Source of the DNA: Rhodoferax sp.
GTDB taxonomy: Bacteria > Pseudomonadota > Gammaproteobacteria > Burkholderiales > Burkholderiaceae_C
Direction: 5' to 3'
DNA: 64,000 nt
Assembly: GCF_023700745.1 (NCBI RefSeq)
Contig: NZ_JAMPYG010000011.1
Location: 1-64,000 of the forward strand
A model generated the notes under the pieces. It saw only the letters and a list, made by a program, of their open reading frames with translations, had not been told where the DNA came from and did not search any database. Of the stretch, positions 1 to 64,000 are shown in pieces. Within the stretch, counting starts at the first letter, position 1. The number at the start of each line of letters is the position of its first letter. The position numbers and the translations under genes were made by a program.

Positions 1-219
1 AGTACGGTCACAGGTTCTCTCCTTCTATTGAGCAAGAGCTGCATGAGTTGGTCATCGCCCATAGCATCTTGCGTTGACAAATTGGTTCATTCCGCAAGCA
101 GGTACTAACAAGCACCCCCAGATCGAAGTCTAATGCACATTAGGTGATTTTTGCCGCCAAATGTTCGTCTCTCGGTGCTGGGGCATCAAAAATAGTCCAG
201 ATTGCCGAGAGCACCCTGC

Positions 220-729
220 TTATTCAATTTCTAGCGCTGCGGTGCACTGCACTGACACAGCATGGTTTTGATTGAGGTGCACCATGGCGGCCTGTGCGCG
301 TGGGCCATATTGCACTGTGGCGTTGACTGCGTCAGGGAACTCCCCGGTATGCACATGGACACAACTGCAGATCGATCGCATGGCGCGGTGTTCGGTGACT
401 TCATATGTCACGGTCGGCAAATCAAAGACTTGGCGGGTTTCAGCCACATACGCAAACGGCAGCTTGCCTTGACACGCTTGGCAATGGTCTGGTACGTCGT
501 GAATAACGATTTCGTCGGGCTGTGCCACACATTGTGACAATGTGTTACCCGGGTGTTCCTTGTGTCCACCCGTTGGATTCTGACCTGCAATACGCAAGGA
601 CTTCGGCGCGGGTTTGTTCATGCCGTCGCTTGATGGGGGCTTGCTGGAGTTGCGACTATTCATCTTGCGTTGCGATTGCAACTGCTTGACGGCTTCCTGC
701 AATACAGTGATCTGCTCTTGCAGCATCAA
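220..729 (-). pseudogene. IS66-family transposase, N-terminal fragment
   Basis: The 169-residue product carries the N-terminal coiled coil and the NSRNSSKPPSSDG motif of IS66 TnpC proteins, followed by a zinc-binding segment with CQAC (residues about 84-87) and CSC. The frame stays open upstream to about position 800, so the true start may be earlier. After NQNH the reading frame leaves the family consensus and stops at 220, so the DDE catalytic domain is absent. No inverted terminal repeats or partner tnpA/tnpB genes are visible. I read it as a dead remnant near the left side of the window. The fragment assignment is firm; the exact IS is not known. Confidence 0.8.
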
Positions 730-1002
730 AATCAGCGCACCGTTCTCGGCATGGCTTAACTGATTCAGGCTTGATGGGTTTTGTATTGCGTTGGATTATC
801 GACTATCGCCTCAAGGTGGGGGGTGAGTAGTTACAACAATTGCGATAAATTGCAAACATTTCTTCTGCCGCACGCGATGACGGGATTGCCTGACTGCGGG
901 AGTTTTTTTACAGCCTCAACGGCATGCGCAATCCTGCCCTAGCGCAGCCGTGACAGTGCGGGTCAAGTCCTTCCACGGCACATACCGTGAAGAGGCCAGA
1001 TC

Positions 1003-1251
1003 ATGCCAAAACAAATTTCGTCTTCCACCGCCACTGCGGTGACCTCTTCCATTTCATCGCCTGTGCCAGTATTGCCAGAGACCGGCTTTTTGCGGCAGCC
1101 GCAAGTGTTGGTGTTCGTTCCCATTTCAAAGTCTACTTTGTGGAGACGTATCCAAGCGAAGTCCTTTCCGGGGCCCGTGAAACTTTCGGCTCGCGCCACG
1201 GTGTGGCGTGCCGAGGATGTTCGGCGCTGGATTTCTGAGCAAGGACAATGA
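1003..1251 (+). CDS. AlpA-like helix-turn-helix regulator
   Basis: This 82-residue protein has the layout of AlpA/prophage CP4-57 regulators: a Ser/Thr-rich leader, then GFLRQPQVL, then SKSTLWRRI (winged HTH recognition region) and a C-terminal WRAEDVRRWISEQ. Family members activate excision or integrase genes of P4-like elements. It lies just upstream of the recombinase-like gene at 1429 and on the same strand, which fits a role in controlling element mobility. Most of the N-terminal 25 residues are low complexity. Function is inferred from the family; no target site was identified. Confidence 0.75.
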   Translation: MPKQISSSTATAVTSSISSPVPVLPETGFLRQPQVLVFVPISKSTLWRRIQAKSFPGPVKLSARATVWRAEDVRRWISEQGQ

Positions 1252-1428
1252 CTGCTATTGCGCCCAACGAATGACGCTCGTGCCGTGCCTTGGGGAATGC
1301 GGGGCGACTCCGAGGGTTTGGCGCCGAGCTCGGGGTGGCGCCGAAATCCCCCATCTTTCCTGGCAATTTGGCCTGGCGACTCCAGATGAAAAGGTTGAGC
1401 ATCAAAAAAATCAGGAGGCGTAATCTGT

Positions 1429-2391
1429 ATGAGAAAAAACACCAAACCACATGATCGAAATCAAGACATGGCCGGCGAAAACGAAACGGCAATGCAATCC
1501 GTTGGGATGCTCAAAGCAGTGATCAGCGGCGAGACATATGAGGTTGTCGCCGCCAGGTTTGGCAAATCGCGTACCGCCGTCGAAAGACGTATCAAAGTTG
1601 TTGCGGCTCAGTTGAGCAAGGTGGTGGGAATTCAGGGACTCAGCGAGGAAGGTGCCGCTTTTGTTCGCCGTCTTCGCATGCACCGGGGTGCTATTCTGAC
1701 GGCGCTGGAGTCTTTCGAGCCAGGCTCAGCTGGCAGGCCTCATGATACCCGCATCCTCTCTAGCGAGGAAATTGCGCAGGCAGTGTTGCGCATCAAGGGT
1801 CGAAGCAGTCGGCCTTGGCATGACATTGCACTGTTCTACTTGCTGTTTGCCACAGGAGCCAGGCCTCTGGAGATTGCTCGATTGGAGGTGCGGGACTACC
1901 TTGATGCTGACGGCCGCGTGCGGCGGGAATCGCAGCTGCGCGCTGAAGTGGCCATCACCAAGAAACCCCGGTCTTTGTATTTCACCAGCACTCGACTTGA
2001 CGAGGTACTGACGCTCTATTTGCAGGAGCGGCTGGCACTGAACTTGGGTGTGCATACGGCCGAGACTTTCCGAGGTCTCGATCCCGGCAGCCGCCTGTTC
2101 CTGTCCGCGACGGGTGAAGGTTTCAGGATTACACCTTATGGAAAAGAAGGGCAATTGCGCTTTCTATGCCGCCCCATCCTGGAGACCTATGACAAGCTGT
2201 TCCGGTACGCCGAAATCAAAAACGTGTCTGCACGATCAGCACGACGTACTGTGGTGTCCCGACTGTATGAACGCGGTGCCGATGAAGACCAGGTCGGACT
2301 GCTGTTGGGTATCAGCGAGCGCAGCGCCGTGCGTGCGCTGCTTTCTCGGCCCAAGCCAACCATTGATGATCTTGTTGACGAACTGATCTGA
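1429..2391 (+). CDS. Tyrosine-recombinase-like protein lacking catalytic residues
   Basis: 320 residues. An N-terminal HTH-like segment (about 37-60, ETYEVVAARFGKSRTAVERR) precedes a region that aligns with the tyrosine recombinase core: TGARPLEIARLEVRDY contains the first Arg (R145) and ITKKPRSLYF the beta-hairpin Lys (K178/179). The HxxR motif reads RSARR (about 269-273), so the His is replaced by Arg. The second His position is Ile in LLGISE, and the place where the Tyr nucleophile should stand is Leu (about 305). It is therefore probably not a working strand-cleaving enzyme. It could be a DNA-binding accessory or regulatory protein. An AGGAGG Shine-Dalgarno precedes the start by about 12 nt. 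Confidence 0.7.
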   Translation: MRKNTKPHDRNQDMAGENETAMQSVGMLKAVISGETYEVVAARFGKSRTAVERRIKVVAAQLSKVVGIQGLSEEGAAFVRRLRMHRGAILTALESFEPGSAGRPHDTRILSSEEIAQAVLRIKGRSSRPWHDIALFYLLFATGARPLEIARLEVRDYLDADGRVRRESQLRAEVAITKKPRSLYFTSTRLDEVLTLYLQERLALNLGVHTAETFRGLDPGSRLFLSATGEGFRITPYGKEGQLRFLCRPILETYDKLFRYAEIKNVSARSARRTVVSRLYERGADEDQVGLLLGISERSAVRALLSRPKPTIDDLVDELI

Positions 2392-2497
2392 GGTACCGGG
2401 CTCATTCAGTGTCGAAGTCTCGTTGCATTTGACCTTGCATTCATTGGTGCTATAGGCCCTAGGCGATCCAACGTGGTGGCGAAGGAGCTTGTCAAGC

Positions 2498-3703
2498 ATG
2501 AACATTCAGCGTTTCTCCATCAAGGGCTGCATTCTTGGCGTCGACGACCCAAAGTTGCAAGCGACACTCGCGCAGATTCACGAGACACCAGAACGTCCCC
2601 GCTGCCTGTGCGTGCCGGGCGGCGTGGAGATGTACGTGGCGCACCACCGGCAGTTTGTGATCAAACGCATGCCAGAAACGGGAAGCCAGCACCACCCTGG
2701 TTGCCCATCCTACGAACCTGAATTCCGGCAGTCCGGTTTGGGCGAATTGGTTGGCGAAGCGGTGCTTGAATCCGAGTTGGGTTCCATAGAGCTGCGAGTT
2801 GATTTTCCGTGGACAAGGACCACAGGACGAGGCGTGCCACGCGGCGAGTCGCAGGACGCGTCCGAGGTGGAAGTGCCACGCCGGCGCATGAGCCTGCGGG
2901 CGTTGACGCATTTCCTGTTCGAGCGCGCGGGATTCAATCGTTGGAGTCCGGCCATGGAAGGCAAGCGCAACCAGGGTGTGCTGCACAAGTACTTGCAGGA
3001 GGCTGCCGAAAGCATAGTGGTCAAAGGCGTGGCGCTGACTGAGAGGCTGTATGTGCCCGAGCCCTTCAGTGAAGCCGGCAAGGCCGCAACTGCCCAGCGA
3101 CGTCGCGAGAAGCTGGCGGTATTGCGGCCCCGGGTGGGTCTAAACCCGTTGGCGCTGGTGATCGGCGAGTTCAAGGCGAGCGATGTGACGCCACTGGGGC
3201 GCCGGGTGTGGATCAAACACATGCCGGATGCGCCGCTGTTGATGGCAGCCAAGGCTTGGGAACGGATCGAGCGGGTGTTTGCCCCTTTGTTTGAAGCGCG
3301 GGATGCCGACGTGGGCCAGAAGGTGCGGCTGATGGTGGTCGCCCTGATTCGTGCACGCCGCGAGCATACCTATGAGATCGATGTTGCGAGCCTGATGCTG
3401 ACCAGCGAGCACTGGATACCGGTTGAAGGTATTCACGAGTTGCCCTTGGTCCAAGCCCTGGTGGATCAGCAGCGGCGTTTCGTCAAACCCCTGCGTTACG
3501 ACGCCAGGAGTGCAGCAAGTTTTCCGAATGCTCTTTTGTTGGACGCAGGCGCGTCGCCGGTTCCCTTGCATGTGGTCAGCGCCTATTTGGATCCGAAAGA
3601 ACAAGCGGCCAAGGCACTTGCTCTGAAATCTGGCGATGACACGCAGTGGATATGGCGCACGAATGAATCGATGCCGGAATTGCCAGCCCGAGCGCGTCCA
3701 TAG
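2498..3703 (+). CDS. DUF1173 family protein
   Basis: 401 residues beginning MNIQRFSIKGCILG. I chose the ATG at 2498 over an upstream TTG because GGAG stands about 10 nt before it. The protein matches my recollection of DUF1173 proteins, which are common in proteobacterial conjugative elements. It has an N-terminal Cys/His-containing segment (CLCVPGG, HHRQFVIKRMP, HHPGCPSYEP) that could bind metal, and a mixed alpha/beta C-terminal half. No catalytic motif is recognised. It follows the recombinase-like gene by about 100 bp on the same strand, so they may share a transcript. The biochemical role is unknown. Confidence 0.65.
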   Translation: MNIQRFSIKGCILGVDDPKLQATLAQIHETPERPRCLCVPGGVEMYVAHHRQFVIKRMPETGSQHHPGCPSYEPEFRQSGLGELVGEAVLESELGSIELRVDFPWTRTTGRGVPRGESQDASEVEVPRRRMSLRALTHFLFERAGFNRWSPAMEGKRNQGVLHKYLQEAAESIVVKGVALTERLYVPEPFSEAGKAATAQRRREKLAVLRPRVGLNPLALVIGEFKASDVTPLGRRVWIKHMPDAPLLMAAKAWERIERVFAPLFEARDADVGQKVRLMVVALIRARREHTYEIDVASLMLTSEHWIPVEGIHELPLVQALVDQQRRFVKPLRYDARSAASFPNALLLDAGASPVPLHVVSAYLDPKEQAAKALALKSGDDTQWIWRTNESMPELPARARP

Positions 3704-3875
3704 CGCGCTGGCAGACTCCCGGGCATCGGGTCGTGCTGTGCCGTAGGTAGTGCTTCAGCCGATGCCGAAACATCGCTTTTTTCGCGCTGCTTGTTTCTGG
3801 AGCGTTTCCTGTACATCCGTGAACATCGTGCTGCTTCGGTTGCCAATGCAACCCCAACCAACCCGACAGCACTTT

Positions 3876-4331
3876 ATGAATCACCAACAGGTAAGCGAGA
3901 TATGTTTCGAAGAGACCTACACCGTGCCAATCGATCAGACGGCACGTTCACTGTTCACCCGTTTACCGCATGGGAAACACTATGCCGAGACGCTCATCGA
4001 GTGTCTGGCCACCGGGTACCTGATCGCGGTTGTCGAGTCAATTTGCATCCGGGAGATGCAGCTGCAGATCGATCCTTCGGCGGAGGTGGTTGTCGGTCGA
4101 ACCATTCACCTTGAGCATTGTGGCCCGATACCGCCCGGCGCAACGATTCGTCTGCAGGGCTGGGTAGAACGGCTGGGCCAGCGTAGCGCCACGTTTTGCA
4201 TCAGGGCTTACGACGACCATGAACTCGTTTGCGATGGCAAGGTGACGTTGGTGGCGGCAGACCGTGCATCGATGGAGTCAAAAATTGCGACCAAGGTAAA
4301 CGATCTTCTGAAGATTGACGTCGTTTCATAG
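3876..4331 (+). CDS. Hotdog-fold thioesterase-like protein (FlK-type)
   Basis: 151 residues from the ATG at 3876 (MNHQQVSEICFEE). The pattern YAETLIECLATGYLIAVVE, then VVGRTIHLEHCGPIPPGATIRLQGWVE, then RSATFCIRAYDDHELVCDGKVTLV is typical of single-domain hotdog proteins of the fluoroacetyl-CoA thioesterase (FlK) type: a central helix, a VG-T strand and a D-G-E/D-hairpin end. The substrate cannot be predicted. An open frame runs 42 codons upstream but is low in coding character. No strong ribosome-binding site is visible. It is an unusual passenger among mobility genes and could act on acyl thioesters. The hotdog fold is moderately sure, the enzymatic role is not. Confidence 0.6.
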   Translation: MNHQQVSEICFEETYTVPIDQTARSLFTRLPHGKHYAETLIECLATGYLIAVVESICIREMQLQIDPSAEVVVGRTIHLEHCGPIPPGATIRLQGWVERLGQRSATFCIRAYDDHELVCDGKVTLVAADRASMESKIATKVNDLLKIDVVS

Positions 4332-4484
4332 AGGCAGAACAGCCCGGGAGCAGGTGTCTACTTACGAATCGATGAATTGGGCGCTGCTTGCGCCCCACCA
4401 CGTCAGACAAGCCGGTTGACACAGCCGTTTTGCACGAGAGCATGAATCAGCGAATTCTTTCGCGATTCATGAAGGAGTGCATCC

Positions 4485-5789
4485 ATGTCGAATGCAGTGG
4501 TCAAGGTCAATGGCAGCCAGGCTACGCTGCCCACCGTGCTCGGGCAAGGCCTGGCACGGATTCCTACCGGCGGAAAAATCCGCGCCGGTATTAAAGTTCT
4601 GACGGCAAAGGCGGCCGCACACCCCGATGCCCGCGCTATTTACGAGCGGGGCATGGCGGAGGGCGAATCGTTTATCCAAATTGAACAGGCGCTTGCCGCA
4701 GCACTGCCCCAGCTGAAAGCCCCGCTCATCCCCAAGAACGTGTCCTGGTTCACGGTTCGTGGCCAGGACTTTTCTAACCCAGAGATCGCCCGCCAGATTC
4801 TGGAGGCTCACAGCGAAGACCGAGGTGATGGCATCAAACGCCTCTACCGTTTTCCGGTGGTATTTCCCTCCGACTTTTGGCAGGTGGTGATGCCCCACGA
4901 ACTGGCGGCCTGGGGTGCGGCAGAGAAGCGCAACTGGTCTGAATACTCGCCGGATGGCCGTGTGCGCTACTGCAAGCAGCATGCATCCGTGCCGTTTGAT
5001 GACACCGGCAAGCGGGTGATTCGTCTGTTTGGCGGGCGCAAGACGATATTGCGTGAGCAGAACGGTGGTTTGTGTGACCCGGAATCCTGTAGTGAATACC
5101 AACTTCGCCAGTGCAACCTGACCGGGCGTTTCCTCTTTTTCATCCCGGGCATCCGCTCGATCAGCGCCTTCGAGTTGCATACGAACAGCTTTTACGCCAT
5201 GAACATGGCGATCCAGAAGTTCGAGACCATCAGCTTCCTGCGCGGAGGGCGTATCTCGGGTTTTCTGGATAGCCAGCGCACGCCGTTTTATTTGACCAAG
5301 AAGCTGATGGAGGTGGCGCGTATCGACGAACAGGGCAGAGCGGTGCGGGTGCCGCAATGGATCATTGATCTGGAAGCCCCCGTCGATGTGACGGCGTTGA
5401 TACGCCACAACGAGGATGAAGGTGCTGTCATCGTGCAGGCTCGGCAGGCGGTTCAGGTGCTGGAAGGTGCCAAGGGTCTGGAAGACGGCGCTGCAGTTGC
5501 CAATCAGATGTCCCCAGCAACAGAGCCAGCCGATAGCCAACCCGATGACAAGGTAGATTGGAAAGATATCGCCGTGAAAGGGCCGACGTTCGAACAGGTC
5601 AGTGATCGGGCCAAGTCGTATGGCATCGATCGGACCCAGTACGAAGCCTACGCTAACCAGCGCTGGGGCCCTGGCTGGCGCTTGAATGCTTTCGGTCGCC
5701 AACGCGCTTATGACGAGCTGGAGCGTTATCGGAACGACCCGAAGGGCTATCTCGACAAGATCGACTGCGCGATACGGGGGCGGGCGTGA
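4485..5789 (+). CDS. Gp3/recombination-directionality-factor-like protein
   Basis: 434 residues. The middle contains CDPESCSEYQLRQCNLTGRFLFFIPG followed by ISAFELHTNSFYAMNMAIQKF, which resembles the cysteine cluster and strand pattern of the phage Gp3-like family to which the phiC31 directionality factor belongs. The three cysteines (C-x4-C-x7-C) may hold zinc. The C-terminal 100 residues are charged and probably flexible. AAGGAG lies about 10 nt before the ATG. Its last four bases overlap an alternative start of the next open frame, and the SbcD-like gene follows closely, so the three genes form one unit. Tyrosine-recombinase elements do not usually carry such a factor, so a role in replication or repair is also possible. 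Confidence 0.55.
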   Translation: MSNAVVKVNGSQATLPTVLGQGLARIPTGGKIRAGIKVLTAKAAAHPDARAIYERGMAEGESFIQIEQALAAALPQLKAPLIPKNVSWFTVRGQDFSNPEIARQILEAHSEDRGDGIKRLYRFPVVFPSDFWQVVMPHELAAWGAAEKRNWSEYSPDGRVRYCKQHASVPFDDTGKRVIRLFGGRKTILREQNGGLCDPESCSEYQLRQCNLTGRFLFFIPGIRSISAFELHTNSFYAMNMAIQKFETISFLRGGRISGFLDSQRTPFYLTKKLMEVARIDEQGRAVRVPQWIIDLEAPVDVTALIRHNEDEGAVIVQARQAVQVLEGAKGLEDGAAVANQMSPATEPADSQPDDKVDWKDIAVKGPTFEQVSDRAKSYGIDRTQYEAYANQRWGPGWRLNAFGRQRAYDELERYRNDPKGYLDKIDCAIRGRA

Positions 5790-5908
5790 GCGGGCAGGAG
5801 TCCGTCAAGACCGCGTTTGGCTCCGAGCACGCCCTTGATGATTTGGAAATCAAGGGGAAGCTGTTGAAGCCTTCACATATTTACCAGACACCCGTTCAGG
5901 AGTTCGCC

Positions 5909-7225
5909 ATGATCCGTATTGCCCAGTTTTCTGATCTTCACTACAGCGCCAAGAATCTGGTCGAGGCTGACCGGTGCTTTCGCCATGCAGTGGACCGCGC
6001 CATCGCTTTGAAGGTCGACGCTGCCGTCGTGTCCGGCGACTCGACGGACCATGCGCTGGACCTGCATTCACCCGCAGTGGAGCGCTTGGCGCGCAACATC
6101 CGGCGTCTGGCTGACCATTGCCCGGTGCTGATGCTGCAGGGCACGTTCTCGCATGAACCGCCAGGCGCCCTGTCTATGTTCCGGCTGTTGGGTGGACGCT
6201 ACCCGGTGCACGTCGCCGACCGGATCGGTCAGGTGGGGCTCACGGCTGACGGGCGTTGGGTGGCGTCGGAAGACTGGCAGTTCATAGTCCTGCCTATTGG
6301 GTTGCGGGCCTTGTTTTCTTGCGTGCCAACGGTGAACAAGGCGGCTGTGGCGGCCACCGTGGGTGCCAGCTCAGCGGCAGAAGCTGTGGGGGAGCATCTT
6401 GCCCTGCTGCTTCGTGGGTTCGCAGCCAGCAACCAGGCGGCACGTGCACAGGGCCTGCCCACCATCGGGGTGTCGCACGGTACGGTGTTTGGTTGCATTT
6501 CAGAGCATGGCGTGCCCATGGCAGGCTTTGACCACGAATTCACAACCGGCGCGCTGTTTGCCGCAGAGGCTCAAGCCTTCATGCTGGGCCACATTCACCG
6601 GCATCAGGCCTGGGAGAACAAGACTGCGGCGTTTGAGGGCAGGGCGGGACATCAGTGCATCGCCTATCCCGGCTCCATCGGGCGCTTTCATTACGGCGAG
6701 GAGGGTGAGAAGGGCTTCCTGGTATGGGACATCGGCGCGGGCGAGGTGCGCTTCACGCTGGAGCCCACGCCGGCGCGCCGTACCCTTGACATCGTGTTTG
6801 AAGGCAAGCCCGATCTGGCCGGGCTGCGTGAAGCAGTCGAGCGGGAAGGCATTGCCGGGGCCTTCGTTCGGGTGCGCTGGACCGTGGCCGACGAGGATCG
6901 GCACGAAGTGGACCGCACGGCGATGCAGGCACTGTTGGCGGGCGCAGCGGAAGTCAAGCTCGAAGGACGCATCGTGCCGGTGGTGCGCACACGGGCGGCG
7001 GGAATCTCCCAACTTGCCAGCCTCGCGGACAAGGTGCGGGCTTGGGCCACATCTACTGAAGCGAAGCCCCAGCCGCTGCTCGATTGCCTTCAGGTGCTGG
7101 CAAGTCAGACGCCAGAAGCGATTGCCGAGCGAATCCTGTGCTGGACTGCGGTGCCCGCAGCGGAAGTCATGACGGAGTTGTCATTGACCGAAGACGCAGA
7201 AGCGGAGTCCGCACTGTTGTTCTGA
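5909..7225 (+). CDS. SbcD-like metallophosphoesterase (nuclease subunit)
   Basis: 438 residues from the ATG at 5909, chosen because CAGGAG ends 6 nt before it. MIRIAQFSDLHYS supplies the DxH metal motif (D9, H11), VVSGDSTDH the second motif (D44) and MLGHIHRHQ the GHxH motif. The usual GNHD box reads QGTFSHEP, a variant that I associate with plasmid and phage SbcD relatives. SbcD/Mre11 enzymes cut DNA ends and hairpins together with an SbcC/Rad50 ATPase. The gene is followed 83 bp downstream by the start of a degraded SbcC, and an intact SbcC lies at 8545. It probably works in processing the element's DNA or in antagonising host nucleases, which is inference. Confidence 0.8.
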   Translation: MIRIAQFSDLHYSAKNLVEADRCFRHAVDRAIALKVDAAVVSGDSTDHALDLHSPAVERLARNIRRLADHCPVLMLQGTFSHEPPGALSMFRLLGGRYPVHVADRIGQVGLTADGRWVASEDWQFIVLPIGLRALFSCVPTVNKAAVAATVGASSAAEAVGEHLALLLRGFAASNQAARAQGLPTIGVSHGTVFGCISEHGVPMAGFDHEFTTGALFAAEAQAFMLGHIHRHQAWENKTAAFEGRAGHQCIAYPGSIGRFHYGEEGEKGFLVWDIGAGEVRFTLEPTPARRTLDIVFEGKPDLAGLREAVEREGIAGAFVRVRWTVADEDRHEVDRTAMQALLAGAAEVKLEGRIVPVVRTRAAGISQLASLADKVRAWATSTEAKPQPLLDCLQVLASQTPEAIAERILCWTAVPAAEVMTELSLTEDAEAESALLF

Positions 7226-7307
7226 CGGGGCCACCCAAGGCGCGAATGGACTTGAACAAAGCCCATCGTGCGCGAGACTGGTTCCATCCTCTATATGGAG
7301 CACGATC

Positions 7308-7483
7308 ATGCAAGTACTTTCACTGACCCTCAAGGGGTTTCGGGGCATCCACGATGGTTTGGGGCGTGATGAACTGAGCCTGGACTTCGAACGGTTGGCC
7401 GATGGCGCCGAGCTGGTCGCCATCGCTTGCGCCAATGGGCGGGGCAAGACCACCGTTATGGACAATATGCATCCCTTATGTTG
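7308..7483 (+). pseudogene. SbcC-like ATPase, N-terminal remnant
   Basis: The frame from the ATG at 7308 encodes MQVLSLTLKGFRGIHDG and goes on through a Walker A box reading ACANGRGKTT, then ends at TGA (7481-7483) after about 57 codons. It aligns with residues 1-55 of the intact SbcC at 8545 but the nucleotides differ at roughly a quarter of positions, so it is not a recent copy. The first Gly of the P-loop is Cys here. A matching C-terminal remnant lies at 12504. The two ends bracket about 5 kb of other genes, which I take to be inserted or recombined into an older SbcC gene. Confidence 0.8.
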
Positions 7484-7596
7484 ATTTTGGTGTGTCAACA
7501 CAGGACATCTGTCACCTGTGGGCCGACTCAGAATTGCACCGACACATGCTGCGCATGCGAACCGTAACTTCCCTCCTCAGTGTCTTGGTTGCCCGC

Positions 7597-7950
7597 TCAA
7601 GCCGCCTTGAGGTACATGTCGATGTGCATGGAGGTGAAGGGGCACACCACGCCGCCACTTTCGGTACGTTCTACCAGGCCTAGTTCAGCCAGCGTCAGCA
7701 CGTCCTCATGCACGCGCTTCACATCGCGCCCCACTGCACGGGCCAGTTCCCGCACCGATAGTTCACCCTTACCCTGACAAGCCCGGACAATCTCCCAGCG
7801 CTTCTCAGAAAGCTGACCGAAGAAGTGACCAGGGCTCTCAAAGTTTAAGACTTCGCCTTGATAGGTATCGGCCTTGGCTAACTGCCCCGACGCGCGCAAA
7901 GCAGCTTGCCAGTCCGATTGCATGGTGATGGTGAGGTAACGATTCATCAT
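7597..7950 (-). CDS. TumA-type HTH antitoxin
   Basis: 117 residues. The C-terminal half is a winged helix (LSVRELARAVGRDVKRVHEDVLTLAELGLVERTESGGVVCPF), the signature of the HVO_A0114-type DNA-binding proteins paired with TumE toxins. The N-terminal part (RYLTITMQSDWQAALRA and FESPGHFFGQLSEKRWEIV) is also typical of the family. Its start codon overlaps the toxin stop by four bases (ATGA at 7947-7950), so the pair is coupled in the toxin-first order. It should neutralise the toxin and repress the shared promoter. The assignment rests on motif and gene order. Confidence 0.75.
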   Translation of the reverse strand: MMNRYLTITMQSDWQAALRASGQLAKADTYQGEVLNFESPGHFFGQLSEKRWEIVRACQGKGELSVRELARAVGRDVKRVHEDVLTLAELGLVERTESGGVVCPFTSMHIDMYLKAA

Positions 7951-8231
7951 GGTGCTCTCCGGGCGGCGACTGCCGCAATAAAGTCTTCAACCAACTGATC
8001 TACACCGACAAAGGCGTACGGAAACTCCTGTCCGTCGAGATGACAGTGGTCACCTTTGCCACGCTCATTGTCAAAGCCAACAACGCGCACGCCATTCAGG
8101 GCATACACCGCCCGGTATTTGTAGCCATGCTCTGTGGGCGGCACCGGCGCAGGAACCTTCCAGACCACCAGTTCAATCACCCCGCCTTCGGGTGTGATGT
8201 TCTTGAACTTGGTAATCAATCGCGCTTGCAT
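7947..8231 (-). CDS. TumE-family toxin (formerly DUF6516)
   Basis: 94 residues if translation starts at MQARLITKFKNI (8231); a longer frame opens at 8267. The protein shows the family features VIELVVWKVPAPVPPTEHGYKYRAVYALNGVRVVGFDNERGKGDHCHLDG, a compact beta-rich fold with a conserved Y-K-Y-R and a GKGDH-H segment. TumE proteins are toxins of type II toxin-antitoxin modules. It overlaps the antitoxin gene by four bases. The pair sits inside the block that interrupts the old SbcC gene and may help keep that block in the population, which is inference. Confidence 0.75.
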   Translation of the reverse strand: MQARLITKFKNITPEGGVIELVVWKVPAPVPPTEHGYKYRAVYALNGVRVVGFDNERGKGDHCHLDGQEFPYAFVGVDQLVEDFIAAVAARRAP

Positions 8232-8544
8232 GTTGGCAATTATGCCAACAACAGGGCCGATGGTCAATACTTCGAGGGATGCAAGGGAGCCAGTTGGCCC
8301 AGGGGTAGGGCGTGCAAGTCTTTATTGGTCAATTTATCGGCCGGCCGACGCCTTGTGCAGCTCCGTTCAATGACGAGCGCCCACTTTCCGTCAATACCTC
8401 TGGCTGTTGAGGGCCCCTTGCAGATTTTTGCCGAGGTCACGCCTCGACCCGGCGCAGTCCGAGGCCCCCGATTCCGCCATCATTGGACTTGATAAAACCG
8501 CTGCCCATGAGATTCTGATCGGACCTTCACTTTTAAGGCCAACC

Positions 8545-11025
8545 ATGCAACCTCTCTCACTCACCCTCAAGGGCTTTCGCGGCATCCGCGATGGCCTGGG
8601 TCTCGATGAACTCACGCTGGACTTTGAACGCTTGGCTGACGGCGCCGAATTGATCGCCATCGCCGGTGCAAACGGAAGCGGAAAAACCACGATCATGGAC
8701 AACCTCTCGCCGTTTGCCACGCTGCCGAGCCGCGCAGCGATGGCGGGGTCGGGTGGTTTCTCCTACTACGACCATGTTTATCTACCCGAAAACGAGAAAG
8801 ACCTGACCTGGGCGCACGAAGGCCGCAGCTACCGTTCGCAGGTGGTCATTCGGCTCAACGGCCGACGCAAGACCGAAGCCTTCCTGCACGTGCTCGACGA
8901 CAGCGGACGCTGGCAGCCAATGCGCCTCGACGACGGCACGGTGTCCGATGGCAAGGTGGAGACCTATACGCGCTGCGTAGAAAACGTCTGCGGTAGCGCC
9001 GAGACGTTCTTCACTTCCGTGTTCTCGGCCCAAGGCAAGCGGCAGCTCAACACTTACCGGAACGCCGAAATCAAGACCTTGCTCGCCGACCTGCTCGGAC
9101 AGGAGGAAATCCGTGCCCTGGGACAGAAAGCGTCGGAGACGGCTCGGCTGCTCAAGGCCGGTCTCATGGCAATCCGACAGGAAATGGCCGGATTGGACGT
9201 GGAGGGTGAGCAGCTGAGCGCCGAACAGTATCGGCTCGGCAGCGCGGCTGACCGGGTTACCCAGGGGCTGGCGGTGCGCCTGGAGGCGCAGCACGTGCTC
9301 GATACCGCCCAAGCAAGACATGCGCAGTTGATGGCCGGGCGCGAGCAATCGCGGGCCACCGAGGCGCGTCGCGTTCAACTGGTGGCCGAGCGCCAATCCG
9401 TGGCCGACGTTGGCTCGCAGACCGAAAGCGCGCTCAAGGCGCAGGACAAGGGAGAGGGCCTGCGTCTCGAACGGCTGGATCAGCGCATTGCCGACCGCGT
9501 GCAGCAAGAGCGTACCCGGCGTCAGTCTCTGGCGCAATCGCGGCGGCGATGTCTGGAAATACTCGCCGGGGCCGACGCGGTGCGGCGTGCGGGCAAGCGC
9601 CTGCCGTTGGCCGAGCGGGTGCTGTCCCTGCGCAGCGTGCGCACCGGTGCGTGCCGCCTGCAAGCGCAACGGCTGACACAGAGCCAGGGAACTGAGCGCC
9701 TGATCCAACAGAAGGTGTCCAGCATCGAGCGGGATGCGGGCCAGGCCGTACTCAAGGCCGACGAGCTTGTCCATCGGTTCGGACTGACCGGGGAGGTGCC
9801 TTGTGCTGGAACCGATTTGCAGGGCCGGTGCCGGTTGCTCGGCGATGCGCACGAGGCGCAGGCTCTGGTTCCCAGCGCCCGGGCCCAGATCGTCCACCTG
9901 ACCCAGGAGAAGGCGCAGGCGCAACGCGACCTGGCCGCTGTCCGCCGACAGAGCGAGGCGCTGATGGGGGCACCACGGGCATTGGCATGGGCCGAGCACC
10001 TCGAAGCCATTGCGCGAGACCGCGTTACCCGTCTGTCCGTGCTGGTCGCGAAGGCCGGAGAGTGTGCACAGGCGCAGATGACGTTGGCCGATATTGCACA
10101 GGAACTGGCTGCGCTGGGGCACAGCGACGTAGCAGCCAACGGCGCCGAGACATCTGAGGAACGGACCGAACGCCAGCAGATTGCTGCGTCGCGGCGAGCG
10201 ATTGCGGAACAGTCGGAGCGGCAAGTTCGGCAATCGAGTGCGGCGCTGGCTCGCCTGGATGACGCCCTTGCGGCGCTGCCGACAGCGTATGACGAGCAAC
10301 GGCTGGTCCAGGCCGCGAAATCATTGTCGGATGCCCGCGCTGAGGTGGCTTCAACCGAACAGTCACACCTGGCGGCCGTGCGGGACGCGCAGAATCTGGA
10401 AGCACTGTTGCAGCAGTCGGTCGCACTGGCCACCCGGCGAGAAAAGGTCGATGCGCGCAGGGCCTATGTTGAAAGCGAACTGGGCAACTGGAACCTCTTC
10501 GCGCGCTGCATGAGCAACGACGGCTTGATCGCGCTGGCGATCGATGACGCCGGCCCAGCGCTGTCGGTACTGGCCAACGACCTGCTGCTGGCGTGCTATG
10601 GGCCGCGCTTTACGGTGTCCATCCACACCCTGCTGGAAACTGCCAAGGGCGAACAGAAGGAAGGCTTCGACATTGTGGTACACGATGGAGAGACCGACGA
10701 CAGCAAGAGCGTGGGCCTGATGAGCGGCGGCGAACGCACGTTCGTGGAGGTCTGCCTGACTCGCGCGATCGCACTGTACCTGGCGCAGAACACGGGGCGG
10801 CGGTATACGACGCTGTTCTCGGACGAGGCGGATGGCGCGCTCGATCCAGAGCGCAAGCGCATGTTCATGGCGATGAAACGCGAGGTATTGCGCCTGGGTG
10901 GCTACGAACGCGAGTTCTTTGTCTCGCAGACGCCGCAACTGACGGCGATGGCGGATGCTGTGATCGATCTGGATACGTTGAAAGTCGGGGCCCGGGAGTC
11001 AGGATGTGTCGCCGCTGCAGTCTGA
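8545..11025 (+). CDS. SbcC/Rad50-like ATPase
   Basis: 826 residues from the ATG at 8545 (MQPLSLTLKGFRGIRDG). The Walker A box is GANGSGKTT (41-49), the ABC signature is LMSGGERTF (about 725-733) and the Walker B is TLFSDEADGALDPE (D760, E761), with FVSQTPQ as a switch-like region. Between them lies a long Arg/Gln/Ala-rich coiled coil. The central CxxC zinc hook of Rad50 is replaced by C420-x8-C429. SbcC partners SbcD in ATP-dependent cutting of DNA ends; the SbcD-like gene lies 1.3 kb upstream, separated by the remnant and the toxin-antitoxin genes. There is about 275 bp of leader without a clear gene before it. Confidence 0.85.
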   Translation: MQPLSLTLKGFRGIRDGLGLDELTLDFERLADGAELIAIAGANGSGKTTIMDNLSPFATLPSRAAMAGSGGFSYYDHVYLPENEKDLTWAHEGRSYRSQVVIRLNGRRKTEAFLHVLDDSGRWQPMRLDDGTVSDGKVETYTRCVENVCGSAETFFTSVFSAQGKRQLNTYRNAEIKTLLADLLGQEEIRALGQKASETARLLKAGLMAIRQEMAGLDVEGEQLSAEQYRLGSAADRVTQGLAVRLEAQHVLDTAQARHAQLMAGREQSRATEARRVQLVAERQSVADVGSQTESALKAQDKGEGLRLERLDQRIADRVQQERTRRQSLAQSRRRCLEILAGADAVRRAGKRLPLAERVLSLRSVRTGACRLQAQRLTQSQGTERLIQQKVSSIERDAGQAVLKADELVHRFGLTGEVPCAGTDLQGRCRLLGDAHEAQALVPSARAQIVHLTQEKAQAQRDLAAVRRQSEALMGAPRALAWAEHLEAIARDRVTRLSVLVAKAGECAQAQMTLADIAQELAALGHSDVAANGAETSEERTERQQIAASRRAIAEQSERQVRQSSAALARLDDALAALPTAYDEQRLVQAAKSLSDARAEVASTEQSHLAAVRDAQNLEALLQQSVALATRREKVDARRAYVESELGNWNLFARCMSNDGLIALAIDDAGPALSVLANDLLLACYGPRFTVSIHTLLETAKGEQKEGFDIVVHDGETDDSKSVGLMSGGERTFVEVCLTRAIALYLAQNTGRRYTTLFSDEADGALDPERKRMFMAMKREVLRLGGYEREFFVSQTPQLTAMADAVIDLDTLKVGARESGCVAAAV

Positions 11026-11253
11026 ACCATTCCGGGCCTACGCGGGTCAACCGATACCCGCGCGTGTTGTGCTTCCCGTCTGTGTCGCCATCGGAGCGGT
11101 CTGTGCTGAATCGAGATCACCTGCGGTTTGATGTTGCGATGCACTTGGGCGATCTCGCGTTCACGTCGCTTCAGCTGCATCCGGCTTTCCTGCCAAGCGC
11201 GAAGTAGTGGTCGACCAGCGCAGTCAGGATTTGACAGGCTCCCAAGTCGTCGA

Positions 11254-12324
11254 TCAGCGCATCTGATACCGGGCGACACCGGTCTCATCCAGCTCGATTT
11301 TTGCCTCGCCGCGATGCAGTAGATAGTTCAGACAGGCCAGGCTCTCGCCCGTGGCCAGGTTCAACAGGCTGCCGTCGGTCTCGCCGATACTGCGCCCAAA
11401 CAGGGCGGCAAACACATCGATCGCGCGCCTGGGTTCTTTCAGGGTGTGGCGCAAACGGTCCAGTGTGCGCTCCTGCGATGCTGCCAGGTAGTGCAGCCGG
11501 GCGTGCAGGCCGCGAAAACAGTCGTTGTGAGATGGCAAGACAAGCACATCGTCGGGCACCTCGCGTTTGATCTTGGCCAATGACTCCAGCCACGCACGCA
11601 TGGGGTTGGCGTCCGGTTCGGTGGGGTGGACGGATACATTGGAGGAGATGCGGGGCAACACCTGGTCACCCGAGATCAATAATTTCAGATCGACGCAGTA
11701 CAGGCAGGCGTGCTCGGGCGAATGACCGGTGCCAACGATAACGCGCCAGGTGTTGGCGCCGATCCTGATCTCTTCGCCATCCTGGATGCGCCGATAGCTG
11801 TTAGGCAAGGCATGGATATATTTGCCAAAGTTACCAAAGCGGGCCTGGTAGTTTTCTATGGCACTGCTGCTCCAGCCAGCACTGTGGTAGAACGTGACAC
11901 CATCCTCGGGCGCCTCGCGGCCCGTGTCGGCAGTTAACACGCGGCAGTTCAGGTATTCCAGCTGGGTCATCCACAGACGGCAGTTGAATTTTCGCGTCAG
12001 CCAGCCTGCCAGTCCGATATGGTCTGGATGCATGTGGGTGCCAAAAACTCGCGTCAAAGGGCGCTGTTCGTTTGCATTGGCAAATAAATCGCGCCATGCC
12101 GCCACGGTTTCGTCGGTACGCATGCCGGTGTCAACCACGGCCCAGCCATCGTCGTCTTCGAGCCCCCAGACATTGATGTGATTGAGCGCCATGGGCAGTG
12201 GCATGCGCATCCAGACCACGCCGGGCGCGATCGCGATCACTTTGCCAGCTTCAGGCGGCGATGCGAATGGATAAATGAGTGTCGGCTTCTCAAGCCTGTC
12301 GCGTTGAAGCGAGATGTCAGTCAT
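11254..12324 (-). CDS. MBL-fold metallo-hydrolase
   Basis: 356 residues counting from MTDISLQRDRLEKP at 12324; an upstream in-frame start at 12399 adds 25 residues with no family character. The metallo-beta-lactamase motif is THMHPDHIG, followed by VGTGHSPEH (third metal His) and ISGDQVLPRIS (bridging Asp), with a late LPSHND His. The C-terminal domain (GLHARLHYLAASQERTLDRLRHTL) matches the winged-helix tail of LACTB2/glyoxalase-like members often found in beta-oxidation or regulatory loci. Likely a cytoplasmic hydrolase of an ester or thioester. It is convergent with SbcC and looks like a chromosomal-type gene captured in the inserted block. Confidence 0.8.
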   Translation of the reverse strand: MTDISLQRDRLEKPTLIYPFASPPEAGKVIAIAPGVVWMRMPLPMALNHINVWGLEDDDGWAVVDTGMRTDETVAAWRDLFANANEQRPLTRVFGTHMHPDHIGLAGWLTRKFNCRLWMTQLEYLNCRVLTADTGREAPEDGVTFYHSAGWSSSAIENYQARFGNFGKYIHALPNSYRRIQDGEEIRIGANTWRVIVGTGHSPEHACLYCVDLKLLISGDQVLPRISSNVSVHPTEPDANPMRAWLESLAKIKREVPDDVLVLPSHNDCFRGLHARLHYLAASQERTLDRLRHTLKEPRRAIDVFAALFGRSIGETDGSLLNLATGESLACLNYLLHRGEAKIELDETGVARYQMR

Positions 12325-12503
12325 AGGCGGCGACTTTCGCAAGAATCTATCAGAAGGGCAATAGTACCTGTGTTGGTACGTCAGTGTCCTTGCATCCATT
12401 GCGAAGGGGGCAGTGGTGGTTCAGCGAGTGCGCTCCCGCAGGAGAGAAGCGGTCCAATGCCTTGGGTGACTCGGCATAACGAGTGTTTGACGCGGGCAGT
12501 GGC

Positions 12504-12749
12504 CTGTATCTGGTCCTAAACTCTGGGCGGCGCTATGCCACGCTATTCTCTGATGAGTCCGATGGACCATTGGATTCTGAGCGCAAACGCATGTTCATGG
12601 CGATGAAACGGGAAGTCTTGCGTCTGGGCGGCTATTAACGGGAGTTTTTTGTTTCACAGAGGCCAGAGCTGACGGCCATGGCCGATGTGGTGATTGACCT
12701 GGATGCGCAGATCAAGTCAGCGCATGCGGCGCAATGCCTGACCGTTTGA
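12504..12749 (+). pseudogene. SbcC-like ATPase, C-terminal remnant with in-frame stop
   Basis: The + frame from 12504 reads SGRRYATLFSDESDGPLD, then SERKRMFMAMKREVL, then RLGGY, a TAA stop, then REFFVSQRPELTAMADVVIDLD, and ends at TGA (12747-12749). It aligns with the last 80 or so residues of the intact SbcC at 8545, including Walker B, but carries SDES in place of SDEA and a stop where the intact protein has Glu. It is the partner of the N-terminal remnant at 7308 and marks the right edge of the inserted block. There is no start signal and no sign that it is expressed. Confidence 0.8.
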
Positions 12750-12838
12750 TGCGACATCCCAACTTCAGGCTTGGTTTCACTTTTGGCAAAATACGCACAA
12801 AGAATTTATCAGCACATCGCGATGACAAGGGAGCCTGT

Positions 12839-13294
12839 TTGACACCTGAACGATTTCACACCCATTCCATGGGGCCGGATGAAGCGGCCCTGCGCGCTGC
12901 ATTCCTCCACTGCAGCGCGCTGATGCGACAGCGCAATAGCGCGAACATGGGTTTGGCGGTCCACAACAAAAGCAATCTGGACGGCGTTGTGCGCACCGTC
13001 TTCGGCGACAGCGTGGTCAAGGTGCTTGACCGGGACAACAAGCTGGACCTGAAAGGGATCACGATCCACCTGCTGACCGAGAAAATCCAACTCCGCAAGC
13101 TGGAAGGTCCGGTCGTGGCTGCCTTCGTTGACCCCCACAAGCTGGACAAGATCGTGTCCAGCGCAGGGGTTACCGACATTGTTTTTGTGCCATGGGCGGC
13201 GGAAGAGCTTCCGATCTATTTGGCAGAGCATCCTTTGTCGCAGGAGATTTTTCGCACGCCACCACTCGACGAACCGGTACCCACCATGGTGTGA
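12839..13294 (+). CDS. Hypothetical protein of the element backbone
   Basis: 151 residues from a TTG at 12839, which I prefer because AAGGGAG (12827-12833) precedes it by 5 nt; ATG codons at 12734 and 12869 have no such signal and the first would lie in the SbcC remnant. The sequence (GVVRTVFGDSVVKVLDRDNKLDLKGITIHLLTEKIQL, then VVAAFVDPHKLDKIVSSAGVTDIVFVPW) looks like a globular alpha/beta protein with a Rossmann-like alternation. I recognise no family. It stands between the SbcCD region and the opposite-strand accessory genes. Confidence 0.6.
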   Translation: MTPERFHTHSMGPDEAALRAAFLHCSALMRQRNSANMGLAVHNKSNLDGVVRTVFGDSVVKVLDRDNKLDLKGITIHLLTEKIQLRKLEGPVVAAFVDPHKLDKIVSSAGVTDIVFVPWAAEELPIYLAEHPLSQEIFRTPPLDEPVPTMV

Positions 13295-13336
13295 CTCGAT
13301 GACGAGTGGCTTGTCGGGCATTGCTCTGTTATTGCG

Positions 13337-14047
13337 CTACTGAAAAATCCGCGGCTCTATCGTTTCTCCCCGCATGAACGCAATGTAGGCGCAGGCCTTG
13401 CCCATGTCTTTGAATTGGGCAATCACTTCATTGAGATGAATGACGGCCCAAGGGCGCTCTGGGGTGTCCGATGGCTGCAGGCTGAGGTCTGGCTCCCGGT
13501 AGGCAGAGTGACGGTACAGCGTCCGCCCAGATTTCCAGTCGATGATGTTCAGCACGCAAGCCGTGAGAATGGAACCGCCGCCCGACTCGCCTTCTTCTAC
13601 CAGCAGAGGGACTTTGAGACTACCGCCTGAGCGGCCAATCTTGCCGACCACGTCATATTCATTCAACCACGGTTCTCCAGTGAGGGTGTTGCCCAACACG
13701 AGCCGCACTTTATCGCCTGTCCGACGCCGAGATTCAAGGACGGCAGCAGCTTTGGGATCCGTTCCCGGGTCAAAGTAGGTCTGACGGGTCAGGGCTGAGC
13801 GGGACCACGCCGAAACCGCATCCTCGTACTTCTTGTACCCGGCGAGCGCCGCGTAATCGTTCGGGGTGAAGAACAAGTCGGCTCGGTTCAGGCGCTGCGC
13901 AATCTGATTCGCATGATCGCGGGCATTGTCGAAACCAAAGCAGCTGTAGCCATAGTCGGTGGCGATCACGTACAGTTTCTGCTCGGTGTTGAGGGTAACC
14001 TGCTGGGTCGAACGTTCCTTTCCCAGCAGGATGTTGTCAGTTTGCAT
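13337..14047 (-). CDS. Hypothetical element protein
   Basis: 236 residues from MQTDNILLGKE at 14047, with TTTTGGAGCA as ribosome-binding site six bases before the ATG; a longer frame to 14260 runs through the preceding gene in the wrong frame. It contains LYVIATDYGYSCFGFDNARDHANQIAQRLNR and a C-terminal half rich in beta strands (GKIGRSGGSLKVPLLVEEGESGGGSILTACVLNIIDWKSGRTLYRH). I recognise no family or catalytic motif. It is the last gene of the minus-strand run that begins at 14942, but a strong hairpin followed by a U-rich tract (14066-14096) lies just before it. Confidence 0.65.
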   Translation of the reverse strand: MQTDNILLGKERSTQQVTLNTEQKLYVIATDYGYSCFGFDNARDHANQIAQRLNRADLFFTPNDYAALAGYKKYEDAVSAWSRSALTRQTYFDPGTDPKAAAVLESRRRTGDKVRLVLGNTLTGEPWLNEYDVVGKIGRSGGSLKVPLLVEEGESGGGSILTACVLNIIDWKSGRTLYRHSAYREPDLSLQPSDTPERPWAVIHLNEVIAQFKDMGKACAYIAFMRGETIEPRIFQ

Positions 14048-14065
14048 ATCTTGCTCCAAAAGAAA

Positions 14066-14096
14066 CAGGGCGTCGGCCTTACAGCGCGACGCCCTG
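14066..14096 (-). terminator. Intrinsic terminator or attenuator
   Basis: On the minus strand CAGGGCGTC pairs with GACGCCCTG across a 13-base loop and is followed by TTTCTTTT. This has the shape of a rho-independent terminator for the operon ending at 14133. It lies only about 10 nt before the ribosome-binding site of the gene at 14047, so readthrough would be needed to express that gene from the upstream promoter. Confidence 0.6.
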
Positions 14097-14132
14097 AGTG
14101 ACTTGAGACCACCTTGTGGTGGCCGATAAGAT

Positions 14133-14465
14133 TCATCCGGCCAGCAGCACCTCGGGTGGCTGGTTAATGTGGTGTCGGACCATGCGGTTGCCGACATGGA
14201 ACAACTGGTCCAGGTACACGGCTTCCAACAAGCTGTCGGGTACCTCGATGCCCAGTTCAATCAGCTTGTCCGACACCGTGTTGATATCGGTCCAGTCGCG
14301 TTGGGGCTCATGGAGACTGCTGTAGAGGACACATTCCTCCGCTGCAACGCTCGCGTGTTGATGACTCAGCACCTGCAGGAAAAGATCGTTCAGCGGTCGG
14401 TCATAGCCGGCGATCACCACGACTTCGTCGCCTTGGTAGCGCGTGCGGACAGAATGCTGACTCAC
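14133..14465 (-). CDS. Hypothetical protein in overlapping operon
   Basis: 110 residues (MSQHSVRTRYQGDEVVVIAGYDRPLNDLFLQVL). The N-terminal half resembles small beta-grasp style proteins in which a Gly-Tyr-Asp-Arg turn is followed by a helix; the C-terminal half (DINTVSDKLIELGIEVPDSLLEAVYLDQLFHVGNRMVRH) is helical. No known domain is recognised. Its start overlaps the stop of the preceding gene by four bases (ATGA, 14462-14465), so the two are translationally coupled. Confidence 0.65.
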   Translation of the reverse strand: MSQHSVRTRYQGDEVVVIAGYDRPLNDLFLQVLSHQHASVAAEECVLYSSLHEPQRDWTDINTVSDKLIELGIEVPDSLLEAVYLDQLFHVGNRMVRHHINQPPEVLLAG

Positions 14466-14770
14466 AACGCCTCTCCTGGGATGCCGAAGACCGGAAGCCC
14501 ATCAATGACGGCCGAATCGGCATCGAACTTCAGCCAGACGATACCGGCCCGTTCCGCCACTTCAAAGACGGCCGCCAAGTCGGCTTCCGTCGGGATGTCG
14601 TAGCGCGGCGAACCGACATAGACAAAGCCGCCATGTGCGGTGGGGTAGGCGTTGACCGAGAGGTCGTTGCCCATCAACTTTAGGCGTGTGGCTGGCGTCA
14701 GGTGCGTACTCGACAGTGCCGCCAGGGGCTCGGCCTGCTGGCGCAAGCTGGTGACAGTGGATTCATCCAT
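14462..14770 (-). CDS. DUF5983-like small protein
   Basis: 102 residues starting MDESTVTSLRQQAE at 14770. The segment TPATRLKLMGNDLSVNAYPTAHGGFVYVG, followed by YDIPTEADLAAVFEVAERAGIVWLKFDADSAVIDGLPVF, resembles proteins annotated DUF5983 in conjugative elements. The role is unknown. Its ATG lies inside the last codons of the zinc-ribbon gene upstream (overlap of eight bases) and its stop overlaps the next start, so three genes in a row are coupled. The family name is from memory of the pattern and only moderately sure. Confidence 0.6.
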   Translation of the reverse strand: MDESTVTSLRQQAEPLAALSSTHLTPATRLKLMGNDLSVNAYPTAHGGFVYVGSPRYDIPTEADLAAVFEVAERAGIVWLKFDADSAVIDGLPVFGIPGEAL

Positions 14771-14942
14771 GGGGGACTCCTTGGGGTTGGGGTGATGGGC
14801 TCGCTGCACGGCGGGCACGGGACGAACGGCTGAAGTCCATGCCGCAGGCGCGGCAGCGAAACCAGCGCAATGGGCCGAGTTGGCCCAGCAAGGCCCCGAA
14901 GTCCAAACAGACGGGGCAATGGGGTGGTGTAGATGCAGGCAT
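14763..14942 (-). CDS. Small zinc-ribbon protein, 59 residues
   Basis: The frame from the ATG at 14942 encodes 59 residues beginning MPASTPPHCPVCLDFG, then RWFRCRACGMDFSRSSR. The two pairs CPVC and CRAC, 17 residues apart, form a zinc ribbon of the kind found in small nucleic-acid-binding proteins. AAGGAG precedes the start by 6 nt and itself lies in a hairpin (see the leader entry). The tail is basic and Pro/Ser-rich. It overlaps the next gene by eight bases, which supports real translation. It is the first gene of the run to 14133. Confidence 0.7.
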   Translation of the reverse strand: MPASTPPHCPVCLDFGALLGQLGPLRWFRCRACGMDFSRSSRARRAASPSPQPQGVPHG

Positions 14943-15010
14943 CGTTTCTCCTTCATGACATTGAAGGACTCACTAACCCCGCGAGGCTGGTGAGCCCCTC
15001 GGGGTAAGAA
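14943..15010 (-). promoter_or_regulatory. Structured 5' leader of zinc-ribbon operon
   Basis: In minus-strand sense an upper stem ACCCCG/CGGGGT (15005-15000 with 14981-14976) encloses an AGGGGCT/AGCCTC hairpin. Next to the gene TCCTTCA pairs with TGAAGGA (14968-14962 with 14955-14949), burying the AAGGAG ribosome-binding site. It has the same layout as the leaders at 15621, 17649, 18377 and 26078 although its stem sequences differ. Confidence 0.5.
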
Positions 15011-15038
15011 TTCCTTGACGGACACTCAGGTCAAGGCG

Positions 15039-15620
15039 TCAGATCAGACCGCGTTCGGAAAAACTGAGTACCGTGCCGCCCGCCACAATCATGTGGTCGA
15101 CCACGCGCACGTCCACCAGGCTCAGCGCCTGCTTCAGCGTCTGCGTCAGGAACTCATCTGCGCGACTGGGCTCCGCATGGCCGCTGGGATGATTGTGCGC
15201 AACGACCACGGCAGCGGCGTTGCGGGAAATCGCACCCTTGACCAATTCCCTCGGATAAACGCTGGTCTGAGTCAAAGTGCCTCGGAACAGTTCGACGGCC
15301 TCGATCAACTGGAGTTGGGCGGTCAGGTACAGCACCAGAAACACTTCGTGCTCCAGGTTCGCACAGTGCAGGCATAACCAATCCCGCAGCACCTGTGGCG
15401 TACCCATGACCGGACCAGTGCACATCTGCGCTTGCAGGTCACGTAAGAGCAATTCGCGGGCCACACCGAGTTTGCGGCTGACTACAGAATCGTTGGCAGC
15501 TACCCCTTGGTAGGCTGATTCACTATCACCTACGTGGGGCGCGGTTGCAATGAAATCCCGGGTCGGCGGCGCGAGCAACTCTCGGACCAGATCGGCGCGG
15601 GAAAGAAAGGATGGATTCAA
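15039..15620 (-). CDS. RadC-like JAB/MPN domain protein
   Basis: 193 residues from a TTG at 15620, chosen because GAGGAG lies six bases before it and the upstream codons to 15764 run through the structured leader. The C-terminal JAB domain is clear: ELFRGTLTQTSVYPRELVKGAI (E and surrounding helix), VVAHNHPSGHAEPSRAD (HxH with Ser-x7-Asp) and VDHMIVAGG. RadC-like proteins of mobile elements are predicted metalloproteins of uncertain role, despite the historical repair name. The N-terminal 60 residues are not the HhH domain of chromosomal RadC. It has its own structured leader. Confidence 0.85.
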   Translation of the reverse strand: MNPSFLSRADLVRELLAPPTRDFIATAPHVGDSESAYQGVAANDSVVSRKLGVARELLLRDLQAQMCTGPVMGTPQVLRDWLCLHCANLEHEVFLVLYLTAQLQLIEAVELFRGTLTQTSVYPRELVKGAISRNAAAVVVAHNHPSGHAEPSRADEFLTQTLKQALSLVDVRVVDHMIVAGGTVLSFSERGLI

Positions 15621-15693
15621 GGCGTTCTCCTCTATGGTTAAACAGAAAAGCGGAAACGCCGATCCCGAAGGGAACAAGGTTCCCGCTCGGGAT
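15621..15693 (-). promoter_or_regulatory. Structured 5' leader of radC-like gene
   Basis: In gene sense an outer stem ATCCCGA/TCGGGAT (15693-15687 with 15668-15662) holds an inner hairpin GGGAAC/GTTCCC (15684-15679 with 15675-15670). It is followed by GGCGTT (15660-15655) pairing with AACGCC (15626-15621) directly before the start, with GAGGAG in the loop side. The same architecture with different bases occurs before three or four other genes of the element. It probably controls ribosome access. Confidence 0.6.
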
Positions 15694-15699
15694 GCGCAT

Positions 15700-15880
15700 G
15701 CCAGGGCATGCGCGGTTGGTAAGGCAGGTGTCGACTGCGACGCCGGCAAAGACCGGATGAGCACCCCACGATGGAGTGCACAGAGATCACCTGCAGAGTC
15801 TGGCGCAGTGATGGGCGGGGTTCAAGGATGGCCGCCACTACACCACCGGTAAATGTCACCAAAGCCGGAGAGATTTGGGT
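15700..15880 (-). repeat. Conserved noncoding module, copy 1
   Basis: First of four copies. The 22-base core (15723-15744; on the + strand it begins GGCAGG and ends GACGCC) contains GCAG and CTGC arms around a seven-base loop, followed by a short stem CCGG/CCGG (15743-15756). A long hairpin GCGCATGC/GCATGCGC precedes it. About 130 bases further on is TTTGGGTGGTG, shared with copies 2 and 4. The strand of any transcript is not known; I list the strand of the gene it precedes. Here the loop reads GTGTCGA instead of GTAACGA. The gap to 16085 has no other convincing gene. Confidence 0.6.
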
Positions 15881-16084
15881 GGTGTGTTCCGGGGGGCGAC
15901 TGACTGTCATCGGATGCGTTGCATGGGCGCGACGGGTTGTTCCAGATGGGGCGCCACTCGCAGTGGCGTGACACTGACCTGTGACTGTGGTCGCGGTGGA
16001 AATATCTTTATAGCCCACCCCGTAAAACCAGAGACATGCGCGTCAGATTCGGCCAAGATACCCGAAAAACCCATTGAATGGGGT

Positions 16085-16306
16085 ATGACCATGATTCGAC
16101 TCAACGACCAGATTCGCCTGACCCGCAAGGAAATTGAAGTGTTTACCAAGATCACCGATATCGAACCGGTGGACATTCGCACCTTGGGCGACCTGGAGGC
16201 CTATGTCGCACGGTGCAAAGCGCATTACTGGGGTGTTTCGGAGCAAACGGAGTTTGTCCACTGGCTGATTGACCGGGAATACCGGCAGTGCCGCCAGGTC
16301 GCATAG
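16085..16306 (+). CDS. Hypothetical protein, 73 residues
   Basis: MTMIRLNDQIRLTRKEIEVFTKITDIEPVDIRTLGDLEAYVARCKAHYWGVSE is followed by a helical, Arg-rich end. The composition is that of a small soluble helical protein. The start could equally be the second Met (16091). GGGG stands five bases before 16085. No family is recognised. It is convergent with the gene at 16437; the stretch between (16307-16436) contains several GC-rich hairpins that may serve as a bidirectional terminator. Confidence 0.5.
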   Translation: MTMIRLNDQIRLTRKEIEVFTKITDIEPVDIRTLGDLEAYVARCKAHYWGVSEQTEFVHWLIDREYRQCRQVA

Positions 16307-16436
16307 CGATGGTGGCTGGGTGGTGTTGCCAGTCCGCGCTCATCGCAATTCAGTATCAAAGATGAGCCTGCCCCACCCCGAAGGGCAAGGCAGGTTCCAC
16401 GGGGCGTAGCAGGGATACGCCGGGTACGGGACACTT

Positions 16437-17021
16437 TCAGGCGGCCTTGAGCATCAGGCCGAACAGCTGTTCAATGCGCGAAGCATCGCCCAGTTGCATT
16501 GCCTGGCAGACTTTTTTGACGATCGGATCCACCGAAACGTCAACGACATCAGCCGCTTCAACGGTTGCCAGCGCGGCACCCGTTGGCGTCAGCACTTTGA
16601 GGGCACCTCTGCCGTTGGTCCAACTGGCTTCGATCGCATGTCCGCGATGGGCATCCAGGCGATCAAGAACCAACTGGACGCCAGCGTCGAAGGCCTCCAG
16701 CGTCACGACGTCTTCCAGATCACCGCACGCACGGCTATAGAAATGGACCTTGTACGCCACAGGCGCCAGCGCCTGAATGTCATCAAGACGCAAGTCTGGC
16801 ATCAGAAAGACAGGCGTCTCAGTCGCACTCACAGGTGCCACCGTCTGGTCTTGTGCAAGGCGGTCCAGTTTCAGCAACAGGGCGTCAGCGTGGTTACGGT
16901 CTTGCAGCACGAGCAGGGTGCGCATGGCGAGGATCTCCTGCGTCATGAGTCGCAATTCCTGGACGATGGCGCGTTCAGCGCGTGCCTCGATGGCACGCAG
17001 GGTATCAGCAATGGATGTCAT
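16437..17021 (-). CDS. Hypothetical protein with N-terminal coiled coil
   Basis: 194 residues from MTSIADTLRAIEARAERAIVQE at 17021. Residues 5-60 are predicted coiled coil by heptad pattern. The rest contains FYSRACGDLEDVVTLEAFDAGVQLVLDRLDAHRGHAIEASWTNGRGALKVL, probably an alpha/beta sandwich, and a helical end. No catalytic motif or family is recognised. AAAGGA precedes the start by about 8 nt and can pair with CCTTT just upstream, so it too may have a sequestered ribosome-binding site. It lies in the accessory stretch between radC-like and DarB-like genes. Confidence 0.65.
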   Translation of the reverse strand: MTSIADTLRAIEARAERAIVQELRLMTQEILAMRTLLVLQDRNHADALLLKLDRLAQDQTVAPVSATETPVFLMPDLRLDDIQALAPVAYKVHFYSRACGDLEDVVTLEAFDAGVQLVLDRLDAHRGHAIEASWTNGRGALKVLTPTGAALATVEAADVVDVSVDPIVKKVCQAMQLGDASRIEQLFGLMLKAA

Positions 17022-17108
17022 GGATGAATTCCTTTCAAAAGGGATGCCGCCAAGCCCCAAGGCAAGTCGACGGGATGGGTTGACGTGCAGCCCACAGGTG
17101 TTGACAAA

Positions 17109-17648
17109 TCAGGCCGCCTTGCGGGCAGCCGGGGAAGGGGCCGAATCACTGGCCTGCGCGGTCGCAGCAGCAGGTTCTGCCGGCTCGCCCGTTCTCTGTT
17201 GACGGAAGTCCGCCTGCGCCGTGGCAAAGGTGGGCTCTTGGGTCAACTGCCTGGCTTTGGCCATGGCAGGCTCTTTGCCGACATCTCTGCCGGTCTCGGG
17301 CAGGCACTCGACGACGATGTCGCCGCTCTGGCGCAGACTTCGACGCCATGCGTTCGGCCATTGGACGAACAGCTGCGTGAACAGCCCACCGCAAAACCAG
17401 CGTACGAACATCCCAATCCGTTTGTTGCGCGCCTGTCGGACCTTGTGCGTGCGCAAGGATTCCTTGCAGCACAGGTACAAAGCCAGATGGGAGCGCTTCA
17501 TGTCGGGATCGGAATCCAGTTGGGCCAGCACTTCGGTAGCGAGGGCAAGGTCGTTGCCAACACGCTTGTAAAAGCTGACCCAGGCTCTTTCTTCCTCGTG
17601 CTCGATGCTGGGGCGCTTCGTGCGAGGATGGGGTTTCTCAAGGGACAT
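17109..17648 (-). CDS. Hypothetical element protein, possible membrane segment
   Basis: 179 residues from MSLEKPHPRTKRPS at 17648. The region EERAWVSFYKRVGNDLALATEVLAQLDSDPDMKRSHLALYLCCKESLRTHKVRQARNKRIGMFVRWFCGGLFTQLF looks helical, with a short aromatic hydrophobic stretch at about 90-105; the last 60 residues are Ala/Pro/Gln-rich and probably disordered. I recognise no family. GGAGA lies 6-9 nt before the start and sits next to a pairing GGTGTT/AACACC stem (leader entry at 17649). Confidence 0.6.
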   Translation of the reverse strand: MSLEKPHPRTKRPSIEHEEERAWVSFYKRVGNDLALATEVLAQLDSDPDMKRSHLALYLCCKESLRTHKVRQARNKRIGMFVRWFCGGLFTQLFVQWPNAWRRSLRQSGDIVVECLPETGRDVGKEPAMAKARQLTQEPTFATAQADFRQQRTGEPAEPAAATAQASDSAPSPAARKAA

Positions 17649-17714
17649 GGTGTTTCTCCAGATGAAAGAGGGAACACCTTTTCCCCGGCGGGGAGACGGT
17701 GGACTCCCCGAGGG
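17649..17714 (-). promoter_or_regulatory. Structured 5' leader, copy before 17648 gene
   Basis: In gene sense a hairpin GGGGAG/CTCCCC (17709-17704 with 17695-17690), then CCGGGG, then GGTGTT (17678-17673) pairing with AACACC (17654-17649) around a loop that holds the CTGGAG ribosome-binding site. The stem bases next to the ATG differ from the radC-like leader (GGTGTT/AACACC against GGCGTT/AACGCC), which is a compensated change. Confidence 0.6.
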
Positions 17715-17770
17715 CTTGCGAAGATACATGCCACTGATAAGCTCAGTGACAAACAGGAAAGGCCCACACC

Positions 17771-18037
17771 ATGTTTCGTGCAGGCAGCGCGGTAAGGTTC
17801 ACGCCCAACGAAGTCGAGGACTACCGATCACTCGGTATCGACTTCGCAGGGACGCGAACACAGGACGACATCGAACAGGCGCTGGGCCGGTGGGCCCAGA
17901 CGCTGTCCGACGAACGTCCTGATCTGCTGGACAAGATCGTCCTGGAGATGGCGAAGGCCAAGGGCGTGCGACTGCCCGCATCGCTGGACCTGGTGGTCAG
18001 CGACTTGCCTTCTGCCGGTTCTCCCGGGCAATCCTGA
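17771..18037 (+). CDS. Hypothetical protein, 88 residues
   Basis: MFRAGSAVRFTPNEVEDYRSLGIDFAGTRTQDDIEQALGRWAQTLSDERPDLLDKIVLEMAKAKGVRLP, then a short polar end. The sequence reads as a small helical protein with an N-terminal beta hairpin. CAGGAAAGG precedes the ATG by about 8 nt. It lies on the strand opposite to its neighbours and its end overlaps the gene at 17997 by about 40 bases tail to tail. No family is recognised, and it could be spurious. Confidence 0.45.
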   Translation: MFRAGSAVRFTPNEVEDYRSLGIDFAGTRTQDDIEQALGRWAQTLSDERPDLLDKIVLEMAKAKGVRLPASLDLVVSDLPSAGSPGQS

Positions 18038-18197
18038 TCCAACGGTCGGCGATTTGGTCCAGGTAGACCAGATCGTCGGGCTCAATCTCCCCAGCCTTCC
18101 TCAGCCGAGCGATCACTTCCTTGACCAGTTGTGGGTCATCCTTGGCGAGTTGAATCGCCATGGCGGCTACGCGCTTGCGGTAAAGACTGGCCAGCAT
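17997..18197 (-). CDS. Hypothetical protein, 66 residues, second gene of pair
   Basis: MLASLYRKRVAAMAIQLAKDDPQLVKEVIARLRKAGEIEPDDLVYLDQIADRWIRIARENRQKASR is a helical, amphipathic small protein. The start lies two bases after the stop of the gene at 18200-18376, so the two are probably translated in series. No domain is recognised; the second half (DQIADRWIRIARE) has a DNA-binding look without a clear helix-turn-helix. Confidence 0.5.
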   Translation of the reverse strand: MLASLYRKRVAAMAIQLAKDDPQLVKEVIARLRKAGEIEPDDLVYLDQIADRWIRIARENRQKASR

Positions 18198-18199
18198 GG

Positions 18200-18376
18200 T
18201 CAGACTGCCGAAGCACAGGCTTCTACAACCGATGCGTTCTGTTCGGAAACAGACCGGTACGGTTTCAACAATGCGGCCACCACTGGCTTGCGAACCGCGA
18301 GCATCCGGGCAAGGCCGGATCCTCCCAGTAGCACGCCAATGGGGCGCGTTTCTCTTTTCACAGGGACTGCGAACAT
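18200..18376 (-). CDS. Hypothetical protein, 58 residues, first gene of pair
   Basis: The frame from the ATG at 18376 gives MFAVPVKRETRPIGVLLGGSGLARMLAVRKPVVAALLKPYRS and a short polar end. GAAGGAG lies six bases before the ATG and belongs to a structured leader shared with other genes of the element, which is the main reason to believe the start. No family is recognised. The small size and the two consecutive short genes suggest regulatory or accessory peptides. Confidence 0.5.
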   Translation of the reverse strand: MFAVPVKRETRPIGVLLGGSGLARMLAVRKPVVAALLKPYRSVSEQNASVVEACASAV

Positions 18377-18446
18377 GGTGCTCTCCTTCAGGGTCAGAAG
18401 GGGAACACCCATCCCCGGCGGGGAACTTGGAGTTCCCCGTTCGGGA
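18377..18446 (-). promoter_or_regulatory. Structured 5' leader, copy before 18376 gene
   Basis: In gene sense an outer TCCC/GGGA, an inner hairpin GGGGAACT/AGTTCCCC (18438-18431 with 18427-18420), and GGTGTT (18409-18404) pairing with AGCACC (18382-18377), one pair being a G-U wobble. The ribosome-binding site AAGGAG is in the enclosed segment. The architecture matches the leaders at 15621, 17649 and 26078. Confidence 0.6.
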
Positions 18447-18659
18447 ATGCTCGGGCCATAGATGGCCGAGCAGCTTGGTGGCGACACCTTTCGGTATGCC
18501 ATGAAAACGAAAACCCCCGGTTCTTTCGAACGGGAGCCTTCTATCGATGCCGAACTGCAATGACATGCAAGATGTCACCGCGCACGGCATTGCATGCCGT
18601 CAAGCCCGAGGGTTTAACGGCAAGCACAGTGGTCAGCCTGGGGCTGAACGGATCACGAA

Positions 18660-18910
18660 GCCATGCGCATAAAGCGTATGGCCTGACCAGGCGAAAGCCC
18701 GGACTCTTTCAAAGGCAGGTAACGACTGCGACGCCAGTCAGACTGGACTTCAGGAGGACAGGAATCCTCTGATGAAGGCTGTACAGGCGCGATGCCCACG
18801 GATAGCCCTTGCAGTGTGGCTCGGGAGGCGGCGAGTGATCAAGGATGTGCCGCAACAGACGGGGCGATACCACCCCGAAGCGCCCGCAACATTGGGTGCT
18901 TTTGGGTGGT
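18660..18910 (-). repeat. Conserved noncoding module, copy 2
   Basis: The core is at 18714-18735 and is identical to copy 4 over its 22 bases. It is followed by stem CCAGT/ACTGG (18734-18746) and preceded by CATGCGCAT/AAGCGTATG and a GAAAG/CTTTC hairpin. TTTTGGGTGGTG occurs about 165 bases to the right. The interval 18447-18940 contains no convincing gene; a 50-codon frame at 18772 is possible but unsupported. It lies about 340 bases before the gene pair starting at 18376. Confidence 0.6.
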
Positions 18911-18939
18911 GCATGACAAGCTCGACAGATTAATTGACG

Positions 18940-19480
18940 GATACCGACCCTGTGTCCGGGTGTTCATGCAACGTACCTCCGGTTTCGTCACTGGCAGTCT
19001 CTGGCCCGGCTTCACCGTGCCGCCTCCCCACCCGCCCGGGTTGCCCCGGCATCTGACGCATGACCTTACAGCTTTGCATGTCCTCAATCACTCACTCTCG
19101 TTCGGTCCTTCGTCCTTTTGGCTTGGCCTCATCAGCCACCGACTCGAACTACTACGACCTTTGCTGACTTCTCGCTCCAGCCTGCGCTGTCGCCCTTTCA
19201 GGCACAAGGCGAGATCTCCCTAGGTAAGAACGCACTCCTTCATTGCACAACCGCCGGATCTACGCCACTTCGCCTTGATCACGAGAGCTTCGCGGTTTCT
19301 GGCCCGCTCGCCCTGCTTGGCAGCGCCTTCTATCCGGTTCTTGTTCATCAGCTCGCAATTTATGCTCCACGCCTCCTTCCCACACTCGGTCACCCTCATG
19401 CAGTTGCGCTTCACTTCGTTCGTCGCGATCAACTTACGGCGGGACTTGCACCCGCAGGAGTGCGCCCATGCTGGGCGCAC
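18940..19480 (-). mobile_element. Group II intron, 5' fragment
   Basis: On the minus strand the sequence starts at 19480 with GTGCGCCCAGC, the usual 5' end of bacterial group II introns. It continues with domain I features I recognise from ORF-carrying introns, such as GTGCAAGTCCCGCC and AAGGAGTGCGTTCTTACC. It breaks off near 18940, about where the reverse transcriptase gene would begin, with no RT motifs and no domain V/VI. The 5' end lies directly behind the terminator at 19487-19508, which is where class C group II introns insert. The fragment cannot splice by itself. Spurious reading frames across it are common in databases. Confidence 0.75.
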
Positions 19481-19486
19481 CAAAAG

Positions 19487-19508
19487 AAAAGGCCCCGAGG
19501 GGCCTTTC
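19487..19508 (-). terminator. Rho-independent terminator of histone-like gene
   Basis: In minus sense AAAGGCCCC, loop, GGGGCCTTT is followed by TCTTTTG, about 30 bases after the stop codon of the gene at 19538. The group II intron fragment begins six to seven bases after the T tract. Confidence 0.8.
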
Positions 19509-19537
19509 ATATTGGGCAACAGAGCCGCGTATCCAAA

Positions 19538-19840
19538 TTAATTCTTCGCAGTCCGCTTTGCCTTCTTGGCGGAGGCCGCCGCTTTAGGAGCAACCGTTGC
19601 CTTGGGCGCTGCAACAACAGGCGCAACCTTCAGTGCGGTGCGTTGATCACGCAGGGCGTTGATTTCGGCTGCGATCTTGTTTTTACGCTCGGTCAGCTTG
19701 ATGTTTGCCGTCAGTTTGGCAATGGCCTTGGTTGTCTTGGACACAGGGGCCTTCGCAGCGGGTTTTGGCGCCTTCGCGGGAGCCGTTACCTTCTTTGTTG
19801 TCGTCGCAGCCTTGGGAGCCACTTTCTTCGCAGTTGCCAT
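19538..19840 (-). CDS. Histone H1-like Ala/Lys/Pro-rich DNA-binding protein
   Basis: 100 residues, MATAKKVAPKAATTTKKVTAPAKAPKPAAKAP and so on: repeated Lys-Ala-Pro tracts at both ends flank a helical centre (AIAKLTANIKLTERKNKIAAEINALRDQRTALK). The composition matches bacterial histone H1-like and AlgP-like proteins that bind DNA non-specifically and condense it. TAGGAA precedes the start by about 6 nt, and a perfect terminator follows. On an element it could silence or package DNA. The family call is by composition, which is the only criterion for this group. Confidence 0.75.
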   Translation of the reverse strand: MATAKKVAPKAATTTKKVTAPAKAPKPAAKAPVSKTTKAIAKLTANIKLTERKNKIAAEINALRDQRTALKVAPVVAAPKATVAPKAAASAKKAKRTAKN

Positions 19841-20126
19841 TTGTATTCCTATTTTGTTATCTGGCGAATCTATTTTTGCCAGGCAAGTATTGCCCTCAAT
19901 ATTTTGATGCTCTGGAATTTACGTGTCGTCTATGGAGACTGACATGGATTCAATCCAGCTGGTAGATAGTCTTTGCATTGGCCGACAGGAAGATTCAACT
20001 GTTCAAGCTCAGGCGGTTCGTGGCGACGGGTCTGCTTTCGCAAACGCATGAGGATCCGGGCTGGTTGACGCGGCAATTCCGGGAAATGAACATCCGCGAT
20101 GTGGACGACGGGTGATAGGCTAGACC

Positions 20127-20158
20127 TTGACAAGGAATGCCTTTTAAGATATCTTAAA
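20127..20158 (+). promoter_or_regulatory. Promoter and palindromic operator of PemIK-like module
   Basis: TTGACA (20127-20132), a 17-base spacer and TATCTT (20150-20155) form a credible sigma-70 promoter. The -10 lies inside a perfect 16-base palindrome TTTAAGATATCTTAAA (20143-20158), the expected operator for autorepression by the antitoxin. AAGGAG follows just before the start at 20185. Confidence 0.7.
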
Positions 20159-20184
20159 GATATTCAAAACAAGGAGATTCCATA

Positions 20185-20472
20185 ATGAACACCCGTGCCG
20201 CTGCCGACCAGATCGCCTTCCGCTACCGTACCGTCGACAGCGCCACGGGCGTGACGCGCGAAACCGCAAAACGGGTGGCGGAACGCCTGGGCGTTGATGA
20301 GACTCAGGCTATCCACATTGCACTGCACACAATGGCCGTCAAGCTGCTGCCGCAGTATGATGCGGATGAGGGGCCGCTGACTGCCGCCCAAGTTCGTCAA
20401 ATCAAGAAGCGTGTCCCGCAGGGCAAAAAGCGTTCGGTACGCTCCAGCCTGTTTGAGGCCGAGTTGGCATGA
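20185..20472 (+). CDS. Antitoxin of PemK/MazF-type module
   Basis: 95 residues, MNTRAAADQIAFRYRTVDSATGVTRETAKRVAERLGVDETQAIHIALHTMAVKLLPQYDADEGPLT, then a basic tail. The N-terminal half looks like a ribbon-helix-helix-type DNA-binding region, and the C-terminal Lys/Arg-rich end probably wraps the toxin. It is directly followed by, and overlaps by four bases, the PemK-like toxin gene. It should repress from the palindrome at 20143 and neutralise the toxin. The function is inferred from position. Confidence 0.65.
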   Translation: MNTRAAADQIAFRYRTVDSATGVTRETAKRVAERLGVDETQAIHIALHTMAVKLLPQYDADEGPLTAAQVRQIKKRVPQGKKRSVRSSLFEAELA

Positions 20473-20879
20473 TGCCTCAGTGGTGGGGCGAACCTACTGC
20501 TGGCGAAATTGTTTGGTGCCACTTTCCCGACGATGTCAACCCGCGCCCGAAGCCACGGCCAGCGCTGATTCTGGCGGTATTTGATGACGATGCGCCGCAG
20601 TTTCACGTTCGAGTTGCCTACGGTACCAGCCAACGCACGACTACCCTGCACCGAGGCGAATTCACCATCCTGCGTGACCGCAATCTGGCGGCTTATGATG
20701 CAGCGGGTCTCAGCTATGACACCAAGTTCGATTTAAAGCAAGCGCTCGATCTGGCATACACGACAGAGTGGTTCTCGGTGCCGCCTGCGGCACCACATGG
20801 CCAGACGCCCAAGCTTGGCACCTTGCATCCTTCGCTGGTGCGCGCTGTGCAAGCCGCATTTCAGGCGGCCAATGGGTGA
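20469..20879 (+). CDS. PemK/MazF-like endoribonuclease toxin
   Basis: 136 residues. GEIVWCHFPDDVNPRPKPRPALILAVFDD matches the first strands and the P-x-K-x-RPALIL loop of PemK/MazF proteins; FHVRVAYGTSQRTTTLHRGEFTI covers the second conserved block and DTKFDLKQALDL the TKFD segment with its Lys. Members cut mRNA. The gene overlaps the antitoxin by ATGA. Length is slightly above the family norm because of a short C-terminal extension. Confidence 0.75.
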   Translation: MMPQWWGEPTAGEIVWCHFPDDVNPRPKPRPALILAVFDDDAPQFHVRVAYGTSQRTTTLHRGEFTILRDRNLAAYDAAGLSYDTKFDLKQALDLAYTTEWFSVPPAAPHGQTPKLGTLHPSLVRAVQAAFQAANG

Positions 20880-21044
20880 GTCAGGGGGGCTGACGGTCGG
20901 CATTGGTTGATCGCTGTCGAAAGTTTTGCAGCTCGTTCTCTGGGCATGCCCAATTTACGGGCAGGCCAGTCGTACCATTGCCAGACGCGGGTTGTCGGCT
21001 TGCCGGGACCTGCTTGTCCACAGCCTCTGTGGATAAACAAGCAC

Positions 21045-21081
21045 AAAAAAAGACCCCCATCGCTTTTCAGCCATGGGGGTC
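21045..21081 (-). terminator. Rho-independent terminator of DarB-like gene
   Basis: In minus sense GACCCCCAT and ATGGGGGTC form a nine-pair stem followed by TTTTTTT, eight bases after the stop codon at 21089. Confidence 0.85.
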
Positions 21082-21088
21082 AACTTGA

Positions 21089-24000
21089 TCAAGCTGCCTG
21101 TCGCACCTCTTCGGCATCAACCTTCGCGCTGCCCGCTTCATCCTTGTCCAGATCAAGCTGCTTGAGCAGCTCTCGCTGACGGGCGAGCAGATTCACCAGA
21201 CGGCCTTCGTGTTCAAAGGTCCGAGCCAGCTCCAGCCGGATGTCTTCCAGCCGCTTGCGCCGCACCTCCAATTGCACAACTGCATCGGTGTGGTGCTTGA
21301 CCACCGATTCCAGCGCCGCCATCAGTGCGGCCACGAGGGCGGGCCCTGTTTGGTACGGTTCGGCGTTGTACAGGCAATGGCCTGACAGGTACAGGTTGGG
21401 CACTTCCTCGCCGCGTGCCGCAAGGATGCCCAGGTCAAATCCGCCAAACCGGCCGACCACCCGTTCAATCATCCGGGTGCCGGTACGAACCTCTTCTTTC
21501 GCTGTTTTTACCAAGCCCCGCAGGACTTCCCCTACGGCATCCGGTCCGGTGACGGGGCGACCCGCCAGTTCGAGGCCAATACCCTGCATGGTTTGCGGCT
21601 CAACCCGCTCCACGTCCTGGGCATACAGCGCAATCTTTTTCTCCAGCGCTTCGATCATCATCGGCAACCGGCCCACTTCGCTTTCGTTGGCATAGCGCTG
21701 ATTGCGCCATACCGAGAAGAGCGTCGAGAGTTTGGCCACTTCCGCATCTACCCCAGCTTTTTCGATGACAAGTGGATTGCCGGACGCCAGGGCTTTCACC
21801 TCGGCATACGACAGCGTCGCCAGTTCCACGTCCTCCAGTGAGCGGATACCCTTGTCGCCCTTCATCACCTGGGCAATAAAGCGCGCCTTGGTCTCCAGCG
21901 TCTGCCACAGGTAGGCATCGAAGCTTTGTTCCGTCACGTACCTGAATATCTCCACCTCCTCACACTCGTTGCCCTGACGCAGGATGCGCCCCTCTCTTTG
22001 CTCGACGTCACAGGGACGCCAGGGCGCATCGAGGTGGTGCAGGGCGCACAGCCGGGTCTGCACGTTGGTGCCGACTCCCATCTTCGCCGTCGATCCGAGC
22101 AGCACCCGGACTCGTCCGTCGCGCACCGCCTTGAACAGCGTGGCCTTCTGGATGTCGGTGTCGGCATCGTGCACGAAGGCGATGTCCTTGTCAGGCAGAC
22201 CTGCTTCGATCAGCCTTTGCCGCAAATCGTCATAGACGCTGAACCCTTTGTCCCCCTTGGGCGATGACAGATCGCAAAACACCATCTGGGCACCGCGGAA
22301 GTCCGTACTCCTGCGCCAGATGTCCATCACCTCACCTACGCAGGCGGCCACCTTGCCCTTGGTATCAAACTTGGCCAGCGGTGCCACCAGCCGGAAATCT
22401 AGCGCAGCCTTGCGGCCGTCCGTGGTGATTGCCAGCATGTTGTCATCCTGCGGTTTCACGTGTCCGCTGCGGATGGCCTCCGCCCGCAGCACCAGCGTTT
22501 CCACAAAGGCCTTGAGTGCCTGGCTGGCCGGGCAGGCCACGATGCGTGCTTTGCCCCCGCGTAATGGCGGGACTGGCAAGTTCAGCATTTCCGCCGTGCG
22601 GATGTCGGCCACTTCACCAAACACCGCCATCAACTCGGGCACATTGATGAACCGTGCAAACCGCGTGTGCATGCGGTATCCACTGCCATCCGGTGCAATC
22701 TCCAGCGCCGTGACGCTCTCGCCGAACGTGGCGGCCCAGGCATCGAACTGCTGCAAGCCCAGTTCCTCCAGGCGATTGGGCTGCAGGTAGCGCATCATGG
22801 TATGGATCTCCGCCATGGTGTTGGCCACCGGTGTCGCCGTTGCGAACACCACTCCGCGCTGCACATGCCCATGGATTTGCATGGTGTAACGGGTCTTCAG
22901 GAACAGATCGAATGCCCGTTCCGAGCTGGTCAGGGGCAAACCCGCGACCCGCGTCATCTTGGTGAACCGGTACAGGTTCTTATGTAAATGCGCCTCGTCC
23001 ACGAACAGGCAGTCAATGCCCAGCAGTTCCCAGGTGAGGAGATCGTCCTTTTTCTGGTCCGCCAGCAATCGTTCCAGCCGGGCCTTCCAGTTCTTCTTCA
23101 TCGCTTCCAGTTGCTTGACGATCCGGTTGGACTTGTCATTGCTCTTTTCAGCGCGGACGGCCATCTCTAACTCATGAATGATCTCCTTGATAAACGCTTC
23201 AGTGAATTGCGGCGACATCTTGATGCGCTCAAAGCTTGAGTGCGTGATGACCACTGCGTCCCAATTGCCTGTGGCGATGCGCGACACCAGCTCGCGCCGA
23301 CGGTCGCCCTCCAGGTCTTCCTTGCTGGCCATCAAGACCGAGGCATTCGGGTAGAGCCGAACGAATTCTGCCGTGTATTGCTGCAACATGTGGTTCGGGA
23401 CCACATGGCAAGGCTTGGTGACGAAACCCAGCCGACGCAGCTCCATGCTGGCGATCACGCACACCGCCGTCTTGCCGGCGCCGACCACATGGAACAGTCC
23501 GGTGTTGCCGGACTGCACGATGCGCCAGACGGAATCCAACTGGTGCGGGTGCAGCACGAAGCATCGGGAGAACCCCGGCAGCTTCAGGTGGGAGCCATCG
23601 AACTGCCGTGGCCGGGTGGCGTTGAACAGGTCGTTGTAAATCCGGCACAGCTTTTCTCGCCGCACCGTGTCCTCAAAGGCCCAGCCCGCAAAGCGGTCTT
23701 TGATCAGGCCCAGTTTCTCGCGTGCGGCCAGCGTTTCATCAGAGTTGACGACATACCTGTCCGTCTCGGGGTCCGGGTCGCGTACCGTGGGCACCTGCAC
23801 GTTCAGTGCGCATTGCACCAGTTCGATGCCGTTCATGCGCGAGGTGCCAAACTCCTGCGTCACCTTCACATTCTGGCGCGCTTCCCACTCGCCATAGCGC
23901 ACTGACCAGGCTCCGGCCTCGGCCGAATAGCTGACCTGGCAGTCCTTGAGCTCCAGAACTTCCTGGACGAAAGCCTCGACGTCCATGGCGGGAATCCAGA

Positions 24001-26077
24001 CCGCGCCCAGGCGGGGTTCGATGGACGCTGGCGGCAGGTCTTCGGGTTGCACCTGTTCCAGCGCGTCGATATTGCGCCGGTAGGCGCTGCCCGACATCAC
24101 AGCCTGCTTGAGCTTGGCCTTCACGTTGCCCGACAGGTAGTCGTCGGCGGTTTTCCAATCGCTATCCGCTGGGTCAAGAAAGACCTGTCCGGCCTCGGCC
24201 AGCGCCTGCAGCACAGCATCTTCGGGCGCGGCCAGCAATCCGGCCATGTAGGCGGGATCAACCCGGCCACGCCATTGGATGGACGCCGCCAGCGCCTCGG
24301 TCGGTTCCCCCGCCGTGGTTGGCTCCACTACCCGTGTCAACGTACGCCGTGTGAACAGCGCCGCTTTCTTGGCGGTGTCCGACTCTTCGTCGTAGTGCTC
24401 CAGCGACAGCAGCAGCGGGTAGTCCGGGTCGCGCCGGAACGCCAGCGCATTGGCCCGGGTGCTCAGGCAACCGTATTTCGTGATGAAGCGGTCGTAAGTG
24501 CCGTTGAGCAAAGCCCGCAGATGACCCAGTCGCCCGTCCTTACTTTCGGACAACTGGGCATCCAGCAGCGAACGAGCGTAGTCCCGGATCGCGCACATGC
24601 CGGTGATCCGGCCTCGTTGTGTGGCGTTGAGCTGGTCATGCACATCGACCATTTCGCTGCCTTCGACCCGGTGCACCCGCCCCTGGTGCAGGCAGTAGCT
24701 GCCGGGACGGGCACCGGGTTCGGCGGGTACCACCACGCGCAAAGCAACCGGTTTTCTCAGCTGAGCTTGATAGACATCAGACGGGAGCAGGGCCACCCGT
24801 TCGGGTAACGTGGCTTCCAGATCACCGTCGAACACCGCGACCGGCACTTCGTCGTAGCAGTTGCTTTCCTGCCGGATTCGGCCGATGCAGAATTCCGGGT
24901 GCTTGGCATACCAGGCATTGATCTGCAGGTATTTCTGGTAACACTGCGGGTCGCGCAGTGCCTCGGGAACGAGGTTGAGGTCCAGCCAGGTGTCGTCGAC
25001 TGTCTCGGCCCGCTGTCGCTTGCGCAGGAACAGGATGTCGGTCTGCACTTCCGTGGACGCAATGCCTGCGAAGGCACCCCGTGGTAGCCGGATTGCACCC
25101 AGCAACTGGGCTTGCGAACCCAGGTAGCGGCGCACGCTGTCATCTTGTGCATCCAGCGTGTAACTGGTGGTGATCAGGCATACCAGTCCACCGGGCCGAA
25201 CCAGATCCAGTGCTCGGCCAAAGAAGTAGTTGTGGATGCTGAAGCGGGCGTAGGGCCGGTTGCTCACGTCGGCGACCTGGTATTTGCCGAATGGCACGTT
25301 GCCGATCACCAGGTCGAACCAGTTGTCGGCGAGTGGGGTCTTCTCGAAAGGAGAAATCCGGACGTCCACACTGCCCGGCGCATACAGCGCCTGCAGCATC
25401 TGTCCAGACAAATGGTCGATCTCGACTGCTGTGACGCTGCTTTGCTCGGCGATGGCCGTTGGCATCGCGCCGATGAAATGACCGATTCCGGCAGCGGGCT
25501 CCAGAATGCGCCCGCCACTGAATCCAAAGCGCTGCACGGCCTGCCAGATGGCCTCAATCACGTGGACTTCGGTGTAGTGGCTGTTGTTGACCGACGCACG
25601 GGCGGATTCGTACTCATCCGGGGTCAGCAGTGCATTCAACTGACGCGCACGTTTGGCCCAGGCCGCGTCTTCGGCTTCGAGGTTGAAGCTGGCGGGCAAG
25701 CCGCCCCAGCCGGTGTAGCGCAGCAAGGTGCTGCGTTCGTCCGGGGTAGCCGGGCGATCCTCGGTGTCAATTTGTCGTAGTGTCTTGATCGCTGCCAGGT
25801 TCGTCTCGAACTTGGTGACGCTGCCGCCCAGATTGTGCAAGTCGGCGCAGATCAACCGTGGCCACAGGTTGCGGGGTGCTGTTTCTGAGGCGCCGTTGAC
25901 TACACGCCAGTTGACACGCTGACGGGCGGGTTCGACCGACTCATCAGCAGAACTTTCCTCCATTGAAGAGGCCAGTTTAGAAACCGACGGTTCGGTCTCG
26001 GTGAAAAGAGCTGCAGGCTCGGACGGCTCCGGATTGAACCCGGGTAGCCATAGGGACGGCGCGGTATAGCGTGCCAT
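21089..26077 (-). CDS. DarB-like DNA methyltransferase-helicase
   Basis: 1662 residues from MARYTAPSLWLPGF at 26077. TGWGGLPASF (about 122-131), EPAAGIGHF (SAM-binding motif I, 193-201) and DLVIGNVPFGKY (motif IV, NPPF variant, 260-263) define an N6-adenine methyltransferase domain. The second half is a superfamily II helicase: GAGKT (about 864-868), VDEAHLH (about 1021-1027) and QREGRILRQGNE (motif VI, about 1358-1369). A long helical C-terminus follows. The arrangement matches phage P1 DarB and plasmid relatives, which protect incoming DNA from restriction. The size, single-gene operon, strong terminator and structured leader suggest tight control. Antirestriction is inference. Confidence 0.8.
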   Translation of the reverse strand: MARYTAPSLWLPGFNPEPSEPAALFTETEPSVSKLASSMEESSADESVEPARQRVNWRVVNGASETAPRNLWPRLICADLHNLGGSVTKFETNLAAIKTLRQIDTEDRPATPDERSTLLRYTGWGGLPASFNLEAEDAAWAKRARQLNALLTPDEYESARASVNNSHYTEVHVIEAIWQAVQRFGFSGGRILEPAAGIGHFIGAMPTAIAEQSSVTAVEIDHLSGQMLQALYAPGSVDVRISPFEKTPLADNWFDLVIGNVPFGKYQVADVSNRPYARFSIHNYFFGRALDLVRPGGLVCLITTSYTLDAQDDSVRRYLGSQAQLLGAIRLPRGAFAGIASTEVQTDILFLRKRQRAETVDDTWLDLNLVPEALRDPQCYQKYLQINAWYAKHPEFCIGRIRQESNCYDEVPVAVFDGDLEATLPERVALLPSDVYQAQLRKPVALRVVVPAEPGARPGSYCLHQGRVHRVEGSEMVDVHDQLNATQRGRITGMCAIRDYARSLLDAQLSESKDGRLGHLRALLNGTYDRFITKYGCLSTRANALAFRRDPDYPLLLSLEHYDEESDTAKKAALFTRRTLTRVVEPTTAGEPTEALAASIQWRGRVDPAYMAGLLAAPEDAVLQALAEAGQVFLDPADSDWKTADDYLSGNVKAKLKQAVMSGSAYRRNIDALEQVQPEDLPPASIEPRLGAVWIPAMDVEAFVQEVLELKDCQVSYSAEAGAWSVRYGEWEARQNVKVTQEFGTSRMNGIELVQCALNVQVPTVRDPDPETDRYVVNSDETLAAREKLGLIKDRFAGWAFEDTVRREKLCRIYNDLFNATRPRQFDGSHLKLPGFSRCFVLHPHQLDSVWRIVQSGNTGLFHVVGAGKTAVCVIASMELRRLGFVTKPCHVVPNHMLQQYTAEFVRLYPNASVLMASKEDLEGDRRRELVSRIATGNWDAVVITHSSFERIKMSPQFTEAFIKEIIHELEMAVRAEKSNDKSNRIVKQLEAMKKNWKARLERLLADQKKDDLLTWELLGIDCLFVDEAHLHKNLYRFTKMTRVAGLPLTSSERAFDLFLKTRYTMQIHGHVQRGVVFATATPVANTMAEIHTMMRYLQPNRLEELGLQQFDAWAATFGESVTALEIAPDGSGYRMHTRFARFINVPELMAVFGEVADIRTAEMLNLPVPPLRGGKARIVACPASQALKAFVETLVLRAEAIRSGHVKPQDDNMLAITTDGRKAALDFRLVAPLAKFDTKGKVAACVGEVMDIWRRSTDFRGAQMVFCDLSSPKGDKGFSVYDDLRQRLIEAGLPDKDIAFVHDADTDIQKATLFKAVRDGRVRVLLGSTAKMGVGTNVQTRLCALHHLDAPWRPCDVEQREGRILRQGNECEEVEIFRYVTEQSFDAYLWQTLETKARFIAQVMKGDKGIRSLEDVELATLSYAEVKALASGNPLVIEKAGVDAEVAKLSTLFSVWRNQRYANESEVGRLPMMIEALEKKIALYAQDVERVEPQTMQGIGLELAGRPVTGPDAVGEVLRGLVKTAKEEVRTGTRMIERVVGRFGGFDLGILAARGEEVPNLYLSGHCLYNAEPYQTGPALVAALMAALESVVKHHTDAVVQLEVRRKRLEDIRLELARTFEHEGRLVNLLARQRELLKQLDLDKDEAGSAKVDAEEVRQAA

Positions 26078-26141
26078 GGGTGTGTTCTCCAAAAAATAGG
26101 GGGAACACATCCACCCACTGGGAGACGTGCTCCCCGGTGGG
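26078..26141 (-). promoter_or_regulatory. Structured 5' leader of DarB-like gene
   Basis: In gene sense CCCAC/GTGGG (outer, 26141-26137 with 26118-26114), GGGAG/CTCCC (inner, 26134-26130 with 26124-26120) and TGTGTTC (26109-26103) pairing with GAACACA (26087-26081). The ribosome-binding site TTGGAG is enclosed. It is the fourth member of the family, with the most diverged but still paired stems. Confidence 0.6.
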
Positions 26142-26289
26142 AAGGAATGAGAGGGTCAGGAATGACCACCCGTGTGTGAACGCGAGCACGCCGGGCTTCC
26201 GGAGAAGCGGCGGGCTCAATAGACTAAGCAGGAAAGAAATAGTCGACCGTCGGACGACGGCAGACGAATGACTCAAGTGGGGGTAAGAA

Positions 26290-26460
26290 CCCAGGTGCGA
26301 ATGACAGGCGCTGGGTGGAACGCCAACAGGGAAGGCGGGTAACGACCGCAACGCCTGAGCAGACTCAGGAGAGCTCCGACGAGCGCGCTTTGGCCGAGGC
26401 CAAGGTGCGGGATCAGTGTGTCATCAAGCTGGGTTTGTTGCGGAGCTTCACGTGAATTGC
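26290..26460 (-). repeat. Conserved noncoding module, copy 3
   Basis: The core is at 26334-26355. Compared with the other copies the arms read GCGG and CCGC instead of GCAG and CTGC, a compensatory change, while the GTAACGA loop is kept. CCTGAG/CTCAGG follows (26354-26369) and ACCCAG/CTGGGT precedes. It lies about 270 bases before the DarB-like start. The rest of the gap to 26798 holds a 68-codon frame (26601-26807) that is weakly like the end of DUF2384 antitoxins and otherwise nothing I recognise. Confidence 0.6.
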
Positions 26461-26777
26461 CTCCGAAATAGTTGACGCAAATGGCGGTTTGCTGGTGGTA
26501 GGCTTGCTACGAGGACTTAGCCTGTACGAGCTAGGGCCTATTTGTTCAGGAAATCACAGCATTGTCGAATCGAATGTGGTAAATCGCGCTGAGGGAGGTA
26601 TTGCACGCATCGGTTCACTTCGTTCACGCGATGCCGGTGGCTGCGCGTGAACCTATGGAGGAGATCGCTTCGACCGTCAACCCTGTTGCCAAGGTATTTG
26701 GCGGTGATGTGTTGAAGACCGCAACGTGGTTCGAAGAGAGAAACCCGTTGTTTGGAGATGTAGTACGAACAACTAGT

Positions 26778-26813
26778 TTGCGTATATTTGGATTTGTGGT
26801 AAGATAATCTTAC
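26778..26813 (+). promoter_or_regulatory. Promoter/operator of the thymine-nucleotide locus
   Basis: TTGCGT (26778-26783), a 16-base spacer and TAAGAT (26800-26805) form a possible promoter. The -10 falls in the palindrome GTAAGATAATCTTAC (26799-26813), a likely binding site for the XRE regulator encoded second in the operon. The first gene starts at 26842. Confidence 0.55.
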
Positions 26814-26841
26814 GGCTGGTAAGTCCAGCGTGGAGACCTGA

Positions 26842-27156
26842 ATGGACGCGAACTTGGTACATCAAAAACTGGTTGAAGTGCTTCAATCAATCCAGTCATC
26901 CAGTGGGCTTGACTGCCCGTCAATTGTTGGCACGACAAAGCCGCTTGAGAGCCTTCCGAAGTTTGACAGCAAGATTTGGCCGGTAGCAATCGGTATGCTC
27001 GCGGCAGAACTGGGGATCACTATTGCCGATGATGTGAATATTTTTCGACGTGAAAAGAGTTGCATCGCGTTGACCATTGATGAAACTGTCGCTATGGTCA
27101 TCGCCCTGGCCCAAGCACAAACTCCTGCTGAAGCCAAACAGGCAAATGCGTCATGA
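26842..27156 (+). CDS. Acyl-carrier-protein-like protein
   Basis: 104 residues. The segment ESLPKFDSKIWPVAIGMLAAELGITIADDVNIF, then ALTIDETVAMVIALAQ, has the helix II and helix III pattern of acyl carrier proteins. The Asp-Ser pair (D42-S43) is where phosphopantetheine is attached; the following residue is Lys instead of the usual Leu or Met. The start of the protein (LVHQKLVEVLQSI) fits helix I. An AcpS-type transferase is encoded later in the same operon, which supports the call. It overlaps the XRE gene by four bases. Probably carries an acyl or aminoacyl group during synthesis of a modified nucleotide; this is inference. Confidence 0.6.
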   Translation: MDANLVHQKLVEVLQSIQSSSGLDCPSIVGTTKPLESLPKFDSKIWPVAIGMLAAELGITIADDVNIFRREKSCIALTIDETVAMVIALAQAQTPAEAKQANAS

Positions 27157-27521
27157 CTGAATCACAAGATTCCAAGCGTGCTGTGATTGCGACACGCCTG
27201 CGTGAAGCAAGAAAAATGGCAGGCGTATCGCAAGGCCAGGTCGCAAAGCTGTTGGGGATGCATCGACCGACCATCTCGGAGATCGAAGCAGGCAATCGGA
27301 GGGTATCGGCCGAGGAGCTTTCCAAGTTCGCCGAAATGTATGACGTTACTGTCTCCTGGTTGCTTGCAGAGACTGCTGACCAACTCGAAGTGGATGATCC
27401 GCGTCTGCAACTGGCGGCCAGAGAGCTTAGCAAACTCAAGCCCGACGATCTAGACCGACTCCTTCGGCTATTGGCATCCATGCGCGGTTCGGACTCAGAT
27501 GATGGAGGTTCTGCCACATGA
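27153..27521 (+). CDS. XRE-family repressor
   Basis: 122 residues with a standard helix-turn-helix at about 12-66 (IATRLREARKMAGVSQGQVAKLLGMHRPTISEIEAGNRRVSAEELSKFAEMYDVTVSWLL). The C-terminal part is helical and ends in a Ser/Asp tail. It overlaps both neighbours by four bases (ATGA). XRE plus ImmA/IrrE pairs act as repressor and anti-repressor protease in ICEBs1 and phages, so this protein probably represses the promoter at 26778 until cleaved. Confidence 0.85.
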   Translation: MTESQDSKRAVIATRLREARKMAGVSQGQVAKLLGMHRPTISEIEAGNRRVSAEELSKFAEMYDVTVSWLLAETADQLEVDDPRLQLAARELSKLKPDDLDRLLRLLASMRGSDSDDGGSAT

Positions 27522-28411
27522 GCGCTTCACATCAATCCTCACCCATGGCCGAGGCTCGAAAGCCGCTTGTCATGAAAGGAATGCAGGCTGCTATAGCAGC
27601 ACGAACTAAAGCTGGCATTGATCTCAAGAGTCCGACCTGTATTTACGGTTTGTGCGAAAAGCACAGCGTCACCGTGCGCTTCAATGACATCAATATGGAA
27701 GGCATGTACGACCGTACGTCTAAGCCACGTATCCATGTGTCGGCTTTGCGGCCGCTCGCAAGGCGTGCATTCACTTGCGCCCATGAATTGGGCCACCACG
27801 TGCTTGGGCATGGTTCCACAATTGATGAGTTGCAAGAAGAGCAGTCAAAAAGCGTGGAGCGACCAGCGAATGAGGTCCTCGCTGATGCTTTCGCTGCGTT
27901 TGTACTCATGCCAACTCTGGGGCTACGCGAGGCATTCTCCAAACGTGGCCTGGATCCAAATAAGGCTTCTGCCGTTGACATGTACGCCATAGCGTGCAAT
28001 TTCGGCGTGGGACAGTCGACATTGGTAAATCATCTTGCTTACGGAATCGAGATGATCAGCTCGGCTCAGCGAAACCAATTGGGGAGAGTTACGCCGAAAA
28101 TGATTCGAACGCAATTGTTGGGCGAAGTGGTGTCTGAACCGTTAACGGTAGCTGATCAGCACTGGAACTCAGCTACGCTAGATGCGGAGGAGGGGGCTCT
28201 TCTGCTACTACCCACAAAGGTGGTTGCCGATACTACGATGCTGATGCCTGAAAGGGATCTGGCGGTTGGAAGACTCTTCAGAGCAATACAGCCCGGAATT
28301 ACGCGCGTCGTAATTCCGGGCACGCCGTGGGCCACATACGTACGGGTCGCTCGTCGGCAGTACGTGGGGTTAGCCCGATTTCGCCACTTGGAGGATATGA
28401 CCGATGACTAA
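27518..28411 (+). CDS. ImmA/IrrE-family metalloprotease
   Basis: 297 residues. CAHELGHHVLGHG (HELGH at 89-93) is the zincin active site, and NEVLADAFAAFVLMP contains the third ligand region typical of the family. The C-terminal 150 residues include a possible sensor domain. ImmA cleaves its cognate XRE repressor when a signal is sensed. It lies directly after the XRE gene (ATGA overlap) and before the nucleotide enzymes, so it would switch on its own operon. The signal is unknown; a nucleotide or DNA modification state would fit the neighbours. Confidence 0.85.
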   Translation: MSASHQSSPMAEARKPLVMKGMQAAIAARTKAGIDLKSPTCIYGLCEKHSVTVRFNDINMEGMYDRTSKPRIHVSALRPLARRAFTCAHELGHHVLGHGSTIDELQEEQSKSVERPANEVLADAFAAFVLMPTLGLREAFSKRGLDPNKASAVDMYAIACNFGVGQSTLVNHLAYGIEMISSAQRNQLGRVTPKMIRTQLLGEVVSEPLTVADQHWNSATLDAEEGALLLLPTKVVADTTMLMPERDLAVGRLFRAIQPGITRVVIPGTPWATYVRVARRQYVGLARFRHLEDMTDD

Positions 28412-29258
28412 AAGACAAGCCCCTATAACGGGTCCGCTGCTTATTGACGAATCAGACTTGTCGAGAGCCTGGGCAAAGGCCGTGCTGCACGTTGTAGATC
28501 ACGCAGGTACCGAAATATCACCACTTATTCTCAGCCTGACTGGCTTTGACGATGCTGGTAATCCAGCTGAATCACAATCTGTGCGCATAGCATTGGATGC
28601 ATTGTTGCTCGCAAAAGGATTGCGAAATGTTGAAGATGTAGCATTCACCATATTCCCGCAGCGCCTTTGGACGGTTGCGCAAGGTGATCGGGCCCGTCTG
28701 TTCAAGTATTACCGTGAAGCCTTTCCTAGATACCAGGCAATGAACCCGAAAGACAACCGCCGTGGTTTGTACTTTGAACGACTGACCCAGTACAAGCGAG
28801 GGCCCTGCGACGGCAATCAACTCGAATGGATACTCTCACAGTTCAACGACCGTGAAGGCGTGCGACGATCCATGTTTCAGGCAAGCGTGTTTGACCCAGA
28901 GCGAGATCACGTTGCTGATGCCCAACTGCAGTTTCCCTGTCTGCAGCATGTCACATTTGAACCAACAAAGGGAGGATTGGTGATCAATGCGTTCTATGCT
29001 ACGCAACAACTTTTTGTGAAGGCTTATGGGAACTATCTCGGGATTGCACAGCTTGGCGCCTTCATGGCGCACGAAATGCACATGAAATTGACCCGGATGA
29101 ACGTGATTATTGGGGTTGCAAAGATTGATCAACGTATCTCCAAAACCGATCCAGCGTTAGGGCCGTTGCTCACTGTTGCTCGCGAGTGTGTATTCCAAAA
29201 AACACTAGAAGCCGCAGTGGCAGCAGCGGAAGTTCCAGTTGTTGAGAGGGTAAATTGA
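28404..29258 (+). CDS. Divergent thymidylate-synthase-fold protein
   Basis: 284 residues. The second half follows the thymidylate synthase pattern: GVRRSMFQASVFDP (dUMP phosphate Arg region, R154-R155), QFPCLQHVTF (nucleophile Cys, C179, in place of PCH), INAFYATQQLFVKAYGNYLGIAQLGAFMAHEM (the lYQRSaD-FLG-PFN helix with N210). The usual His after the Cys is Leu and the dUMP-contacting QRS-D is ATQQL. It retains the Cys, so it may act on a pyrimidine nucleotide with a different cofactor or donor. It overlaps the protease gene by eight bases. Assignment is by pattern and should be tested by structure prediction. Confidence 0.6.
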   Translation: MTKRQAPITGPLLIDESDLSRAWAKAVLHVVDHAGTEISPLILSLTGFDDAGNPAESQSVRIALDALLLAKGLRNVEDVAFTIFPQRLWTVAQGDRARLFKYYREAFPRYQAMNPKDNRRGLYFERLTQYKRGPCDGNQLEWILSQFNDREGVRRSMFQASVFDPERDHVADAQLQFPCLQHVTFEPTKGGLVINAFYATQQLFVKAYGNYLGIAQLGAFMAHEMHMKLTRMNVIIGVAKIDQRISKTDPALGPLLTVARECVFQKTLEAAVAAAEVPVVERVN

Positions 29259-30409
29259 AGCACGTAGCAAGTGAGCGCACGGTCATCTGCAAGGCGCCAG
29301 ATTCACCTGCTATAGCCCAAGTGCAATCCGCACCGCCGTCACATATGTCCCCGCTCAAGTTGAGCGTGGTGTACGACAGCTACTGGCGATTTGCGGTCGA
29401 GCGGCAGAACGTCTACTTTCGCCGACTAGCCCATGAACCAGAGCCGTGGACCAATGACCCCATTATCTCCGTGCACAAATTTACCAATGCGTACCGGGCA
29501 TCCGACAGGGTCAGTCAATACCTAATACGCAACGTTATTTATAGGGATGACTTGCCAAGTTCTGAGTCGGAAGTGCTCTTCCGGACTATGCTCTTCAAGC
29601 TCTTTAATAAAATTGAAACGTGGGAACTTCTAGAACACACCTTCGGAGAAATCACGTTTAAAAACTACAAGTTTGAACACTACGATAGAGTTCTGAGTCA
29701 GGCAATGAAGGCAGGTGGACGCATCTACTCGGCTGCGTACATCATGCCGCCAGGAGGGTCGGCATTTGGGCATTCCGCGAAGCATCAGAACCACCTGTGT
29801 CTACTTGAAAAGATGATGGCCGATGATCTCGCGGGTCAGCTACACAAGATGCGCAGGATGCAACCGGCATTTGAACTGCTAAGAAGCTATCCAACGATCG
29901 GGGACTTTCTTGCCTACCAGTTCGTCACTGACATTAACTACACTGAGATCACGGACTTCACCGAAATGGATTTCGTTGTGCCGGGCCCGGGCGCGCGCGA
30001 TGGGCTTAAAAAGTGTTTTGTAGATGGCGCTGGCCTCAATGACGCTGAACTCATACGCCTCATGGTCGACAATCAAGAGCGAGAGTTTGAGCGGTTGGGA
30101 ATTCAATTTCAGTCACTGTGGGGGCGCAGACTTCAATTGATCGATTGTCAGAATCTATTTTGCGAAGTTGATAAGTACGCGCGTGTTGCTCACCCCGAGG
30201 TATCAGGCATTTCTGGACGAACACGCATCAAACAGAAGTTTTCACCAACGGGTTATCCAGTAAGTCCATGGTATCCGCCGAAATGGGGCATCAACGACAA
30301 GATACAGGCGCAGCTTAAGCTTGCCGATCCGATTCGTAATGATCGGAAACCCGGCAGCCAAGCAATGAGCGGGCGTCAAGCAATGCTTAAGTTGGAAAGC
30401 GGATCATGA
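29255..30409 (+). CDS. HMUDK-helical/aGPT-Pplase-type thymine hypermodification protein
   Basis: 384 residues from a TTG at 29255 behind GAGAGG. It has the full helical pattern I associate with the 5-hydroxymethyl-dU DNA kinase helical (formerly aGPT-Pplase2) family: YWRFAVERQNVYFRRL, PWTNDPIISVHKFTNAYRASDRVSQYLIRNVIY, MLFKLFNKIETWELL, IYSAAYIMPPG, KHQNHL, FLAYQFVTDINYTE, FVVPGPGARDGLKKCF and LIDCQNLFCEVDKYARVAHP. Phage relatives take part in hypermodification of thymine in DNA. No P-loop is present in this chain. It sits between two nucleotide/carrier genes, so a role in making a modified thymine is likely, though its substrate is unknown. Confidence 0.7.
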   Translation: MKHVASERTVICKAPDSPAIAQVQSAPPSHMSPLKLSVVYDSYWRFAVERQNVYFRRLAHEPEPWTNDPIISVHKFTNAYRASDRVSQYLIRNVIYRDDLPSSESEVLFRTMLFKLFNKIETWELLEHTFGEITFKNYKFEHYDRVLSQAMKAGGRIYSAAYIMPPGGSAFGHSAKHQNHLCLLEKMMADDLAGQLHKMRRMQPAFELLRSYPTIGDFLAYQFVTDINYTEITDFTEMDFVVPGPGARDGLKKCFVDGAGLNDAELIRLMVDNQEREFERLGIQFQSLWGRRLQLIDCQNLFCEVDKYARVAHPEVSGISGRTRIKQKFSPTGYPVSPWYPPKWGINDKIQAQLKLADPIRNDRKPGSQAMSGRQAMLKLESGS

Positions 30410-30939
30410 AATTCAATAGCAAAAAGCTTGATGACCGTGAGCGCATCGGTCGCATGACCTCTACTGGGATTTCCCTCGTACCGCGACGTCATATCAAGCA
30501 CAAGTTGAGGGGGCGATCGCAAACTGACAACACTCAAAAGTCCATGTCTCGACATGGCAATTTGATCGGTCATGGCCTGGATGTTGTCGACGTCGCGGAG
30601 TTTTCCCGTTTGCTACGCCTGCCTGCTTGCGCATTCTTAGACCGCTATTTCACGGAGTCCGAACTATTTGCGGCGGGGGAAGGTGTGACCCGAACAGAAA
30701 GACTAGCTGGGCGATTCGCGATCAAGGAAGCGGTGCTTAAGGCGTTGTGTATTGGGTGGGGAGACGGCGTCTCCTTTACCGACGTCGAAGTCATCACTCA
30801 TACTACGGGTGCGCCCTCTGTCGTATTGCATCGCAAGTTAGAGGATCTGCAGAGAGAACGCCACATTGCCGGTTGGCTTGTGAGCTCAAGTCACACAGAC
30901 GTTGTCGCAGTTGGCAGTGCTATTGCGTTTGGCATGTGA
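30406..30939 (+). CDS. AcpS-type 4'-phosphopantetheinyl transferase
   Basis: 177 residues; the conserved domain starts near 50 (IGHGLDVVDVAEFSRLL with the Mg ligand D59, then FLDRYFTESELFAAG, RFAIKEAVLKAL with E108 and K112, and SSSHTDVVAVGSAIAF). AcpS transfers phosphopantetheine from CoA to the Ser of a carrier protein. I kept the start that overlaps the previous stop (ATGA at 30406), though the ATG at 30544 would give the usual AcpS length. It should activate the ACP-like protein at 26842. A dedicated AcpS is surplus to the host's own, which argues for a self-contained pathway. Confidence 0.75.
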   Translation: MKFNSKKLDDRERIGRMTSTGISLVPRRHIKHKLRGRSQTDNTQKSMSRHGNLIGHGLDVVDVAEFSRLLRLPACAFLDRYFTESELFAAGEGVTRTERLAGRFAIKEAVLKALCIGWGDGVSFTDVEVITHTTGAPSVVLHRKLEDLQRERHIAGWLVSSSHTDVVAVGSAIAFGM

Positions 30940-30996
30940 ACGGCCGTTGCTGAGACAGAAAAATTCCTCGCGTATCAATTTGAGCATCGGATTTGC

Positions 30997-31599
30997 ATGA
31001 AAAACGACGGAGCGCTGTATGTGTTTGAAGGGCCTGATTCGGTCGGAAAGACTACATTGGCCAGACTCCTTACGGAGCAGTTAGTAGCACGCGGTGTTGA
31101 CTGCGTTCACTTGGCTTTCCCAGGAAATGAAATCGGTACTGTGGGAAATTTAATTTATAGGCTCCATCACGAGCCTCAGCAATTTGGAATTGACAGCTTG
31201 TCTGCCACGGCACTTCAAATGCTGCATGTTGCCGCCCACGTGGATGCCATTCAAACCAGAATTCTTCCAGCCTTAGCACTTGGGAAGACCGTCATTTTGG
31301 ATCGATTTTGGTGGTCGACAGATGTTTATGGCCAACTATGCGGTCTAAATAATACGTTGGTGGAATCGATTATTGCGCCGGAAAAGCATATTTGGGGTGA
31401 GACTGTTCCCACTGTAGTTTTCTTACTTGAGCGAAACGCACCATTCGAGTTTCCGGTGTCGGATTACTGGCGCAGATGTACAAGTCTGTATTCACACCTA
31501 GCGGATGCGCAATTGGAAAAGCATCGCATTGTTCGAGTGAGCAATGAAGGTGAAATTAGTACGCCACTGTCCATCATCATGCAAGCGGCCATTGCGTGA
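30997..31599 (+). CDS. Thymidylate-kinase-like P-loop protein
   Basis: 200 residues. GPDSVGKTTLARLL is the P-loop (12-19), preceded by YVFEG as in dTMP kinases. ILDRFWWSTDVYG holds the DRxxxS/T-like motif (D102, R103) of the family, and the C-terminal helix-rich half fits. The usual TMK LID Arg pattern is not evident, so the substrate could be a modified dTMP rather than dTMP. It is the last gene of the + operon, 58 bases after the AcpS gene, and converges on the thymidylate synthase gene of the opposite strand. Confidence 0.7.
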   Translation: MKNDGALYVFEGPDSVGKTTLARLLTEQLVARGVDCVHLAFPGNEIGTVGNLIYRLHHEPQQFGIDSLSATALQMLHVAAHVDAIQTRILPALALGKTVILDRFWWSTDVYGQLCGLNNTLVESIIAPEKHIWGETVPTVVFLLERNAPFEFPVSDYWRRCTSLYSHLADAQLEKHRIVRVSNEGEISTPLSIIMQAAIA

Positions 31600-31624
31600 T
31601 TCGGTTGAGGAAGTAGAAGTTTTC

Positions 31625-32629
31625 CTAGCGCTCGGAGCATCGGACTAACCACGCACGCCAAGCCTCCTGAAGTGTAGGATTGAAGCATTTATTGGCGATG
31701 ATGTGCATTTCATCAGCCCAGGATCGTCGACGAGCGGTATCGGCCGCGACCACATGCATGTAATTGGTCCAGCCCGTGCAGAGTCCAAGCGAATCAACGA
31801 TGTTTATCAAACGAACTGGCGTTAAAAGGTCTGATCTCATTTCATTCATTGCATGCTCCAAAAGAGGAAGAGTTCTATTGAATTCTTCTCTTGATAGTGC
31901 GAGCGAGTCGGTGCTAGTACCGATAGAGGGGACTTCCGACATGGCGCAGCGATCTGCATCATGGTCATACAGGTGCAGGCTGTCGGACACTAGTAAAAAT
32001 GAGCCGATTCCGACACCTAGCCAACCAGCGATGACTTCCTGCAATGAAGTGAATTGCACAAAGTTGTGGGGAGTGCCAAGAAAAATGTCATTGCTCCGCA
32101 TGACTTGTAACCACTCGAGTTTTTGTGACCGGATTTTAAGCAGACCCATTAAGTTGCATGGAATATCAGGGTCGCGGCTGGTGCCGTCGGGTAGTGGTAA
32201 ATCAACTTTACTATCCCAAATCTGAAGTACCGCTTGCCGGGACTCCGGGTTTGCCAACAGGACCTGGTAGACGCGCTCGATTTGATCCAAGCCGAAATGT
32301 GTGCGCAATCGAGCGCCGTACGCACCATGATAGGTCTCACCGGATCCGGCGTATTTTGGCAGTGCGGGATTCCAGAAGTTTAAAAAACTTGAATCATTTT
32401 TCCCAAGCAAGATCCAAATCACTTCAGCGATTGCAAAGGCTGGGTTGATCGCGGGGCGACGCGACAGTACCCATCGTTGTCGTGGATCCTTGATGCACAG
32501 ACCACAATGCAATAGCTCACGCATAGGTCCTAGTCGGCTTTCCTCCAGACTCGACTGGTCTGATTGAATCTTAACTAGTGCTTTGCGCCATACGTCATCA
32601 GCCGTTATACCTTCAAAATAATGAAACAT
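31625..32629 (-). CDS. Thymidylate-synthase-family protein
   Basis: 334 residues with the catalytic order of ThyA: GSGETYHGAYGARLRTHFGLDQIERVYQVLLANPESRQAVLQIWD, DIPCNLMGLL (Cys 158), MRSNDIFLGTPHNFVQF (QRSxDxFLGxPFN equivalent with N189) and SDSLHLYDHD (H-Y motif). The residue after the Cys is Asn where ThyA has His. Retention of N189 argues for a uracil rather than cytosine base, since dCMP hydroxymethylases carry Asp there. It may make dTMP or 5-hydroxymethyl-dUMP. It lies 11 bases after the metallophosphoesterase gene. Host thyA is at 47837, so this is a separate paralogue. Confidence 0.75.
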   Translation of the reverse strand: MFHYFEGITADDVWRKALVKIQSDQSSLEESRLGPMRELLHCGLCIKDPRQRWVLSRRPAINPAFAIAEVIWILLGKNDSSFLNFWNPALPKYAGSGETYHGAYGARLRTHFGLDQIERVYQVLLANPESRQAVLQIWDSKVDLPLPDGTSRDPDIPCNLMGLLKIRSQKLEWLQVMRSNDIFLGTPHNFVQFTSLQEVIAGWLGVGIGSFLLVSDSLHLYDHDADRCAMSEVPSIGTSTDSLALSREEFNRTLPLLEHAMNEMRSDLLTPVRLINIVDSLGLCTGWTNYMHVVAADTARRRSWADEMHIIANKCFNPTLQEAWRAWLVRCSER

Positions 32630-32640
32630 TCTTGAGGTCC

Positions 32641-34794
32641 TCAGGCAAGACTTGGTGAAGTCGAATCGGACTGTTCACTTGTCGGCAATGTAGCCTGCAA
32701 TTTCTTCAGCCATTGCGCATTGCGTGTTTTCCATTTTTTGAATTTCGCATTGGTCTGTGGGGCGCTGAAATCCTCATTATTCTGGCGAATTTCTTTGAGG
32801 GCCTCAACTATCTGTATGGGGCCATGAGCAGCAGTCAACCACTGCTCAAGCAACTGCAAACCTTCAATTGCAACAGGGTTCCCATCTTGATGAAATCCAT
32901 TGGTCGCGTGTTCTAGATCAATTAGGCAGCGCTTCCAATACTTGACACCATCATCAGTTGAGGCCGCTGATGTATCGGCAAGGTAAAGCGCTATTTGCGC
33001 GATACGAACTGGATGACTGTCGACCCATTGATCAATGAGAGGTACTGCAACCTTTGTTGGCTGTCGAATGTCGTCGCTTAACCGTGGATATGGAGTGATG
33101 GTTGTAATTTTTCCAGGTTTCAGTTGTGTTTCAGCTAGGACTTCTTCCTGAAGGTAACGAAGCTCGGCAACGTTGACCGGCCACCAGTGATTGAATTCCT
33201 GCGCACGGTAGTACCCGATGCAATCCAATTCCAAATTTGGCCGCAGACAGAATTGGACTAAACAGAACGAAGCAAAGGAAATTTTTGGCCCAAAATCCCG
33301 CCCCGGATCCACCACAAGCGCGATTGTTTTGCTGGTCGGTTCCTTGCTCTTAAGGAGTGTGATGATTCGCTCTATTTGATCAATATTTCCGCCGAACCGC
33401 TTAAGGCGGCTTCCATGAATATAGGGGATCCTGCCGTCCATTCGAGATGTCGGCTGCTGCCACCACTTGACTGTTTCTGTAAACCATTCATCCCTTTCGT
33501 TGTCATCACCACTGTAGGGGTAGGCAAAAGGAAACGAGCAAGTGCCAGGGGACTCAAATTCAACGGTGCAGGCAATGGATCTTGTTGGATACTTTGCAAT
33601 CGATTGAATTGACCGCGCATAGACCTTATCCACAGAATCACCATAGATGCTGATTGGCCCCATTGACGCGGGATCATTTTCCCAAAGTTGAATGGGCTTA
33701 AGTTCGCTGGACTTTATTTTTTGCCCAGCTTTGCCTATTTCGTAATTACGGATATGGCAGGTCGGTGCATTGGGGATGTTCTTAACTGAAATTAGACGCA
33801 CGGGCGTGTCCGGCTCTGTACTCGTAGGGCCGAAAGATCCACCAGATATTGTCAGTAGCCGATGTGGACTTTCGATGCCCCCGTCTCGAGAAGTTGGGTA
33901 TATGTGATCGAAATGTGCTGTCGCGTGATGTTTGTGACCATGGACCACAATATGGAATCCATGCTCCAAGAGAACCTGCCTCAATGCGCCAAGGTTTGTG
34001 ATGTCTGCACCTGCCTTAAATTCTTCTCGGTCACTTACCGGCAAAAGGTGGTGATGTAGGACCGCTATTCGAAGTGGGATGTCTTGGGTAGCGGTTGCGA
34101 GTAGCTTAATCGCCGACAACTGGTTGTTCGATATTCGCGCCATGTCGTAAGACGTCAGTTGCTCCAACGCTTCCATCAGTGGTTTTGGATCCGTTTGTGT
34201 GGCCAGAAAGTCTTGTAAGGTTTTGACGTCCTTGTTTTCCGTGGCGCTCAGGCGTATTTGGGACCAATTGGAGCTGTTGATGGGGAATACCGCCCATTTC
34301 CTATCTGTCCCAACTAAGACATGCTTATCGAAATCGAGCTTACCTATATCGTGTATTCCGTCCAAGAACGGAACGATTGAAGCCTCACCTGGTGTCATCC
34401 ATGCGGACTGGAATAGGCGGTATCGTTCAGCCGTGTTCGGTTTGGTTCCAGAAACAATATCGTGATTGCCTGGGGTAGCGACAATTTTTCCAGCATCTAT
34501 ACCTGATTTTTCGAAATGCTTTAGTAGCATGTTTCGAAGGGTCAGTTGCCCATCTGGACTACCTTGAATCGTTCCATCTCCAGAAAAGACTATCGCATCT
34601 AACTTGGTCCCACTTGCTTCCAAAGCATCGGCGACCGCTGCAAGTGTTTTTTCTAGCACCTCCTGGCGCAGTGGTTGTTCTACGTCAGCTCCATGCAATT
34701 TGATATCTTTTTCTTTGTAGTCCGTTTTGTTTGACAGGTGACAGTCTGTAACGTGCAGAAAGTTTAGATTTTCGACTGAGTGCCGGTTGTCCAT
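32641..34794 (-). CDS. Large metallophosphoesterase
   Basis: 717 residues counting from MDNRHSVENLNFLHVTDCHLSN (34794), with AAAGGA about 11 nt upstream; TTG and ATG starts to 34869 are possible. The metal motifs are LHVTDCH (D17, H19), FSGDGT, PGNHD and VHGHKHH, in the expected order. The remaining two thirds (about 360-717) have no domain I know and are rich in aromatic and charged residues. It could hydrolyse nucleotides or nucleic-acid phosphates. It is transcribed together with the TS-family gene and convergent to the ACP/kinase operon. It may be the effector or a clean-up enzyme of the locus. Confidence 0.75.
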   Translation of the reverse strand: MDNRHSVENLNFLHVTDCHLSNKTDYKEKDIKLHGADVEQPLRQEVLEKTLAAVADALEASGTKLDAIVFSGDGTIQGSPDGQLTLRNMLLKHFEKSGIDAGKIVATPGNHDIVSGTKPNTAERYRLFQSAWMTPGEASIVPFLDGIHDIGKLDFDKHVLVGTDRKWAVFPINSSNWSQIRLSATENKDVKTLQDFLATQTDPKPLMEALEQLTSYDMARISNNQLSAIKLLATATQDIPLRIAVLHHHLLPVSDREEFKAGADITNLGALRQVLLEHGFHIVVHGHKHHATAHFDHIYPTSRDGGIESPHRLLTISGGSFGPTSTEPDTPVRLISVKNIPNAPTCHIRNYEIGKAGQKIKSSELKPIQLWENDPASMGPISIYGDSVDKVYARSIQSIAKYPTRSIACTVEFESPGTCSFPFAYPYSGDDNERDEWFTETVKWWQQPTSRMDGRIPYIHGSRLKRFGGNIDQIERIITLLKSKEPTSKTIALVVDPGRDFGPKISFASFCLVQFCLRPNLELDCIGYYRAQEFNHWWPVNVAELRYLQEEVLAETQLKPGKITTITPYPRLSDDIRQPTKVAVPLIDQWVDSHPVRIAQIALYLADTSAASTDDGVKYWKRCLIDLEHATNGFHQDGNPVAIEGLQLLEQWLTAAHGPIQIVEALKEIRQNNEDFSAPQTNAKFKKWKTRNAQWLKKLQATLPTSEQSDSTSPSLA

Positions 34795-35058
34795 GAGCAA
34801 GATCATCCTTTGGTTGATTGCGTGGCGTTGGGCAAGCCTCCCCTTCACGCTGGTGCATGTGTTATCCAATTTGGTTGAAGTATGGCCGAAAATGGAGGGC
34901 GCGGTGGTCCTGTTTCATAGATGATTTTCAGTGAGGCGCACTGGTCAGCTACTTCAGGCAAAAAATGCGCGATACACATGGTGCGAATGGTGTGTTTTGC
35001 GGTGGTCTATTGTGATTCCTCAAGCGGGGTGTAAGGGGATCGGTGGGGTGACCGTGAT

Positions 35059-35532
35059 TCAACTCAAGTGCAAATTGACCAGTCGGAGCAGGGGCTGCGG
35101 CAGGGTCTCGCTTGGCTCCGCAACGAGCTGTTCGGTCGGTCCTTTGTTCCAGCACAGTTCGCCTTTCGTATCATCGAACCACAGCAACGCCTCTTTGAAT
35201 GTGCGTTGCTGGCGCGGAAACGTGACCATTTCCACGAACTGCAGCGTGGTGACCGTCGCTGCCTAGATCCACAGCCATTGGTAAACCGTGGCTTTGGTCG
35301 AGAGCGCGGATTGGTCGAGCCGTTTTATTTCCGCAAGATACCCTTGTAGTGCGGAAAACAGGAACAGGACTTCGTACAGCGGCGGCATGGGCAGGGCGGC
35401 GGTGGTGCGGAGCAATGCGGAATTCAGGCTGAATTTTGTGACGCGATTTCCCGCGCAACATGCAGCGATGCTATCGCACTGAAGGGCTTGAAGAACGCGC
35501 AGCGCATGAGATTCTGAAGGCATGGACAGCAC
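35059..35532 (-). pseudogene. Unidentified gene with in-frame stop
   Basis: On the minus strand a frame opens at 35532 and includes MPPLYEVLFLFSALQGYLAEIKRLDQ. It is interrupted by TAG at 35263-35265 and continues in the same frame to TGA at 35059-35061 with good coding look (LQFVEMVTFPRQQRTFKEALLWFDDTKGELCWNKGPTEQLVAEPSETLP). I do not recognise the protein. A single stop suggests a recent pseudogene, or translation of two pieces. It lies between the metallophosphoesterase and ParB-like genes. Confidence 0.35.
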
Positions 35533-35567
35533 GTCGCTGGTCCCTTTTTAACCCTTCAGGAGTCTCC

Positions 35568-37628
35568 ATGAAATTCTCGAAAGCCGAAATCGAAGCCGTC
35601 ATCGAAGCATCGCCCCGCACCACCATCCCCTTCAACAAGCTGATCCTGTCGGAAACTTACCAGGCCCGCTCGGCTGGCAGCACGTCGAAGATGAGCATTG
35701 CCGAACTGGCGGCATCCATCAAGGAAAGTAATGTCCTGCAAAACCTGATCGTGGTGAAGGGCGCACGCGGTCTGTTCGAGGTTTGTGCAGGTGGTCGCCG
35801 CCTTGAGGCGCTAACCCTGCTGGTTGCCAATAGTGACATTCCAGACAACTATCCCGTGCCTGTGCTGATGGTGCCTGCCGACAAGGCACTGATCGCCAGC
35901 TTGGCGGAGAACTGCTTCCATATCCCGCTCCATCCCGCCGAGGAATACACCGCCTTTGCCAAGTTGACGGCCCAGGGTAAGTCGGTCGAAGACGTTGCCG
36001 CCGCCTTCGGTGTCACACCTCTGGTGGTCAAACGCCGCATGAAGCTGGCCACGGTCTCTCCCCAATTGATGGCTCAGTTCCGGGCCGACAAGATCGGTCT
36101 GGACTGCCTGATGGTGCTGGCTTCGGTGGACGACCACCACAAGCAGGAACAGACCTGGTCTGGTGTGCCGACCTGGAATCGCCGTCCCGACTACCTGCGC
36201 CAATTGCTTACACAGGGCGAGATTGAGTCTGACAGCGACCCCGTCGCCCGGTACGTGACTGTCAAGGCTTACGAGAAAGCCGGTGGCACCCTGCGCCGCG
36301 ACCTGTTCAGCGACGACGACAAGAAAGCCTACCTGCTGGATGCAGCACTGCTGGAGAAGCTGGCCACCGACAAACTGCAGAAAAAGGCGAAGCAGGTCGC
36401 CGCTGATGGCTGGAAATGGGTCGATGTCCGTGTCCGCTACAACTACGACGAGTTTGTCAAGTACGGCGCACTACGAAAAACCCGGCGCGAGCCCTCCGGA
36501 CAGGAAGCCGCCAGCCTCTTGGAATTTGAAACCCGACTGGCTGCGTTGAACGACCAGATGGAGGCACTGGCCGAAGCAGAATCGGATGAAAGCGATGAAA
36601 ATGGCGAATACGACAAGCTCGAAACCGAGTCCGAGAGCTTGCAGGCCCAGATCAAGGCACTGGAAGACACCTTCAACGTCTGGCCTGCTGACCTGATGGT
36701 CCAGGCTGGATGCGTGGTCTTCGTTGGCAACGATGGCACAGTGGCCCTCAAGTGCGGTTTGGTTCGTCCCGAAGACCGCAGCGACATGGCGCAGGCGGCG
36801 CGGCTGGCAGGCGAGGGCGCTGATGATGAATCGCTGGTGTCACTGCCTTCACCCAAGACCCGCCCAGTCCATTCCGACAAGCTGATGCGCCGTCTCACCG
36901 CCCACCGGGTGGCCGCAGTCCAGGCCGAACTGATTGACCGCCCCGACGTGGCGTTGGCCGCGATCACTGCCCATTTGGCCGTGAAACTGCTGGTCGACGG
37001 TTTCCGCCGCCACTACGGCAGCGACGATGTTTTGACGATGAGCGCCACCAACACCCATGCAAGTCTGCCGTCCGAAGCTGATGACATGAAGACCAGCGCA
37101 GCATGGCAGAAGATGGACACCGAGCGCGCAGCCTGGGCGGCTCGACTGCCGGAATCGGTAGATGCAATCTTTCCGTGGGTGCTGGCGCAGGAGCCCATCA
37201 CTGTGCAGCAATTGCTGACCTTCCTCATTGCTTCGACCGTCACCGGTGTCTACGGTGTGGAGCGAAGCAAGCAGAGCACCGATGCGCTGGCTGTTGCATT
37301 GGGACTGGACATGAGCAAGTGGTGGTCGGCCACCGGCCCATCGTATTTCAACCACGTGTCCAAGGGCCGCATTTTGGAGGTCGTGACCGAAGCCGTCGAT
37401 GCCAATGCCGCCAGTCCGCTGGACACACTCAAGAAGGATGCAGCCGTGACAGGCGCCGAACAGACCGTGGCGGGTACGGGCTGGTTGCCCACCGTGCTAC
37501 GGGTCGGGATGTCTGAGAAGGTCAACCCGTCTGGAGATAGCGACGAACCGCCTGTGGCAATTGGCGAAGAGCATGTGGAACCGGACGGCGCAACACAGTG
37601 GGCGCAGGAGCCCGCGTTGGCCGGGTAA
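35568..37628 (+). CDS. ParB-like partition/nuclease-domain protein
   Basis: 686 residues from MKFSKAEIEAVIEASPRTTIPFNKLILSETYQARSA at 35568, with CAGGAG six bases upstream. The N-terminal ParB/Spo0J domain shows MSIAELAASIKESNVLQNLIVVKG and CAGGRRLEALTLL, and an HTH-like segment (SVEDVAAAFGVTPLVVKRRMKLATVSPQLM). The C-terminal 400 residues contain a predicted coiled coil (about 310-360) and no known motif. Similar proteins occur in ICEs and PRTRC-type cassettes and are thought to act in element maintenance. No parA is adjacent; the ParM-like gene at 42788 may be its functional partner. Confidence 0.75.
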   Translation: MKFSKAEIEAVIEASPRTTIPFNKLILSETYQARSAGSTSKMSIAELAASIKESNVLQNLIVVKGARGLFEVCAGGRRLEALTLLVANSDIPDNYPVPVLMVPADKALIASLAENCFHIPLHPAEEYTAFAKLTAQGKSVEDVAAAFGVTPLVVKRRMKLATVSPQLMAQFRADKIGLDCLMVLASVDDHHKQEQTWSGVPTWNRRPDYLRQLLTQGEIESDSDPVARYVTVKAYEKAGGTLRRDLFSDDDKKAYLLDAALLEKLATDKLQKKAKQVAADGWKWVDVRVRYNYDEFVKYGALRKTRREPSGQEAASLLEFETRLAALNDQMEALAEAESDESDENGEYDKLETESESLQAQIKALEDTFNVWPADLMVQAGCVVFVGNDGTVALKCGLVRPEDRSDMAQAARLAGEGADDESLVSLPSPKTRPVHSDKLMRRLTAHRVAAVQAELIDRPDVALAAITAHLAVKLLVDGFRRHYGSDDVLTMSATNTHASLPSEADDMKTSAAWQKMDTERAAWAARLPESVDAIFPWVLAQEPITVQQLLTFLIASTVTGVYGVERSKQSTDALAVALGLDMSKWWSATGPSYFNHVSKGRILEVVTEAVDANAASPLDTLKKDAAVTGAEQTVAGTGWLPTVLRVGMSEKVNPSGDSDEPPVAIGEEHVEPDGATQWAQEPALAG

Positions 37629-37734
37629 CCAGAAGTCGGCAGTCAGCAACCCTGCGGAGGTTTGCCCAGGCGGACTGACACGGGGAGCGTGTCAGACCAT
37701 GAGTTTTGAACTGTTGCAACGGAGGTTTCAAATC

Positions 37735-37941
37735 ATGCAGAGAAAGTGGAACGTGCACGTGATCCGGGAAGGCCGGTCGCAGTACATCGGCGAGGTGAGC
37801 GAATCCAGCGAGGAAATGGCGCGTTGCGCGGCGCTGTCCCGGTTCGGTGTTGGCGCGGACGAGATCGACACCGAGGAGTCTCCGCCGCGCTGCGTGGCGA
37901 TCTACCCCGATGACGACTTCGAGGTGTCGCCCGCAGCATAG
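37735..37941 (+). CDS. Hypothetical protein, 68 residues
   Basis: MQRKWNVHVIREGRSQYIGEVSESSEEMARCAALSRFGVGADEIDTEESPPRCVAIYPDDDF is a small beta-alpha protein with an acidic end. I chose the ATG at 37735, which has GGAGG about 9 nt upstream; an earlier ATG at 37699 is in frame. Ahead of it a perfect hairpin CTGACAC/GTGTCAG (37677-37697) and a GC-rich stem lie after the ParB-like stop. No family is recognised. Confidence 0.6.
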   Translation: MQRKWNVHVIREGRSQYIGEVSESSEEMARCAALSRFGVGADEIDTEESPPRCVAIYPDDDFEVSPAA

Positions 37942-38022
37942 GGCGATAACCACAATAGCCGTAGTGCGTCATAAGTGCAAAAATAGTGCATAATTTGACT
38001 GATAATCGTATAGGAAGAAAGT

Positions 38023-38430
38023 ATGTTCCCTGCAACCCTTCAGGTTTCTCCTGCCTTGAGTCACGGTTTCGATGGCTTCATTGATTTCCTGCGTGACCAG
38101 GAAGCGGGGGCGTCTACGCTGTCGCCGAAGCGATTCGGCGACGTGTTGAGCATCGACATCCAGACGCTTGCCACCCAGGCACACGTCCATCGCAACACCA
38201 TCAGCCGGGCACCGGCATCGGAGAGCGTGCAGAAATTTCTGCGCGAGGCGCTGCGCGTAATGCGCGCGGCCCATGACCTGTCCGGCGACGTCACCCGCGC
38301 CATCTTTTGGTATCGCAACGAGCCCTTGCCCCCGTTTGGCTACAAGACAGCAGAGCAACTGGTATCGGAAGGGCGCACTGAGGATGTTCTGCGCTATGTG
38401 GAGTCGCTTGAAGCGGGTGCCGCAGGATAA
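38023..38430 (+). CDS. Xre/MbcA/ParS-type antitoxin
   Basis: 135 residues. The N-terminal HTH (LSPKRFGDVLSIDIQTLATQAHVHRNTIS) and the C-terminal DUF2384 part ([40 protein letters not shown]) are typical of antitoxins paired with RES toxins. The gene has AAGAAAG before the start. It stands directly in front of a truncated RES domain, so it has probably lost its toxin. Confidence 0.8.
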   Translation: MFPATLQVSPALSHGFDGFIDFLRDQEAGASTLSPKRFGDVLSIDIQTLATQAHVHRNTISRAPASESVQKFLREALRVMRAAHDLSGDVTRAIFWYRNEPLPPFGYKTAEQLVSEGRTEDVLRYVESLEAGAAG

Positions 38431-38441
38431 AGCTGACCGCG

Positions 38442-38675
38442 TTGGCCGACGTCACGGCTTACCGGATGCCTGTGCCCCGATGGGCCGTTGCACCAACCAG
38501 CGGGGCGGGGGCGGCCAAGCATGGCGGGAGGGCCAACCGACCCGGCGTGGAGGCACTCTATCTGGCAATGGAGACGGAAACGGCCGTTCGCGAATACCAG
38601 CAGGTTTCCACGCTGCTGCCTCCGGGCACGTTGACGAGTTACCGACTGACGGCAGCGCCGGTGGTCGATTTCTGA
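38442..38675 (+). pseudogene. RES-domain toxin, truncated
   Basis: The frame from a TTG at 38442 gives MADVTAYRMPVPRWAVAPTSGAGAAKHGGRANRPGVEALYLAMETETAVREYQQ and ends at TGA after VVDF. These are the first conserved blocks of RES NAD-degrading toxins (Arg and the GGR-NRPG region, then ALYLA-E). About half of the usual domain, with the conserved C-terminal Ser/Asn, is missing, so it is likely inactive. Its antitoxin immediately upstream is intact. Confidence 0.75.
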
Positions 38676-38749
38676 CCTGCTTTCAAACACTGACGTCTTG
38701 AAAAGTGTCAGAAATAAGAAGATAATTCTACCAATTAAGAGCCATCGCC

Positions 38750-39346
38750 ATGCAAACCCTCGCCAAACAAGTACTGGAGCACGCCTCCCGGTTGCCGGAA
38801 GGCACGCCTTTGGCCGCCAAAGAACTGCTGCACCTGGGCAGTCGAGCTGCGGTGGACCAAGTGCTGTCGCGTCTTGTGGGTCGCGGTACTCTGCTGCGCG
38901 CAGGCCGAGGCATCTATGTCCTGCCCGTCGAGAGTCGCTTCGGCACCCGTGCGCCTTCAACTGTCAAGATGGTTGAGGGTCTGGTAAGCCAGCGCGGGGA
39001 AACTATCGTGTCTCACGGCGCTGCCGCTGCCAATGCGCTGGGCTTGACCACGCAGGTGCCAATGCGGGCGGTATATCTCACATCCGGGCGCAGCCGCCAG
39101 TTGAAGCTGGGCGCACAAATGGTCGAGTTCCGGCACGCGCCGATCTGGCAATTGATCTTTCCAGGTCGAGCTGCCGGTGATGTGGTGCGAGCATTGGCCT
39201 GGTTGGGGCCAGAAAAAACCGCTGAGGCGATTCGGAAGTTGCGTTCCAAATTGCCATCGTCCGAGTTGGAAGAGGTCGCCTCGGCACGCGCCCGCCTGCC
39301 AACCTGGATGGCCCAAGAGGTCAGTGCTCTGGTGGCCCATGGTTGA
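38750..39346 (+). CDS. AbiEi-like antitoxin (DUF6088 type)
   Basis: 198 residues. An N-terminal winged-helix (LPEGTPLAAKELLHLGSRAAVDQVLSRLVGRGTLLRAGRGIYVLP) is followed by the C-terminal AbiEi/DUF6088 region (VPMRAVYLTSGRSRQLKLG, VEFRHAP, ELEEVASARARLPTWMAQEVSAL). AbiEi proteins repress the abiE promoter and counter the AbiEii nucleotidyltransferase. The gene overlaps the next start by eight bases, the typical gene order for the pair. Confidence 0.75.
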   Translation: MQTLAKQVLEHASRLPEGTPLAAKELLHLGSRAAVDQVLSRLVGRGTLLRAGRGIYVLPVESRFGTRAPSTVKMVEGLVSQRGETIVSHGAAAANALGLTTQVPMRAVYLTSGRSRQLKLGAQMVEFRHAPIWQLIFPGRAAGDVVRALAWLGPEKTAEAIRKLRSKLPSSELEEVASARARLPTWMAQEVSALVAHG

Positions 39347-40349
39347 GTTTTTCCAACTCTCCTCCGCAGAACGCCTGGAAGCGCTGAATACGGCAGCCAA
39401 CACATCCGGCATTCCGCCGCACTTGCTGGAAAAAGACATCTGGGTGATTTGGACATTGCAACACCTCTTCACTGGCCCTTACGCGCAGCATCTCGTTTTC
39501 AAGGGCGGTATATCCCTGTCAAAAGCCTACGGTGTTGTCCGTCGCTTCTCCGAAGACGTGGACTTGACCTATGACATCAGGGCCATCGCAAGTGATTTGA
39601 TGGGCGACACGGGTTCGCCGTTGCCGGCCAGCAAGAGCCAGGAAAAGAAATGGAGCAAAGAAATCCGTGCGCGCCTGGCAAGCTGGGTTGATGCCGAGAT
39701 CGTGCCCCGGCTCAAGCAAGACCTTGCGTTGCAAAGTTTACCGGCAGTGGTACGGGCCGAGGGCGACAAAGTTTTTGTTGATTACGAACCGTTGACCAAA
39801 GGGACGGGCTATGTCCCACCGTCTGTCATGCTGGAATTCGGTGCCCGCTCCACGGGTGAGCCCAGTGAGCTACGCACCATCCGCTGTGACGCGGCCAAGC
39901 ATCTACAAGGAGTCGAGTTCCCCACTGCAACGCCACAGGTCATGCGGGCTGAGCGAACCTTTTGGGAAAAGGCCACGGCTATTCACGTCTTTTGCGCCCA
40001 GGGTGAGTTCCGTGGCGGTGACCGCTTCGCGCGTCACTGGCATGACGTGACCCGGCTTGACGCTGCCGGTTTCGCGAATGCCGCCATCGCGGACAAGGCA
40101 CTCGCTCAAGCAGTTGCCGATCACAAGAGTATGTTCTTCGCAGAGAAGAACCCCAAAGGCGATGTCATCGACTATCACGCGGCCGTCTCCGGTGGGCTCC
40201 AACTCGTACCGGGTGACGGGGCGTTGGCCAAATTGGCCGCTGATTATCAGCATATGGTCGATGATGGTTTATTCCTTGATGACGTCGAACCTTTCGAGGG
40301 TTTACTGGCGCGATGCCGAGTCATCCAGCAGAAGGCCAACGCAACCTGA
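39339..40349 (+). CDS. AbiEii/AbiGii nucleotidyltransferase toxin
   Basis: 336 residues from the ATG at 39339. FKGGISLSKAYGVVRRFSEDVDLTYD contains the KGG-x-S/T-L box and the SED-D-L metal-binding motif of the family. RAERTFWEKATAIH is the C-terminal helix conserved in AbiEii. These enzymes transfer nucleotides to tRNA or other targets and cause abortive infection. Together with the preceding gene it forms an anti-phage module carried by the element. Confidence 0.8.
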   Translation: MVEFFQLSSAERLEALNTAANTSGIPPHLLEKDIWVIWTLQHLFTGPYAQHLVFKGGISLSKAYGVVRRFSEDVDLTYDIRAIASDLMGDTGSPLPASKSQEKKWSKEIRARLASWVDAEIVPRLKQDLALQSLPAVVRAEGDKVFVDYEPLTKGTGYVPPSVMLEFGARSTGEPSELRTIRCDAAKHLQGVEFPTATPQVMRAERTFWEKATAIHVFCAQGEFRGGDRFARHWHDVTRLDAAGFANAAIADKALAQAVADHKSMFFAEKNPKGDVIDYHAAVSGGLQLVPGDGALAKLAADYQHMVDDGLFLDDVEPFEGLLARCRVIQQKANAT

Positions 40350-40386
40350 TCACCGGAATAGAACGCCATCCGAAAAGACCGCCACT

Positions 40387-41565
40387 TTATTCTTGCGGAT
40401 GTGAATTGGTTTCTTTTCTGGCCGCTGATCTACCAGCGCCCTGTTGATTGACCGACGCAGCTCCCAGATACGCCCCCGAAGCTCGAATCCGCGCATGTCC
40501 TGCCAGTTCGGACACGGCCCGTCTCGCCGCCAGGTCCAGATCTGGCGGCAGCGGCCCACCGCCTCGCACCGGCGGCGGTTGACCCGTCTGGTCGCCGAAG
40601 AACTGGATCAAGACTTCATGGCGTAGGCCGTGTGCCGTCACGCCCAGTTCCCGAAACGTGATCCCGAATTTCTCCAATACGTAGTCAAAGCGCCGCAGGT
40701 TCTGTTTCAGATCATTGGCAGGGTCCCCCAAATAGGCATCCCGGTTGCATACCAGGCCTTGGGCGAGATCGACCGCCGCCAACCGGGCAGGGCTGTCCAA
40801 AGGTATAAAGCGAACCCGCCCGCCCTTGCCCTTGATCCTCACATACCGATCCGCTGCCTTGCTGTCGATGGGTAGTCCCGTTTCGCGGAAAGGCAAGACG
40901 TGCTCAAAGGGCCGGAACTGGATGGACTCCTTGCGTCGCAGCCCCATGGCATTGATCAATCGCAGCGAAGCGCCGACATACCGGTCGTAGGCGCAGACCC
41001 GCTCAATGAGTTCCTCAATATCGATTCCGGCGGCAGACCAGCTCTTGTCCCGCTGCGCATATTCATGCCGCTGGTATTCCTCCAAGCTCAGGCCGTAATG
41101 CGCTGGCCCCCGCACAAAGCCATGCTTGCCCATCCACATGCCCAAGCCGCGTAGGAAACTCAGGTAGGTTTGAATCGTGGCAGGGGCCAGATGCTCTTTT
41201 TGCCAGACTTGCACCATCGCATGAATGTGTTTCTGTCCCAGGTTGCGTGGATCGGGAATCGTGTTGAACCCTGCTTTGGCTTTCAGGTCACGAAAGAACC
41301 GCCGAAGGAACTGGGCGCGTTCATAGCGCGTCTTGTGGGAAACGGTTTTCTCCAGCGAGGTGTGCAGGGTGTTGAAGAGTTCCAGCAGTACCTCCAGCAC
41401 TTTGAGTGGTGGCGCCTTGCCAGGCTGGTAACACGCGAGAATTTCTTCGGTGGTCTTGCCGGCCCACTGTAGGCGGCGCACGGGTTGACTGGCTGCCATG
41501 CGGCCAGGACTTACCGAGCCTTGAGGTCGGCGAAGAGAAGTTTCAAAAGAAGGTCTGTTTTTCAT
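40387..41565 (-). CDS. Tyrosine recombinase, apparently intact
   Basis: 392 residues. The catalytic set is present: INAMGLRRKESIQF (first Arg), KGKGGRVRFIPL (Lys), HGLRHEV (HxxR), ELAGH (second His) and ASGAYLG (Tyr). The N-terminal half includes a SAM-like core-binding domain (APATIQTYLSFLRGLGMWMGKHGF). The last 30 residues are Gln/Ala-rich. It has a candidate ribosome-binding site GGAAC. It is preceded, on its strand, by about 1.2 kb of noncoding DNA that contains module copy 4. The target site is unknown; it may promote excision, dimer resolution or inversion. Confidence 0.8.
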   Translation of the reverse strand: MKNRPSFETSLRRPQGSVSPGRMAASQPVRRLQWAGKTTEEILACYQPGKAPPLKVLEVLLELFNTLHTSLEKTVSHKTRYERAQFLRRFFRDLKAKAGFNTIPDPRNLGQKHIHAMVQVWQKEHLAPATIQTYLSFLRGLGMWMGKHGFVRGPAHYGLSLEEYQRHEYAQRDKSWSAAGIDIEELIERVCAYDRYVGASLRLINAMGLRRKESIQFRPFEHVLPFRETGLPIDSKAADRYVRIKGKGGRVRFIPLDSPARLAAVDLAQGLVCNRDAYLGDPANDLKQNLRRFDYVLEKFGITFRELGVTAHGLRHEVLIQFFGDQTGQPPPVRGGGPLPPDLDLAARRAVSELAGHARIRASGAYLGAASVNQQGAGRSAARKETNSHPQE

Positions 41566-42787
41566 GGCGTTATGTTCCAGGGTCGACCGCTCGCCGCCCG
41601 AACGGCCAGCCGGTATTGAAAATTGCGTGGAATCCCAAGGGGGTCGCCTGTCGGGCGGATTCCGTCGCCCAGCAGGTCAGTGATCAAAAACTCTGGCGCC
41701 GCACCCGACCACCGATGTGCGGCACCTACCCAAGGTTTTGCCAGCCAGCGCTTCTGCGCTGGCCAGCTCGGTCTTCCTTAAAAATGAAACATGTGATCCG
41801 TCCCACCTGTGCATTTCTACAACCATGGGGTTGGCGATGCCCACCCACCTCAAGGGCGGCAAAGGGCATCCGTGACAAGGTCAAGCCCTGCACGTACTGA
41901 TGGATCAGTTCTGGATTCGTAGCGCCATCCACTCGCATGGGTCCACCCCTGACCGAAAGTCCAGGGCGGTGCCGAGTTTGTGAGCGGGAACGCGCGGGGA
42001 GCCTAAAGAGGCAAACACAACCGCGCGATGCGTAAAACGCGTGCTCAAAGGATGGCGGGAACAGGGGTGCGGCATCAGGTGCCGACCGGGTGCTCGAAAA
42101 CCGTGGCGCGTTTCAGGGAACGCCCAGCGAAAAGTGCTGGCAAGGCCACAAGGGGTTGCACTACAAAAAAAAACGAGGCCATCACCTCAGGGGTTGATAG
42201 CTAATTCCGGTTCAAGGACCGGAGTTTGGGGCAGGTAACGACTGCGACGCCTTGCGCTCCTCGATGGAGCAGGGCCAGGACGGCCCTCGGAAACCTGTAG
42301 TTGACGCTGACCCAGAGGATGAGTCAAGCAGGCGTGCCGGAAATGGTGTTGATTTCCCGGTGGTTTTGGGTGGCGATTGAACGACCGGGATGTGCCTGTG
42401 AGCCGAGTTTATTGTCCCGAAGGGATTGAAAGTGAGGCTGCATGCGGGCTTGACAAGGGAAATTGCTGCCTCTGGTCTCGGACGGGACCTTGACCGGGTT
42501 AATGGCCGGTTCGCAGGGCTGGGCCACGGAAATAGCACAAATCGGCGTGATCCGCGCAAATCACGCCCTTGACAGCTCGGTTTGCGGTGAGACCGTGGTT
42601 CGACACGCAGTGCTCTTTCAAGGGGCTGACGAAATGGTCTCATTTCAGTGCGAACTGACATCGCTGTATTTAGACCCAGGCCAGACCTGATCCCGAAATC
42701 GGACGGTTTGAAGGGGACTTTTGCGTGGATGGACGGCATCGGGCCACCGATGCTGATCGACCTGTAACCCTGAATTGGAGTCTTTTT
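41566..42787. other. 1.2 kb noncoding, hairpin-rich region
   Basis: No frame here has credible coding character. The stretch 41950-42300 is full of short GC-rich hairpins, among them CCAGC/GCTGG (about 42124-42140) and CCGGT/ACCGG (about 42207-42222). It holds module copy 4 and an imperfect hairpin GCATCGG/CCGATGC (42733-42753) just before the ParM-like gene. It could hold an origin of transfer or replication, a centromere-like site for the ParM system, or long leader RNAs. I see no iterons. Confidence 0.4.
42190..42380 (-). repeat. Conserved noncoding module, copy 4
   Basis: The core is at 42230-42251, identical to copy 2. It is followed by GCTCC/GGAGC (42256-42270) and GGGCC/GGCCC, and preceded by CCGGT/ACCGG. 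TTTTGGGTGG appears near 42366. It lies in the noncoding region between the ParM-like gene and the recombinase at 40387, so if it serves a minus-strand gene the leader is about 660 bases long. Confidence 0.6.
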
Positions 42788-43834
42788 ATGGAACTGATCA
42801 TTCGAGCCGTGGACGTTGGCTACGGCAACACCAAGTACGTCGCGGGTATCTCCGGTGACGACATCCGCTGCGCCAGTTTTCCTTCACTGGCTTATCCCTT
42901 TCCGCGCGACCCATCCACCACCCTGGGTGCGGATCGCCGCAAAACCGTCGCCATCCCGATTGGCGGGATGTTCTACGAGGTGGGGCCGGACGTGATGCTG
43001 GCCGCCGACACCTTTCGTGCCACGCAGATCCACGACAACTTTATTGACACCCCGGAATACCTGGCCCTGGCACGTGGCGCACTGCGCATGATGAAGGTCG
43101 ACACCATCGACCTGCTGGTGGTGGGGCTGCCGGTGGCCATGTTTGCCTTGAAGAAGGCCGCACTGGAAAAATTGATGACTGGCCCCCACGACGTGGGCAA
43201 TGGCAAGACCGTGTTGGTGCGCAAGGCGCTGGCCATGGCCCAGCCCAACGGAGCGTTGATCGACTATGCCTCGCAGCATGACAAGGTGGTGGCAATGGAG
43301 AACGAGCATAGCCTGGTGATCGATCCTGGTTCGCGCACCTTCGACTGGCTAGTGGCGCGGGGTATGAAGTTGTCGCACAAGCGCAGCCATTCAGTTAACC
43401 GCGGGGTATCGGACATCCTGCAGGTCATTGCGGATGACATCAGTGCAGAGATTGGCCGACCTTACAACCAGTTGGACGCCATCGATCTGGCCTTGCGCAC
43501 CAACAAGAATTTGATGATCTTCCAGCGAACCTACAGTCTGGCACGCATGAAGCCGGTGGTGGAAAGTGTCACCAAGCAGGCCGTGGGGGCGATGATGCGC
43601 CGTATCGGGGAGTTCTATGACGTCCAGCACGTCATTCTGGTGGGCGGTGGTGCTTTTCTGTTCAAAAAGGCGGTGAAGGAGGCGTTCGCGACGCATCAGA
43701 TTCTGGAAGTGAAAGAACCGATGTTCTCGAATCTGCGGGGTTACCAGATCGCAGGTACGAATTACGCCGCCACAGCGATGCAAAGTCCCGGCCGTGCGGC
43801 TCGCACAACGCGATTGGAAGGAGAGGGCGCATGA
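42788..43834 (+). CDS. ParM/StbA-type actin-like protein (PRTRC D-like)
   Basis: 348 residues. VDVGYGNTKYVAG is the phosphate-1 loop of actin-like ATPases, LVIDPGSRTFDWLVARG is phosphate-2 and HVILVGGGAFLFKKAV is the adenosine loop. Members form filaments that segregate plasmids or elements. The shape matches the protein D of PRTRC cassettes, a name I use with moderate certainty. It is followed by three small overlapping or adjacent genes, and GGAG lies about 8 nt before its ATG. Confidence 0.8.
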   Translation: MELIIRAVDVGYGNTKYVAGISGDDIRCASFPSLAYPFPRDPSTTLGADRRKTVAIPIGGMFYEVGPDVMLAADTFRATQIHDNFIDTPEYLALARGALRMMKVDTIDLLVVGLPVAMFALKKAALEKLMTGPHDVGNGKTVLVRKALAMAQPNGALIDYASQHDKVVAMENEHSLVIDPGSRTFDWLVARGMKLSHKRSHSVNRGVSDILQVIADDISAEIGRPYNQLDAIDLALRTNKNLMIFQRTYSLARMKPVVESVTKQAVGAMMRRIGEFYDVQHVILVGGGAFLFKKAVKEAFATHQILEVKEPMFSNLRGYQIAGTNYAATAMQSPGRAARTTRLEGEGA

Positions 43835-44133
43835 GCCGGGACCAAGAAACAAACAGTGAGCCGGTGCGTCTGCTGTTTGAGATGACGCGGGAGGACAACC
43901 CGCGCCTCTACGACGACCTGATCCGGTTCAACAAGGGCACGAAGCGGGTGAACCGCTTGCGCTTTTTGGCTCATGAGGGGTTGATGGCACAGAACTGGAT
44001 GCTGATGCCGGTGGCGGGTACCTTATCTCAAGCGACTGCATCAGCGTTGCACGCGCCCTCGAAGGTCAATCCCGCCGTTGCAGGGCATGTCGTCCAGGCG
44101 TTCGATGTGCCAATGCTCGATGGGGATGACTGA
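43831..44133 (+). CDS. StbB-like partner protein
   Basis: 100 residues, MSRDQETNSEPVRLLFEMTREDNPRLYDDLIRFNKGTKRVNRLRFLAHEGLMAQNWML, then a flexible tail. The N-terminal half resembles a ribbon-helix-helix-like DNA-binding region with basic helices, as expected of the small protein encoded behind parM/stbA. It overlaps the ParM-like gene by ATGA. It probably binds a centromere-like site, possibly in 41.6-42.8 kb. Function is inferred from position. Confidence 0.6.
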   Translation: MSRDQETNSEPVRLLFEMTREDNPRLYDDLIRFNKGTKRVNRLRFLAHEGLMAQNWMLMPVAGTLSQATASALHAPSKVNPAVAGHVVQAFDVPMLDGDD

Positions 44134-44135
44134 TC

Positions 44136-44435
44136 ATGGCGCCAGTGAAGAAACATGGACGCCGGAGAGCGTCAGTCAGCGCGTCAGAACTGGCGCAGAT
44201 GGGCGTGTGCGAGCGGCTGGTGGTGTTTGAACATCGCTATGGCAAGCGGCGAACCGTTGAACAGCAGCAGGCAATCAAGCGCGGACGACGGGCGCACGCG
44301 CGCTTTTATCGGGAGGGGCATATGGACTGGACCCGCTGGTGGCGTTATTTCATTGTTTTCCTGATATTTGGGCGCTGGCTAACTTTGTGTGTCGCGAAGT
44401 GGTTTCAAGTCAGGAAACCGCATCATGAGACTTGA
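44136..44435 (+). CDS. Cas4-like N-terminal segment with membrane helix
   Basis: 99 residues. SASELAQMGVCERLVVFEHRYGKRRTVEQQQAIKRGRRAHARFYREG resembles the first helices of Cas4/RecB-type nucleases, including the early Cys (CERL as in CPR). A hydrophobic helix (WWRYFIVFLIFGRWLTLCV, about 67-85) follows, so it may be membrane bound. The nuclease core itself is absent here and is encoded by the next gene, whose start lies 11 bases before this stop. Together they look like a split Cas4-like enzyme. Confidence 0.55.
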   Translation: MAPVKKHGRRRASVSASELAQMGVCERLVVFEHRYGKRRTVEQQQAIKRGRRAHARFYREGHMDWTRWWRYFIVFLIFGRWLTLCVAKWFQVRKPHHET

Positions 44436-44955
44436 CCATGCAGCCGTTATTGGCGTGGGCGCGCTCGCGCTCGTCCTTTGGTGGTGGCGCAGCAGGTCAG
44501 ATCCACGCCGGGCAAGGTTGCCGCCAGAATTGAGAAGCGCCTGCCTGGTCTATTCGGAACGGTTGTTCAAATCCGCCGGGCCAGTGTCAATTTCTGCCAG
44601 GGTGGATAAGGTTTATCGCAATGCGGCAGGTGTGTTGGTGCTGGTTGAGCTGAAAACCAGGGAGAAGAATCGGACGTATCAGTCGGATGTCATTGAATTG
44701 TCGGCGCAGCGCGTGGCATTGATGGCACATACGGGAGATGCTGTCGCGGATTTCGCCTATATTGTGATTGAGCGGCCAGATGGCTTCCGAATGGGTTGTC
44801 ATCGAGTGAGGCTCATGGCACATGCTGATGTAATTTCTCTGGCGATAAGGCGAGGGGATCTGTTTGCTGGGAAGGTTGAGCCTCAGGCCATCTGTTCATC
44901 GGGTCTGTGTCGGAAATGTGCGTTTGTTCGACCGTGTGATCCGCCTTGGCGGTGA
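44425..44955 (+). CDS. Cas4-like PD-(D/E)xK nuclease with Fe-S cysteines
   Basis: 176 residues from MRLDHAAVIGVGALALVLWWWRSR at 44425; the first 20 residues form a membrane anchor. ISARVDKVYRNAAGVLVLVELKTREKNRTYQSDVIELSAQRVALM gives the D-x(n)-E-L-K nuclease core with a Gln/Arg-rich helix. The end CSSGLCRKCAFVRPC (C-x4-C-x2-C-x5-C) fits a Cas4/AddB-type Fe-S cluster. AGGAAA is 9 nt upstream. Likely an exonuclease acting at the membrane, perhaps on transferred DNA; that is inference. Confidence 0.65.
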   Translation: MRLDHAAVIGVGALALVLWWWRSRSDPRRARLPPELRSACLVYSERLFKSAGPVSISARVDKVYRNAAGVLVLVELKTREKNRTYQSDVIELSAQRVALMAHTGDAVADFAYIVIERPDGFRMGCHRVRLMAHADVISLAIRRGDLFAGKVEPQAICSSGLCRKCAFVRPCDPPWR

Positions 44956-45004
44956 ATGATCTGGCGCATGTCAACCCGCAGACATGCCCATCTTGATAAT
45001 TGCG

Positions 45005-46261
45005 TCACGCTACTTTTAAGGGTACGACATTCCAAGGCGTCCCACTTTCGCAAGCAGCGATGAAAGCGGCCCATCGCTCCAATGCGACCCTGCGTTCGGG
45101 AATTTCTTCCCGAACGTCGTAGATCGCTTCCATCCCTTTTAGGGTATGGTTCAATGCAATTTCGGATATCTCGCGCGAGATTCCCATGTTGCGCATGTGT
45201 CCCTTGGCGGTGCTTCGCGTGTCGTGTGGGGTGAACTTACGGATCTCGATATCGCCCCGTTCGAATGCTCTTGCGATGGCCGCCCAGAGTGTTGTTTCGC
45301 CAACGTGGATATCTCCAAGCCGTCTCCGCCTGCGCTCCACACGTGCAGGCAATATCCATGGAGAGTCACCAGCGAGATCCTGCAGGTCTTTGAACCAACC
45401 GACAACGGTTGGCGTTAGCGGCACGAGGAAGCCGTTTCGTGTCTTGACCGACTCATCGGGAACCCACCAGGTTCCACGGTCTAAATCAATGTGCTCCCAC
45501 CGGGCCTTCGCCAGCTCAACGGACCGTACGCAGGTTGCCAAGAGAATGCGAAAGGCCAGGGCATTCTCAAGGCCAATGTCATCGATATTGGCGAGTAGCG
45601 TGCGGAGCTCTTCCTCGGTAAGCATCACACGCTTGCGAACAGGGGGGCGCTGCCCCATCAAGGCAACCAAGTCAATACCAGCTGTCGGATTGGAGTCAAT
45701 CAGACGTTTGCCGCAAGCATGCGCAAACAACAGTTTGCACGAAGTCAGGATACGCTTTGAGATGGTCCAGGAGCGTTTGGCCGATTCCAAGACGTGCACG
45801 ATTTCTGCCGGGGTGACCTGCTGTACTTCGAGGGAGCCGAGCTTGGGCAGGATGACCTTTTCGAAATCCCACTTGCGGTAGTAGATGGTTCCTTCGGCGA
45901 GATGGGGCGTGACGAGTTTTTTTCCTTTGTAGTCAGCTATGAGTGCGCGGACGGTCCATGCCATCTTGGAGCGCATCTTCTCAACTTTTTTCTCGACTGC
46001 CGGGTCGTTGCCTTTGTCGACTTCCACGCGATTTGCGCGTGCAAGTTGCCGTGCCTTCGCAAGCGAAAGGTCAGGGTAGTTGCCGAGTGTCAGTTCTTTG
46101 CGCCGCCCAGCACCTGTCCGGTAGCGAAGCACCCAACTGGCCGTGCCTGAGTTTGAGAGTGTGAATGTCAGGCCGCCGCCATCCGAGCGAGCGAGTGGCG
46201 CGCCTTTGTTTATCCAATGTCGTATCTGGACATCGTCGAGCAGGTTGACTTGAGTTCCCAT
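45005..46261 (-). CDS. P4-type site-specific integrase
   Basis: 418 residues. The N-terminal arm-binding domain (DUF4102 type: SDGGGLTFTLSNSGTASWVLRYRTGAGRRKELTLGNYPDLSLAKAR) is followed by the core domain. Catalytic residues are visible as CVRSVELAKARW (Arg), HDTRSTAKGHM (HxxR), LNHTLKG (His) and MEAIYD (Tyr). It is the last gene of the element and lies beside folA, so it most likely integrates and excises the element, with the attachment site between 46.26 and 46.48 kb. It is transcribed inward. Confidence 0.85.
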   Translation of the reverse strand: MGTQVNLLDDVQIRHWINKGAPLARSDGGGLTFTLSNSGTASWVLRYRTGAGRRKELTLGNYPDLSLAKARQLARANRVEVDKGNDPAVEKKVEKMRSKMAWTVRALIADYKGKKLVTPHLAEGTIYYRKWDFEKVILPKLGSLEVQQVTPAEIVHVLESAKRSWTISKRILTSCKLLFAHACGKRLIDSNPTAGIDLVALMGQRPPVRKRVMLTEEELRTLLANIDDIGLENALAFRILLATCVRSVELAKARWEHIDLDRGTWWVPDESVKTRNGFLVPLTPTVVGWFKDLQDLAGDSPWILPARVERRRRRLGDIHVGETTLWAAIARAFERGDIEIRKFTPHDTRSTAKGHMRNMGISREISEIALNHTLKGMEAIYDVREEIPERRVALERWAAFIAACESGTPWNVVPLKVA

Positions 46262-46276
46262 GGTGATGCTTGAGGT

Positions 46277-46327
46277 TGGGTAGCTGGTAGCGTCAGTATA
46301 GACGCTAGCTACCCACCTAGCTACCCA
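46277..46327. repeat. Inverted and direct repeats at integrase promoter
   Basis: TGGGTAGCTGGTAGCGTC (46277-46294) and GACGCTAGCTACCCA (46301-46315) form an imperfect inverted repeat, and TAGCTACCCA recurs at 46318-46327. Such repeats upstream of a P4-type integrase usually bind the integrase or its regulator and lie close to the attachment site. Confidence 0.65.
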
Positions 46328-46467
46328 TTTTGGCCGTGCTTCAATGAAACGTCTTGGGATGGAGTTATTTGTAACTTATTGATAAATATATGTATTTAGC
46401 TTTATTGTGGGATTTCTTGAGCCTATATGGGATGCTAATTGATGTTCCAGGTGGCTAGTTTCATGGT

Positions 46468-46956
46468 TCAAGTCCCCTTTTGGTAGGTCACAAAACTGTA
46501 GCCCAGACCCGTGCTGCCAAGGTGGGATTCGCGGGCAATTTCCTTCCACTCTGGTCCAAAACTGGGTGCCAAGGCATCACCCTCAAAATCGGCATCAAGC
46601 TCGGTCACGACCGCAGTGCTGGCCAGCGCCAGCGCCTGGGCGTAGAGCTCGGCGCCACCGATCACCCAGGCCGTGCTGTCAGGGGGGCAGGCGGCACAGG
46701 CGGCTTCGAGGGAATTGGCCACCACCGCGCCATCTGCCGTCCAGGCGGGCTGGCGCGTCACCACCACATTGAGGCGCCCGGGCAGGGGGCGGAATCTGGG
46801 CGGTAACGAGTCCCAGGTTTTGCGGCCCATGATCACCGGGCAGCCCAGCGTGCTGCGCTTGAAGTGCGTCAGGTCCTCGGGCAGGTGCCAGGGCAAGGCG
46901 TTGTTGTTGCCAATGACACCATTGCGGGCACGGGCCAGGATCAGATTCAGTTTCAT
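46468..46956 (-). CDS. folA: Dihydrofolate reductase
   Basis: 162 residues. [33 protein letters not shown] carries the substrate-loop Trp and Asp/Glu region, VIMGRKTWDSLP the NADPH motif and WVIGGAELYAQAL the second one. The enzyme reduces dihydrofolate to tetrahydrofolate, regenerating the cofactor used by thyA. It is the last gene of thyA-EamA-folA; its start overlaps the EamA stop by four bases. Its 3' end lies about 200 bases from the element integrase, and is a candidate attachment site. The last codons (TYQKGT) look normal. Confidence 0.95.
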   Translation of the reverse strand: MKLNLILARARNGVIGNNNALPWHLPEDLTHFKRSTLGCPVIMGRKTWDSLPPRFRPLPGRLNVVVTRQPAWTADGAVVANSLEAACAACPPDSTAWVIGGAELYAQALALASTAVVTELDADFEGDALAPSFGPEWKEIARESHLGSTGLGYSFVTYQKGT

Positions 46957-47840
46957 AAGGTTTTCACGGTTGGGCGCGGTGGCAGCAGCACGGCAGCAAT
47001 GGCGCCCATGACGCACAGTACCGCCACCAGGTCTGGCCAGCCGGGTATTTCGTTGACGATCAGGGTCGCGCTCAGGGTGCCCACCATCGGCACCGCCATC
47101 ACGCTCATGGCGCTGGTGGCGGGTGGTAAATGGCGGGCCAGGCCGAACCAGATGACCTGGGCAAATCCGTAGTTGATGAGTGCGCCATAGGCAAGGCTGG
47201 CCCACACCGGGGCAGAAAATTGCCAGCTGGGCCAGGGTTCAAGCACGGCCGCAAAAAGCCACAGGCAGATGCTGGCCAGAACCAGCATCCAGACCGTCAG
47301 CGTCTCCATCGGGATCGTCAGGCGCATCCTGCGCATCAGCAGGGTACCAGCAGCCCAGCACAGGGCGGCCAGCTCCATCCAGACAATGCCAAGCGGTTTG
47401 CCACGCAATGCCGTGAGTTCGTTGAAAGTGAGCAAACCAATGGTCAATGCCACTGCCACCATGGCAAAGACAATGCGCCGGGTCAGTTTTTCCTTGAACA
47501 GCAGCACACCCAGCAGCACGGTCCAGATGGGCATGGTGAAGCCCAGAATGGCGGCGCGTCCGCTGGCGAGCTCTTTCACACCCAGGATCGACAGCGTGTG
47601 CCAGCCCAGCATGTTGGGCAGCCCCAGGGCGATGATGCTGCGCCATTCGGCATGTTGCGGCCACATGCGCACGCCTTTGAACCGGTAATAGCTGTACAGC
47701 CACAGGGCACCAAAGCTCATGGTGATGGCGCGAAAGTACAGCGGTGAGAGCTCGCGCAAGCTGTACTTCATCATGGGCCAGTTGATGCCCCACATCAGCG
47801 TGAGGGCAACCAGGCCCCAGATCTGGCGGCGGCTGATCAC
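46953..47840 (-). CDS. EamA-family exporter
   Basis: About 295 residues with ten predicted membrane helices (for example [60 protein letters not shown]). I use a GTG at 47840 which overlaps the thyA stop; a longer start at 47873 lies in thyA. EamA proteins are inner-membrane drug/metabolite exporters; the substrate is unknown. It sits inside the thyA-folA operon, a placement seen in some Burkholderiales. Confidence 0.8.
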
Positions 47841-48670
47841 ACCGCCACCGGGGCCTTGATGGCGGGGTGGCACTGGTAGCCATTCACCGCAAAGTCTTCA
47901 TAGACGTAGTCAAAAATCGAGGTCGGCCGGCGTTTGATTTCCAGCGTGGGGTAGGCAAACGGCTGGCGGCCCAGTTGCAGTGCCACCTGTTCGGCATGGT
48001 TGCTGTAGATGTGGCAGTCGCCGCCGGTCCAGATGAAGTCGCCGACGTCCAGGTCGCATTGCTGCGCCACCATGTGCGTCAGCAGTGCATAGCTGGCGAT
48101 GTTGAAGGGCACGCCCAGAAAGATGTCGGCACTGCGCTGGTACAGCTGGCAGCTCAATTTGCCTTTGCCGCCCAGTTCGGTTGCCGGAGCCACGTAGAAC
48201 TGGAAAAAGGCATGGCAGGGCATGAGCGCCATCTTGTCGAGTTCGGCCACGTTCCAGGCGCTGACCAGCATGCGGCGCGAGTCCGGGTTGCTTTTGAGGG
48301 TCTGGATGACCTGGCTGATCTGGTCGATGTGACCGCCGTCCGGCGTTGGCCAGCTGCGCCATTGCACGCCATAGACCGGCCCCAGGTCACCTGTGTCGGG
48401 GTTGGCCCATTCGTCCCAGATCGTGCAGCCGTTGTCTTGCAGCCATTTGACGTTGGAATCACCCCGTAAAAACCAGAGCAGCTCAACGATGATGGCGCGC
48501 AGGAACACCTTTTTGGTGGTGACCAGCGGAAAGCCCTGGGCCAGGTCAAAGCGCATCTGGTGGCCGAAGACACTCTTGGTGCCGGTGCCAGTGCGGTCGG
48601 ACTTGAAAACACCATGGGTGTCCACATGGCGCAGCAGATTTTCGTATTGGGAGCTGTGTGATTGGGACAT
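47837..48670 (-). CDS. thyA: Thymidylate synthase (host)
   Basis: 277 residues from [16 protein letters not shown] at 48670. All family motifs are present: [59 protein letters not shown] (catalytic Cys), [21 protein letters not shown] and DCHIYSNH. Converts dUMP to dTMP using methylene-tetrahydrofolate, which folA downstream regenerates. It is the normal chromosomal copy and gives a useful contrast to the two divergent family members on the element. A longer frame upstream has no coding character. Confidence 0.97.
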
Positions 48671-48715
48671 GACAAGAATAAGAAAACACTTTTTAAAGTT
48701 AACGTGAAAGAACAG

Positions 48716-48788
48716 CGTCATTGCGAACGCAGTGAAGCAATCCATGACTTCCGACGGCATGGACTGCCGCGTTGCGCTCGCAGTGACG
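48716..48788. repeat. Palindromic interspersed repeat (REP-like)
   Basis: The arms begin CGTCATTGCGAACGCA and end TGCGCTCGCAGTGACG and are imperfect complements over about 28 bases (GCAATCCA against TGGACTGC at the inner ends). Elements of this GTCATTGCGAxxGAAGCAATCCA type are scattered between genes in many proteobacteria. It lies upstream of thyA. The rest of 48789-49182 holds no gene that I can support. Confidence 0.65.
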
Positions 48789-49182
48789 GGTTTTCTTTCA
48801 TGATTCGGGGCAGCTTGGAGGCCATGACACTTGGTGCGCCATGTTAACGGAGATGCCCTGCTGCGTTGCGGCTGAAAGCAGACGCTCGCCTGGGTCAGCA
48901 AACTTTTTCCCGCTATGCACCAACGTGTCTTGTCACGGCATGTCGTTCGCGTCGAGGCAGGCCTGCGGGTGTAACAAACCGGCTTGTCGTCACGACTAAG
49001 TGGCATGCCGTCAAAACAGAATGCACCCATGAAAAAAAGAGACTGGTTTGGGTCGGCGGGTGATTTGGTCGATCTTTCTGAGTCCTTGATGCGTAAAAAT
49101 TTCCTGGCTTCAGGCAGTACTTTCCCTACGGCAAAGCAAGCTACAGTGCGGTCAGTAATGAATTGACACCACGGGGAAATCA

Positions 49183-49812
49183 ATGATGGGGACTTTGACA
49201 AATGAAGGCACGACTCCGGCGGCGTCCGAAGCATCCATCCTGACTGACGCGGCATTTCTGACTGACTTGCGGCGTCAGATGCTGAAGTTCGCCACGCTGC
49301 AACTCTCCAACAGCCATGCGGCAGAAGATGCCGTGCAGGAGGCGCTGGTTGGTGCGTTGAAAAATGCCAGCTCTTTTGCTGGCCGCGCCGCCTTGAAAAC
49401 CTGGGTCTTTGCAATCTTGAAAAACAAGATTGCGGATAACTTGCGACAGAAACAGCGCATGGTCGATGCCAGCAGCCTGCTCAGGGAAGATGAAGAAGAC
49501 GAAGACTTTTCTAAGCTCTTTGATCAAAAAGGCCACTGGCAGGCCGATGAAAGGCCAGCCACCTGGGGCAACCCGCAAGACGCCTTGCATCAAAACCAGT
49601 TCTGGAAAGTGTTCGAGATATGTCTGGAAGCGCTGCCCGGCAACCAGGCCCGGGTGTTCATGATGAAAGAATTTGTCGAGCTTGACGCAAATGAAATTTG
49701 CAGCACGGTGGGCATCACCACCACCAACCTGAATGTGATGTTGCACCGATCACGCCTGCGTCTGCGGGAGTGTCTGGAGAACAACTGGTTTCTGAAGGAA
49801 GAACGCGCATGA
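49183..49812 (+). CDS. ECF-type RNA polymerase sigma factor
   Basis: 209 residues. Region 2 ([64 protein letters not shown]) and region 4 ([54 protein letters not shown]) are typical. The linker is acidic. Its stop overlaps the anti-sigma start. It lies next to the bufferin operon, so metal or redox stress control of that operon is likely; such pairs are reported for other bufferin loci, but the connection here is inference. Confidence 0.9.
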
Positions 49813-50015
49813 TGAACTGTGAAAAAGCCACCCGATTGATTTCCGAGTCGCAGGAGCGGACGCTGTCGCTCACGGAAACCATCAACCTGAAGATGCACGT
49901 CATGATGTGCGCGGGGTGCAAGAACTTCAGCCTGCAAGTGCCGTTTCTCCGCAAGGCCATGAAGGCGTATGCCAGGGGCTTTGACGAAGGTCGGAATGAC
50001 GAAGTCAAAAAATAG
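49809..50015 (+). CDS. Zinc-finger anti-sigma factor
   Basis: 68 residues, [57 protein letters not shown]. The His-x3-Cys-x2-Cys motif (HVMMCAGC) plus the first Cys (C4) form the ZAS/zf-HC2 zinc site of small cytoplasmic anti-sigma factors. It is coupled to the sigma gene by an ATGA-type overlap. It has no membrane helix, which suggests a soluble sensor. Confidence 0.85.
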   Translation: MMNCEKATRLISESQERTLSLTETINLKMHVMMCAGCKNFSLQVPFLRKAMKAYARGFDEGRNDEVKK

Positions 50016-50046
50016 AGCTGGTACGGCTTCCTTGTGGCCTGGGGAG

Positions 50047-50574
50047 CTACTGGAAATGCTTTGCAAGCCAGTGGTCGAGCGACAGCTTGCCCGGCCCGTG
50101 CACCATCAGGTACAACAGCACGGCGGCCCAGGTGCCATGGGTGGGGTAGGCATCGGGGTAGACAAACAGCTGGATCGTCATCGTCATACCCAGCAAAGCC
50201 AGGGCTGACAGGCGGGTGGCCATGCCGAACAAAATCAGCAGCGGGAAAAAATGCTCGGCAAAGGCGGCCATGATGGCGGCCATTTCGGGTGGAATCACGG
50301 GCAAACGGTATTCATCCCTGAACAGGTCGACCACCGAATCTGACAGACGCGGCCAGCCCAGAGTGAATTCGCGGCTGACGATGTCGATCTCAAGGCCCTG
50401 TATTTTCGTCTGGCCCGACTTCCAGAACACCGCTGCAATGGAGAAGCGTGCGACAAACGCCAGCAAGGTATTGGGAACGTGCGTGCAGAGGCTGATGAAC
50501 TGGCGAATCAGTCTGGGCATGAGCCCGGCATCAGCCACGGCTGTGGCGCTTAATGATTCAGTGCTTGTGTTCAT
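50047..50574 (-). CDS. DoxX-family membrane protein of bufferin operon
   Basis: 175 residues with four hydrophobic helices (LLAFVARFSIAAVFWKSGQTK, MAAIMAAFAEHFFPLLILFG, LSALALLGMTMTIQLFVYP, WAAVLLYLMVHGPGKLSLDHWL). The FWKSGQTKI and PGKLSLD motifs are typical DoxX. It is the last gene of bufA-bufB-bufC-doxX, in which it overlaps bufC by 17 bases. Its role in the pathway is not known; related proteins are thought to help electron transfer or thiol chemistry at the membrane. Confidence 0.85.
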   Translation of the reverse strand: MNTSTESLSATAVADAGLMPRLIRQFISLCTHVPNTLLAFVARFSIAAVFWKSGQTKIQGLEIDIVSREFTLGWPRLSDSVVDLFRDEYRLPVIPPEMAAIMAAFAEHFFPLLILFGMATRLSALALLGMTMTIQLFVYPDAYPTHGTWAAVLLYLMVHGPGKLSLDHWLAKHFQ

Positions 50575-51343
50575 GGCAGGGTACTCCGGTGATGATCTGG
50601 GTAATGAGCTGCCAGCGCAGCAACAAGGCCAGGGCGTGGCTTAAATCAAATTCGGGATCAATACCGCTTGCCGTATCCGTGGCAGCCATCACCGTCTGAC
50701 CGGTTTGCAGGGCGCTGACAAACGTCGCCGAGCTGGTGACCAATGCCTGGGTGACCACGTCGAGCCCGTTTCTGAAAACCAGCGCTGCCTGCGCTTGATC
50801 CGGATCAACTGTTGAGAGGCATAGCGTGCCCTGATGCGCTGCCCACAGCGAAAAAACGGCAAACCGGGACTCAATGAGCTGCACCGAGGGGTGCAACATC
50901 AGCTGCAAAGAAGTCAATTTGTCCGGATCAGCGAGCGCAGACTGCAGGGCTTCGACTTGAAGTGGGTCCACATCAGCCGCGTGATAGGCCAGAACCCGCG
51001 CCATTTCAAGGCGCGCCACATCGGCCAGATATGGCACCGAAGCGGCGGGCGGGAAGGCGCCCGCAAAATCAGCAAAGTCGTGTCCATAAAACGCCATCAG
51101 GCGCGAGCGTGGCGGGTTCGCCTGGATAAATACCTGCGCCATGGCCCGGAAAAATTCTTCGCCCACCAAAGCCTGCACGACGGGAAAGGTGTCGGCCAGT
51201 GCGTCAACCAGGGACACCATGACGTTGTTGCGATAGACCGCGAAACGCGTTGCAGGGTCAGAGCCGTTCCAGGTGCTCAGGCCACCGGGGCAAGGAAGCT
51301 CCGGGTTCAGCAGGGCAGCAGCAAAAGCGCTTTGACTGCTCAT
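50558..51343 (-). CDS. BufC-like DUF2063 partner of MNIO enzyme
   Basis: 261 residues. [91 protein letters not shown] is the characteristic N-terminal domain of DUF2063 proteins, which bring the precursor peptide to the MNIO enzyme. It overlaps bufB by ATGA. Name given by operon position and domain. Confidence 0.85.
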
Positions 51344-52236
51344 GCCGTCACCTCTTCGGTGCGCAACGCAAGCAACTGCTGATCGGCCAGGTGTGCCTCG
51401 GCCAACAAAACCGGCCAGGCCGGCACATCGTTGTCACGCTCCAGCAGGGTGGCCACCGGGCCCGTCAAGCCCAGCGTGAAGGCATACAGGTCCCACACCG
51501 CTTGGGCGACGGGCGCGCCGTGGCTGTCAATCAGCAGCAGGTCGCCGTTGCCATCTTGCGCCCGGGCAAAACCAGCGAGGTGAATTTCACCCACTTGCGC
51601 CAGCGGCAGCGCGCGGATGGCGGCGTGCGCGTCACGCCCGTGGTTGATGCTGCTGACATAGACGTTATTCACGTCCAGCAACAGACCGCAGCCGGTGCGG
51701 CGCAGCACCTCACTCAAGAAAGCGGCTTCGTCCCAGGTGGAGGCCGTGAATTCCAGGTAGGTGGCCGGGTTTTCCAGCAACATGCGCCGGCCCAGATGTG
51801 ACTGGACCTGGTCAATGTGATCACACACGCGCTGCAAGGTGGCGGTGTTGTAAGGCAGTGGCAGCAAGTCGTTCAGGAACGCGGGGCCGTGGCTGGACCA
51901 GGCCAGATGCTCTGAAAACGATTGCGGCTGGTAGCGTGCCAGCAGTACCGCCAGCGCATCCAGATGGTCCATGTCCAGCGCTGCATCGGCCCCGATGGAC
52001 AAACCTACCCCATGAATGGAGAGCGGGTAATGTGCGCGAATGCGGCTCAGGTAATGGTGATGGGGCCCACCGGGCACCATGTAGTTTTCGGCGTGGACTT
52101 CAAAAAAACCAATATCTGGCTGCGTCGCCAATATCTCCTGAAAATGTGCGGGCTTCAAGCCCACACCGGCCCGCGCGGGCAATGACTTGGCGCGAGCGCC
52201 CCGAGACGGCAATGCCATGTTGACCGGGCTTGTCAT
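51340..52236 (-). CDS. MNIO-family (DUF692) bufferin maturase
   Basis: 298 residues. [81 protein letters not shown] and [10 protein letters not shown] are the metal-ligand and TIM-barrel motifs of DUF692. These multinuclear iron enzymes oxidise Cys residues of the precursor to heterocycles. The substrate is the BufA1 protein encoded just upstream (52267). The start overlaps none of its neighbours; bufC follows with a four-base overlap. Confidence 0.9.
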
Positions 52237-52266
52237 GTCAGGCGCTCCGCTTGCAGTTCGGGAAGA

Positions 52267-52581
52267 TCAGGCCTTGACTTCCTTGAAGGCCTTCAGCTGG
52301 CCAAACCCGGTGGGCGAGGTTTTGGACACTGTTTTTTCACAAGTGCCTTTTGGAACCAGCGACCAGGCATTGCCCTGAAAATCAATTTTCGATGTGCCTG
52401 CGCAGGTTGTGCCGGCACCGGCGGCGCAATCATTTTTGCCTTTCAAGGCAACGCCGAAGCACTTGTCCTTGTCGGCCATTTGCGCGGCGGCAGGGGTAGC
52501 GGCAATGGTCATGGCGGCGCTCATGGCCAGAGCCAGGCCGGCAGCGGATACGTAACGTGCAGTGGTGGTCTGAGCTTTCAT
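52267..52581 (-). CDS. BufA1-type bufferin precursor (DUF2282)
   Basis: 104 residues with a Sec signal peptide (about 1-34, [23 protein letters not shown]) and then [48 protein letters not shown]. Four Cys (C41, C52, C60, C81) are in the places usual for DUF2282 bufferins, which are modified by the MNIO enzyme and bind copper in the periplasm. First gene of the operon; AAAGGA lies a few bases before the ATG. Confidence 0.9.
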
Positions 52582-52657
52582 TTTGAATGTCCTTTTACAA
52601 GTTAAAACGTGGGTTGGGTGCAGCACGGAACACGGCTTTTGTTCTGCGCTGCTTCTG

Positions 52658-52686
52658 TAGTCGTGGGCTGGCGCTGCTTTCTTACA
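52658..52686 (-). promoter_or_regulatory. Possible ECF-sigma promoter of bufferin operon
   Basis: In minus sense TGTAAG (52686-52681), a 17-base spacer and CGACTA (52663-52658) resemble ECF promoters with a TGTAA-type -35 and a CG-containing -10. It stands about 75 bases before the bufA1 start. The match is only suggestive. Confidence 0.3.
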
Positions 52687-52791
52687 GTCGCGGTTGATTT
52701 CTTGCCATGACGGCCCCATGGTTTTTTCTTGTTGATCGACATACCCGAACTTATCGGCAGATACGATACGAAAAGTGTTTAAAAGAATCAC

Positions 52792-53664
52792 ATGGATAGC
52801 CATTCGTATCAAAATCACGCCATGGACAAACTCACTTCCCTGCTCTCGCATTTTTCCCTGCACGCTGGTGTTTTCTATACCGGCAACATCTGCGGCATCC
52901 ACGACTTTGCGCAAGACAGCGCGCGTGGACACATTCATCTCATCAAGCGCGGACCGGTGCACGTCATTGGTGTCAGGCAGGAAAATTTCGAGATCACCGA
53001 GCCTACCTTGTTGTTTCTGCCACGTCCGGATACGCATCGACTTGTGGCGGATGACCGTACCGGGGCCGACGTGGTGTGCGCCACAGTTCAGTTTGGCGGC
53101 GGCGGCCGCAACCCCATTACCGATTCATTGCCCAATGTGGTAATGGTCAGGTTGACGGCACTGGCCGGGGTCGAGGCGCTGCTGGGCCTGATGTTTGACG
53201 AAGCCTTTGCTGAGCACAATGGGCGCCAGGCGGTGCTGGACCGCTTGTGCGAAGTGCTGATGATCCGCCTGCTGCGCCACTGCATTGAACAGGGTCTGAC
53301 GCAAGGCGGCACCCTGGCCGGGCTGGCCGATACTCGGCTGGCCAAAGCGCTTGCCGCCATGCATGCTGACCCGGCACAAGCGCGTGATTTGTCCAGCATG
53401 GCGGCACTGGCCGGCATGTCGCGTGCCCGCTTTGCCGTGCGATTTCGTGCGGTTACCGGCGAAACGCCAGCTGACTACCTGGCGTCGTGGCGTGTCATGA
53501 CGGCGCAGGGTCTGCTCAAAAAGGGGCGGCAACTCAAGCATGTGGCTAACGATGTGGGCTACGGCAGCGCCAGTGCGCTGACACGGGCTTTTGTGCGCAA
53601 GCTGGGCTGCTCGCCCACTGAATGGCTCAAAGGTGAGCAGGAAGCCCGGACCAACCCGGCCTGA
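52792..53664 (+). CDS. AraC-family transcriptional regulator
   Basis: 290 residues, possibly starting at 52822. The cupin-like N-terminus ([39 protein letters not shown]) is followed by the two HTH motifs ([44 protein letters not shown] and [32 protein letters not shown]). It is divergent from the bufferin operon with about 210 bases between, and upstream of gor. Its target is unknown; either neighbour is possible. Confidence 0.85.
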
Positions 53665-53766
53665 GACGCTCGACCCCTACAACGAGACGCCGGGTTTGGA
53701 TTCCTTCACCCGGTCTGTCATCATGGCGGCATCCCGCGCTGCGGCGCATAGCACCTCAGGAAACAA

Positions 53767-55143
53767 ATGACTTCATACGACTATCAACTCTTTGTCATGG
53801 GCGGCGGCTCGGGTGGTGTGCGCGCAGCGCGCATTGCCTCCAGCCTGGGCGCACGCGTGGCCATTGCCGAGAGCTTTCGTTATGGTGGCACCTGCGTCAT
53901 TCGCGGTTGCGTGCCGAAAAAACTGCTGGTCTACGCGGCCCACTTTGCCGAAGACTTTGCCGATGCGCAGGGCTTTGGCTGGACGGTGCCGCCCGCAGAG
54001 TTTTCCTGGCCCCAACTGATCGAGGCCAAAAACAAGGAAATCACCCGCCTGAGCGGGCTGTATGAAAACAACCTGAATGGGTCCAGGGTCGAAGTAATGC
54101 ATGGTGCAGCACGCCTGCTGAATGCGCACACGGTGGCGGTGAACGGGCATAAGATCACGGCCGAACACATCCTGGTAGCCACTGGCGGGACACCCTTCAT
54201 GCCGCAAATTCCGGGCATTGAACACGCCATCACTTCCAACGAGGTGTTCGATTTGCCGCAGCTGCCGCGGCGCGTGCTGATTGTCGGTGGCGGCTACATT
54301 GCGGTGGAATTTGCCGGCATCCTCAACGGTCTGGGCGCGCGGGTCACCCTGTGCTACCGGGGTGAACAGGTGTTGCGTGGCTTTGACGACGACGTGCGCG
54401 CGCACCTGTTTGAGGAGATGGTCAAAAAAGGCATTACCGTGCTGCTGCACCAGGACGTCACGCGCATCGACAAATTGAACGATGTCAGCCTGTCCGTGTC
54501 AGTCACCGGCATACAAGGCATACCGCTTGAAGTGGATGCCGTGCTGTACGCCACCGGGCGTGTGCCCAACACCCGGGGCCTGGGTTTGACCGAAGCCGGC
54601 GTGGCGCTGGACGAGGCGGGCGGCGTCAAGGTGGATGCCTTTGGTCAAACCAGCATCCCCAGCATTCACGCGGTGGGCGATGTCACCAACCGCATTGCGC
54701 TGACACCGGTGGCCATACGGGAAGGCGCAGCGCTGGCCAACACCCTGTTTGGGCCAACTCCCGTAAGCGCTGACCTGACCACGGTGCCGTCGGCCGTGTT
54801 CAGCCAGCCGCCCATCGGCACCGTGGGACTGACCGAGGTACAAGCATTGGCCCGGTATGGCGAAATCGACATCTACCGCAGCACATTCCGCAACATGCGC
54901 CACACCCTCTCGGGACGCGACGAACGCACCCTGATCAAGCTGGTTGTGGACACGGCCAGCCAGCGCGTGCTGGGCGCGCACATGGTGGGCGCAGACGCAC
55001 CCGAGATCATCCAGGGCCTGGCCATTGCGATCCGCATGGGGGCCACCAAAGCCGACTTTGACGCCACCGTCGCGCTGCACCCCTCGGCGGCCGAAGAATT
55101 TGTGACCCTGCGCGACAAGATCACCCGTCAACGCGAAGCCTGA
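53767..55143 (+). CDS. gor: Glutathione-disulfide reductase
   Basis: 458 residues. GGGSGGVRAARIASSLG binds FAD, GGTCVIRGCVPKKLL gives the redox Cys pair (C43, C48), VGGGYIAVEFAGILNGLG binds NADPH and HAVGDVTNRIALTP is the second FAD motif. HPSAAEEFVTL at the C-terminus supplies the catalytic His. The enzyme reduces glutathione disulfide with NADPH. The GTCV-x4-C spacing and lack of an N-terminal extension favour Gor over mercuric reductase. Confidence 0.92.
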   Translation: MTSYDYQLFVMGGGSGGVRAARIASSLGARVAIAESFRYGGTCVIRGCVPKKLLVYAAHFAEDFADAQGFGWTVPPAEFSWPQLIEAKNKEITRLSGLYENNLNGSRVEVMHGAARLLNAHTVAVNGHKITAEHILVATGGTPFMPQIPGIEHAITSNEVFDLPQLPRRVLIVGGGYIAVEFAGILNGLGARVTLCYRGEQVLRGFDDDVRAHLFEEMVKKGITVLLHQDVTRIDKLNDVSLSVSVTGIQGIPLEVDAVLYATGRVPNTRGLGLTEAGVALDEAGGVKVDAFGQTSIPSIHAVGDVTNRIALTPVAIREGAALANTLFGPTPVSADLTTVPSAVFSQPPIGTVGLTEVQALARYGEIDIYRSTFRNMRHTLSGRDERTLIKLVVDTASQRVLGAHMVGADAPEIIQGLAIAIRMGATKADFDATVALHPSAAEEFVTLRDKITRQREA

Positions 55144-55224
55144 ACAAGCTTCGGCGCAGAACCGCGTGCACGATCAGCAGCAGTGCAGCAGCCCGAATGC
55201 CGCCGCCTGAGCCGCGTTCCGAAC

Positions 55225-55434
55225 TCAAGTGGGTGAATTCATGGGTGGTGCCGCGGCATCGTCGGAATCATCACACGGATCAAGCGTACCGATGTTCGTG
55301 CCCATCCTGTGAATCAGGTTGAGCTGTTCTTCCACATGACGGCAATTGCCACACATGCTCAGGTGAACCTGCAGCCGAAGCTTGTCAATCAGGTCCAGTG
55401 GTTCGTATGAACGTACCGCTGGGAACATTACCAA
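55225..55434 (-). CDS. Zinc-finger anti-sigma-like small protein, possibly truncated
   Basis: About 69 residues from a TTG at 55434 (or 67 from ATG). LRLQVHLSMCGNCRHVEEQLNLIHRMG is the His-x3-Cys-x2-Cys end of the same zinc-finger family as the gene at 49809, but the first conserved Cys and helix are missing, so the zinc site is incomplete. No sigma gene is adjacent. It may be a remnant or a shorter regulator. The rest of 55144-55724 contains nothing I can support. Confidence 0.5.
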   Translation of the reverse strand: MVMFPAVRSYEPLDLIDKLRLQVHLSMCGNCRHVEEQLNLIHRMGTNIGTLDPCDDSDDAAAPPMNSPT

Positions 55435-55724
55435 AAGGGGGGAGCCGCGCTACCGCAATGCCAACATGAATTATTGCTTATGAAAATTCCCGGTATCACC
55501 GGTCATTCCGGCATGGGCAATCTGTCGGATGTTGCAGCCATTGCCGTTTTCATACTCCGCAATGCGGCTGAGCGTTGACATAACTGGAACGGTTAAACAC
55601 TCAAACGAGACGTTTGGTCCACGCCAAACGCTTCCGCTTGCCTAACATTGGCTATCGCGAAATGAGCCAGGAAATTCCTCTTTGGCACTTTGGTTTTAGC
55701 GTTGTTCAACAGGAGAAACTTGCC

Positions 55725-56294
55725 ATGCCCACGACCCCAATTGTCAAAAATCTGCAGTCGATTAACCATGCCCAAGCCCAGGGCAAACCAAAGGAAATTC
55801 TCGACCTGGCCCTCAAGCAGGTCGGCTTCATTCCCAACATGTACGCCAACATGGCCAACGCGCCGGGCGTGCTGAGTACCTACTTGCACGGTTACGCTTT
55901 GTTCCGTGGTGAATCCGGCCTGAAGCCGGCCGAGCAGGAAGTCGTCTTTCTGGCGGTCAGCCAGGTCAACGGCTGCAACTACTGCACCGCGGCGCACAGC
56001 ATGATCGCGGACAAAATGTCGGGGGTACCTGCCGATGTGCTCAAGGCCATTCGCGCGCAAACCGCCATTCCCGATGCCAAACTGGCCACGCTGTACGCCA
56101 CCACTGTCGCCATGGTCAACAGCCACGGCCAGCCCAGCGCCGAGACCGTGAGAACCTTCCTGGCCGCGGGCTACCAGGAAACCGACCTGATGTACCTTGT
56201 GCTGGCCATTGCCGTCAAGACCCTGAGCAACTTCAGCAACCACCTCTTTGCCACCCCCGTGGACGAGCGCTTTGCGGCCTACAAAGTTGATTGA
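55725..56294 (+). CDS. AhpD/carboxymuconolactone-decarboxylase-like protein
   Basis: 189 residues from MPTTPIVKNLQSINHAQAQGK at 55725 with AGGAG about 9 nt upstream. LKPAEQEVVFLAVSQVNGCNYCTAAHSMIADK has the Cys-x2-Cys-x3-His motif of the AhpD fold, used in peroxide reduction. The whole length and helix pattern fit peroxidase-related proteins. It lies between gor and a flavoprotein fusion, suggesting a thiol/redox cluster. Confidence 0.85.
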   Translation: MPTTPIVKNLQSINHAQAQGKPKEILDLALKQVGFIPNMYANMANAPGVLSTYLHGYALFRGESGLKPAEQEVVFLAVSQVNGCNYCTAAHSMIADKMSGVPADVLKAIRAQTAIPDAKLATLYATTVAMVNSHGQPSAETVRTFLAAGYQETDLMYLVLAIAVKTLSNFSNHLFATPVDERFAAYKVD

Positions 56295-56444
56295 GAACTG
56301 CCGCCCATAACCCACGGATTTGTGCCTGAAAGTTTCGAGCGGTTCATCGGCTCAACAGCGCTGTTCCTGCTTGTTGGTCGGGATTTTTGTGCTGCTGTGC
56401 TGGCAGGCATTGCCTCTGGCAAGTTGGATGAAAATGGGCGACCC

Positions 56445-58595
56445 ATGAAAAAACTACTGATTCTTGTCACCGCTGCCCTCCTGGCCTTCGGCTTCTTTGC
56501 CCTTGAGCTGGACCAGTACCTGACCCTGGACGGCATGAAAGCCAGCCTCGGGCAATTTGAGGTGCACCGTGCCGCGTCGCCTCTGGGTGTGGGTCTGACG
56601 TTTTTCGCTGTGTACGTGCTTGCCACTGCGCTGTCGCTGCCGGGAGCCGCCATTCTGACCCTGGCCGCTGGTGCCCTGTTTGGTCTGTCCATGGGCACCT
56701 TGATCGTGTCGTTTGCGTCCAGCATCGGGGCCACACTGGCGTTTCTGGCATCGCGCTACCTGTTGCGTGATGCCGTTCAGGCACGTTTTGGCAATCGCCT
56801 CAAAGCCATCAACGAAGGCATGGCCAAAGAGGGCTCCCTGTATTTGTTCACCCTGCGCCTGGTACCCGTATTCCCGTTTTTCCTGGTCAATTTGCTGATG
56901 GGCCTGACGCCCATTCGTACCCTGAGCTACTACTGGGTCAGCCAGCTGGGCATGCTGGCGGGCACATTGGTGTATGTGAATGCGGGCACTGAACTGGCCA
57001 AGGTCACCAGCTTGTCGGGGATTGTGTCGCCCGGCCTTTTGCTGTCTTTTGCACTGCTCGGCGTTTTTCCCATGCTGGCCAAAAAGTTCATGACGATGTT
57101 GCAGGGGCGCCGGGTCTATGCCAAATGGCAGCGCCCGCAAAAGTTTGACCGCAATCTGGTGGTAATTGGCGGTGGCGCGGCAGGTTTGGTCACCGCCTAC
57201 ATTGCAGCAGCCGTCAAGGCCAGGGTGACGTTGGTGGAAGCGGACAGGATGGGCGGCGACTGCCTGAACTACGGCTGCGTACCGAGCAAGGCCCTGATCA
57301 AGTCCGCCCGCATTGCCAACCAGATGCGCCACGGTGAAAACTATGGCTTGAGCGCGGCTGAGCCCAGGTTCAGCTTCAGCAAGGTGATGGCCCGCGTGCA
57401 CCAGGTGATTGCCACCGTGGCGCCACACGACAGCGTGGAACGCTACACCGAACTCGGCGTGGAAGTGCTGGCAGGCCATGCCCGCATCGTCGATCCCTGG
57501 ACGGTCGAGATCACATTGAACGATGGCGGTACCCAGCGCCTGACCACACGTGCGATCGTGATTGCTGCCGGTGCCCGCCCGTTCGTGCCGCCCTTGCCGG
57601 GTCTGGATGAGGTTGGCTTTGTGACCAGCGACACGCTGTGGGATGAATTTGCCAAGCGCGAATCGCCGCCAGCGCGTCTGGTGGTACTGGGCGGCGGGCC
57701 GATTGGTTGCGAACTGGCGCAGAGCTTTGCCCGTCTGGGCTCCCAGGTGACACAGATCGAGATGGCACCGCGCCTGATGATCCGCGAAGACATCGAGGTC
57801 TCCGATCTGGCCCGCGAATCGCTGGCACGGGACGGTATTGACGTGCTGACCGGCCACAAGGCCTTGCGCTGCGAGCGTGAGGGTGAGCGCAAGTTCATCG
57901 TCGTTGAACACCAGGGGCAGGAGAAACGCATCGAATTCGATGCCTTGCTGTGTGCCGTGGGACGTGTTGCCCGTTTGCAGGGTTATGGCCTGGAAGAGCT
58001 GGGCATCCCGACCCAGCGCACTGTCGTGGTGAACGACTACCTGGAAACGCTCTACCCCAACATCTATGCGGCCGGCGATGTGGCGGGTCCGTACCAGTTC
58101 ACCCACACGGCCGGCCACATGGCCTGGTACGCAACAGTGAACGCACTGTTTGGCGACTTCAGGAAGTTCAAGGTGGACTATTCCGTAGTGCCCTGGGCCA
58201 CCTTTATTGAGCCCGAAGTGGCCCGTGTCGGCCTCAACGAACAGGAGGCGAAAGAAAAGAATACCCCTTATGAAGTCACCCAATACGGCCTTGACGACCT
58301 GGACCGCGCCATCGCCGACGGTACGGCACACGGCTTTGTCAAAGTGCTTACGGTGCCGGGCAAGGACCGCATTCTGGGTGTGACCATCGTTGGCGAACAT
58401 GCGGGCGACCTGCTGGCCGAGTTCGTGCTGGCCATGAAGCATGACTTGGGCTTGAACAAGATTTTGGGCACGATTCACACCTACCCGACACTGGCCGAAG
58501 CCAACAAATACGTGGCCGGTGAATGGAAGCGCGCCCACGCACCGCAAAAGGTGCTGGCCTGGCTGGCGCGCTTTCATGCCTGGAAGCGGGGCTAG
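56445..58595 (+). CDS. VTT-domain/FAD-dependent oxidoreductase fusion
   Basis: 716 residues from MKKLLILVTAALLAFGFFALE at 56445. Residues 1 to about 220 are a TVP38/DedA-like membrane domain (GAAILTLAAGALFGLSMGTLIVSFASSIGATLAFLASRYLLRD, LRLVPVFPFFLVNLLMGLTPI). The rest is a class I disulfide oxidoreductase: GGGAAGLVTAYIAAAVKARVTLVE, MGGDCLNYGCVPSKALI, GGGPIGCELAQSFARLG, AAGDVAGPYQF and HTYPTLAEA. Such mercuric-reductase-like fusions are found in proteobacteria; the substrate is unknown. The upstream frame from 56322 has no family character. Confidence 0.85.
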   Translation: MKKLLILVTAALLAFGFFALELDQYLTLDGMKASLGQFEVHRAASPLGVGLTFFAVYVLATALSLPGAAILTLAAGALFGLSMGTLIVSFASSIGATLAFLASRYLLRDAVQARFGNRLKAINEGMAKEGSLYLFTLRLVPVFPFFLVNLLMGLTPIRTLSYYWVSQLGMLAGTLVYVNAGTELAKVTSLSGIVSPGLLLSFALLGVFPMLAKKFMTMLQGRRVYAKWQRPQKFDRNLVVIGGGAAGLVTAYIAAAVKARVTLVEADRMGGDCLNYGCVPSKALIKSARIANQMRHGENYGLSAAEPRFSFSKVMARVHQVIATVAPHDSVERYTELGVEVLAGHARIVDPWTVEITLNDGGTQRLTTRAIVIAAGARPFVPPLPGLDEVGFVTSDTLWDEFAKRESPPARLVVLGGGPIGCELAQSFARLGSQVTQIEMAPRLMIREDIEVSDLARESLARDGIDVLTGHKALRCEREGERKFIVVEHQGQEKRIEFDALLCAVGRVARLQGYGLEELGIPTQRTVVVNDYLETLYPNIYAAGDVAGPYQFTHTAGHMAWYATVNALFGDFRKFKVDYSVVPWATFIEPEVARVGLNEQEAKEKNTPYEVTQYGLDDLDRAIADGTAHGFVKVLTVPGKDRILGVTIVGEHAGDLLAEFVLAMKHDLGLNKILGTIHTYPTLAEANKYVAGEWKRAHAPQKVLAWLARFHAWKRG

Positions 58596-58684
58596 CCAAA
58601 CCATGAAGTGCTCTACCATCGTGCCGTTCTCAATGAAGCCTTGGCCGTCCACCCCTGCCCCTTCGTCAACCTGAGGATTCATCC

Positions 58685-59563
58685 ATGTCCGCCATCCGTC
58701 TGGCCCTGCTCACCCTGGTGACGATGCTGTGTTTTGCCGGCAACTCCGTGCTGTGCCGGCTGGCGCTTCGGCAGACGTCCATTGATGCGGCCAGCTTTAC
58801 CACGGTGCGCCTGGTCTCGGGTGCCTTGATGCTGGTTTTGCTGGTTTATGGCCGGCATCACTTTCGGGGCGTGGTGTCCGTCGCATCAGGCCGCATGAAC
58901 GGTTTAGGTGGCAACTGGCTGTCTGCGCTGGCCCTGTTTGTTTATGCCGCTGCCTTTTCTTTTGCGTACCACAAGCTGTCAACCGGCATTGGCGCCTTGC
59001 TGCTGTTTGGCGCGGTGCAGGCCACGATGATCCTGACCGGCTTGTGGCTGGGTGAGCGGCTCAACACCCGCCAGGTGATTGGCTTGCTGCTGGCCCTGGC
59101 CGGGCTGGTCACCATCCTGTCTCCCAGCCTGGAAGCGCCACCCCTGGGGAGCGCCTTGCTGATGCTGGCCTCGGGTGTTGCCTGGGGCGTGTATTCGCTG
59201 CGCGGGCGCGGTGTGGCTGACCCGACGGGCGAGACGGCCGGGAACTTTTTGCGGGCCGCACTCATGTCGGCGCTGCTCAGTGGGGTGCTGCTGGCGCAAC
59301 AACAACTTGATACTTTGGGCCTGCTGTATGCGATGCTGTCCGGGGCGGTGACCTCTGGCCTGGGTTACGCCATCTGGTATGCCGTGGTGCCGCGGCTCAC
59401 CAGAACCCGCGCGGCCACGGTGCAATTGAGCGTGCCGGTGCTGGCGGCACTGGCCGGTGTGCTGTTTGTGCAGGAGCCCATCACCCTGCGCTTGCTGCTG
59501 ACCTCGGCGGCTGTGCTGGGCGGCATTGCCCTGGTGGTACTGAACAAGCACACCGCAGTTTAG
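58685..59563 (+). CDS. EamA-family exporter
   Basis: 292 residues with ten predicted helices and two EamA repeats (for example LLTLVTMLCFAGNSVLCRLALRQT and LMLASGVAWGVYSLRGRGVADP). Members export metabolites. It converges with the CDP-alcohol phosphatidyltransferase gene, the two stops overlapping by four bases. The substrate cannot be predicted. Confidence 0.85.
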   Translation: MSAIRLALLTLVTMLCFAGNSVLCRLALRQTSIDAASFTTVRLVSGALMLVLLVYGRHHFRGVVSVASGRMNGLGGNWLSALALFVYAAAFSFAYHKLSTGIGALLLFGAVQATMILTGLWLGERLNTRQVIGLLLALAGLVTILSPSLEAPPLGSALLMLASGVAWGVYSLRGRGVADPTGETAGNFLRAALMSALLSGVLLAQQQLDTLGLLYAMLSGAVTSGLGYAIWYAVVPRLTRTRAATVQLSVPVLAALAGVLFVQEPITLRLLLTSAAVLGGIALVVLNKHTAV

Positions 59564-60201
59564 GGCTGCCTTGGTGAACCAGGCTTCGGCGGTGTCGGCT
59601 TGAACAGACGGATGCCTGCCGAAATCCGGCTCACCGTGGTGAGTGCGCACAGCCCGGCAAAGCCATAAGCCAGCACGTCAAACCAAGTAGGCACCAGACA
59701 CATCAGCACAAAGACCGCGATGGTCTCGGTACTTTCGGTTAATCCACCAAGGTAATAAAACCCCTTGTTGGGATAAGCCGTGCTGCTGTTCCCGCGTTTG
59801 GCTGCCAGCACGGCAAACGCCAAAAAAGTACAGCCGGTGCCGATGAAGCTGTAAATCAACACGGCCGATGGCAAGCCGTTGTGCGCCGGATCGGCCAGGG
59901 CGAACGCTAACGGGATGGCGGCGTAGAACAGAAAGTCCAGCGAAATATCCAGAAAAGCGCCGCGATCGGTGGGCTGGGCTTGCCGTGCCATGGCGCCATC
60001 CAGGCCATCGGCCAGGCGGTTGAGCATGATGCTGACAATGGCCCACTGGGAATGGCCCAGCGCAATCAGGGGAATGGCCGAGAGGCCGAGCAGAAAGCCG
60101 CCCCAGGTCAGCTGATCGGCGCGCAAGCCGACCGCGATCAGCTTGCCGGCCAGACGCTGCAAAGGCCGCTGCAACGCGGAGTTCAAGGCGCGGTCAAACA
60201 T
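59560..60201 (-). CDS. CDP-alcohol phosphatidyltransferase (YnjF-like)
   Basis: 213 residues from MFDRALNSALQRPLQRLAG at 60201. NRLADGLDGAMARQAQPTDRGAFLDISLDFLFYAAIPLA carries the DG-x2-AR-x8-G-x3-D-x3-D active site, followed by several membrane helices. The family joins CDP-diacylglycerol to alcohols. It overlaps the ABC ATPase gene by eight bases. The order with an ynjBCD-like transporter matches the E. coli ynj cluster, in which ynjF is of this family. Confidence 0.85.
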   Translation of the reverse strand: MFDRALNSALQRPLQRLAGKLIAVGLRADQLTWGGFLLGLSAIPLIALGHSQWAIVSIMLNRLADGLDGAMARQAQPTDRGAFLDISLDFLFYAAIPLAFALADPAHNGLPSAVLIYSFIGTGCTFLAFAVLAAKRGNSSTAYPNKGFYYLGGLTESTETIAVFVLMCLVPTWFDVLAYGFAGLCALTTVSRISAGIRLFKPTPPKPGSPRQP

Positions 60202-60841
60202 GCGCTTGCTGCCAGTCACTGATTTCAACCACCCGCCCGCCCGGCGGCACATCGGCCGGGTCGTGGGTGACCAGCAGCGTGGGGATGCGTTGGTGCGTAA
60301 TTTGGGCAAAGACAAAACTGCGAAACTGCAACCGCAAGGCCGCGTCGAGCTTGGAAAACGGCTCGTCGAGCAGCAGCGCCTGCGGCTCGGCCAGCAGCGT
60401 GCGCATCAGGCTGACACGGGCGCGCTGCCCGCCCGAGAGCGTGGCCGGGTCACGATCATGAAAACCATCCAGCCCCATCTCGGCCAGTGTTTGTGCCACA
60501 CGCTGGCGCCGCGCCCGGGCACCGGTGAATCTGGCCGGCAGGGCAAAAGCCAGGTTTTGTCCCACACTCAGGTGCGGGAAAAGCAAATCGTCCTGAAACA
60601 AAATCCCAATGCGCCGCGCCTCGATGGGCAAGGTGTCGCGGCGACTTTCGTTCAGCCATAGCTCACCCGTGGCGGCAAAGGCCGGGTCCAGGTCACCGAT
60701 CATCCAGTTCAGCAGTGTTGATTTGCCTGAGCCAGAAACCCCGGCGACGGTGACGATGTCTCCGTTGTCGACGACCAGGGACAAGTCCGCAAAGAGCGAT
60801 TTGCCGCCAAGCGAGAGCGTCAGGTTTGATATTTTCAGCAT
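60194..60841 (-). CDS. ABC transporter ATPase (YnjD-like)
   Basis: 215 residues. GVSGSGKSTLL is Walker A, LSGGQRARVSLMRTLL the signature, ALLLDEPFSKLD Walker B and LLVTHDPADV the switch His. The short length and the order after a two-domain permease fit YnjD. It energises uptake by the permease encoded at 60855. The substrate is unknown (thiamine-like or polyamine-like transporters are related). Confidence 0.9.
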   Translation of the reverse strand: MLKISNLTLSLGGKSLFADLSLVVDNGDIVTVAGVSGSGKSTLLNWMIGDLDPAFAATGELWLNESRRDTLPIEARRIGILFQDDLLFPHLSVGQNLAFALPARFTGARARRQRVAQTLAEMGLDGFHDRDPATLSGGQRARVSLMRTLLAEPQALLLDEPFSKLDAALRLQFRSFVFAQITHQRIPTLLVTHDPADVPPGGRVVEISDWQQAHV

Positions 60842-60854
60842 CGTGTTGCCTTCA

Positions 60855-62528
60855 TTATCGGAGCTCCTTGCGCTGCCGGCTTGCCCAGTACGGTAGCAGC
60901 GCTGCCAGCGCGAAACCGGCCAGTGGCAAGGCAATTTGCAGCAGCGCCTGGACCGCCAGCACGCGCCGGTTGCCGCCTGCGCTCAGGGCGACGGCCTCGG
61001 TGGTCACGGTGGCAAAGCGGCCACCGCCAGCAAACAAGGTTGGCAGGTATTGCGCCACACTGACGGCAAAACCCACCGCCAGCGACGCCATGATGGGGCG
61101 AAACAGAATCGGCCATTTCACACACAGGCAAGCCCGCAGGCGGGAACAACCCAGCGCCCTGGCACTGCGCATGAGGCGCGGGTCAAACGCGCGGTAGGCA
61201 CCCATGAGCGTGAGCACCATGTAAGGCAGCACCCACAGCAGATGGCTCCAGACCAGCGCCACGGCGGTGCCATCCAGGTGCAGGTGCAGCAAGGCGGCGT
61301 ACTGCCCCGCCACCAGAGGCAAGGCCGGCACGATCAGCGGCAGGTACAGCAACGCGTTAAAACGCTGCGGCCCCCACTCCAGCCAGACGAGCACGGCTGG
61401 CAGACACAGCAGGCTGGCCGCCAAAGCGAGCCAGAGCGTGGTCCAGAAAGGCGCCCAGTCGGCCTGTTGCCAGCTTTGCAGTGACACGGCTTCGGGCCAC
61501 AGCGCCGGGAAGAACCAGGCCTGCGCCACCGACCAGAGCAGCAGCACCGTCACCACCGCATACCCCGTGAGGAACAGCGGTGTATGCAGGTTCAGCCAGG
61601 GCCACATGGGCGCCAGCGGGCGCAAGGGTTTGCGCTGGCCCGTGGGGTAAGGCCGGCACCGCTGCACCAGCCACCAGAGCCCGCGCGCCGCCAGGGCGCC
61701 AAGCAGCAGCATGGCCAGCAGCAGGATGGCGGCGGCGCTGCCCCTGGCTTGCAGCGCGGCGTCGGGGTCGGTCAGCCAGCGCCAGATCAGCACCGCCAGC
61801 GTTGGCGGGGTGCCTGGCCCCAGGATGATCGCCATGTCGACCACCGACAAGCCATAAGCCAGCACCGCCACCATCGGCCAGACCAGGCGCGGCAACAATT
61901 GCGGCCACAAAATCAGGACCCAGGCTTGCACCCGGTTGTACCCCAGCGACCGGGCCATCACCATCTGGCGCGCCACCGCTTGCTCACCCAGCACCGCCGC
62001 CAGCACCCACAGCAAAAACCAGCTCTCCTTGATGGCCAGCGCGAGCGCCAGACTCAGGCCATGGGGGTCTTGCACCGTGACCCAGTCGGGTGGACTGCTC
62101 CAGCCCACCAGTTGCGCCACCCCGCGTGCCAGCCAGCCAGAAGGCGCCAGCAAAAAAAACAGGCCCACCGCAAAGGCAGCATGGGGCACCGACAACAGCA
62201 AAGGCAAGCGCCGCTGCAAGCTGAGCCACAGGGCACCCGGGTAATGCAGGGTGGCCAGCAAGGCGGCAAAGCTGCACGCCAACGCCGTGCCCAGCAGGGT
62301 CGATGTCAGCGTGGTGCGCAAGGCTTGCGGCCACTGGGTATCCAGCCACAGGGCGTGCCACACGGAAGGCTCGGCGGCGGGCAGCAAGGCCCACCAGAGA
62401 CCAGGCAACAAGGGGCCAAATATCAGCGCGACGGGCAAGGCAGCCAGCCATTGGCTGGGCCAGCTGTCACGGGCGTGAATGGGCTGCGGCAAAGGGCGCT
62501 CTAGCGTGTGCCGTAGCGTTTCAGCCAC
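60855..62528 (-). CDS. ABC transporter permease, duplicated (YnjC-like)
   Basis: 557 residues, about 12 membrane helices in two FbpB-type halves, each with an EAA-like loop (for example VMARSLGYNRVQAWVLILWPQLLPRL in the first and MRSARALGCSRLRACLCVKWPILFRPI in the second). Both loops contact the ATPase. It overlaps the binding-protein gene by about 28 bases and is separated from the ATPase gene by 13 bases. Confidence 0.88.
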   Translation of the reverse strand: MAETLRHTLERPLPQPIHARDSWPSQWLAALPVALIFGPLLPGLWWALLPAAEPSVWHALWLDTQWPQALRTTLTSTLLGTALACSFAALLATLHYPGALWLSLQRRLPLLLSVPHAAFAVGLFFLLAPSGWLARGVAQLVGWSSPPDWVTVQDPHGLSLALALAIKESWFLLWVLAAVLGEQAVARQMVMARSLGYNRVQAWVLILWPQLLPRLVWPMVAVLAYGLSVVDMAIILGPGTPPTLAVLIWRWLTDPDAALQARGSAAAILLLAMLLLGALAARGLWWLVQRCRPYPTGQRKPLRPLAPMWPWLNLHTPLFLTGYAVVTVLLLWSVAQAWFFPALWPEAVSLQSWQQADWAPFWTTLWLALAASLLCLPAVLVWLEWGPQRFNALLYLPLIVPALPLVAGQYAALLHLHLDGTAVALVWSHLLWVLPYMVLTLMGAYRAFDPRLMRSARALGCSRLRACLCVKWPILFRPIMASLAVGFAVSVAQYLPTLFAGGGRFATVTTEAVALSAGGNRRVLAVQALLQIALPLAGFALAALLPYWASRQRKELR

Positions 62529-63676
62529 TCGGCCTCCAGCGCCTCCACCCAGCTGGCGTGTGGTTCAGCCAGCGTGGGCACGGCCTCGCTCAGTGCGCCT
62601 GGTGCCGTCTTGCGGATCAGGGCTTGTGACGCGGCGGGCAGCTTGCTGACATCAAGCACCGTGCCATCGCCCCAGACGCTGATGTCGGCCTTGCGGGTTT
62701 GCGCCTCGGCTGACAGCAGGAAGTTGGCAAACACCTGGGCGCCCGCCTTGGCCTTCGCGTTGACGGGAATAGCCACAAAATGCACGTTGCCGATAGTGCC
62801 GCCAGTAAAGCCAAAACTGTAGGCGCTGGTGGGCAATTGCTTGCTGGCGATCAGGTTGGCCGCTTCGTTGGGGTTGAAGGTCAGCGAAACCTTAAGCTCG
62901 CCATCGCCGAGCATACGGTGCATTTCCGCGGCACTGGCGGGAAAGCTTTTGCCATGGCGCCACAGGCTGGGGTGCAACTGGTCCAGATAGGCCCACAGTG
63001 CTTGCGTTGCGCTAGCGAACGCCCCGGGACTTACCGCTTGCTGCAATAGCGTTTTGTTGGGAGCCAGCTCCAGCAGCAGTTGCTTGACGAAGGTGGTGCC
63101 GTGAAAATCAGGGGGTTTGGGGTAACTGACGCGCCCCGGGTTGGCTTGGGCAAAACTGAGCAAGTCGGCCGCAGAGCGCGGCGGCACTGGCGTTTTGGCG
63201 CGGTCGGCAATGAACGTGAGCTGCGCCGTGCCCCAGGGTGACTCATAGCCTTCGGTGGGCACCGAAAAATCGCTGTGCACCGGCTTGTTCAGGTCCACCA
63301 GGCCCCAGTTGGGCAGGTTTTGCGCCCAGGGGCCAAAGAGCAGGCCCTCATTTTTAAGCTTGCGGAAGTTCTCGCCATTGACCCACATCAGATCGATCGA
63401 GCCATCGGTCTTTCTGCCGGCCGCGACTTCGGTCTGCACCCGCTTGACCACTTCTGCGGTGTCGGAGATTTTGACGTGGCGCACGTCAATGCCGAAGCGT
63501 GTGTTGACCTCTTTGGCCGCCCAGGTGAGGTAGGCGTTGGTGGCCTCACTGCCGCCCCAGGCATTGAAATAAACCGTCTGGCCTTTGGCCTCGTTCTGAA
63601 TCTGTGACCAGTCGGCGTGGGCCAATAGGGACACGCCCATGCTGAGTGCGAGGGTGGCGAACCTTGAAAGCTTCAT
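62501..63676 (-). CDS. ABC transporter substrate-binding protein (YnjB-like)
   Basis: 391 residues from MKLSRFATLALSMGVSLLAHA at 63676, a Sec signal peptide cleaved after about residue 21. FNAWGGSEATNAYLTWAAKEVNTRFGIDVRHVKISDTAEVVKRVQTE, then DLMWVNGENFRKLKNEGLLFGPW, is the pattern of YnjB. It binds the unknown substrate in the periplasm. First gene of the operon ending with the phosphatidyltransferase at 59560. Confidence 0.88.
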   Translation of the reverse strand: MKLSRFATLALSMGVSLLAHADWSQIQNEAKGQTVYFNAWGGSEATNAYLTWAAKEVNTRFGIDVRHVKISDTAEVVKRVQTEVAAGRKTDGSIDLMWVNGENFRKLKNEGLLFGPWAQNLPNWGLVDLNKPVHSDFSVPTEGYESPWGTAQLTFIADRAKTPVPPRSAADLLSFAQANPGRVSYPKPPDFHGTTFVKQLLLELAPNKTLLQQAVSPGAFASATQALWAYLDQLHPSLWRHGKSFPASAAEMHRMLGDGELKVSLTFNPNEAANLIASKQLPTSAYSFGFTGGTIGNVHFVAIPVNAKAKAGAQVFANFLLSAEAQTRKADISVWGDGTVLDVSKLPAASQALIRKTAPGALSEAVPTLAEPHASWVEALEAEWLKRYGTR

Positions 63677-63766
63677 GCAGGAGAACTCCAGAAATGGTTG
63701 ATTTTCATACATGGTCGGGGCCGGCACCCAAAACCTTACACCCGGCGATTTTCAACCCGCTGTCGT

Positions 63767-64000
63767 TCACGCTTTCTTTTCGGCAACTATCTCAATCGGA
63801 GCAATCATATTGCGAGAAATGTTCTCGATCATATTTTTGACTTTGATTGGCGCAGTGCTACCCATAAGTATATGTAGACCCAAGGGAGGAGGGCCCTTGG
63901 CGTTCGCTACCTTTGCCTGAAGCTGCGCGAAGAATTCAAGCGCAAAGTCACGTCTGTTCCGTTCCGCGATGACCTTCAACCCCGCACGCTCCAACGCAGC
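63767..64000 (-). CDS. C-terminal end of probable SAM-dependent methyltransferase
   Basis: The visible 77 codons (ERAGLKVIAERNRRDFALEFFAQLQAKVANAKGPPPLGLHILMGSTAPIKVKNMIENISRNMIAPIEIVAEKKA) match the end of class I methyltransferases that follow sterol- or quinone-type patterns, in which RRDFA is followed by PPLGLH-LMG. The start lies beyond the right edge. Assignment is from a short segment and is tentative. Confidence 0.45.
   Translation of the reverse strand, partial: AALERAGLKVIAERNRRDFALEFFAQLQAKVANAKGPPPLGLHILMGSTAPIKVKNMIENISRNMIAPIEIVAEKKA

Follow-up and report, generated by a model that had tools for sequence, protein, structure and literature searches.

A conserved mobile-element module that links an acyl carrier protein to thymidylate-synthase-fold proteins and may act as an inducible anti-phage system

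The window, that is the whole stretch of 64,000 nucleotides from Rhodoferax sp. analysed here, holds at positions 26842-34869 a conserved gene module in which an acyl carrier protein (ACP) and the holo-ACP synthase AcpS are linked to thymidylate-synthase (TS) fold proteins and to a protein of the HMUDK_hel family. An earlier sequence-only reading had proposed this linkage and it is borne out, as the gene order recurs over 80 loci. We tentatively regard the genes as a mobile-element module that probably has its own operator, and we infer as its likely product a 5-substituted deoxyuridine nucleotide or base with the ACP as predicted donor, and as its role an inducible anti-phage defence. All genes named earlier (ACP-like, AcpS, XRE/ImmA, two TS-fold, HMUDK_hel, thymidylate-kinase-like and metallophosphoesterase genes) were found where they had been placed and are matched by profiles:

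26799..26813, no strand: candidate operator, palindrome GTAAGATAATCTTAC lying 28 bp upstream of the ACP start codon
26842..27156, forward strand: gene A, ACP-like protein with predicted phosphopantetheine Ser43 (family profile, predicted fold)
27153..27521, forward strand: gene B, XRE/Cro-type repressor (PF01381 5.7e-16; PADLOC capH 8.7e-17)
27518..28411, forward strand: gene C, ImmA/IrrE (M78) metalloprotease (PF06114 2.1e-16; PADLOC capP 2.8e-15)
28404..29258, forward strand: gene D, divergent TS-fold protein TS_D (TIGR03283 9.7e-10, below its cut-off)
29255..30409, forward strand: gene E, HMUDK_hel protein (PF18723 4e-113)
30406..30939, forward strand: gene F, AcpS, holo-ACP synthase (PF01648 2.3e-14)
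30997..31599, forward strand: gene G, thymidylate-kinase-like (TMK) P-loop kinase (PF02223 1.8e-14)
31625..32629, reverse strand: gene H, TS-family protein TS_H, candidate dUMP 5-hydroxymethylase (PF00303 5.8e-20)
32641..34869, reverse strand: gene I, metallophosphoesterase with C-terminal TS-fold domain (PF00149 3.1e-9; PF00303 2.8e-5)

The forward operon reads ACP-XRE-ImmA-TS-HMUDK_hel-AcpS-TMK, and its first six genes overlap their neighbours by 4-8 nt. The convergent unit opposite it comprises the second TS homologue and the metallophosphoesterase, at whose end lies a third TS domain devoid of the cysteine. AcpS might instead start later, near 30544, giving a shorter protein, and gene I has an alternative start at 34794. 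Integrase genes are located near the module, and a promoter and terminator scan returned fewer sites than in shuffled sequences. A housekeeping identity of the TS or AcpS genes is ruled out, as a separate ThyA is encoded at 47840-48649 and the genome has another AcpS elsewhere, on C15. No PADLOC or NCBIfam system covers the whole gene set of the nine window proteins, and a full-text literature search found no description of the module's chemistry, while Iyer 2013 and Burroughs 2015 may describe some of the domains. The expectation of a conserved module that matches no described system held for these three sources.

We anchored the search for related loci on TS_D. A relative was encoded on 82 of 180 stretches, and 80 genome loci from many phyla were kept; the gene counts over these 80 loci include five near-duplicates, judged by eye. 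The near-duplicates were dropped for the TS_D residue counts, the motif counts in the ImmA, phosphoesterase and AcpS families, the gene spacing, the phage-protein search, the MazG/phosphoesterase exclusion, the distance matrices and the palindrome count, and locus L001 was dropped as well for the TS_D residue counts, those motif and spacing counts, the distance matrices and the palindrome count. HMUDK_hel is encoded in 78 of the 80 loci, a helix-turn-helix (HTH) protein in 76 (one of them a stray HTH in L086), ImmA in 75 and ACP likewise in 75, or in 75 of the 77 loci with sufficient upstream room. AcpS and a MazG-type gene each occur in 64 loci, a dCTP deaminase in 21, TMK and the metallophosphoesterase each in only 10 and TS_H in only four. 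Because the same order recurs across the 80 loci, the grouping is not due to chance; mere chance neighbours are ruled out by the co-occurrence counts, by the shared palindrome described below and by the correlation of distance matrices (r 0.64-0.93 in 21/21 gene pairs, a value reached in 0 of 500 permutations). The tightest unit of the module is formed by ACP, HTH, ImmA and TS_D, whose genes overlap or lie at most 10 nt apart in 69/70, 68/70 and 72/72 measured pairs. HMUDK_hel is looser, with a distance to TS_D of at most 10 nt in only 16/64. MazG and the phosphoesterase tend to exclude each other (56/7/2/3 of 68 loci, Fisher p 4e-6, with related loci treated as independent). TMK is fused to HMUDK in 8/80 loci and HMUDK to MazG in 1/80, and in L126 a single strand carries ACP-HTH-ImmA-TS_D-HMUDK-MazG-TS_H-dCTP deaminase.

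The earlier reading had raised the question of whether the neighbour genes occur independently in many genomes. The core genes travel together, whereas HMUDK_hel is also seen without an ACP nearby, namely in phages, in the plasmid loci L008, L009, L011 and L012 and in L118 and L119, as well as in plasmid locus L004, where only 1.1 kb upstream is in view. This gene is therefore not exclusive to the module. Locus L127, with ACP-HTH only, looks like a remnant. The module is present on plasmids typed as conjugative. A collection of 2.9 million viral contigs yielded only three loci as against the 80 kept in genome contigs, so that a phage-encoded module is unlikely. A comparison at blastn sensitivity of the core DNA of L125 and L126 with 5,426 E. 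coli genomes gave no match, nor did DNA similarity reveal in these genomes a counterpart to the validated TS, dNMPk and 5hmdUk domains.

The adjacent XRE and M78 genes together with a conserved upstream palindrome have the layout of a CapH/CapP-type switch. CapP cleaves its repressor upon stimulation by DNA. The HExxH motif is present in 75/81 ImmA family members by regular expression. Upstream of the ACP gene the palindrome GTAAGANNNTCTTAC is found with at most two mismatches in 74/77 loci (71 genome loci, five plasmid loci and the window, a set that differs from the 77 loci with upstream room), the pattern being derived from the window and four relatives that belong to the same counted set; the background is 7 matches in 1.21 Mb. 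The misses are L010, L022 and L083. The window holds a single match, with 0.02 expected. Judged from this sequence pattern, the 15-bp palindrome is likely the module's own operator.

Gene A alone matches 0 Pfam families at E<=1 and has no NCBIfam, PADLOC or PHROG match. Its family profile, on the other hand, matches solved ACPs (E=0.001), and its AF2 model (pLDDT 89) shows the four helices of the ACP fold. Foldseek places first the ACP in a complex with AcpS (prob 0.99, E 0.088; none at 0.001), and of the 50 rows listed out of 122 every one except rank 20 and rank 50 is an ACP or a complex which we take to hold an ACP. A serine at the start of helix 2 is conserved in 71/72 aligned homologues (Thr in L094), and the motif [FLV][DN]S is found in 120/120 listed of 258 homologues. 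From Ser43 and the linked AcpS we predict that gene A carries phosphopantetheine. In the AcpS family regular expressions find GxD in 61/64 and the KEA pattern in 39/64 members. No acyl ligase or transferase that might load or use the ACP was recognised in the operon.

Among the TS-fold proteins, TS_D has its catalytic Cys179 in all 85 rows with a letter of an 86-row alignment. The Arg that binds phosphate after the cysteine is replaced in TS_D (by Thr in 81, Ser in 3 and Asn in 1 of 85, the position being taken from the MilA-profile alignment); free dUMP may therefore not be the substrate of TS_D. The third TS-fold domain, at residues ~461-590 of gene I (Pfam 2.8e-5, just below cut-off; TIGR03283 1.4e-12), has a Ser at the catalytic Cys position in 10/10 family members and keeps YR[AV]QEF and WWP[VI]N. 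In the phosphoesterase family GD[GLV] was matched by regular expression in only 4/10, and [DN]xH makes a short pattern. Gene I also matches the NCBIfam model DS9_1 'anti-phage phosphoesterase' with 92 bits, far below its cut-off of 420 bits (3e-26), and more weakly the candidate family PDC-S60 (5.3e-6); gene G has a weaker candidate-family match to PDC-M51B (3.5e-9). Both kinds of call that the earlier reading had exposed to refutation survive, the TS-like ones in profile comparison and the ACP-like one in the match to solved ACPs and in the predicted fold. The AF2 model of gene E (pLDDT 87.6) is possibly HhH-GPD-like: DNA glycosylases are among its VIA-align rows, as is a queuine salvage enzyme, at a best Foldseek E of 0.94 and with none at E 0.001. 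By EndoIII numbering, E237 is a candidate catalytic residue.

The proteins flanking the loci match 69 PADLOC families versus 6 in the control (E<=1e-15, 149 proteins each). The count is of families and not of proteins, a single protein may be matched by more than one model, and the control stems from two genomes only; the listing names 25 of the 69. The sample consists of 149 proteins picked at random, up to the size limit, out of the 560 intact ones in the flanks minus those of the five duplicates. According to the main text of PMC13092281, TS, dNMP-kinase and 5hmdU-kinase domains occur in recently validated anti-phage systems, and the DefensePredictor systems with aGPT-Pplase, MazG, MazG-C and dUTPase are predicted ones.

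Our tentative reading as a defence module draws on the recurrence of order, co-inheritance, tight four-gene spacing and palindrome, on profile, conserved serine and predicted fold of the ACP, on the parallel with phage YuA set out below, the two kinds of fusion and the one-strand layout of L126, and on the defence-rich flanks together with the validated systems with like domains in the main text of PMC13092281. Against it stand the lack of a recognised ACP loader or transferase, the missing Arg of TS_D, the rarity of TS_H and TMK, the loose coupling of HMUDK_hel, the phage enzymes such as ADDT that single-sequence search did not find, the unlikeness of gene G to gp13 and the want of a Foldseek match at E 0.001.

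The system could work as follows. The XRE repressor would sit on the palindrome until ImmA, upon infection or DNA damage, cleaves it as in CapH/CapP. AcpS would put phosphopantetheine on Ser43 of the ACP, which might then be loaded with some acyl or aminoacyl group. In many relatives dUMP could come from the MazG-type and dCTP-deaminase genes; in the window system gene H may hydroxymethylate it. The TMK-like protein G would phosphorylate 5-hydroxymethyl-dU together with HMUDK_hel protein E, which may grip the base in DNA, and TS_D could via Cys179 join or exchange the ACP-borne group at C5. Stray modified nucleotides would be trimmed or removed by MazG or by the phosphoesterase, whose TS domain is presumably inactive, and the product might poison or block phage replication. 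A bolder version, which we hold to be quite improbable, is that this would be the first carrier-protein-dependent nucleobase modification: Cys179 of TS_D would activate C5 of deoxyuridine and take the thioester-bound group of the ACP instead of methylene-tetrahydrofolate, so that a thymine analogue bearing an acyl or aminoacyl group would serve as induced antiviral nucleotide. If true, bacteria under attack would alter a DNA building block by the carrier chemistry of fatty acids and polyketides, two fields would be joined and a new enzyme class for DNA labelling would be at hand. The chemistry aside, the tight four-gene core, the shared 15-bp palindrome and the spread over many phyla make this a concrete, clonable module.

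The ACP could also play only a regulatory part, sensing CoA or the holo/apo state as a subunit of TS_D or of the ImmA switch. The switch would then release dCTP deaminase, MazG and TS-type enzymes, and these would deplete or corrupt the pool of dTTP. The tight four-gene unit, the lack of a recognised loading enzyme and the frequency of MazG-type and dCTP deaminase genes (64 and 21 of 80 loci) speak for such a depletion or chain-poisoning defence, and depletion of dNTPs is a known mode of defence by dCTP deaminases. The near-constant HMUDK_hel (78/80) and its fusions with TMK are, however, left unexplained, and we consider this possibility rather doubtful. The ACP is what remains unaccounted for if the module instead watches for hypermodified phage nucleotides or DNA, which we regard as unlikely. 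Here the TS-fold proteins would bind modified dUMP, the phosphoesterase with its cysteine-less TS domain would destroy it, and E would recognise or excise the modified base. The motifs kept in gene I despite its Ser for Cys, its sub-threshold match to DS9_1 and the glycosylase and queuine-salvage alignments of gene E agree with such a surveillance role; gene I, however, is restricted to 10/80 loci, the fold match of gene E is not significant and the phage homologue of E sits within a modification cassette.

That cassette serves phages to escape host restriction, according to PMC6449724, and the mobile element might likewise put hypermodified thymine into its own DNA as a mark. The conjugative plasmids and the integrase genes in the window accord with this. 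The inducible repressor-protease switch and the defence neighbours, however, fit defence better and only three loci turned up on viral contigs; self-modification is in our view the least probable of these readings.

The DefensePredictor systems share with the module the same enzyme types in an anti-phage context, but 'acyl carrier' occurs 0 times in the main text of PMC13092281, by which they were compared. The module's HMUDK_hel protein, P-loop kinase and, judged by homology, TS-type hydroxymethylase have their counterparts in the thymine-hypermodification cassette of Pseudomonas phage YuA, a relative of M6 (gp13 kinase, gp14 PF18723, gp17 TS-family). In both a PF18723 protein stands beside a P-loop kinase, gene E being 24% identical to gp14, and TS_H resembles the nearby gp17, annotated as putative deoxyuridylate hydroxymethyltransferase (34% identity over 185 aa, 2e-29). 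In contrast to YuA, gene G belongs to PF02223 and not PF18748 and has no similarity to gp13, for which phmmer found no homologue in the loci. No window protein of the nine matches the amino acid:DNA transferase family PF18724. Single-sequence searches (phmmer) of 6276 ORFs from 98 sequences came up empty for the phage amino acid:DNA transferase (ADDT, with YuA gp10 as query) as well as for the PF18748 kinase, Nmad5, PLP and radical-SAM proteins. ACP, AcpS, XRE, ImmA and TS_D are extra in the module.

The CMP 5-hydroxymethylase MilA is the closest solved structure for TS_H (2.4e-27) as well as for the TS_D profile (3.6e-4), but TS_D lacks the Arg and TS_H has an Asn where MilA has Asp. This position presumably reads the base, and we would expect uracil instead of cytosine for TS_H. 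With the CapH/CapP switch of CBASS, finally, the module shares an XRE repressor adjoining an M78 protease, capH and capP being the best PADLOC matches; unlike in CBASS, no cyclase is found among the nine genes, and the switch is overlapped on either side by ACP and TS_D.

Seven genes form an operon-like run on the forward strand of the window, here called A to G:

26842-31599, + strand: ACP-like protein (A), XRE protein (B), ImmA (C), thymidylate synthase (TS)-fold protein TS_D (D), HMUDK_hel protein (PF18723; E), AcpS (F) and TMK-like protein (G), in this order

Genes A to F overlap consecutively by 4-8 nt, and a gap of 57 nt separates AcpS from gene G. A unit convergent to this operon consists of a second TS homologue (TS_H, gene H) and a metallophosphoesterase of 742 aa (gene I) with a third TS-fold domain close to its C-terminus. 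The GC content of the module is 0.48-0.54 versus about 0.58-0.62 in the flanks. The sequence-only reading had already pointed out these genes; we confirm this observation and extend it to a well-defined and widespread module with a common palindrome.

The module is surrounded by genes of mobile elements:

21089-26110: Eco57I-type protein
35460-37628: ParB-like protein, match just under the cut-off
38750-40349: DUF6088 paired with an AbiEii toxin, an AbiE-like toxin-antitoxin at a distance of about 4 kb
near the module: ParM-like protein and two integrases

At 45005-46261 and 46468-49030 a tyrosine integrase immediately adjoins the chromosomal thyA and a gene identified by eye as folA-like; this junction is likely the edge of the mobile element. 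Since the host has its own ThyA (47840-48649) and its own AcpS on a different contig, we ruled out that D, H, I and F are housekeeping genes.

As a single sequence, gene A gave no family match. Its family profile matches solved ACPs, best the meromycolate ACP (E = 0.001) with the serines aligned, and Ser43, the predicted phosphopantetheine serine, is conserved in 71 of 72 rows of the family alignment. The AF2 model (pLDDT 89, pTM 0.80) has four helices. With this model the best 50 of 122 Foldseek rows are nearly all ACPs, with the ACP from an AcpS-ACP complex in first place (prob 0.99); no E-value among them is as low as 0.001 (best 0.088). Profile, serine and predicted fold, the last suggested earlier as a check, thus support the ACP-like call. 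Two homologues are labelled 'acyl carrier protein' in plasmid records. Among 398 genomes the profile matched three (own included) with one match apiece, and no ordinary ACP was among the candidates scored. Gene A therefore belongs to a divergent ACP family, which is consistent with a dedicated AcpS in the operon.

With TS_D as anchor we kept 80 loci (L015-L094). Judged by their record titles, the sources include alpha- and betaproteobacteria, cyanobacteria, Planctomycetota, Acidobacteria, Chloroflexi and Verrucomicrobia, and many are MAGs. Within 7 kb we counted HMUDK in 78 of the 80 loci, ACP and ImmA in 75 each, AcpS and a MazG-type gene in 64 each (Pfam MazG plus MazG_C in both of two members checked), dCTP deaminase in 21, phosphoesterase-TS and TMK in 10 each and TS_H in 4. 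Of the two loci missing HMUDK, one is cut off by the end of its contig (L084) and the other has 1.2 kb remaining (L094). Three of the five loci missing ACP are contig ends; L086 and L088 have no ACP-HTH-ImmA in about 3.5 kb upstream. The gene order, which the sequence-only reading had proposed to search for, recurs: an Azonexus MAG (L024) carries all nine genes ordered as in the window, and the core is found in most of the 80 loci. A Dechloromonas MAG (L027) has the same nine genes rearranged, and two genomes of the window's class (L125, L126) share the core. Plasmid forms occur in Rhizobium, Sinorhizobium, Allocoleopsis, Nostoc and Streptomyces, and three loci lie on viral contigs. Gene distances correlate for 21/21 gene pairs (r 0.64-0.93), values which 0/500 permutations reach for any pair. 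The module is rare, as HMUDK_hel is present in just 4/369 genomes of the class and 3/198 relatives (own genome counted in both).

HMUDK_hel is also seen in other settings. Simpler MazG-HMUDK_hel and dCTP deaminase-HMUDK_hel sets (L118, G123; L119, G133) have neither ACP nor switch within 18 kb. L065 encodes a 705-aa HMUDK_hel-MazG-MazG_C fusion (9807-11924), and on a Parabacteroides plasmid (L012, 6953-7963) HMUDK_hel adjoins TIR and radical-SAM genes, a different context. An apparent ACP-HTH remnant lacks ImmA and TS_D (L127, 5911-6578); a PF18723 match was not found in that genome.

The palindrome GTAAGANNNTCTTAC occurs with 0-2 mismatches in 74/77 ACP loci, 285-540 nt upstream of the ACP reading-frame end, which places it around and before the ACP start; the remaining 1.21 Mb of the same loci has 7 such sites. 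In the window it lies at 26799-26813, the sole match (0.02 expected). It is likely the operator of the XRE protein. Overlaps or gaps of up to 10 nt join ACP-HTH in 69/70, HTH-ImmA in 68/70 and ImmA-TS_D in 72/72 measured pairs; for TS_D-HMUDK this holds in only 16/64 (median gap 71 nt). One viral contig (L095) has a perfect palindrome at 6313, 322 bp before the HTH gene, with no ACP detected; a diverged ACP may lie in between.

We compared 149 flanking proteins from 62 loci with 149 control proteins taken from two other genomes, where they lie on 18 stretches (PADLOC, E <= 1e-15). The flanks match 69 families versus 6 in the control; the 25 families listed out of these 69 include LmuA, LmuC, pAgo, GajA, GajB, KwaB, AbiEi, AbiEii, ThsB and SoFic. 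The flanks also contain three conjugation coupling proteins and two integrases. On a Gloeothece plasmid (L004) HMUDK_hel and a MazG-type gene have a CBASS phospholipase on one side and a TIR protein on the other.

A full-text literature search gave no paper joining a carrier protein with defence, TS or the switch; the looser matches listed look unrelated by title. In phages, as outlined in PMC6449724 and PMC7653180, 5hmdU in DNA is acted on by a kinase and then further modified. Our best inference for both pathway and defence role is that the module represents thymine-hypermodification enzymes which bacteria probably use for defence; its carrier protein we could not match to any described member of this kind. 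In PADLOC the best matches of genes B and C are CapH and CapP, the repressor and protease of the CBASS switch, so that an induced cleavage switch is likely. The validated defence domains of the DefensePredictor study (PMC13092281) include those of TS and 5-hydroxymethyluracil kinase; its Fig. 3C legend names TS, dNMPk and 5hmdUk, three enzymes that we read as probably forming one system, and aGPT-Pplase, MazG, MazG-C and dUTPase are given as predicted only. 'Acyl carrier' has zero occurrences in its main text.
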